Source: a virus
Virus record (IMG/VR): IMGVR_UViG_3300025168_000619
Location: 1-24,987 of that record
DNA: 24,987 bases
Direction: 5' to 3' (one strand)
Shown one piece after another: positions 1-24,987 of the stretch. How positions within the stretch are numbered: the stretch's first letter is position 1; each line of letters opens with the position of its first letter. A model generated the notes under the pieces. The model saw only the letters and a program-made list of their open reading frames with translations, had not been told where the DNA came from and did not search any database. A program made the position numbers and the translations under genes.

Positions 1-549
1 ATACTCACCAACAAACGGTGCCGGTAAGCGCCACATCTCAGCTTTAGGATTGATGCCCCAATCTTTAGCGGCTTCTTGTAATAATTTTTCATTCTTACGC
101 ATGCCAATATAATCTTTACCAATAGAGTCTAGAGTGTAACTAAATCTATTTTCGTTTATCAAACTTGCAGCTATCATTGTATCAATAATACCACCGCGTA
201 CTTGAAAACCTAGTGACCTAATCCAGGACACATCATACATAGCGTTGTGAAATATTTTTGTTGCATCGGTATGTAAAACTTCTTCGAACCAATCTAAGAC
301 TAATGCGCGGTCCATGTTCCCACCGCCTTCATGCGCTATCGGAAAGTATCCGGACCAACCTTCAACTGCAACGGCAATGCCGACTACTTCTCCATCTCTT
401 CTTATCGCACCAGATCCTTGTGTCATTAGATTTGGATCACGTGTCTCTAAGTCAATAGCTATTTCAGTATGACTAGATAAGTCGGGTAATCTTTGTGGTG
501 GTACCCATTCTGTTTCAGGTGTGAATAATGGTTGCTGTAGTGTTCTCAA
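1..549 (-). CDS. Family A DNA polymerase, N-terminal 3'-5' exonuclease part (partial)
   Basis: This partial gene runs off the left edge; 183 codons are visible with no stop. The protein has the DnaQ-like proofreading fold: ExoI is IAIDLETRDPN (D33, E35), ExoII is HNAMYDVSW (N102, D106), and the last residues FVGEY sit where ExoIII normally begins. It starts directly with the proofreading domain and has no 5'-3' exonuclease domain, as in T7-type phage polymerases. The polymerase palm would lie outside the window, so the family A call rests on the exonuclease domain and the replication context. The start is inferred to be TTG at 549: an in-frame TGA lies only five codons upstream, no ATG precedes ExoI, and the TTG overlaps the previous stop as TTGA, with a GAGAG stretch upstream as a possible ribosome site. 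A stand-alone exonuclease is the main alternative. Confidence 0.8.
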   Translation of the reverse strand, partial: MRTLQQPLFTPETEWVPPQRLPDLSSHTEIAIDLETRDPNLMTQGSGAIRRDGEVVGIAVAVEGWSGYFPIAHEGGGNMDRALVLDWFEEVLHTDATKIFHNAMYDVSWIRSLGFQVRGGIIDTMIAASLINENRFSYTLDSIGKDYIGMRKNEKLLQEAAKDWGINPKAEMWRLPAPFVGEY

Positions 550-755
550 CTGTAGTCTCTCTCAATTATCATTTCTATAAAATGTTTCGCTTTCTCGAGG
601 CTCTCTTTGCCTCCCTTATCTTGATGTCTAACTATATACTTTATAGCAGAACCTTCGGCGAATAACAACTTGTTTTTATTGATGAATTCGCTGGGCTGTA
701 TCTTATATTTTTTGTAATGATTACCGCCAACTTGTGTTTTATATGCATTTACCAT
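546..755 (-). CDS. DUF3310-like small phage protein
   Basis: This 69-aa protein carries the signature of the DUF3310 family: QVGGNHY near residues 8-14, a QPSEFI segment, and then AIKYIVRHQDKGG followed by a helix with KA and FIE. Family members are small proteins in many phage replication regions, sometimes labelled nucleotide kinase-like, but their function is not established. The start is well supported: AGGAGG lies 6 bases upstream of ATG 755, inside the 3' end of the HNH gene, which it overlaps by 7 bases. Its stop overlaps the TTG start of the polymerase gene, so the two are probably translationally coupled. The family is clear to me from the sequence; any role in nucleotide supply is only inference. 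Confidence 0.8.
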   Translation of the reverse strand: MVNAYKTQVGGNHYKKYKIQPSEFINKNKLLFAEGSAIKYIVRHQDKGGKESLEKAKHFIEMIIERDYS

Positions 756-1240
756 ACCATTCCTCCTGTAGAATACATTCTTCTGTCTTCTCTTTTGTTT
801 CGTTCATAGTGCTTTCTTAGTATGATCATACAGTCAGCAACACTAACACTATTTTTTCTGTCATTAAAATCCCAACGACAAAAAACAATATTATTTTTTG
901 TGTAACCAACATCAGAATCAAAACGATCAACTGATAATAAATCAGGCGGCGCTGAGTGTCTTTTCTTTGCACCTTTGATAGCTAGTTTTCTACCTATGAT
1001 AAAAGGCTTACCGGTGTAATAACATTTCCAACCATATTTTTCTTTGTGTTCTTCCCACAATTCAAAAAATTCTTCTCTTGTTAAATCATTTTTTAAATCT
1101 TGCAACTTACCTTGTTTTCTTTGTTGTATTCTTTTTATTCTTTTACTGATATCACCCCATTTGCTTATTAAGAATCCGCTTTCCGTGTTTAAGTATTGAA
1201 TGTTTTGAATTCTTGCTTTTTCTTTATTTCTTGTTTTCAT
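749..1240 (-). CDS. HNH-type endonuclease-like protein
   Basis: The 163-aa protein has a lysine/arginine-rich N-terminal half (about residues 1-50) that could bind DNA and a C-terminal HNH-like core. The core contains C73 in WKCYYTGKPF, then SVDRFD (103-108), GYTKNN (112-117), C121, and N126 with K129. The DR-x-D, GYT-x-x-N, N-x-x-K order is typical of a phage HNH subgroup in which the first histidine is replaced. It overlaps the helicase by ATGA and the DUF3310-like gene by 7 bases, so it is fully integrated in the operon. AAAGGAG lies at a normal distance upstream of the start. It may be a homing-type nuclease or a repair or recombination nuclease; the sequence does not decide, and I see no split gene next to it. 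Confidence 0.72.
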   Translation of the reverse strand: MKTRNKEKARIQNIQYLNTESGFLISKWGDISKRIKRIQQRKQGKLQDLKNDLTREEFFELWEEHKEKYGWKCYYTGKPFIIGRKLAIKGAKKRHSAPPDLLSVDRFDSDVGYTKNNIVFCRWDFNDRKNSVSVADCMIILRKHYERNKREDRRMYSTGGMVW

Positions 1241-2754
1241 AATACATAACTCCTTTCATAGCTCCTTGGCTCTAATATATGTAAAGATTTCTTTGCTCGT
1301 GTTACTGCTACGTAAAACAAACGATGTAATTCATCAGGATTAATATCATCGTGATCAGCAGCAGACTTGGTAATATCCGGTAAAACTAAAACATTATCAG
1401 CCTCACCACCCTTTGCTGCATGTATAGTTGACAATATTATTCTTGGTGTCTGTGAAATTTTTTCTTCATTAGCTAACATATTACGTATGTAGTTTTCTGT
1501 TTCTGCATCTAACCCTGCAAACGCTTTGTACCAAACCTCTTTCGTTTGTAATCCATGATCCGCGACGCATTCTTCAATACCATATCCTATTTCTTCATCG
1601 CTCATAGTTTTAGCAGTGCGATAACCTTTGGTTACATTATCTCCCAGGTACGAATAAATATTCTTTATTGATGCCACCGGTAAAGTATGCTCTAACTTGC
1701 GCCACTTCTCCCAGGTTTGTATTGCCAATAACAAATCTAATTTAATTGAGTTTCTATGTTTATGTGCGTAGTACCAACCTTGCAACTCACATAGGTCTTT
1801 GATGTCATCAAGAAAATGATTCGCTGATGACAACACTAACCACTGTCCTTGTGACATATCAACTTGAGTAACGTCAGTGTATCTTGCCAAGTTACCCAAC
1901 TCTTGTCTTGGTAAATAATTTTTTTCATATCTATTAGATACATTTCTAATTATGCTTTGTGATAGTTCATGTATTGGCCCACCAGGTATACGATAAGATT
2001 GATTTAAAGTATCAACATGGTCTACTTCTTCCTTAAGTGCGATAAAAGTATCAACATCAGCTCCAGCCCATTTAAATATCGCCTGATCATCATCCCCAGC
2101 AATGTAGGTTTTGTTTGCTTTCGCCCATAAAGACCTGACCATTCGCCATTGCAAAGGTGAGAGGTCCTGTGCTTCGTCAATAAATAATACGTCAAAAGAC
2201 GGAGATACATCTTGTCTAATAAATTTTTCCAACATGTCGTCATAATCAACGAGTCCTTTCTCTTGTTTATATTTCTTAAGTTCTTGATCTAAAAGATATA
2301 GTAAATCTCTTTCCACGTCCACATATCTATTATGCTCGTTCTTATCATATTGCTCCAATACAGGTATTTCTTTAACCCTTGCTTTATTTATCAATCTTAA
2401 ATATTCATTGTCAGAATTAAAAATACCATCTGATTCATTGTAAGACGCAACCTTAATTGGTATGCCACATTTCAAACCAAACTCTCTGTAGTCTTCAGGT
2501 TTCATTACCCGCTCTTTTTTAAGTCCAAGCATTTTAAATGCAAGAGAATGTAGTGTTCTGAAATAAGGTATCTCATCTTTATCTATCATAAATTTTTCTT
2601 CTGCTCTGCTGATAGCTTCGTATGCAGCTCTACGAGTAAAAGAAAAGTAACCTATCTTTTTTATGTCTGTGCCGGCGCGTAAAAACTCTTCTACTAAATT
2701 AAGTAGTGTTGTTGTTTTGCCTGTGCCTGGTGGTCCTAATATAATTGTTTTCAT
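1237..2754 (-). CDS. UvrD/Rep-like SF1 DNA helicase
   Basis: This 505-aa superfamily 1 helicase probably unwinds DNA during phage replication or repair. Visible motifs in order are Walker A GPPGTGKT (7-14), motif Ia FSFTRRAA (38-45), TLHSLAFK (67-74), VDYDDML (169-175), Walker B DEAQD (193-197), motif III GDDDQAIFKWAGA (220-232), motif IV NQSYR (251-255), motif V TIHAAKGGE (443-451) and motif VI VAVTRAK (482-488). It is shorter than cellular UvrD (about 700 aa) and begins almost at Walker A. The N-terminal Q motif of UvrD is missing, and an in-frame TGA seven codons upstream shows it is not hidden by a wrong start. The start overlaps the primase stop as TAATG and the stop overlaps the HNH start as ATGA. 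The motif IV coding segment is part of a direct repeat with the giant virion gene. Confidence 0.93.
   Translation of the reverse strand: MKTIILGPPGTGKTTTLLNLVEEFLRAGTDIKKIGYFSFTRRAAYEAISRAEEKFMIDKDEIPYFRTLHSLAFKMLGLKKERVMKPEDYREFGLKCGIPIKVASYNESDGIFNSDNEYLRLINKARVKEIPVLEQYDKNEHNRYVDVERDLLYLLDQELKKYKQEKGLVDYDDMLEKFIRQDVSPSFDVLFIDEAQDLSPLQWRMVRSLWAKANKTYIAGDDDQAIFKWAGADVDTFIALKEEVDHVDTLNQSYRIPGGPIHELSQSIIRNVSNRYEKNYLPRQELGNLARYTDVTQVDMSQGQWLVLSSANHFLDDIKDLCELQGWYYAHKHRNSIKLDLLLAIQTWEKWRKLEHTLPVASIKNIYSYLGDNVTKGYRTAKTMSDEEIGYGIEECVADHGLQTKEVWYKAFAGLDAETENYIRNMLANEEKISQTPRIILSTIHAAKGGEADNVLVLPDITKSAADHDDINPDELHRLFYVAVTRAKKSLHILEPRSYERSYVL
1989..2017 (-). repeat. 29-base repeat, copy A (in the SF1 helicase gene)
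   Basis: This segment matches 15779-15807 at 28 of 29 positions; the only difference is at 2006 against 15796. It encodes helicase residues about 247-256 (VDTLNQSYRI), which include motif IV. Confidence 0.85.
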
Positions 2755-4271
2755 TAAAAAGGTGTTTCCTCATATTTTATGGGACTAATGGAGGGCGTTA
2801 TTTTTTTCATAGCTTTTATCTTAACTAGATGTGGCTGCTGATCCTTAACCTTTAGTCTTGTCTCTTTTTGGAAAATATCATCTAAGCTCTTGAGTAAGTT
2901 TCCTGTCTTAATTCTATCCATCTCCCAATTGTTTCTTTTGCAAAATGCATAAAAGTCATCCATTCTAAAATAAGTATGGTCTTCATCAGTCCAAGCTAAC
3001 TTGCTCAAAATATCATCTCTAGTTCTTGCTTGTGGTCTATTGACTGTAAACTCATGTAATAAATTTATCAGATGTTCTTTTGGATCAAGAGATTTTAATG
3101 GCTCTATTTCTTGCATACCCAATAGTAAAGGTTTTAGGTATACTTCACGCCAATCTTTTGGTTTAGGTATGGGTACTACCACAGCAGCTTTGTCCATAAC
3201 CTCCAAAGAAAATAAATTAGGATTGTGTAATTGTTCTTTTGTTAAATCAACTCTCTTACCATCCACGTCTAAAAAATATTGCGATGGGTCAGAACATATT
3301 TTTGACAAAGTTCCTAACTCTGGCATTTGTTCTTCTTCAAAACCTACACCAAACTTTTTGGTTCTACATTTTGCAGCATTGCAAGAACCACAGATAGGTT
3401 GTTCTTTACAACGATACTTATCATAGCCACGTTTACCAATAGACTTAATAATGTTTTGTACCTCTGCAGACTTTAAAGGTGGATTCATGTGCTTATAATT
3501 ATCGTCTTCTAATAAGTCTTGCCAATCATCGGGATTAGATTTTTGTCTGTAAATAGCTAAATTAAATAATGCATTATTGCGAGAGCCCTCACCAAAACCT
3601 TCTTCAGCTAGTTTGTTTAAACAAGGAGGACCATCTTTGAATGCTTCAACAACCTCTGTCTTCTTTATAACAATTGCTTCTATTTGTTCTCGTGTCTGCA
3701 CCCATTCATCATAAATAGAATAGAATGATTCTAAACTAGCAGCCTCACCACCAGCCGTAAAAGTATAACGCAAACCTCTAGTGCCAGCATGATATGGTAG
3801 GTTTAAAAAATTTCCGGTGTCACCACGTTCAACTAATATCTCTGTTTGTTTTGGAAATATTTCACTACCTGAATAACCTAACGCCTCCGCCATTGCTTTA
3901 AGTTTAGACTGCATTAATGATGCAGGAATAAAATCTTTAGCAAATAAAAATAAATGTGCTCCACCAGATTTTGACCTAAAGGTCACCAATGGAAACCCCA
4001 TGCCTTTTATATTACGCATGATAGTTAAATGATCTAAGTTATATATATCAACATCAATGCAACCCCATTTACACATGTTGCTTTCGTTAATAGGTATAAC
4101 ACCAAGAGCAGGTTCTTTACCCTCAATATGATCAGACCATAATTGATCTGTAACTTTTTCTCTTTTAATTAAAGCTTTGGCAACAGCTTTACCTTTTTCA
4201 GTAACTTCACCAGTTAGTTTCATTATGCCATAGGCACTGTTGTTACCCTCAAATATTTCTTGAAACTTCAT
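2754..4271 (-). CDS. Archaeo-eukaryotic primase (TOTE/PrimPol-like)
   Basis: This 505-aa protein is a likely primase or primase-polymerase that makes primers for phage replication. The catalytic D-x-D is in CIDVDIYN (D73, D75), the S-x-H-type motif is KSGGAH (H106), and EIFPKQTE (137-144) plus GNFLNLPYHAG (153-163) resemble the conserved blocks of TOTE-type AEP primases. A PriCT-like helical region follows (about 228-285), then a four-cysteine metal site (C288, C294, C297, C302). The C-terminal part (about 400-490) resembles a winged-helix region like that at the end of D5-type proteins. There is no fused helicase; the separate SF1 helicase directly downstream may supply that activity. The start overlaps the zinc-ribbon gene stop as ATGA. 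Family membership is fairly sure; biochemical activity is inferred. Confidence 0.82.
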   Translation of the reverse strand: MKFQEIFEGNNSAYGIMKLTGEVTEKGKAVAKALIKREKVTDQLWSDHIEGKEPALGVIPINESNMCKWGCIDVDIYNLDHLTIMRNIKGMGFPLVTFRSKSGGAHLFLFAKDFIPASLMQSKLKAMAEALGYSGSEIFPKQTEILVERGDTGNFLNLPYHAGTRGLRYTFTAGGEAASLESFYSIYDEWVQTREQIEAIVIKKTEVVEAFKDGPPCLNKLAEEGFGEGSRNNALFNLAIYRQKSNPDDWQDLLEDDNYKHMNPPLKSAEVQNIIKSIGKRGYDKYRCKEQPICGSCNAAKCRTKKFGVGFEEEQMPELGTLSKICSDPSQYFLDVDGKRVDLTKEQLHNPNLFSLEVMDKAAVVVPIPKPKDWREVYLKPLLLGMQEIEPLKSLDPKEHLINLLHEFTVNRPQARTRDDILSKLAWTDEDHTYFRMDDFYAFCKRNNWEMDRIKTGNLLKSLDDIFQKETRLKVKDQQPHLVKIKAMKKITPSISPIKYEETPF

Positions 4272-4414
4272 TTCTTTGCTTTAGGTCTCCCTACCGGGTT
4301 ACCTGTGCTTGGCTTTTGCCATTTAGGTTTACACACTTCTGTGCAATATATTTTACCTTTTTGCCATTTAGTTATTTCAAATGTTTCTAAACATGTTGGA
4401 CAAATCTTTTTCAT
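4268..4414 (-). CDS. Small zinc-ribbon protein (48 aa)
   Basis: The protein has CPTC (residues 6-9) and CTEVC (24-28), which together make a plausible four-cysteine zinc ribbon. They are followed by a basic tail with GRPK, an AT-hook-like element. I chose ATG 4414: AGAAAGGA lies about 11 bases upstream, and all recognisable sequence follows this methionine. The frame is open further upstream to 4528, but that extension would overlap the SSB-like gene and translate straight through a strong hairpin, so it is unlikely to be coding. The stop overlaps the primase start as ATGA, suggesting a role in the same DNA transaction, possibly DNA binding. No specific function is recognised. Confidence 0.7.
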   Translation of the reverse strand: MKKICPTCLETFEITKWQKGKIYCTEVCKPKWQKPSTGNPVGRPKAKK

Positions 4415-4444
4415 TTCTTTTATTTTCCTTTCTAGTATAGTTAC

Positions 4445-4477
4445 GGAGCCCCATAGAGGGGGGAATCTAGGGGCTCC
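4445..4477 (-). other. Strong intergenic RNA hairpin after the SSB-like gene
   Basis: GGAGCCCC (4445-4452) pairs with GGGGCTCC (4470-4477), and TAGA (4454-4457) pairs with TCTA (4466-4469). One base is bulged at 4453 and the loop has 8 bases. In the minus-strand transcript the loop reads UUCCCCCC. The element begins 7 bases after the SSB-like stop and sits ahead of the zinc-ribbon gene's ribosome site. No U-tract follows it, so it does not look like a classical Rho-independent terminator. A processing site, an mRNA 3'-end stabiliser or a control on downstream translation fits better. Confidence 0.75.
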
Positions 4478-4484
4478 ACCATGA

Positions 4485-5246
4485 TTAAAATGGTACGTTG
4501 TCTTTTGACTTTGTCTCACCTTCACCATGTTTTACTTGAACTTGGTTATTACCAACGCTCATAGCAAACTTCTTTGCAGTCTCATACGTTATTTTATCTT
4601 GTACGGGACCAACCTTTTCAATGGCCCAACCAAACCAAGTGCCCTTGTCATTTGATTGCTGCACTGTGCTTAACTTATACACGTGACTGTAAGCAGCCGG
4701 TGTGAATAAACCATCTTTACCTTCAAGTTTGATGGTATTCATCATTGTATTCCACGACCGACTTACTTTTAATTGTGTCGATTTCATGGTAATCAATGCT
4801 TGTTGCGTATCCGGCAACATTACAAAATAAGAAGCTGTGTTCTCTAAATAGTTACCATTTGGTAATCTATCTTTATAGTCAGCTCCTCTTGTAGTATCAT
4901 CTATGATACCACTTCCTACAGAGTGCGTAGCTACGGGAGCACTTGTGCCCTCGCCTCTATCACTCCACTCAACGTATTCGCGCTTATAACCGCATGGTAT
5001 TACGTTGACTCCCTCTACACCATCATATGCCTGCTTAGTCGCGGTATTAAATATCATACCTGCCTTAGCACCTTGTACATACTTGGCATCCCTTTCGTTT
5101 ATCTCAGGGCTTAGCTGTCCTAGTACGCGTAGAAAAGGCATGGCAAAATCGCCTGACTTCATCTCCTCCATACCACCAGCTTGGTCTTGTTCAAACATGC
5201 CTGTTAAAGCCATGTTTGTCTTTTCTCTTTTTGCTACTTGATTCAT
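4485..5246 (-). CDS. Probable single-stranded DNA-binding protein (phage type)
   Basis: This 253-aa protein ends in KSKDNVPF, which matches the acidic-to-hydrophobic tip (D-x-x-PF) that SSB proteins use to recruit partners. The middle is beta-rich with aromatic residues (for example YKREYVEWSD and SYFVMLPD), compatible with an OB-like fold, but I do not recognise an exact bacterial SSB domain. It sits among the primase, helicase and polymerase genes, as expected for an SSB. I chose ATG 5246 because AAGGAGAA lies just upstream; the ATG at 5267 would put that ribosome site inside the coding sequence. It could instead be another replication or recombination protein with an SSB-like tail. A strong hairpin follows the stop and may affect its expression. 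Confidence 0.62.
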   Translation of the reverse strand: MNQVAKREKTNMALTGMFEQDQAGGMEEMKSGDFAMPFLRVLGQLSPEINERDAKYVQGAKAGMIFNTATKQAYDGVEGVNVIPCGYKREYVEWSDRGEGTSAPVATHSVGSGIIDDTTRGADYKDRLPNGNYLENTASYFVMLPDTQQALITMKSTQLKVSRSWNTMMNTIKLEGKDGLFTPAAYSHVYKLSTVQQSNDKGTWFGWAIEKVGPVQDKITYETAKKFAMSVGNNQVQVKHGEGETKSKDNVPF

Positions 5247-5273
5247 GGTTCTTTTCTCCTTTTTCATGATTCG

Positions 5274-5831
5274 TTATTTCCGGCCTATCTTGGTTTGATC
5301 TTTCACAAAAGTGTGAAAGAATTCCGAGGGCATATCGAGGCCGGCCTCAATACGCTCCCGGTAGAGTGCTTTCAGAGTCATAGGCTCGACCTTCTGCTTC
5401 TGTGAAGGCTCATAGCCTTCTCGCACTGCAAGGCCTAGCAATTGCTCTGCCTTGGTATCCTCGCCCTTCCCGAACTGTACGGCAACCTCATTTTTAATAA
5501 TGTCACCTAGTCCGTTATTACGAAGCCATTCAAAAGCTGATTCCAATTCATCTTTTTTAATTGAGCAGTTGTAAGATTTTTTAATATCTACAGAACTGCC
5601 ATCAGCTAATTTCAAAGACGCCAATCCCTGCTCTGCAAGTAGGTTTGGTATTATCTCTGAACTAATCTTGTCTGCTTTTTGTTTTTTAAATTTAATTTGT
5701 TCTTCTAATCCTTCTATCTCATCCTCATAAGATTGTAGTTCCTGACAGTAAGCGGCTAGTGTTTGTATGTCAGTCTTTTCTATAAGTTCCTGTTGGTCTT
5801 CTTCAAAATCAATATTGGTAATATTACTCAT
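5274..5831 (-). CDS. Coiled-coil phage protein of unknown function
   Basis: I do not recognise this 185-aa protein. Residues about 10-60 form a charged heptad-like coiled coil (ELQSYEDEIEGLEEQIKFKK). A short beta-like segment (LASLKLADGSSVDIKK) and a helical C-terminal region ending in KTKIGRK-like basic residues follow. The general layout recalls phage Gam-like or recombination accessory proteins, but no diagnostic motif is present. Its place just upstream of the SSB-like gene suggests a role in replication or recombination. The start has ATAGGAG 6 bases upstream, and it overlaps the previous gene by 8 bases. The 3' third of the gene is markedly richer in GC than the rest, by my hand count about 50% over 5281-5520 against about one third over 5521-5700, and carries palindromes, so it may be mosaic. 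Confidence 0.6.
   Translation of the reverse strand: MSNITNIDFEEDQQELIEKTDIQTLAAYCQELQSYEDEIEGLEEQIKFKKQKADKISSEIIPNLLAEQGLASLKLADGSSVDIKKSYNCSIKKDELESAFEWLRNNGLGDIIKNEVAVQFGKGEDTKAEQLLGLAVREGYEPSQKQKVEPMTLKALYRERIEAGLDMPSEFFHTFVKDQTKIGRK
5300..5319. repeat. Perfect 8-bp inverted repeat inside the 185-aa gene
   Basis: CTTTCACA at 5300-5307 is perfectly mirrored by TGTGAAAG at 5312-5319 across a 4-base loop. It lies in the last codons of the 185-aa gene. It can fold as a tight RNA hairpin or act as a symmetric protein-binding site; no function is evident. Confidence 0.6.
5337..5348. repeat. 12-bp GC-only core palindrome (GAGGCCGGCCTC)
   Basis: This is a perfect palindrome containing the rare octamer GGCCGGCC, set in a phage whose surroundings are strongly AT-rich. 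It lies 17 bases from the inverted repeat at 5300-5319, inside the GC-rich 3' third of the 185-aa gene. Confidence 0.6.
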
Positions 5832-6225
5832 TTGTGCTCCTATTTAAATTAAATGATAGTGGATAATATCTTCTTTCTTGTCTGTCCCACTTTAACAGAT
5901 TAAACATTCCTGTGTACTCAGCAACAATAGCTGTAGACAATCCTATAATTGCAGGATCACCTGTGCACAAAATAAAATCTGTTTCTTTGAAGTCACGTAA
6001 ATTTTTTCGCATCTTATGTATAAAAGGTGCGGGACTAAACATCATTTGTGAATTTTCTGGTAAACAAATTACCAGGTATCCAAAATCAGATGCCGATAGA
6101 ATATTTATATTTTGTGGTGGATGTTGTAACACATACACAAAATTTTCTTCTGGGTTTTCTTTTACAAACGCTAAAAAATTAGTTAGGCTTTTCGGTTTGT
6201 ACAGTTCGAATATTTGATTCTTCAT
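5824..6225 (-). CDS. Hypothetical phage replication-region protein (133 aa)
   Basis: I do not recognise the family. The protein begins MKNQIFELYKPKSL and contains alternating hydrophobic segments (FVYVLQHPP, YLVICLP, DFILCTGDPAIIG, STAIVAEYTG) ending in LKWDRQERRYYPLSFNL. That pattern suggests a small alpha/beta soluble domain with no clear membrane span. I chose ATG 6225 because GAGAAAG precedes it and the longer reading frame from 6258 has no good ribosome site. It overlaps the 61-aa gene upstream by 47 bases and the 185-aa gene downstream by 8, so it belongs to the early or replication operon. WDRQERRYYPL recalls a short W-[DE]-R-x-x-x-x-Y-Y-x-[IL] pattern seen in other phage early proteins, but I cannot assign a role. 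Confidence 0.6.
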   Translation of the reverse strand: MKNQIFELYKPKSLTNFLAFVKENPEENFVYVLQHPPQNINILSASDFGYLVICLPENSQMMFSPAPFIHKMRKNLRDFKETDFILCTGDPAIIGLSTAIVAEYTGMFNLLKWDRQERRYYPLSFNLNRSTNE

Positions 6226-6364
6226 TATTTTCTTTCTCTGGTTCAGCATTAGCTGCATTAAGTTTATCTGTCAAGTCATCAACTTGAATATTTAAATTAA
6301 TGATGTCACTACTGCTTTTTTGAAGCAACTTTAATAGCGATTGTATTATCTTATCTTTATCCAT
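6179..6364 (-). CDS. Small charged protein, first gene of the replication operon
   Basis: The 61-aa product from ATG 6364 is a charged, mostly helical protein. A hydrophobic heptad-like stretch (IIQSLLKLLQ to LNIQVDDLTDKL) suggests a short coiled coil, followed by a polar tail rich in N, E and K. AGGAG lies 7-8 bases upstream of ATG 6364, which makes this a better start than 6391. It is the first gene after the divergent promoter, and such a position often holds a regulator, but no DNA-binding motif is visible. Its 3' end overlaps the next gene by 47 bases in another frame. Confidence 0.6.
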   Translation of the reverse strand: MDKDKIIQSLLKLLQKSSSDIINLNIQVDDLTDKLNAANAEPEKENNEESNIRTVQTEKPN

Positions 6365-6384
6365 TTTCTTTCTCCTGTTTATGG

Positions 6385-6413
6385 TTGACATTTAACATAG
6401 TGATTATTATATT
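6385..6413 (+). promoter_or_regulatory. Sigma70-type promoter for the SNF2-like gene
   Basis: TTGACA (6385-6390) matches the -35 consensus perfectly. A 17-base spacer separates it from TATATT (6408-6413), which matches 5 of 6 bases of the -10 consensus. Transcription would start near 6420, leaving only about a dozen bases before ATG 6432. It overlaps an opposing promoter. Confidence 0.7.
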
Positions 6414-6421
6414 AATGTCAA
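6394..6421 (-). promoter_or_regulatory. Opposing promoter for the replication operon
   Basis: On the minus strand TTGACA occupies 6421-6416, and a weaker -10 candidate TATGTT (6399-6394) follows after 16 bases. Transcription would begin near 6387, just upstream of the AGGAG site and ATG 6364. The two -35 boxes are arms of one inverted repeat (TTGACATT at 6385-6392 and AATGTCAA at 6414-6421), so the opposing promoters physically overlap. Confidence 0.5.
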
Positions 6422-6431
6422 GAAAGAAAAT

Positions 6432-7880
6432 ATGATAAAACATTATAAGTTTAAAACCAAGCCATACGAGCATCAAATGGAAGCTTTGGAAAAGTCCTGG
6501 GCTTCTGATACATATGCTTTATTTATGGAAATGGGCACCGGTAAATCCAAGGTCCTCGTTGATAATATAGCTATGCTCTATGACAGAGGCGCGATCCGTG
6601 CTGCTCTAATCATAGCACCAAAAGGTGTGTATAAAAACTGGGATGCCATAGAGTTTCCGGTGCATTTACCGGACCACGTCGAACACACTAAAGTATTATG
6701 GGAAGCAAGTATTACTAAGAGAAAACAAATGGAACTTGATACTTTGTTTGACGGTAAAGAAGACCTTAAGATATTGATAATGAACGTAGAAGCATTTTCT
6801 ACAAAGAAAGGACTGGACTTTGCACATTCTTTCCTTAACATATTCCTTGGCAGAGCTTTGATAGGGGTTGATGAATCTACCACGATCAAGAATCCGACAG
6901 CAAAGCGCACAAAAAATATTTTAACACTAGGGAATCTTGCTAAGTACCGTAGAATATTGACAGGCTCGCCAGTTACCAAGTCACCACTTGACTTGTTTAG
7001 TCAATGTAAGTTCCTAGATCCTTATCATTTAGGTTATGATTCATACTATGCGTATCGTTCTAGATATGCACACATGTTAGAAAGAAACTTTGGTGGTCGC
7101 CGCGTGCAAATTGTCGGCAGCTATCGTAGGTTAAGTGAACTTACAACAAAACTAGAAAAATTTTCTTATCGTGTACTTAAAGAAGACTGTTTAGATTTAC
7201 CGGAAAAAGTTTTTACAAAAAGATTAATAGAACTAACTGATGAACAGAAAAAAATATACGATCAAATGAAACAAATGGCTCTTGCTATTCTTGATGATGG
7301 CAAGATGATGTCAACTATGAATGTAATGACACAACTAATGCGATTGCATCAAGTTACTTGTGGTCACTTCAAAGCTGATGATGGTACAATCACACACCTA
7401 AAAAACAATAGACTTGACTCACTGATGCAACTTCTTGAAGAAACTGAAGGCAAGGTAATTATTTGGGCAAACTATGTTGAAGACATAAAAAATATAGTCG
7501 CTTCGTTAAAAAAAGCTTACGGAGAAGCCTCTACAGTGGAATATCACGGTGGGGTGGATGCTAGGGTCCGCCAGGAGCAAATTGCTCTATTTCAAGAGAA
7601 AAAGGGCCCTGCACGCTATTTTGTTGGAAATGCACAGACGGGAGGGTACGGAATTACCCTGACTGCAGCCAACACCGTAATATACTATTCCAACAACTAT
7701 GATTTGGAAAAAAGACTACAATCAGAAGACCGAGCACATCGTATCGGCCAGACTGGCAGTGTTACTTATGTAGACTTAATTGCAGAAAAGACTATAGATG
7801 AACGCATAGTCAAAGCACTACGGAGTAAAATAAATATAGCTAATGAAATTATGGGAGAAGATATTAAAGACTGGATCTAA
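6432..7880 (+). CDS. SNF2/DEAD-type helicase-like ATPase
   Basis: This 482-aa superfamily 2 ATPase is the only gene on the plus strand. Motifs in order are a Q-like YEHQ near residue 12, Walker A MGTGKSK (34-40), motif Ia IIAPKGVYKNW (60-70), Walker B DEST (147-150), motif III TGSP (177-180), motif IV-like KVIIWANY, motif V TGGYGITLTAANTVIYYS, and motif VI SEDRAHRIGQ (431-440). This is the compact phage SNF2/SSL2 form, without the bromo-, chromo- or SANT-type accessory domains of cellular remodellers. It probably remodels protein-DNA or branched DNA in replication or recombination, or acts against host DNA-bound proteins. It has its own promoter and its stop overlaps the convergent endolysin stop by 4 bases. 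The motif set is unambiguous; the role is inferred. Confidence 0.93.
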   Translation: MIKHYKFKTKPYEHQMEALEKSWASDTYALFMEMGTGKSKVLVDNIAMLYDRGAIRAALIIAPKGVYKNWDAIEFPVHLPDHVEHTKVLWEASITKRKQMELDTLFDGKEDLKILIMNVEAFSTKKGLDFAHSFLNIFLGRALIGVDESTTIKNPTAKRTKNILTLGNLAKYRRILTGSPVTKSPLDLFSQCKFLDPYHLGYDSYYAYRSRYAHMLERNFGGRRVQIVGSYRRLSELTTKLEKFSYRVLKEDCLDLPEKVFTKRLIELTDEQKKIYDQMKQMALAILDDGKMMSTMNVMTQLMRLHQVTCGHFKADDGTITHLKNNRLDSLMQLLEETEGKVIIWANYVEDIKNIVASLKKAYGEASTVEYHGGVDARVRQEQIALFQEKKGPARYFVGNAQTGGYGITLTAANTVIYYSNNYDLEKRLQSEDRAHRIGQTGSVTYVDLIAEKTIDERIVKALRSKINIANEIMGEDIKDWI

Positions 7881-8338
7881 AGAAGTATGTTTTCGTATTT
7901 GGTCTTCGCTTCTACTTTGCTCGCTTTTAATATTTGTTTTCTCGATCCTGACTTCACCACTGAACAGTGCACCCAACCTGAATTTGGATCCCCTTCATTA
8001 TAAAACTCCAGAATTAATTGATCGAAATCTGTATTTTTACTAATCCAAGTTGCAAGCTCCTTGTTGTCAACACCATGAATCTCGAAGTCTGCTGCCTCAC
8101 CCTTGGCATGTTGTGACTTAGCCGAAGACCCGATAGCCTCGCACAACGCTGGGCTTCGATAGCCTGAGGATATAGCGACCGGTTTACCAAAGTGCTCACG
8201 CACTGGTTGCAGGACAGTCTCCGCTAGGTGAATAAGATTTTCTATGTGCGCTGTTGATGGTTTATTATCTATACCTTTGCGCGTTGCAGTTTGAGATTTT
8301 GTCATCTCTGCTAGTGAAAAATTATTTGATAGTTTCAT
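7877..8338 (-). CDS. Endolysin, M15-family zinc peptidase
   Basis: This 153-aa protein is a peptidoglycan peptidase of the M15A type. The characteristic SGYRSPALCEAIG lies at 58-70. The zinc ligands are H77 and D84 in HAKGEAADFE and H124 in GWVH, and E111 in LILEF is the likely catalytic acid. There is no signal peptide, so export would depend on the adjacent holin-like protein. ATG 8338 is chosen because it forms TAATG with the upstream stop and the family homology begins there; an in-frame ATG at 8407 would only add residues overlapping the upstream gene. It uses a TAG stop and converges on the SNF2-like gene. It would cleave peptide cross-links or L-Ala-D-Glu stems; the exact bond cannot be told from sequence. 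Confidence 0.9.
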   Translation of the reverse strand: MKLSNNFSLAEMTKSQTATRKGIDNKPSTAHIENLIHLAETVLQPVREHFGKPVAISSGYRSPALCEAIGSSAKSQHAKGEAADFEIHGVDNKELATWISKNTDFDQLILEFYNEGDPNSGWVHCSVVKSGSRKQILKASKVEAKTKYENILL

Positions 8339-8598
8339 TACATTATACCTATCACCATTTCTAAAAAAATTAAAGCTACAGCCCCCACTGTAGATAAAAC
8401 AACCCAATAGATTTTATCTATCTTACCGCCCAAAGCTTCTACGTCTGCGTGTACGTGTGTAATTTTTTCATCTAGATGTTTAAGATGGTTAGTTTTTATA
8501 ATATCAATCTCACGTTCAACACCTTTGATGTGACCGTAGAGAGAAATAATATGTTCTCTATCATCTTCTGGTACTATGCCTTTTACTGTATCTGTCAT
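8338..8598 (-). CDS. Holin / XhlA-like lysis protein
   Basis: This 86-aa protein has a charged, coiled-coil-prone stretch (about residues 25-62, including HLKHLDEKITHVHADVEAL) followed by one strongly hydrophobic C-terminal segment (about 65-86, YWVVLSTVGAVALIF) that should span the membrane. This layout matches XhlA-like and other single-TM phage lysis proteins that work with an endolysin. It sits directly upstream of the endolysin and shares a TAATG junction with it; its own start also shares TAATG with the giant virion gene. GAGGGG precedes the start. The topology is clear, but the sequence alone does not show whether it forms the pore itself or helps another holin. Confidence 0.75.
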   Translation of the reverse strand: MTDTVKGIVPEDDREHIISLYGHIKGVEREIDIIKTNHLKHLDEKITHVHADVEALGGKIDKIYWVVLSTVGAVALIFLEMVIGIM

Positions 8599-11500
8599 TA
8601 AGCAACCCCTCTTTGTCTTTGTCTAATGGCTTGTTCTCCCGGAGATAGTAGTGCAGTTTCTGTTGTTGTCAATCCGGTTGTTTGATCTACGTTTGCAACT
8701 TCTGGTTGAACTACAGGAGCTCCTGTGTCAGGTAGTGGCGCAACTTCTGGTTCTGCAGCTATCTGTGTTGGTGTTTCTACAGTTCTTTGAATTGGCGTTT
8801 GTGATAATTCTTCTCTTTCCATAGCTTTAAATGTTACACCTTTCCATTTACTTTTTATAGCCTCTAACATACCCAAAGGAATGAAGTATTGATAATTAAA
8901 TATTCTTGGATCAAGATCTTTATTGTTTCTTAGTATTTTATCTTTTCTAGACTTAAGACCCTCACGTCCGTATGAAAGTGGTGTAAACCTACCATTCATT
9001 AACATTATAACTTTAGTAGGTATACCCTCTGAACCAGGAGCTATTCTTTTTTTAAGGGCCAGCATAATTTGATTTCTAGTCATTAAACCAGAATCTATGG
9101 CAGCCATGGCTGCTTTATAAAACTCATATTGTTGTCTAAATAATTGTTCATTTTGTTCGTTATATTCTTTGGCTAATTGTTCTGGTCCACGTGATCTAAA
9201 GTTTTTAGTATCAAAATATTTTTTACCTACTTTTGCTTCTCTAAATGCTTGCTGGAAACTAGATATTTTAAAATCTAAACTACCTGGAATATCTATAGTT
9301 ACATTGGATCCACCCATTAGTTTAAATATTTCTGTAACTACTTCTAAGGGTTGTCCAACACCAGACACATCACCACGAGCCGCATGAAATAATTTTCTAC
9401 CAGAGCTAATAAGCCCCGGTTCAATAGTCTTGAAGAAATGTCCCATGGCTCTATCAAATATTTCTGTGTCTGTCATTCCCTTACTCCATATTGACGAACC
9501 TTGTCTTGTTTTACCGGTGTACGCTTCTATAAATGCTTCAGCACCAATTGGTATACCAAAGAAGGTTCCGGTTACAGAATCATACAAAGGACCAACTGCT
9601 TCTAAATATGTTTTAAGTGTGTTTGTTTGTATTTTATCAGGATCAAGTGTTGGACCAAACTTCATTCTAATTTTTAATTCTTTCATTTTGCTTCTAAGAG
9701 CTTTAGCTGCATCACTTGATGGATCAAGTTGAGCGTACTGTTCTTGTAAAGCAACAAGTTCTTTAGAATAATTGTTACGATCAGCAACCTTCATCAATTG
9801 TCTACCACTTGCAACTATAATGTCATACGGATTGTATCTAGAAAAATCAAACACTTTAAATGTTCCATTTTCAACATTTGATACTGGTATTAAGGAGCTG
9901 TACTTCATATAGTCAGGTGCAAAATATTCTTTGTACACATCTACTTGTGTTGGTGTTACGTTTGTAAGTGCATGTCCTAGACCAGACACACCAGCAGTCA
10001 TACCACCAAGAGTGATTGCTTGACCACTTAACATTCTATAACCCATTTCTCTTAAGGCTTGATTGTTTGACGCAATATGTTTCATGGCTATAGAGGAAGT
10101 AGCAAAACCAGTTCTAAGTATTTCGGATGTAAATGATACAAAGTTACCAATAGGCAGCTTTCTTATAGCTTTAATAAATTCAGGCACTTTACTGTATGTT
10201 GGATAAGTCTCTCTAAGTAAATAAGCTGCAGCTTCTTCTATGCCTTCATCCAAAGTTTTCATAGATCCAGTCATAATATTTTTTGGATTAAACTCTATGC
10301 CGTGAAGATTAAAAAATTTGGTAACGTCTTGTACGTTTTTAAAACCACCTTTAAGTTGTGACATGTAGTATTCATGTCCATACCATTTCCACACATTATC
10401 ACCACCTGCATATACTCGTGTGGCTTGTTTGTAGAATGGGGTTTTTTCTACTCGTTCTGCAAGTTTGCCTAATGATTGTAGTTTACCTGCTTTAATATCT
10501 TTTAATATAGCACCAAGCTCTGATGCCACAATATTCTCATCAAGCACACCAAGTTCTATTTTTCTAGAGATTCTTTTTATAAGATCAACTTCGTTTACAG
10601 TTCTACCTGCACCAAAGATATCATCTAGGGTTATCTTAAACGCATCAGTTACAGAAGCAGAACCACCAATGTGCCCAACATGCATAGGAAAGAAACCAGC
10701 ACTACCAAAGTTACGTGTTTGTGTAGCAGGAGAAAAAACTGTTTTACCTGTTTGTACTGCTGCTTTGTACGCAATTGCTGATTGGTAAAAACTATTTTGT
10801 AAAAGGTTATCAAGCATACCACCCGTGCCTTCTACTGTTCTTCTCAACTCATTGGATGCATACAAACCAATTGGACCGCCCTTATCACTAGTCATAAGTT
10901 CTTTCATTTGTCCTAATCCAGGTAGATCACCTATTGTTGTAGGATTGGTTACTCCAGCAGCAAGAGCCTCTGCTCTTGTAGTAAATAAATAACCATTCTC
11001 TAAACCGTGACGAGCAAATTCTTTAAAACTTTTTAAGTTTGCTGTTTGAGATACCAAACTACCTGTTGTTGTCATTACGGATGATCTTAAATTTGTTTCT
11101 TGACCAAGAAGTTTTCTAATGACAGCTGGCAACTCTTCACCTGTATTTAAAAAAAGTTGATCGTCTCTAATTATTTCTCTGTTTATTGTATTTAATGCGT
11201 TGATAGGATCTGTGCCTTCTCTTTTTCCAATTGAAATAATATTGTCTACGTTTTTTCTAGCAAACTCTCTAATTGCTGCTGCCTGTTCTGTTACCGGCAC
11301 ACCTTTAACAGCGGCTTCTAAAAAGTCTTCGTTCTTACTTATGATGTTAACCATAAAATCTGTAGCATCTTCAAATACTTTTGAACTAGGGTTATAATTG
11401 GGGTTGGTAAATGTTGCAAAAGACATACGTATATATTTATCTAAGTTACTTTCAAGAGCGTTTCTAAGACCACTACCTTCTGGTAATTCTTTAAAGTATG

Positions 11501-14500
11501 TTTTTTTAATTGCTGTAAATTCGTCTTTTAATGCTTTTGCTAATTCTTGTAATTCTGGTTCTATCTTAGATAATTTTAAATTACCCCTTAGATATTCGTG
11601 CACTTGATCCATAAGATGTTTTTCACCAGCAGGAGAAGTAAAACCTTTGTTATACCTACCTAAAAAACCACTTGCTAAATCATAAGCTTTTACTTCTATG
11701 GCATCTATATATTTTTCTATTTCTCTTGCTTTTGATTTTATAAATCTTTCTGCGGTACCATCTAAGTTAAAGGAATATGCAATTTGATTACCACTATCTC
11801 GAAACCATTTAAGAAAATTATCTACTCTTTTTAAACCTGCTTCTAAAGGATCCTTAGAAGTTACATCAAACATTCTCCATTTACTTAATTCAGGAAGTTG
11901 TCCGTAGTTACCTTTTAAAGAAGGGATTAAAGCTTTACCCCCAGTTGCAATGGTAGCACCCACACGTGCTAAAATATCTTTACCTAAAAACTTTCCAAAT
12001 GCACCAACACCTCTTGCTACGCTTGGCAACACTACATCATCTTTTGATGCTAAATAAGTTGCAGCTTTTATTGGAACATTTACAGCTTTTAAACCAATAG
12101 AACCTACAGCTAATGCCGGTTTTAATAAAACTTTTTTACCAACCGCACCTAAAACTGGTCCAGCTAATGGAAACAAACCACCAATCATAGCGCCTTCTGC
12201 ACCAAAACGTAATCTGTTTCTAAAGTTTGCAGCTACTCTTTTTTTACCACTCATTCCAGTAGTGTCTTCATATTCACCAACATATTTTGATGTTAATAAA
12301 GGATCATCAAACATTTCAGATATTGTATTGTAAGGACCACCAGCAATAAAATCACCTGCTCCAAAAGAAACCATTCCACTGCCAACTCGTTTTGCAACGT
12401 TTGATACTTGCACACCTAGTTTTGGTAAGCCTTCAAGAGCGTATGTTTTTTGTGTAAATAAATTTACCTTACCCCCGGTTCTCGCTGCAGTAAACTTTCT
12501 AAATCTGTTTATTAGTTTAAAGGCAATACCACCTGGTATACCAAACTCAAGAGCAACAGAAGCTATTTGACCTACAAATGTTTCTGGTTTCGATAAATCA
12601 GCATTTTCATATCTTCTTTTTAATTCATCAGTAAATTCTGTTGGTAGCACAGCATCAGGAATGGTGAATAATAAATCACCTACATTAAAAGCAAAGTTAG
12701 TAACTCCTGTTTCTATAACCCTGTTTACTTCACTTACTGCAGATATGTAGTCTGCTTCTTTTGGTGTAGACTTTGCACCACCTACTCTAAAACTTTCATT
12801 TACAGCATAAAGACCCGGATATTTTTCTTTCATTTCAATGTCATTTTCTTCACCAGATCTAATACCATTGTACAAAAACTCAATTACTTCTAAACCTGCA
12901 ATCTGTGGTCCTCCGGGAGCATTTAGGAAAGAAGATGCTTCTATTAATGGACTTTCTGTTACAAGTTTAGGTAAATCACTAAACTTAAATTTAACTGGTT
13001 GCGGTGGGTTTAATTTTTCTTCAAGAGTTTTTGCTATGTCCTCTCTATATAGTTTTATTCTCTTATAAGCTTCGTCAAAAGATTTCCGAGCATCTACCGA
13101 ATATATGTTTAATATATCTTGTTGTGTATTTTTAACACTTTGATCTATGGCATATTTAGCGGTTCCAGGTATTTCTCCTGCAGCTAGTTTTGCTTGTATG
13201 TTTTCAAAAGTAAAAAAGTCATCTTCCTCTTCTTCTTGAGAACCTTCTTGAAATTTTTTTCTATTATAAGTTTCTGCTTTTTTAGCTCCAAGAGGTACAA
13301 ATTCTCCTCCAACTTTACTTTCTTTAAATATCTTATCAAGTTCTTGTTTAGATACATAAAGAGAAGAATCTATAATTTGTTCTACGTTCATTTTTTCAAA
13401 CACATTGTCGATAGATGTTAGTTTATTTGTTTCTCTGTTTATTGCAGGTGATAATTCAGCACCTATTCTACCGTCAACGGTTTCAAGAGTTAAACCAAAT
13501 TTTTTATAAAAATCACTAATTGCTTTTTTATTTTTTATCACTTCAGGTTGTTTACTATTTTTGTTTTTTTTAAAAAAAGCCTCAACAGCGTTATTAAAAC
13601 CTTGATTAATTCTAGCAGGTGATATTAATATATTACCAGGAAACATTATATTTCTTTTTTCTGATGAGACAGGACTTATATGAAAAATATCAAACAAACC
13701 TTTTTGCGTTAACTCTTTAGCTTTTGTAAGAGTAATAGGATCTTTTGTGTCTATTACTCCATTTACTAGTTTAGCATTTAACAACTCCATAAAAGTTTCA
13801 TTTTCTAAAATTTTTTCTGGGTTTTGTGCATAATATTTATTTGCTATTGTAACTTGTCTATCTTGCCTTCTTACAATTTCTAACTCTTCACTATTTAAAT
13901 ATTTTTCTGCTTGTTTAATTCTTGCTTGTCTTAATTTACCTGATGCACTAGGGTCAGCTATTGGTTTAATTAAATTTTGTTGTCTAATTAAAAAATTATT
14001 AACTCTTTCAACTTGTGCTATTGTGTACGGTGTTGCTTCACCAAAATATTTTTCAGCAAGCATGGTATTTGTACCATTACTTTTTGGGTTATTGTATATA
14101 TCTTTTAGATCAACAATATACTTTTCTTCCATTCCTTTTGGAAAATCTACCTGAGATATTTTTTCATTGCCTTTTCCTGTTTCTAATCTACGTGGTGTTG
14201 GTACAAGAACATCTTCATTAGCTCTTTTTGCTGCATAAGTCTCTTTAGCTCTGTCACTTTGTACCTTACGTAATTCTTCAGGATTTAATTTTGCAAAAGT
14301 ATTTGGGTAGTATTTTCTAACAATATTTTTAATACGTTCTTTACTTCCTGAAGGTAACTCTAAATCGTCTAATAATTTTCTTAAAAGTAAAGGATTACCT
14401 TCTTGTTTAAGATTATCTAAATATTCAAATATTTTTTTATTTTCTGGTTTTGCAATTGTAACACTTATATCTCTAGTTTGATCAGCAACTGCTTTATCAT

Positions 14501-15890
14501 ATGTATTTAAGTTTTTTGTTTTACCAAACTCACTAGCAGCTTTACCAACGTTTTGACTTTCTGCTTTTAATTTCATTTGAGCTTCTAGTTGTCTAGCTTG
14601 TTTTATTGTTAACTTGCCTTCATCTACAGCTTTGTTAATAGCTTTTTTACCTTCAACACTTAACTTACAAGGAGATGAACAAACTACTTTTATCTGATCA
14701 GCATTCTTACCAAATATTTTTGTTACGCCTTTGCCACTTAACCTAACAGCACTTGTTGTTACACCCGAGAAAGTGCCTATAAAAGGAATAAACTCTATAC
14801 CCAGTTGTGCAAACTGTCCTGCTACATAACTAGAACTACCTGGTGCCGCTATATCTGAGTACACGCTTGAGTCTTCTGGGTTTGCAGAAAAACTATTTAT
14901 AGTAACCAACTTTCTACCATCACCTAAATCTACGGTTCTACCTATTAAATCGTATATGGTTGCTTGTGCTAATGCGGGATCATAATTTGGATCTTTTATA
15001 AGTTCCATGTTTCTTTTTAAAGACATTATTCGATCGTACCTGTCAGGATCATACTCTTCCATTAAAGACATAAACTCTGCGTTTTCAGTAGGGTCTTGAT
15101 TAACAGGAATTGCTTTTGAAAATTCTTCATTTATAGGATCAAAAGTAACATTTTGTCCCGATAGTTTTGCGCCTCTATAAACACCTTGTGTTTTCGGATT
15201 ACCTCCAAGAAAACCTGAAGCAAAGGTACCTATCTTTTCTATGAAAGAATTATCTCCTGCTAATTTACTTTCTATATTCTGTCTACCAAGTTCATATTTT
15301 CTAAACTCTGTAACCTTACTACCTATACTTTGAGTATAATTAGTAGAAGGAAAATAATCACCGGATCGATATAAGGCAAGAATTCTAGCAGCGTCTGGTG
15401 TGCCGCCTTTAGTTACAGGATTAAACACTTCACCCGTATCAAAATTATCTGAAACAAGACCTTGATAAACCATTTTTTTAAAAGTATTATAAGAGCTGTT
15501 TTCTTGATTAAAACCAATGTCATCTAGTTCTTGCTGTGGTGATAGATCTTTACCTTCAAATGATAAATAATTAACACCAAGACCTTCTGTTATAGGTTGT
15601 TCTACTCCAAAAAATCTTTCAGCTCTATCTATAAGAGATATGTTTGAAGCATAGTTTTCTGGATAAAAAGGTTGAGTAGCCCCTGGTGCTATAGTTGTAA
15701 ACTCTTGTTGTTTTTTTTTTACATTCTCAGCTATTTGAAGATAATTACTCTCAAAAGCAGGATTCATTATTCCGTTTGTACGATAAGATTGATTTGAAGT
15801 ATCAACAATATTATAACCTGGTTGTTCTTTTTCAAGAGCTTCTTGTTTTAATTGATTTAAAACTTCTGGATCACGGTAAAATATAACCAT
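8598..15890 (-). CDS. Giant internal virion / DNA-ejection-like protein (2430 aa)
   Basis: This gene fills about 7.3 kb, nearly a third of the window. I recognise no enzyme domain with confidence. A glycine- and alanine-rich hydrophobic stretch runs from about 1230 to 1320 (RFGAEGAMIGGLFPLAGPV and following). At about 1908-1965 PIGNFVSFTSEILRTGF and a following R-x-MG-x-R segment resemble a block I recall from very large internal proteins of other marine podoviruses. The C-terminus is rich in P, T, Q and E. Around 860-884 GGEFVPLGAK and RKKFQEGS repeat motifs found in neighbouring virion proteins. The position between the internal virion genes and the lysis cassette suggests an inner-core protein delivered with the DNA. 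The start has only a weak ribosome site (AGGCGG), and one base separates it from the preceding stop. A tape-measure-like role is less likely without long-tail genes. Confidence 0.7.
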   Translation of the reverse strand: MVIFYRDPEVLNQLKQEALEKEQPGYNIVDTSNQSYRTNGIMNPAFESNYLQIAENVKKKQQEFTTIAPGATQPFYPENYASNISLIDRAERFFGVEQPITEGLGVNYLSFEGKDLSPQQELDDIGFNQENSSYNTFKKMVYQGLVSDNFDTGEVFNPVTKGGTPDAARILALYRSGDYFPSTNYTQSIGSKVTEFRKYELGRQNIESKLAGDNSFIEKIGTFASGFLGGNPKTQGVYRGAKLSGQNVTFDPINEEFSKAIPVNQDPTENAEFMSLMEEYDPDRYDRIMSLKRNMELIKDPNYDPALAQATIYDLIGRTVDLGDGRKLVTINSFSANPEDSSVYSDIAAPGSSSYVAGQFAQLGIEFIPFIGTFSGVTTSAVRLSGKGVTKIFGKNADQIKVVCSSPCKLSVEGKKAINKAVDEGKLTIKQARQLEAQMKLKAESQNVGKAASEFGKTKNLNTYDKAVADQTRDISVTIAKPENKKIFEYLDNLKQEGNPLLLRKLLDDLELPSGSKERIKNIVRKYYPNTFAKLNPEELRKVQSDRAKETYAAKRANEDVLVPTPRRLETGKGNEKISQVDFPKGMEEKYIVDLKDIYNNPKSNGTNTMLAEKYFGEATPYTIAQVERVNNFLIRQQNLIKPIADPSASGKLRQARIKQAEKYLNSEELEIVRRQDRQVTIANKYYAQNPEKILENETFMELLNAKLVNGVIDTKDPITLTKAKELTQKGLFDIFHISPVSSEKRNIMFPGNILISPARINQGFNNAVEAFFKKNKNSKQPEVIKNKKAISDFYKKFGLTLETVDGRIGAELSPAINRETNKLTSIDNVFEKMNVEQIIDSSLYVSKQELDKIFKESKVGGEFVPLGAKKAETYNRKKFQEGSQEEEEDDFFTFENIQAKLAAGEIPGTAKYAIDQSVKNTQQDILNIYSVDARKSFDEAYKRIKLYREDIAKTLEEKLNPPQPVKFKFSDLPKLVTESPLIEASSFLNAPGGPQIAGLEVIEFLYNGIRSGEENDIEMKEKYPGLYAVNESFRVGGAKSTPKEADYISAVSEVNRVIETGVTNFAFNVGDLLFTIPDAVLPTEFTDELKRRYENADLSKPETFVGQIASVALEFGIPGGIAFKLINRFRKFTAARTGGKVNLFTQKTYALEGLPKLGVQVSNVAKRVGSGMVSFGAGDFIAGGPYNTISEMFDDPLLTSKYVGEYEDTTGMSGKKRVAANFRNRLRFGAEGAMIGGLFPLAGPVLGAVGKKVLLKPALAVGSIGLKAVNVPIKAATYLASKDDVVLPSVARGVGAFGKFLGKDILARVGATIATGGKALIPSLKGNYGQLPELSKWRMFDVTSKDPLEAGLKRVDNFLKWFRDSGNQIAYSFNLDGTAERFIKSKAREIEKYIDAIEVKAYDLASGFLGRYNKGFTSPAGEKHLMDQVHEYLRGNLKLSKIEPELQELAKALKDEFTAIKKTYFKELPEGSGLRNALESNLDKYIRMSFATFTNPNYNPSSKVFEDATDFMVNIISKNEDFLEAAVKGVPVTEQAAAIREFARKNVDNIISIGKREGTDPINALNTINREIIRDDQLFLNTGEELPAVIRKLLGQETNLRSSVMTTTGSLVSQTANLKSFKEFARHGLENGYLFTTRAEALAAGVTNPTTIGDLPGLGQMKELMTSDKGGPIGLYASNELRRTVEGTGGMLDNLLQNSFYQSAIAYKAAVQTGKTVFSPATQTRNFGSAGFFPMHVGHIGGSASVTDAFKITLDDIFGAGRTVNEVDLIKRISRKIELGVLDENIVASELGAILKDIKAGKLQSLGKLAERVEKTPFYKQATRVYAGGDNVWKWYGHEYYMSQLKGGFKNVQDVTKFFNLHGIEFNPKNIMTGSMKTLDEGIEEAAAYLLRETYPTYSKVPEFIKAIRKLPIGNFVSFTSEILRTGFATSSIAMKHIASNNQALREMGYRMLSGQAITLGGMTAGVSGLGHALTNVTPTQVDVYKEYFAPDYMKYSSLIPVSNVENGTFKVFDFSRYNPYDIIVASGRQLMKVADRNNYSKELVALQEQYAQLDPSSDAAKALRSKMKELKIRMKFGPTLDPDKIQTNTLKTYLEAVGPLYDSVTGTFFGIPIGAEAFIEAYTGKTRQGSSIWSKGMTDTEIFDRAMGHFFKTIEPGLISSGRKLFHAARGDVSGVGQPLEVVTEIFKLMGGSNVTIDIPGSLDFKISSFQQAFREAKVGKKYFDTKNFRSRGPEQLAKEYNEQNEQLFRQQYEFYKAAMAAIDSGLMTRNQIMLALKKRIAPGSEGIPTKVIMLMNGRFTPLSYGREGLKSRKDKILRNNKDLDPRIFNYQYFIPLGMLEAIKSKWKGVTFKAMEREELSQTPIQRTVETPTQIAAEPEVAPLPDTGAPVVQPEVANVDQTTGLTTTETALLSPGEQAIRQRQRGVA
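15779..15807 (-). repeat. 29-base repeat, copy B (start of the giant virion gene)
   Basis: This is the second copy of the repeat at 1989-2017, on the same strand and in the same codon phase. It encodes residues about 29-38 (VDTSNQSYRT) of the 2430-aa protein. Confidence 0.85.
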
Positions 15891-15891
15891 G

Positions 15892-17247
15892 TTAAACCGC
15901 CTGTGTTTGTGCTGGTAATACTAAGTCTGCGTTATATTTTTGATTAAATCTAGAAAGATCATCTGGTGTTTGTATTTGTGCAAAGTCTATTAAGGCTTGT
16001 TCACTGGTAGATAAAAGTCTTACAACTGAATCACTAACTTCTTTTGGTAATCTTGCTCTAAGTTCTTCGTAATTTAGAGGTGAAGTTTGTTGTGGTGCAG
16101 AAGCCTGCATAATTGGTGGTGAACCTGGATCAGGATCGGGACCACTACCTGGTTCAAAAGGTGGGCCTGGTAATGGAATTGCATTTGGCATGTCTGATCC
16201 ACCATTAGCGAAACCAATACGACCACCATCTGCTTTAAACTCTGTTCTTAACGGTTCAGATTTACCGCCTCTAGACCACCAAGATAAATCTTCTTGAGGT
16301 ATGGTATAGGTAGGATCAAATTCTGGTACAAATAACTTGTCTGGTAACAAGTTATCTATTTGAGCTTTAGCCATTATAGCTGCAATTTCGTTTCCAGTTT
16401 TACCTCGATATTCAAGTGGTCTATCTGCATCAGGAAGTAGCGCCATTTGAGAAGCATTTGATTGTAAGATTTCATTTTTAATTAAATCCGCTAATGCTTT
16501 ATCTTTTATAGAATTCTTATCTGTGGTTAGTTGTTCTAATTGATTAATAGCTTGTTGTCGTCTAGTTTTGTCATCATTAGTTCCTTTAGGATTGGAACCT
16601 CTAATTATATTCTGTAGTATTAATGAGTCTTGTAATACAGCCTCAACTTCTAATCTATCTAGTTCTTGTAGTTTAATTTGTGTTTGCAGTTCCCATGCAG
16701 CAATTTTTTCTGACGACGCTATGGTTGCAGAATGTTGTGTCGCTTCTTGGTCTAATTGATCTTGTGTTATTTCTGCTTGTAGTGTTGTTGTTGCGCCTTT
16801 GCCTTGAAGTTCTGCTGACGTAGCTGCTGTTTGTAATAAAGCTTTTCTTCTTTCGCCTTCAATTTCTGCTCTTCTATTAAGTTTTAATTGATTAGACGCA
16901 TCTAATTCAGTTGCAAATTGTCCAAAAGCCGGCGCGTTTCTTTGTGCAAAACGAGCAAAGCCTGAACCAGTATTAGGTGATGCCAATATGTTAGAACCTA
17001 GCCTTGCAAGTGACATGTATTCAGATAAACCAAACCCTGGTTTAGCATAATCAGGCAAGTCTTCTGGAAATAAATCATCAGTGGCTTGACCTAAGTCTGC
17101 TACTATTTGATTTTGTTTTTCTTGATACTCAGTCATGTAGTCTTTTTGTGTGCCTTCATCAAATTTTTCTCTTTCAAAACCAGACACAATACCACTATTG
17201 ATGTCGCCACCCATTTTAAACATAGGTCTTTTAAATATTTTACTCAT
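15892..17247 (-). CDS. Virion-associated protein with GGRIGF motif (451 aa)
   Basis: The protein is probably an internal or structural virion protein; the exact family is not recognised. Residues about 115-290 form a long Q/A/E-rich helical region (TTLQAEITQDQLDQEATQHS, LQTQIKLQELDRLE). A loop with DGGRIGFANGG follows (GGRIGF at 341-346), and then a Pro/Gly linker (PGPPFEPGSGPDPDPGSPP). A small C-terminal helical domain carries YEELRARLPKEVSDSVVRLL. Near the N-terminus FKMGGDINSG and REKFDEGT (R26-D30 core) resemble short modules in the 384-, 705- and 2430-aa proteins. Its start shares TAATG with the 384-aa gene, placing it in a coupled block of internal virion genes. A role in DNA ejection is inference from neighbours. 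Confidence 0.65.
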   Translation of the reverse strand: MSKIFKRPMFKMGGDINSGIVSGFEREKFDEGTQKDYMTEYQEKQNQIVADLGQATDDLFPEDLPDYAKPGFGLSEYMSLARLGSNILASPNTGSGFARFAQRNAPAFGQFATELDASNQLKLNRRAEIEGERRKALLQTAATSAELQGKGATTTLQAEITQDQLDQEATQHSATIASSEKIAAWELQTQIKLQELDRLEVEAVLQDSLILQNIIRGSNPKGTNDDKTRRQQAINQLEQLTTDKNSIKDKALADLIKNEILQSNASQMALLPDADRPLEYRGKTGNEIAAIMAKAQIDNLLPDKLFVPEFDPTYTIPQEDLSWWSRGGKSEPLRTEFKADGGRIGFANGGSDMPNAIPLPGPPFEPGSGPDPDPGSPPIMQASAPQQTSPLNYEELRARLPKEVSDSVVRLLSTSEQALIDFAQIQTPDDLSRFNQKYNADLVLPAQTQAV

Positions 17248-18401
17248 TATCCTGTACCCAATATTTTTCCTAAGCCACCAAGTAATCCAGCGCCTACACC
17301 GCCCACACCAATAATAGTATCTAGTGGACTAGGTGGTGGATCTACTTGTGTACTAAATACACTCTGTGGTCCAATACCTTGAACTAGCGGCGCAAAGCTT
17401 TGTGCAAAAGCTCCCATTCTTTGTTGTGGATCAAAAATTCTTTCTCTAGCTTGTTGTTCTAGTATTCCTGATTGTGTTTGTTGCAACGCTTGTTGTCCTG
17501 CACCTAAACCCATTAAGTTAGTTGCAACGCCTTGTTGTAATCCTGGAAGAGCTTGAGCTAATGATTGTTGATTAGCCATCTCTGCTTGTCTTGCTGTGTC
17601 TGCTTGTTGAAAACCTTGTTGTAATAAAGTTGATTCTAAACCAGCTAGACCTAAAGCTGTTTCTGCATCATATACTCCTTCTTGTACTCCTTGACGACCA
17701 CCACCAAACGCTCCAGACTTACGAGCTGCATCAGCAATATTAAGTCTTTCTCTTGATCTTTGTTGATTAAAGGATGCTTTAGTTGCATCGATAACTTGTT
17801 GTTGATACGGCGACATAAAAGGTTCTCTTGCAGCAGTAAGGCCTGCTGCCGTAACTTGACCTTGTGGACCAGTTGCTCCTGCTAATCTTTGTGACTCATC
17901 TATAAATGGTTGAAAGGAAGCTACACCACCTGGATTTGAACTTATGCCACTAAGTGTACCTGCTACACCACCAAAAGTTGCTTGACCTAAACCTGCTTGT
18001 GTGAGCTGTTGTTGAATAGCTTGTTTTTGTAATTCATTTTGAGGAGTTACACCACGATATAGATCAGATAAATCTTGCGTAGTAAGAGCATCGGCTGATA
18101 CTGTTTCTAGTTCTGGTATAAATGCTCTAGCTGCTGATTCGATAAAAGGTGCAAATCGAGTTACATCTGTCTGTACCCCAGCTAATGAATTAGGGTCATA
18201 GGCAAAATAATTTTCATCATTAGTACCACCTTGAAATTTTTTTCTTACAACACCACCATTGTTCATGTCATCTCGTAATACTCCAGCATTTCTCATAGCT
18301 TCCATTTGTTCAATTGGTGACATTAATTCAAATTCAACAAATTCAGCAGGTCCTAAGCCTTCAGCAAAACGTTCCACCATATCTCTAAACTCACTACTCA
18401 T
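17247..18401 (-). CDS. DNA-ejection/internal virion-like protein (384 aa)
   Basis: This protein has a layout I recall from internal or ejection proteins of marine short-tailed phages. FMSPYQQQVIDATKASFNQQ (195-214) is followed by a Q/R/A-rich helix, then SGAFGGGRQGVQEG (229-242) and a second long helix ending LLQQGFQQA (259-267). After more Q-rich helix, the C-terminus is a glycine-rich hydrophobic tail (about 363-384). The N-terminal 60 residues carry GGVVRKKFQGGT (49-60), a module shared with the 705-aa protein and partly with the giant protein. GGAGG precedes the start, which shares TAATG with the 705-aa stop. The alternation of helices and glycine hinges suits a protein that is packaged and later crosses the cell envelope; that is inference. 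Confidence 0.65.
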   Translation of the reverse strand: MSSEFRDMVERFAEGLGPAEFVEFELMSPIEQMEAMRNAGVLRDDMNNGGVVRKKFQGGTNDENYFAYDPNSLAGVQTDVTRFAPFIESAARAFIPELETVSADALTTQDLSDLYRGVTPQNELQKQAIQQQLTQAGLGQATFGGVAGTLSGISSNPGGVASFQPFIDESQRLAGATGPQGQVTAAGLTAAREPFMSPYQQQVIDATKASFNQQRSRERLNIADAARKSGAFGGGRQGVQEGVYDAETALGLAGLESTLLQQGFQQADTARQAEMANQQSLAQALPGLQQGVATNLMGLGAGQQALQQTQSGILEQQARERIFDPQQRMGAFAQSFAPLVQGIGPQSVFSTQVDPPPSPLDTIIGVGGVGAGLLGGLGKILGTG

Positions 18402-20518
18402 TATACTGAAGCCTCCATCTCGTTTTGTAGTTTGTATAATACGCGGGCCCCGGCTCTTGCGTCTGGTTGCCCTGTTATTAGTTTACCAATTCCTGCAACT
18501 GCTCTATCATTTAAAACAAATTCGTCTTTTCCAACCATGGCTGGTACATCATCAGCTCTTGGCTTTGTACCAAGCGGTATGAAACCACCACCACGTAAAT
18601 CCATTTGCATGCCAGCTGGCACATCTGGAGAAATAGGATCACCCTCAGCTGTTGTTCTTGTGCCCATTGCATTCTTAGATCTCATCAAACCACCCATATT
18701 CATTGTAGCTCTAACGGTGCCTGCACTCATTACATTTCTCATTTGAATTATAGCTTCTTCTCGTGATATTTGACCTGCTTCAAACATTTTTTGAATTTGC
18801 ATAATTCTAGCTTTTTGGAACATGTCTCGTCCCCCCATCGTTGATGCATTTCCTGGTGTCTTATTAAATGGATTAACCCCTTCATAATCAGGGAAACGCT
18901 CAGGCCCATCACCTGGTTCATATCCGCCTTCAAATGGATCTAATTCTTTTTCTCTATAGCGTTCCATATAGGGATCAGTGCCTCTAGCATGTTTACTTCT
19001 CATAATACCACCTTCAGCCATGCCCATATCACGACCACCACCCATTGACATATTATTTAATCGTTTCATGTAATCTTCAACCAGTGTCATTTTATCCTTT
19101 GTACGTTCTTGTTGTTCTTCCCTTGGTGTAGGTAACATTAAACCAGGCAAACCAGGTGGTAATTCTCTACCCATACCAGGCTGTCCGGGAGGATACATTG
19201 AATTAACTTCTCTGTTAGCAACACTATCAATGTAATCACCAACCTTCATATTATCTTGCATTAGCATTTCGTTACTACCATCTTGAAAACCGATACGACC
19301 ACCTTGCGCCGCGTATACGGTATCATTAGTGACATCTTCACCAAACTTTCTACCTTCCGGTAAATCAGTTGGATCATACTCTTCAATACTATCAATTAAT
19401 TTTGCTCTAAGTAATATTTCAGCTATCTCTTCACTAGAGTAACCACGAATTTGAAAAGACTGATTATAATATTTACGTCTTAGTGTTCTGTTTTGACTTT
19501 GTACTTGATCAGCTCTTAAACCTCTTTGTTCTAAATATCTTCTGTAATCGTCCTCTGCTTTTTCCATAGCTTCATAATACTCCATACCCATTCGAGCTAC
19601 TGCTTCACCACCAGGTAAGGCGGTGGTTTTTAACGCAGCCGAACCAAGGTCTTTTAAACCTCCACCTGAAGACAACACATCTGTTATTGTACCGCCACCA
19701 ACTTGCGTTGGATCTATTGAAAGAAAGTTTTCACTAAACGGATTAAAATCTGCACCTTGGAAAGGATCAACATAAGGTTGAGCCATTGATACAAAATCTC
19801 GACCAAGACCTGCTATGCCTTCCATAGCTGTTAGATCTCTAACCGCTAGTCCCGCATCTTGCACTGCTTTTAAATTGTTAACCGCTTGTGTTGCCCGAGC
19901 AGCTTCAACTGCTGTTAGTGTAGATGTACCTGCGTTAGCAGCATCAAGAGCAGTTTGTCCAGCATCAGCTGCACTCTTAAGTTCTGCCATTTGTTTAGTT
20001 GATACGGCGGCATCGCCAGCACGAATACCTGTGTTACCTAGTTCTTTAAAATTGCCAGGATTAGCAGCATCAGCCCCTGCTAGTCCACCACTTAATGCAG
20101 AGAAAGCAGCTGATAGTGCATCAATATCAAACTCTTCATTTTCATCTGTCGTTAAATAATCTCCAGCAACATCACCTAAAGCAGCTCCGGTAGCGCCTGC
20201 TGCAAGTAACAACAATGGATTACCTGTAAGTAATGCTGCCAACGCAGCTCCCGCTTTACCGCCACCCATTCCACCTAGTTTTCCTGCTAAAAATTGTATC
20301 TCCCTTGGAGTAGCTTTAGATAAAAATTTTCTAGCTGGTGCTGCTATCTCTTCACCTAAAAACTCACCAGCAGGATCTAATATTTCTTCTTCTAAAAACT
20401 CACCAGCAGGATCTAGTATATCGTCATCAATAAAATCAACAACGTCGCCTATTGGATTGGATATCTCGTCTGGTATATACTTGTCTCTTAATCTTCTTAA
20501 TTTGCTTCCAAAACCCAT
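18401..20518 (-). CDS. Virion protein with tandem N-terminal repeats and DDVPAM-type C-terminus (705 aa)
   Basis: The N-terminus has a 12-residue tandem repeat (DPAGEFLEEEIL, DPAGEFLGEEIA, then a diverged copy; residues 36-71, perhaps with an earlier copy at 24-35). A hydrophobic Gly/Ala segment follows (about 77-120), then a long A/D-rich helical region. After residue 400 come GGRIGFQDGS (406-415), GGIMRSKHARGT (503-514) and GGLMRSKNAMGT (609-620). The C-terminal 63 residues (643-705) contain GGGFIPLGTK and RADDVPAMVGKDEFV, a motif I recall at the ends of other phage structural proteins. Stop and start are both TAATG junctions. The membrane-like segment and position suggest a component of the ejection machinery or tail; the exact function is unknown. 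Confidence 0.65.
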   Translation of the reverse strand: MGFGSKLRRLRDKYIPDEISNPIGDVVDFIDDDILDPAGEFLEEEILDPAGEFLGEEIAAPARKFLSKATPREIQFLAGKLGGMGGGKAGAALAALLTGNPLLLLAAGATGAALGDVAGDYLTTDENEEFDIDALSAAFSALSGGLAGADAANPGNFKELGNTGIRAGDAAVSTKQMAELKSAADAGQTALDAANAGTSTLTAVEAARATQAVNNLKAVQDAGLAVRDLTAMEGIAGLGRDFVSMAQPYVDPFQGADFNPFSENFLSIDPTQVGGGTITDVLSSGGGLKDLGSAALKTTALPGGEAVARMGMEYYEAMEKAEDDYRRYLEQRGLRADQVQSQNRTLRRKYYNQSFQIRGYSSEEIAEILLRAKLIDSIEEYDPTDLPEGRKFGEDVTNDTVYAAQGGRIGFQDGSNEMLMQDNMKVGDYIDSVANREVNSMYPPGQPGMGRELPPGLPGLMLPTPREEQQERTKDKMTLVEDYMKRLNNMSMGGGRDMGMAEGGIMRSKHARGTDPYMERYREKELDPFEGGYEPGDGPERFPDYEGVNPFNKTPGNASTMGGRDMFQKARIMQIQKMFEAGQISREEAIIQMRNVMSAGTVRATMNMGGLMRSKNAMGTRTTAEGDPISPDVPAGMQMDLRGGGFIPLGTKPRADDVPAMVGKDEFVLNDRAVAGIGKLITGQPDARAGARVLYKLQNEMEASV
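20306..20413 (-). repeat. 36-base (12-codon) tandem repeat in the 705-aa gene
   Basis: Three adjacent 12-codon units encode DPAGEFLEEEIL, DPAGEFLGEEIA and a diverged third copy. A 23-base stretch beginning at 20357 recurs exactly at 20393, giving a 36-base period. The preceding 12 codons (20414-20449, product GDVVDFIDDDIL) look like an older fourth copy. Confidence 0.8.
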
Positions 20519-20604
20519 TAGATGTTTCCTATTAATTTATTGTGAATATGCAAGGCGCTTAAACTTGAAATGTAGCTTCTGTTTAATTTACTGTTTTTTC
20601 TCAT
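20518..20604 (-). CDS. Possible 28-codon gene, or readthrough extension of the 79-aa gene
   Basis: ATG 20604 opens a 28-codon frame that closes with TAA at 20518-20520, making a TAATG junction with the 705-aa gene. The same junction type is used throughout this operon, and the frame fills an otherwise empty 95-base gap. The product is basic (starts MRKNSKLNRSY). There is no convincing ribosome site before this ATG. The frame is also in phase with the upstream 79-aa gene: directly after its TAG stop come TTG, CAA, TTT and then this ATG, so amber readthrough would append 31 residues. Chance openness of a short gap remains a real possibility. Confidence 0.35.
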   Translation of the reverse strand: MRKNSKLNRSYISSLSALHIHNKLIGNI

Positions 20605-20613
20605 AAATTGCAA

Positions 20614-20853
20614 CTATGATTCTGAACCTATATCAGGCATTTTAGCTACCTTTATATAGACACTTCTAGATATATCTTCTCGTTTTGTCTCTGTATCAGG
20701 GCTATCAACGTCAGCGTCACCCTCTGCATCCGAGTCGTACTCTTGATTTGTTTTTGTGTTTTTTAATACTACAGTAGTGTCGACTTTTATTTGAGCTATT
20801 TTCTTATCGCCTTCGTATAGCCATGCTACTGATCCTGGTTCTTCAAATGACAT
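20614..20853 (-). CDS. Small acidic phage structural-region protein (79 aa)
   Basis: This 79-aa protein is not assigned to a family. The first half is beta-like (VAWLYEGDKKIAQIKVDTTVVL), the middle is a very acidic, disordered-looking stretch (EYDSDAEGDADVDSPDTE), and the end again looks beta-like (SVYIKVAKMP). The start is excellent: AGGAGGA lies just upstream of ATG 20853. It sits between beta-rich decoration-like proteins and the internal virion genes, which suggests a small virion or assembly protein. It ends in TAG, one of few amber stops in the window, and the frame stays open for 31 more codons. Confidence 0.6.
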   Translation of the reverse strand: MSFEEPGSVAWLYEGDKKIAQIKVDTTVVLKNTKTNQEYDSDAEGDADVDSPDTETKREDISRSVYIKVAKMPDIGSES

Positions 20854-20861
20854 ATTTCCTC

Positions 20862-21194
20862 CTAGTCTCTTGTTATTTCCAAATACGACAGAACGACGTG
20901 TAAGTCGTTAGCATTCTCTGCCTGTACTTTTATAACTTCACTTTCGTCACAAACTAAGGGTTGTGTCAATAGCTCAGTTGTTGTTTTAGCAGCTATGTCT
21001 TTTTGTTTAAACAAGCTGAATATTGTACCACCAGAATTAACCAATGTCACTGTAATCTCGCACGCGTTGCTCGCATCATCATTTGATACTATAAAAGACT
21101 TGACTACAGATACTGTTTCTGCAGGCACTGTATATAGTGTGGTTAAGTTTGTGGTAGTTAAATCTACCTTTGAATTTTTATATCTATTTGCCAT
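20862..21194 (-). CDS. Small beta-rich virion protein (110 aa)
   Basis: This 110-aa protein (start MANRYKNSKVDLTTTNLTTL) is almost entirely predicted beta strand, with alternating stretches such as CEITVTLVNSGGTIFSLFKQ and VIKVQAENANDLHVVLSYLEI. I recall close look-alikes with the DLTTTNLTT-YTVP opening and FSLFK-x-x-x-(I/V)AA-x-TTTEL middle as small structural proteins in many marine phages. The fold is consistent with a jelly-roll-like decoration, collar or fibre-associated protein; the precise place in the virion is unknown. Its ATG directly follows the TAA of the 54-aa gene, and AGGAT lies upstream. It is followed after 8 bases by the 79-aa gene. Confidence 0.68.
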   Translation of the reverse strand: MANRYKNSKVDLTTTNLTTLYTVPAETVSVVKSFIVSNDDASNACEITVTLVNSGGTIFSLFKQKDIAAKTTTELLTQPLVCDESEVIKVQAENANDLHVVLSYLEITRD

Positions 21195-21359
21195 TTATCC
21201 TAAAAACCATGTTTGTTGTTGTTGGTCGTCCTTTACACTTTGTTGATAAGTAGTGTTCAATTGTTGTATTACAGTTGCGATGCTTCTGTTAATTTGTCTT
21301 TGCGTACTGGTATCATACTTATCTTTTGGTTCTGGTATATCAACTATAATCTTTGACAT
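21195..21359 (-). CDS. Small 54-aa tail-module protein
   Basis: This gene is short but well supported. ATG 21359 forms a TAATG junction with the 722-aa gene, GGAGGT lies about 6 bases upstream, and TAA (21195-21197) touches the ATG of the next gene. The product starts MSKIIVDIPEPKDKYDTSTQ, continues as a helix with QINRSIATVIQQLNTTYQQ, and ends in WFLG. It resembles small proteins in the same place in other marine phages that open with IVDIP-x-P-x-x-KYD, but its function is not known to me. The amphipathic helix suggests it binds another virion protein, perhaps as a connector or assembly factor. Confidence 0.75.
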   Translation of the reverse strand: MSKIIVDIPEPKDKYDTSTQRQINRSIATVIQQLNTTYQQSVKDDQQQQTWFLG

Positions 21360-23527
21360 TATCTACCTCCGTCTGGTTTTACATCAAGGGCTAATGTGCC
21401 ATATCGCCAAGTTTCGTTTACTGCTGTATTCGCTATCTTTACGTTTACAAAACGACCTCTTGCTCTTGTATCTATTTTTGTTGTACTAGATGTTATGGTA
21501 AAAGGACTGTGTGTAGATGACGTTTCTGTAGAAGACGGAAAATCTTTTACTGATAAGGTCACTGCTGCATTACCATCCAATGTTTTAAAATCAGGTATAA
21601 ATCTACCAACAGAAACAAATTTACTAGCGGTACCTTCTTGACCCTGTAAATCAAAATCATATGATTGTAGATTGGAAGTAACTGTAGTAACAGAACCATC
21701 TTCGTTTGTTTGATCTGTGCCTACTTCGTGTTGAAAATATTTTGTTTGTCCAAGACCGCTTTCACCAAGTATTACCGGAAAAGTGCCTGTACCGGTTGTA
21801 TCAAATTTTGTAGCATATGGTTTTTCATATACCTTACTATCCATCCACGAGGTTCTTGATTCTGTATGCATTGCCCAAATACCGCCCGCAACTTCATTTG
21901 ATTCTGCATAATTATAAGATACCGCTCTACTATTAAAATCTGTGTTTGCCGGATACCACCAAGTTATTTCTGTAAACAAACTATTAAGACCTGCTGCAAC
22001 TTGTTGACCTTTTGTTGTATCTAAATTATCGAATACTTCGTCTTCTACTGCACAAGGTAATGTTTTAACGGTACCATCATAATATAAAAACCCTTTTGAA
22101 GTCATCCAATAGGCGATACCATCTACTACTGTGGCTGCGTTCTTACCAATTAAACCACAGTTGGTCCCAACCTGTTCTACACCAAACACAAACGGTTGAC
22201 CCACGTTTCTAACTGTATACAAAGCATTGTCTGTCCAAACTAGTATGTCTTCTTTTCTTTGTAGTGCGCCCATTATTTTTGTACCGTCTTGCAATCGTAA
22301 GGTACCTGCAGTATTGGTAGAAGTTGGTATATAAGTGTTTATATCTTCTGATGCTGAAAAACGTATAAACATATCATCTTGCGTAGATGTTGTGCCTATA
22401 GTTGTCTCAGTGCCAAGGTGTATTAAGTGCCTAGTAGTAGGTGAGATAAGAGTTAGTCTTGATGCTGTTGGATTATTACTTGTTAAAAAATTAGTTGTTG
22501 CTTTTGATGCTCTTACTGTAGTTGGTGTAGTTGCACCAGCGTTCCAAGTAAAAGTTTCACCGTTTGCAATCGTTGCTACTAACACTTCACCAAAATTATT
22601 TAATGACCAAAGTCCTGGTTCCAATGTTGTTTGATTTGCAGGTATGGCCACACCCCAACCACTAAAGTCACCAGCATTAGTAACGGTTGCACCATCTGCG
22701 TGAGCTGCAGCAGTAGTGCCATTAGTACCTCTTGTTAGTCCTGTTAAATTATTAGTAGACTTACCACTGTATGTTATTAACTCACTACCTATTTGTATTG
22801 TGCCAGAGCTAGCAAAAGCAGAACCGCTGGCTAGGGTTAGTGTAGTATCATTATTTGCAAATTCTGCACCTTCATTTATTGTAGAAGATACTGCACCTAC
22901 AACATTTCCACCGTAAGGTCCTACACCCCAACCGTATCCGTATGTTTGTTTTTGTGGTCCAATTTTTGTATACACTTCTAGTGTTGTTGAGCCACCTGTT
23001 GACACTGTTGCCGTTGCAGCCGCACTTGAAGTTATGGTAAATGTTTTAGGGCTAGGTACTGTATTAACCATAAATACCTTGTCCTCAAAGTTTGCCGCGC
23101 TAAGCCCCGTTCCACTAGGCAAGGTTACTGAATCAAGAAGTATTATGTCTTCTACTTCCAAACCATGTGCCGCTCCTGTTGTTATAGTAACAACAGTTGA
23201 CTCATCAGTAGTTGCTAGTGTGCAACTTGATTGATCTGCGCTAGCATCAAATGGTGATATGTCAAATAATTGACCTTCAAAATATAAAAGTAAAAACTTA
23301 TCGGTGCCAAGTGCAATGTATCTGTTACCGGTAGTATCAACAAAAGAGTGTTGGTTTCTAACTACACCGACAATGCTTTCGTTTACAAGTGATGCCCAAC
23401 CACCAACTTTTTCTGGTAAGCCGTATCTAAAACGCACATTGTCACTATCAATCCAACGATTTTCTGCACCCTTGGTTGTATTTTGTTTATCTATACCTGG
23501 TATAATATCAAAGTTAATAAGAGCCAT
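21359..23527 (-). CDS. Tail/stabilisation-like virion protein (722 aa)
   Basis: This protein starts with MALINFDIIPGIDK and carries RWIDSDNVRFRYGLPEKVGGW (24-44), an opening I recall in a broad group of phage tail-hub or head-tail stabilisation proteins (P22 gp10-like in my judgement). Two beta modules look inserted. Residues about 103-170 (GAAHGLEVEDIILLDSV ... KTFTITS) resemble the FCCH-type small beta domain. Residues about 227-285 (GTIQIGSELITYSGKS, LTGLTRGTNGTTAAAHADGA) match a repeat-like beta unit common in phage tail proteins. The rest looks like a beta-propeller or similar all-beta fold. AAGGGG precedes ATG 23527. The structural role is fairly sure; the exact position in the tail is inferred. 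Confidence 0.72.
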   Translation of the reverse strand: MALINFDIIPGIDKQNTTKGAENRWIDSDNVRFRYGLPEKVGGWASLVNESIVGVVRNQHSFVDTTGNRYIALGTDKFLLLYFEGQLFDISPFDASADQSSCTLATTDESTVVTITTGAAHGLEVEDIILLDSVTLPSGTGLSAANFEDKVFMVNTVPSPKTFTITSSAAATATVSTGGSTTLEVYTKIGPQKQTYGYGWGVGPYGGNVVGAVSSTINEGAEFANNDTTLTLASGSAFASSGTIQIGSELITYSGKSTNNLTGLTRGTNGTTAAAHADGATVTNAGDFSGWGVAIPANQTTLEPGLWSLNNFGEVLVATIANGETFTWNAGATTPTTVRASKATTNFLTSNNPTASRLTLISPTTRHLIHLGTETTIGTTSTQDDMFIRFSASEDINTYIPTSTNTAGTLRLQDGTKIMGALQRKEDILVWTDNALYTVRNVGQPFVFGVEQVGTNCGLIGKNAATVVDGIAYWMTSKGFLYYDGTVKTLPCAVEDEVFDNLDTTKGQQVAAGLNSLFTEITWWYPANTDFNSRAVSYNYAESNEVAGGIWAMHTESRTSWMDSKVYEKPYATKFDTTGTGTFPVILGESGLGQTKYFQHEVGTDQTNEDGSVTTVTSNLQSYDFDLQGQEGTASKFVSVGRFIPDFKTLDGNAAVTLSVKDFPSSTETSSTHSPFTITSSTTKIDTRARGRFVNVKIANTAVNETWRYGTLALDVKPDGGR

Positions 23528-23536
23528 ATAAACCCC

Positions 23537-24250
23537 TTACGTTCCGACAAAGTGTTTCTTAACCCAACCCTTTGTAGAATTTGCATACACTAGTGTAAAA
23601 CTTTGTCCATTTGTATTAACAACTAAATCATTAGCACTGCCTTGAATAGGTTGGCTGTTTCTACCAATAGTTAAATTGTTAGAATTAAAACTAAGTTTGC
23701 CATCTAAAAAATGCACTTCATTACCAACGGCTGGACTTGCAGGTAAGGTGATTGTCACCGCTGCAGAACTTGTGTCAACAATAATTTGATCGCCGTTTAT
23801 AGCAGTATAAGCATTAGTTGTAGTTACATAACCTTTTTGTGTAATACCTGTTATGACATTCGTGCCATCAACAATTACAAGCATGGTAGATCCGACCGGC
23901 ATAGTTACTCCTGTACCTGAACTTGTTTTAATTGTTATAGTATAATGACTAGTGCTTCTAGTAGTGCCATCAACTACAAGATATGTTTTTTCACAAGAGT
24001 CTGGAAATATCAAACTTCTGTTTGCTGATAGTGTGCCAGTAAGTTTAATAACTTTATTACGACCATCAGATGCCGCACCATCACTAATTGCTGGTGTTTG
24101 ATTACCTGAAGCTAAACTTAACTCAACATAACCGCCTACAGCTTGTTCTATAATATCTAGATTAGTATTAGTTACTGTGCCCCATAAACCGGCCTTTTCA
24201 CCGGTGGTCATTTTTTCAAGTTTTAGTGATGTAGAAAATGATGATGCCAT
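23537..24250 (-). CDS. Tail fibre or head-fibre-like beta protein (237 aa)
   Basis: The N-terminus (FSTSLKLEKMTTGEKAGLWG, then TNTNLDIIEQAVGGYVEL) is a recurrent opening of small phage fibre or appendage proteins. The C-terminal half (INGDQIIVDTSSAAVTITLP, VGNEVHFLDGKLSFNSNNLTI, ending STKGWVKKHFVGT) resembles the beta-rich distal domain found on phage fibres. That suggests an attachment end and a distal, perhaps receptor-contacting end. AGGATATAAATAATT precedes ATG 24250, a somewhat long spacing. It sits 13 bases after the 168-aa gene and ahead of the 722-aa tail gene, consistent with an external structure. Receptor binding is inference. Confidence 0.65.
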   Translation of the reverse strand: MASSFSTSLKLEKMTTGEKAGLWGTVTNTNLDIIEQAVGGYVELSLASGNQTPAISDGAASDGRNKVIKLTGTLSANRSLIFPDSCEKTYLVVDGTTRSTSHYTITIKTSSGTGVTMPVGSTMLVIVDGTNVITGITQKGYVTTTNAYTAINGDQIIVDTSSAAVTITLPASPAVGNEVHFLDGKLSFNSNNLTIGRNSQPIQGSANDLVVNTNGQSFTLVYANSTKGWVKKHFVGT

Positions 24251-24263
24251 AATTATTTATATC

Positions 24264-24770
24264 CTATGCTGCTACGTTTGTCCATGTTTGACTTGCGTTA
24301 ACATCTATGTCGTTCCAAGTGACAACACCCGCGCTAGTTGTTGTTATAGTTAGAGAACTACCTGTAGGTACAACTACACAATCAGCAGTAATAGTGACCG
24401 TTCCAGAGCTTGGTGTAATAGTATTGGTTCCACTATTATTAATAGAACCAGCTTTATAGTTACCTGTGCCTGCAGAGACAGTAACTGAATTACCGGTTAA
24501 TGCAACAGTAGCTGCTGCAGTAATTGTAGCATCACCGATACTTGCTGTTACATTGCTACCATCTACAGTTACAACCGCTCCAGCTGTTATCGTTACGCTA
24601 CCAGTAGCACCTGTAACCGCGCTGCCCGTTACTTGATGCTGGGCAACACCAGTAATACTAACATTACCTATAGATATAGTACCTATCTGATTGCCGGTTG
24701 TGGCTGCAAATGTTTCGTCGTTGCCTAACGCTCCAAAACCGGATACTGCGAAAGGTTTAACGCCAAACAT
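24264..24770 (-). CDS. Repetitive beta-rich virion protein (168 aa)
   Basis: The protein opens MFGVKPFAVSGFGALGNDET and then consists of short degenerate beta units rich in V, T, G and A (for example GTISIGNVSITG, GSVTITAGAVVTVDGS, ATITAAATVALTGNSVTVSAG). This is typical of small fibre or decoration proteins in marine phages. The C-terminus carries SLTITTTSAGVVTWNDIDV and WTNVAA. A beta-solenoid or stacked beta-sandwich fold is plausible. The start shares a TAATG junction with the gene at the right edge. The composition is unlike that of the replication proteins and argues for an external structural role; the specific role is not known. Confidence 0.62.
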   Translation of the reverse strand: MFGVKPFAVSGFGALGNDETFAATTGNQIGTISIGNVSITGVAQHQVTGSAVTGATGSVTITAGAVVTVDGSNVTASIGDATITAAATVALTGNSVTVSAGTGNYKAGSINNSGTNTITPSSGTVTITADCVVVPTGSSLTITTTSAGVVTWNDIDVNASQTWTNVAA

Positions 24771-24987
24771 TACGCGTCCTTGACGTTAGATAGTTGGCTA
24801 TTAGTTTTTAAATCTGCATAAGCTAATGCTATTGAATTAGTTGATGTGGTAATGTCATAATCTATTTTAAAGTGATCTACATGACGATTAGAGATTCGCA
24901 TAGATTGCTCTTTTGCTTCATCATCACGAGTGGCTTTATCTTTATAGATTAGAACATCATAAACCAACTTCCAATCACTGCCCATTT
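24770..24987 (-). CDS. Tail-region structural protein, C-terminal part or complete small gene (partial)
   Basis: The frame is open to the right edge of the window. An ATG at 24985 could be the true start (71 aa, beginning MGSDWKLVYDVLIYKDK), but no upstream sequence is available to test for a ribosome site, so the gene is reported as partial. The visible protein is mixed alpha/beta, with RISNRHVDHFKIDYDITTST followed by NSIALAYADLKTNSQLSNVK. I recall similar small proteins beside fibre genes in marine phages, but no function is assigned. Its TAA stop overlaps the ATG of the 168-aa gene (TAATG). Confidence 0.6.
   Translation of the reverse strand, partial: MGSDWKLVYDVLIYKDKATRDDEAKEQSMRISNRHVDHFKIDYDITTSTNSIALAYADLKTNSQLSNVKDA

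Follow-up and report, generated by a model that had tools for sequence, protein, structure and literature searches.

A conserved inverted repeat as a probable bidirectional promoter with crossed elements at the divergent helicase junction of a pelagiphage fragment

Gene content of the window and its divergent junction

The DNA analysed here, which we call the window, is the stretch of 24,987 bases at positions 1-24,987 of the IMG/VR record IMGVR_UViG_3300025168_000619. Among its plausible genes a single one, encoding an SNF2-type helicase, is read rightward, so that the junction ahead of it is the sole divergent one, in agreement with a preliminary description of this sequence. The leftward genes, from 6364 down, also include an HNH-like protein and DUF3310. 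The genes that matter for the present analysis are the following:

6432..7880, + strand: SNF2-type helicase (SNF2-rel_dom, E 6e-21; Helicase_C, E 2e-14)
6179..6364, - strand: 61-aa ORF, the first leftward, without a family match; AGGAG ribosome site at 6372-6376
5824..6225, - strand: Pam3 gp32-like protein, the first conserved gene of the leftward operon (PF23992, E 7e-27)
5274..5831, - strand: Pam3 gp33-like protein (DUF7307), family match
4485..5267, - strand: Pam3 gp34-like protein, family match
2754..4271, - strand: archaeo-eukaryotic-type primase with PriCT-1, family matches
1237..2754, - strand: UvrD-type helicase, family matches

The ATG at 6364 is preceded by a leader of about 22 bases with the AGGAG site, and the helicase gene by one of about 11 bases with an AGAAAG-like site. 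The 61-aa ORF appears to be accessory: in many relatives the gp32-like gene begins right at the junction, and the promoter element described below is retained.

The annotated phage with the closest helicase was 023Pt_psg01 (66% amino acid identity), and HTVC027P (57%) and HTVC023P (47%), phages of SAR11, the commonest bacteria of the ocean, were among the next closest. Both HTVC027P and 023Pt_psg01 are annotated with a similar leftward gene order, followed by DNA polymerase A. The related helicase, the primase, the UvrD helicase and the shared gene order place the window, judged by its sequence, as a fragment of an HTVC023P-type pelagiphage whose PolA gene lies outside the window.

Some further features were recorded. 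An HNH/endonuclease VII-like protein (749-1240) gave PHROG matches to a decoy of host sigma70 (E 5e-6) and to the Srd anti-sigma factor (E 5e-4), both weaker than the endonuclease matches of the same protein. The helicase stop overlaps the stop of a leftward ORF (7877-8407) by four bases (7877-7880), and leftward late transcripts could thus cross the helicase gene antisense into the replication operon. An Rfam search of the window returned zero matches. Predicted terminators were about as numerous in the window as in shuffled sequences, and we give them no interpretation.

The inverted repeat and its conservation

An inverted repeat, TTGACATT-21-AATGTCAA, spans 6385-6421 (37 bp) between the helicase gene and the leftward replication genes. 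Its 8-bp arms lie exactly where the preliminary description put them. Single copies of TTGACATT are ordinary in the window (40 matches with at most one mismatch, against 41.7 expected). The pair TTGACATT-N15..27-AATGTCAA occurs once in the whole window, and 100 dinucleotide shuffles did not produce it; even the shorter form TTGAC-N20..32-GTCAA has the 6385-6421 pair as its sole instance. The elements read from the repeat are:

6385..6392, + strand: left arm, TTGACATT, whose initial hexamer (6385-6390) serves as the rightward -35 box
6408..6413, + strand: rightward -10 box, TATATT, at a spacer of 17
6420, + strand: predicted rightward transcription start, 7 bases past the -10 box and inside the leftward -35 box
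6414..6421, - strand: right arm, AATGTCAA; 6416-6421 are the leftward -35 box, TTGACA
6394..6399, - strand: leftward -10 box, TATGTT, at a spacer of 16
6387, - strand: predicted leftward transcription start, 7 bases past the -10 box and inside the rightward -35 box

Since each predicted start falls inside the -35 box of the other promoter, both promoters occupy the same DNA. They had been described as facing into each other; the promoter elements do cross, but the transcripts predicted from 6420 (rightward) and 6387 (leftward) diverge.

When sigma70-type hexamers 16-18 bp apart were scored, the rightward site, TTGACA-17-TATATT, matched at 11 of 12 positions and the leftward one, TTGACA-16-TATGTT, at 10 of 12. 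Among the 57 sigma70-like matches within positions 1-20000 the former was the best, and the latter tied with others for second. The 57 matches do not exceed the mean of 66 in shuffled sequence, and therefore a promoter match alone means little and the case rests on conservation. The sites can also be read in the form of the Sinorhizobium sigma70 motif, given as CTTGAC-N17-CTATAT in the accessible part of its source (PMC2873474): 6407-6412, read as TTATAT, fits CTATAT at N17, and the window becomes TTGAC-N17-TTATAT on the + strand and TTGAC-N16-CTATGT on the - strand.

Searching IMG/VR for relatives of the helicase yielded 101, of which 80 were kept and 78 include the junction; L069 and L070 were dropped as beginning within the gene, without a junction, and the same applied to L248, L251, L364 and L365. 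TTGA...TCAA at 36-38 bp was present in all 78 junctions of these viral contigs, and TTGAC...GTCAA in 71 (54 at 37 bp, 16 at 36 and one at 38). A leftward ORF starts near the junction in each of the 78. The repeat is also carried by 023Pt_psg01, where, as in the window, a reading of the whole sequence gave one copy.

Mean pairwise identity over 23 non-redundant junctions was 0.92 for the arms, compared with 0.50 for the 4-fold codon sites of the helicase gene, 0.50 for the flanks and 0.47 for the middle, which indicates constraint on the arms and not on the whole region. The -10 boxes were far less conserved than the arms (0.59 and 0.49). In E. coli the reverse holds, the -10 being conserved more than the -35. 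The excess conservation of the arms could mean that they serve another protein.

The -10 boxes are nevertheless phased. With simple -10 patterns at 16-17 bp, chosen once the alignment had been seen so that the counts describe rather than test, a phased rightward -10 was found in 18 of 24 non-redundant junctions (mean 1.7 with the middle shuffled), a leftward one in 16 (2.7) and both in 12 (0.2). The remaining 12 junctions fail to match both patterns, and two of them, L071 and L073, match neither. Scored by spacing across relatives, the leftward -10 peaked sharply at 16 bp. The rightward -10 was TATATA or TATATT at 16-17 bp, in most relatives TATATA rather than the TATATT of the window, often without T at -7 and with weaker E. 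coli-style scores. Single-base indels do not shift the main spacer classes away from 16 or 17 on either strand.

The two arms vary independently. The left arm is often TTGACT where the right arm stays TTGACA, and when right-arm letters were shuffled among sequences, no covariation appeared at arm positions 5-9; of the 14 positions tested, position 10 alone stood out nominally (p 0.008 and p 0.036 in two sets). Independent arms, together with -10 boxes each phased to its own -35, favour two promoters over one repressor dyad. The earlier proposal, in which each arm supplies the -35 box of one of two overlapping, divergently oriented promoters, thus gains support from the phasing on both strands and from conservation.

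The better-conserved -35 and the frequently missing -7T of the rightward promoter agree with published promoters of the Alphaproteobacteria, the class of the hosts, most of which, among those analysed, are reported to have no T at -7 (PMC8407463, in its accessible part). The literature searched, as far as its text was accessible, yielded no SAR11 promoter consensus, and the E. coli and Sinorhizobium forms were used for comparison.

Sister clades and the origin of the junction

The repeat had been expected to persist in relatives that keep the gene order. This held throughout the window's clade (78/78) and failed in the HTVC027P clade, which keeps the gene order and the rightward promoter without the right arm: the repeat was missing in 77 of 78 loci, L288 being the one that has it. 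TTGAC-N-TATATA was found in 76 of these 78 loci, 65 of them at spacer 17. It outlives the right arm, and the left arm therefore acts as a -35 on its own.

Junctions of the HTVC027P clade resemble that of the window in the divergent helicase/gp32-like order and in having promoter-like sequences on both strands. They differ in reading TTGACT-17-TATATA, with a leftward -10 that apparently overlaps the rightward -10. In HTVC027P itself the rightward pair would predict a transcription start immediately before the helicase gene. A possible leftward -35, TTTACT at 18 bp, was seen in 36 of 41 distinct junctions, a count that is suggestive only, as the box was the best choice when several shifts and spacers were tried. 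Two members of the clade (L271 and L278) have lost the divergent junction and carry a different gene upstream of the helicase; there, a rightward frame resembling the last part of a 2OG-Fe(II) oxygenase extends into the start of the helicase gene (at 2001). In the HTVC027P record (L201) another close divergent pair, gp20/gp21, lies at 11576, and there TTGACA-17-AATAAT begins at the opposite gene's start codon.

The HTVC023P clade (78 loci, 51 distinct junctions) and the DSL-LC04 clade (10 loci) are likewise without the full mirror repeat; the former, taken as background, showed the relaxed repeat pattern in 2 of 78 junctions. Annotated isolates of both clades have the divergent order, which in HTVC023P runs across the record ends. 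The DSL-LC04-clade junctions share with the window the divergent helicase/gp32-like order and promoter-like sequences on both strands, and differ in that 7 of 10 loci conserve a palindrome of the GTGTACACT type. This palindrome, AGTGTACACT in the seven junctions concerned (L376-L380, L384 and L385), could be a shared -10 acting on both strands.

On a helicase tree of 57 proteins, obtained after clustering at 88% identity, the mirror state requires at least four changes when all labels are counted, with deep forks that are weak (81/67 support; long branches). This state is located in the window's clade, in 023Pt_psg01, and in L071 and L288, which adjoin the HTVC027P clade. In Pam3, RHph_I65, FoX7, SH-Ab 15497 and LKO4 the helicase gene is codirectional with, and just upstream of, the gp32- and gp33-like genes (homology by PF23992 and PF23984 for four of these phages, and by name for Pam3), and in MW202510 it is codirectional with a primase and other genes. 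The pelagiphages and DSL-LC04 have it in divergent orientation. For the records compared here, the simplest account would be that the helicase gene was inverted, so that a single junction came to serve the genes on either side.

Interpretation and comparison with known bidirectional promoters

We interpret the 37-bp inverted repeat as a conserved bidirectional promoter, made of two opposed, overlaid sigma70-type promoters for the host RNA polymerase, and put the probability of this reading at about 0.74. The grounds are the repeat itself and its conservation, -10 boxes phased on each strand, arms that vary independently, and the conservation of the divergent gene order. With each -35 box sitting upon the opposite promoter's predicted start, a single polymerase, whichever way it faced, would occupy the entire element and shut out a second; mutual exclusion of polymerases is likely on steric grounds, because of this crossed geometry. 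Transcripts of the helicase and of the replication operon would then probably be made alternately from one site, and no regulator would be required. We likewise infer the start sites, activity in SAR11 cells, the steric competition and any effect on the helicase:operon ratio. The either/or switch of the preliminary description, in the sense of alternative stable states, is unsupported. As to the polymerase, HTVC027P is described as having no RNA polymerase gene and as depending on the host enzyme throughout (PMC12753301, in its accessible part).

Another reading takes the TTGAC...GTCAA pair for an operator dyad bound by a regulator of the phage or of the host, so that the likeness of the arms to promoter boxes would be secondary or shared. 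The arms are indeed more conserved than either -10 box, the half-site spacing is fixed at 36-38 bp, about three helical turns, and a small protein encoded by 023Pt_psg01 gives a weak ribbon-helix-helix (RHH) match (E 0.0023). Half-sites of a bioO- or tetO-like operator should change together; here, paired changes at positions 5-9 were no more frequent than by chance, position 10 alone being nominally high, and the HTVC027P clade retains one arm as a -35 with the other gone. The element is single-copy in the window and in 023Pt_psg01, and no CI/Cro-type repressor was found among the 44 mostly hypothetical proteins examined in the latter (with a second list giving the best 25 of 35 families). 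HTVC027P is moreover described as obligately lytic in the accessible part of PMC12753301. The arms that do not covary, the one-armed clade and the missing CI/Cro-type match in those 44 proteins weaken the earlier suggestion that the palindrome is a repressor site, and we consider it unlikely.

It is quite improbable that just one promoter works, the other arm being kept for some other role, such as a ribosome site or the surroundings of the start codon in the gene next to it, or as part of an upstream element. Such an account could draw on the leftward -10, which in relatives suits E. coli grammar better than the rightward one, and on the GTCAAGAAAG context, which overlaps the helicase leader; yet the right arm keeps its GTCAA as the distance to the helicase start codon goes from about 10 to about 30 bases, and the rightward TTGAC-17-TATATA survives the loss of the right arm in the sister clade. 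The genes on both sides need promoters, and in the window the gap offers no better sites than these. An origin of replication, or some other cis element heading the replication module, would suit an AT-rich, single-copy element that adjoins the primase operon, but it would leave the -10 phasing on both strands unexplained, sister clades with the same gene order are without the repeat, and no RNA family matched; we hold this to be very improbable. A chance match in AT-rich DNA has next to no probability. Although promoter-like sites are no more numerous in the window than in shuffles, and the 8-bp pair at any spacing is widespread in IMG/VR (at least 119 matches), the 67-base gap would be expected to contain about 0.0001 such pairs of 5 bp, and retention of the pair in 78 of 78 relatives already refutes chance.

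The IMG/VR scan also led us to reject the 8-bp pair as a signature. Among the 119 matches listed, spacings were scattered and 37 bp was unfavoured (12/119), so the pattern alone is no signature; a peak at 42 bp (27 of the 119 listed) looks like the coding sequence of one protein family. Also among the matches listed was a recurrent 34-bp repeat of related sequence, TTGACATT...AATGTCAA around a GGTAAC/GTTACC-like core, accounting for about 11 of the 23 of that length (L084, L109, L111, L120, L127, L135, L151, L156, L170, L180 and L185). Several of these read TTGACA-17-TATAAT, or close to it, on one strand, and the repeat may be another mirrored promoter, or an operator, in other phages.

At the bidirectional promoters of PMC12825309, in its accessible part, competition is reported to be little at basal activity and strong once one direction is strengthened, for instance by an improved -35 box. 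Both -35 boxes of the window's element are already consensus; polymerase competition is therefore plausible, and the element would be a candidate for competition without an activator. A more specific proposal, which we find possible and on the whole doubtful, is a repressor-free splitter: both -35s would be held at consensus, host polymerases would compete permanently, and sequence alone would fix the ratio of SNF2-type helicase to replication-operon transcripts, while the sister clades, with one arm lost, would have rebuilt bidirectional function with overlapping -10 boxes.

HTVC023P-type phages have been called the most abundant and widespread pelagiphages in viromes (PMC9599517 and PMC12753301, in the parts accessible), and the accessible text of the literature searched held nothing on their promoters. 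A natural element with two mirror-image consensus -35s offers a test of activator-free polymerase competition at bidirectional promoters; the E. coli examples of PMC12825309, as far as that text goes, showed no such competition at basal strength. The several promoter designs found at one conserved divergent junction form a series for studying how bidirectional promoters evolve.

In the pelagiphage-promoter and phage bidirectional-promoter literature, within its accessible text, we found no description of the present element. Bidirectional promoters of this general kind are documented in bacteria and are reported to be common between divergent genes (Warman et al.; PMC12825309, in its accessible part). 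As there, pseudo-symmetric DNA drives divergent mRNAs; the published promoters bind polymerase in two mutually exclusive orientations, and here exclusion is expected from the geometry. The published promoters share or overlap one -10, with starts that lie inside it or flank it and are 10-23 bp apart, commonly 10, 18 or 23 (PMC12825309). In the window, by contrast, the -10 boxes (6408-6413 and 6394-6399) do not overlap and none is shared, the predicted starts are separated by about 33 bp, and it is the two -35 boxes, each of consensus sequence, that mirror each other.

The bioA/bioB promoters of E. coli are overlapping and divergent within a palindrome of about 40 bp, to which the repressor BirA binds. 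The element described here resembles them in having overlapping divergent promoters inside a long palindrome; it differs in that the bio palindrome is repressor-bound, whereas the present arms vary independently and no repressor is known. The bioA/bioB pair is one of the five tested in PMC12825309, and we take the window's element to be a variant of this known class, a conserved bidirectional promoter with crossed elements.

Follow-up and report, generated by a model that had tools for sequence, protein, structure and literature searches.

How are the unrelated ejection proteins of a short-tailed phage selected and loaded into its head? To our knowledge, this is understood mainly in a few models (T4 and T7 among them). 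In T4, the capsid-targeting sequence (CTS), a stretch of about 10 residues common to the internal proteins IPII and IPIII, carries GFP into the head (PMC9958956), and in SU10, gp20-24 reside in the virion and are lost upon genome release (PMC9509320). The window, the whole 24,987-base IMG/VR virus record analysed here (36.7% G+C), encodes proteins of 705, 384, 451 and 2430 aa in consecutive genes, and this order is kept in the loci of relatives, making the four genes a conserved cassette. The arrangement resembles that of the SU10/phiEco32-type cassette (gp21-24), in which a mid-size, a DNA-injection-type, a second mid-size and a giant protein follow one another. The syntenic SU10 proteins count as a precedent for reading the window proteins as ejection proteins, although hhalign of SU10 gp21-23, as single sequences, against three window families gave probabilities below 1% for three pairs.

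Proteins of the window share a short module, R-x-x-[FY]-x-x-G-[GST], which SU10 gp20-24 lack. It is similar to the T4 CTS in being a short tag on different proteins (the 705-, 384- and 451-aa proteins and portal-adjacent families), whose location here is presumably also the head; its N-terminal preference may be comparable. Unlike the CTS, which is N-terminal, is removed by gp21 and is a proven carrier of foreign proteins, the module is also found internally and repeated, has a different sequence and is a putative loading tag.

The four-gene cassette and its relatives

Relatives were gathered from 80 loci through the 384-aa protein and from 9 loci through the 705-aa protein, and the protein families in these loci were assigned by gene-order classification. 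An identical cassette order is found in Pelagibacter phage HTVC027P (gp82-gp85) and in phage 023Pt_psg01, and the equivalents of the 705- and 451-aa proteins carry the same module in both; their proteins are, however, distant from those of the window (27-46% identity over parts) and are annotated as hypothetical or putative structural. The features of the window are collected in Table 1.

Table 1. Genes of the cassette, the three 12-mers and the further module copies in the window
Feature	Coordinates	Strand	Remarks
705-aa protein	18401..20518	-	internal virion (ejection) protein, by position
384-aa protein	17247..18401	-	DNA-ejection-protein-like; homologue HTVC027P gp83 matches phrog_4287
451-aa protein	15892..17247	-	near-universal N-terminal LxRPMF[RK]xGGxxxxGI[TV]SG[LF]
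2430-aa giant ejection-type protein	8598..15890	-	C-terminal half related to Cellulophaga phage proteins
GGVVRKKFQGGT, 384-aa protein residues 49-60	18222..18257	-	contains module RKKFQGGT, 18222..18245
GGLMRSKNAMGT, 705-aa protein residues 609-620	18659..18694	-	degenerate copy at family-wide conserved GG site
GGIMRSKHARGT, 705-aa protein residues 503-514	18977..19012	-	degenerate lineage-specific copy
RIGFQDGS (within AAQGGRIGFQDGS), 705-aa protein residue 408	19274..19297	-	close relatives AxGGRVGFxxG[SG]
RPMFKMGG, N-terminal module, 451-aa protein residue 7	17206..17229	-	R7, P8, G13 and G14 never vary among 50 relatives
REKFDEGT, 451-aa protein residue 26	17149..17172	-	relatives SGLDRPGYANGT, SGLDRQNYKNGG, SGFERKNFDKGT and similar
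RIGFANGG (within KADGGRIGFANGG), 451-aa protein residue 343	16198..16221	-	relatives ADGGR[IA]GYxxGG
RKKFQEGS, 2430-aa protein residue 877	13239..13262	-	differs little from RKKFQGGT in the 384-aa protein

Searches of PHROGs and Pfam returned nothing significant for the four window proteins. The match of the 384-aa protein to phrog_4287, a DNA ejection protein family, is weak (E 0.019), that of HTVC027P gp83 being at E 5.6e-6, and the C-terminal half of the 2430-aa giant is related to Cellulophaga phage proteins whose records list them as virion structural. The 705-aa protein has a conserved C-terminal domain (GGFxPxGxxxxADDVPA...NEFV), and some 705-like carriers of the module, HTVC027P gp82 included, show a weak C-terminal match to tape-measure families (PHROG 5448 and 23013; E 2e-5 to 0.005); the window 705-aa protein itself has no tape-measure PHROG at E 0.1. 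In HTVC027P, gp75 matches a virion structural family by profile and the portal is SU10-type (PF23899), the portal gene lying outside the record that makes up the window. We infer that the module carriers are most likely packed in the head and ejected into the host.

A shorter module within three 12-mers

The initial annotation had described a 12-residue pattern at one site of the 384-aa protein and two sites of the 705-aa protein. All three 12-mers lie exactly where they were placed, on the minus strand, and the two proteins are indeed otherwise unlike each other. As a similarity of 12 residues, however, the pattern does not clearly exceed chance: the best ungapped 12-residue BLOSUM62 score between the 384- and 705-aa proteins is 33-34, the shuffled mean is 30.7 (sd 3.2), and 17% of shuffles score as well. 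A scan of IMG/VR with a DNA pattern for GGxMRxKxxxGT recovered 20 stretches versus 5 with the reversed pattern, most of them in unrelated proteins. With the similarity in the window falling within shuffles and with few independent copies in IMG/VR, the strict 12-mer was rejected as the unit.

The site at residue 503 of the 705-aa protein is found only in the lineage of the window (the window and the near-identical locus L082), other relatives being gapped or different. That of the 384-aa protein is confined to the window and three close relatives (L002, L003 and L085), in which it stands at the extreme N-terminus as MIRKKFQGGT, the window gene having about 48 additional residues upstream. By its conservation, the site at residue 609 is real and old: G609 and G610 are invariant in 51 of 51 aligned relatives of the 705-aa protein, near relatives read GG[MIL]xRx[KR]N[AS]MGTR (for example GGMSRQKNAMGTR, GGIPRVRNSMGTR and GGITRARNAMGTR), distant relatives read GGLMRTGYQEGG or GGRIGYQEGG, and in part of the 705 family GG alone is retained. 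Could the three 12-mers be a coincidence of Gly-rich composition? The score within the range of shuffles would allow it, as would the lack of an aromatic residue at two of the three sites and the restriction of one of them to this lineage, but these very gene families show a strong enrichment of the shorter module embedded in the pattern, and relatives have kept the 609 site. We consider coincidence very unlikely as a general explanation; it is disfavoured for the 609 site and for RKKFQGGT, and possible for the 503 site.

Judged from the aligned families, the 12-mers stand at the margin of a module that is real but shorter, R-x-x-[FY]-x-x-G-[GST], whose usual form is GGR[IV]G[FY]xxG[GST], most often preceded as [A/K]xGGR[IV]G[FY]xxG[GST]. 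The 705-aa sites at 503 and 609 are degenerate copies of it, because H or N replaces the aromatic residue. This module unifies GGRIGFQDGS, GGVVRKKFQGGT, GFEREKFDEGT, RPMFKMGG and YNRKKFQEGS, all present in the window, and it accounts for five copies that had been missed (705-aa protein at 408; 451-aa protein at 7, 26 and 343; 2430-aa protein at 877). What stands of the earlier proposal is thus a short module common to otherwise different proteins, whereas the 12-residue pattern is not its unit, and the sharing extends beyond two proteins to at least four in the window (705, 384, 451 and 2430 aa).

Among non-redundant proteins of the loci, the module occurs 52 times in the 705 family versus 2.9-3.4 times in shuffles, and 93 times in the 451 family, the N-terminal RPMF[RK]xGG included, versus 1.1 times when shuffled; with the N-terminus left out, the 451 family has 42 versus 1.2. 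Across the 80 related viral loci, the enrichment of these two families over shuffled proteins is 18- to 35-fold, and 51 of 53 non-redundant members of the 451 family have the N-terminal module. Counts are lower in the 384 family (5 versus 1.2 shuffled) and in the giant proteins (1 versus 2.5), both non-redundant, and 377 other ORFs of the loci have 18 copies versus 6.0 shuffled, of which about half, as read from the list, are in 705-like or adjoining cassette proteins missed by the gene-order rule. The copy in the 2430-aa protein is either lineage-specific or due to chance, because it is absent from the 30 other non-redundant giants examined, and because the motif is missing from most 384-family proteins and from 30 of 31 giants, an ejection protein can evidently do without it. 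When both spacings were varied, the main peak in the 705 and 451 families was at 2 and 2 (R-2-[FY]-2-G[GST]), and the motif in reverse order was found twice in the 705 family and never in the 451 family. Module codons vary between copies; the constraint therefore lies at the protein level, and a mobile DNA repeat was rejected on the same grounds.

Distribution among viruses and genes

In a homology-free scan of IMG/VR, a degenerate, codon-restricted DNA pattern for GGR[IM]G[FY]xxG[GST] found at least 120 stretches versus 4 with the reversed pattern. Among the matches listed, 137 of 146 viral matches are in frames open for at least 150 codons, and 19 of 120 viral loci have multiple module copies. 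GTDB genome contigs gave 118 matches, of which just 30 are in frames open for at least 150 codons; none are multiple and most are out of frame. A broader pattern occurs at 21 places in 289 alphaproteobacterial genomes (the class of a Maricaulis bin, this starting bin being excluded) versus about 24 for the same pattern backward. A host origin was rejected, the alphaproteobacterial genomes being at chance and the genome-contig matches mainly out of frame. The general module is absent from T7, lambda and 50 kb of E. coli. The initial annotation would have been undone by an equal frequency of its pattern in unrelated phage and host proteins; for the shorter module this is not the case, since hosts, T7, lambda and E. 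coli have no excess. As a side observation, the few good matches in GTDB resemble phage contigs inside metagenome bins. The strings GGRIGF, GGRVGF, GGRIGY, GGRVGY and RPMFRMGG were not found in the open-access journal literature searched, nor was any other mention of the module.

Which genes carry the module? A test for clustering in internal virion genes had been proposed, and the shorter module does concentrate in the ejection cassette and in the interval between terminase and portal. The 126 carriers among the matches listed comprise 61 that are 705-like, 12 gp42-like, 6 451-like, 5 gp41-like, 1 384-like and 41 unclassified. Directly beside a 384-like gene are 40 of the 61 705-like carriers, the gp42-like and gp41-like carriers are encoded between terminase and portal, and many of the 41 unclassified carriers are 1-3 genes from portal or terminase, the first and last of these statements again applying to the matches listed. 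In HTVC027P, module copies are present in gp41, gp42, gp82 (three) and gp84, alongside a small number of weaker matches in other places. Of the 120 scan loci among the matches listed, 112 have homologues of HTVC027P genes for packaging, the portal or ejection, a count that includes the 705-like carriers themselves; of the control loci, which came from the scans with the reversed and the strict pattern, 0 of 24 have any. Essentially no curated Pfam or NCBIfam family was found among 83 module carriers. That the carriers cluster may in part stem from the use of the module by a single viral lineage and from these proteins being the longest disordered ones it has.

The position of some carriers next to portal and terminase would also suit a contact with nucleic acid, in which a module RGG-like in composition holds internal proteins on the packaged DNA. 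Its content of Arg, Gly and aromatic residues is in keeping with this, and the carriers include small basic proteins (the CPRGKAAAKRKF family; L114, L158 and L177), but there is usually one Arg per module, the variable positions are often acidic (DEG, EEG, QDG) and RGG clusters are not seen. Such a contact appears distinctly improbable.

Predicted disorder and a candidate loading tag

AlphaFold2 models built from the loci are of low confidence overall, with a mean pLDDT of 65.7 for the 451-aa protein and 55.6 for the 705-aa protein. Segments with pLDDT below 50 (residues 12-15, 19-32 and 302-369 of the 451-aa model and residues 390-429, 492-515 and 602-639 of the 705-aa model) contain the modules or border on them. 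The 705-aa model is mostly disordered with a folded C-terminal helix pair, and a fold search with this low-confidence model gave no meaningful match. In these models, the location of the module fits a short linear motif in a disordered chain. Of 91 carriers among the matches listed of the homology-free scan, 31 have a module that begins no later than residue 28, and the N-terminal rate of the module, with retrieval sites excluded, is 12.2 versus 0.6 per 1000 aa elsewhere, about 20-fold, an enrichment that coexists with many internal copies. Both the N-terminal preference and the predicted disorder are in line with a role as assembly tag or as docking peptide.

Disordered linkers are also where a passive hinge or spacer would be expected, a turn rich in Gly, with a single Arg and a single aromatic residue, that keeps domains apart in proteins which have to thread through the portal and tail, and that would have spread by domain shuffling among the long mosaic proteins of the lineage without having any partner. 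Consistent with this, copies are freely gained and lost, and the carriers share shuffled domains, most of them still joining one similarity network when the module is masked. A spacer, however, needs neither an Arg and an aromatic residue fixed at a fixed spacing nor an N-terminal preference, and the exact spacing peak, the near absence of the reversed motif and the near-invariant RPMF..GG of the 451 family argue against it; we regard a mere hinge as somewhat unlikely.

A processing signal, already named as a possibility in the initial annotation, would have a maturation protease cutting at or near G-[GST]. T4 gp21 is an established case of internal head proteins being processed at short motifs (PMC9958956), a profile search weakly relates the HTVC027P capsid protein to head-maturation-protease fusions, and several relatives have an internal twin-arginine-like stretch (GGMSRRTFLKLMGGLASIPVVGK) directly behind the module; cutting after GG would make this stretch an N-terminal signal. 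Against this, the residue that follows the first G varies (G, S or T), a cut at copies that lie 6-10 residues from the start would free no more than a trivial peptide, and no separate prohead protease was found in the HTVC027P annotation. Cleavage at the module is clearly unlikely.

Starting from the observed motif, its spacing, gene distribution and virus specificity, its predicted disordered location and its N-terminal preference, we tentatively favour a multivalent assembly or docking tag of ejection-type proteins, similar to the T4 CTS. Unrelated ejection-cassette proteins (705, 384 and 451 aa, and the giant in this lineage) would display the tag on tails and linkers predicted to be disordered and, in relatives, so would proteins encoded between terminase and portal. 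Every copy would bind the same surface of a putative common component of the virion, located at the portal vertex or in the inner head and probably a protein near the portal, and cargo destined for procapsid loading and later ejection would thereby be gathered there. Counted against the tag reading are the ejection proteins of SU10, which are without the module, the 705 relatives that have GG alone, and the low confidence of the AlphaFold models.

The tag could be viewed more broadly as a loading system, in which one receptor surface, at the portal vertex or in the inner head, would serve a large group of marine podoviruses by reading the tags of five or more unrelated ejection or portal-adjacent proteins, and new cargo would join by gaining a tag; this wider form is possible but doubtful. 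With a tag recognisable from sequence, one could predict the ejection proteins of uncultured marine phages, whose genes for them mostly carry the annotation hypothetical, and the tag would give a direct handle on finding the putative receptor.

N-terminal features of the 451- and 384-aa proteins

Members of the 451-aa family, nearly without exception, keep an almost invariant N-terminal signature, LxRPMF[RK]xGGxxxxGI[TMV]SG[LFI]. The 384-aa protein of the window carries an N-terminal extension of about 48 residues that is missing from its closest relatives (three viral loci named in the table), whose homologues begin MIRKKFQGG, just past the stop of the 705-like gene.

Features, positions and basis
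Feature	Position	Strand	Basis
N-terminal signature, 451-aa protein	residues 5-24; gene window 15892-17247	-	alignment of relatives
N-terminal extension, 384-aa protein	window 18258-18401	-	comparison with L002, L003, L085
GGEFVPLGAKKA, 2430-aa protein	residues 861-872; window 13285-13340, approximate	-	score against 60 shuffles
Carriers, module then twin-arginine-like stretch	L097, L128, L159, L167, L168, L178, L182, L189, L195, L209
L168 example of this combination	L168:293-2476, residue 535
HTVC027P gp42, same combination	residue 728

The module in other viral proteins

In several carriers, proteins containing the module R-x-x-[FY]-x-x-G-[GST], a GGRIGFxxGG copy is followed directly or closely on its C-terminal side by an internal twin-arginine-like stretch and a hydrophobic segment, for example GGMSRRTFLKLMGGLASIPVVGKYFK. 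This combination, which is absent from the window, sits far from the N-terminus in large portal-adjacent proteins. Other viral contigs (L114, L158 and L177) encode small, basic proteins (MTKLCPRGKSAAKRKFKV...) that likewise contain the module, close to their C-terminus.

Sequence shared around the module

A longer stretch, PRQxYxLG[SK][LI]VKKAxRxVKKIxKSPxGKAAL, recurs in 705-like proteins, such as gp82 of the Pelagibacter phage HTVC027P and those of loci L069 and L059; it often lies near the N-terminus and overlaps one module copy. Within the window, GGEFVPLGAKKA of the 2430-aa protein scores 39 against GGGFIPLGTKPR (705-aa protein, residue 643), above all 60 shuffles (mean 33.1), and lies a little ahead of the RKKFQEGS module copy.
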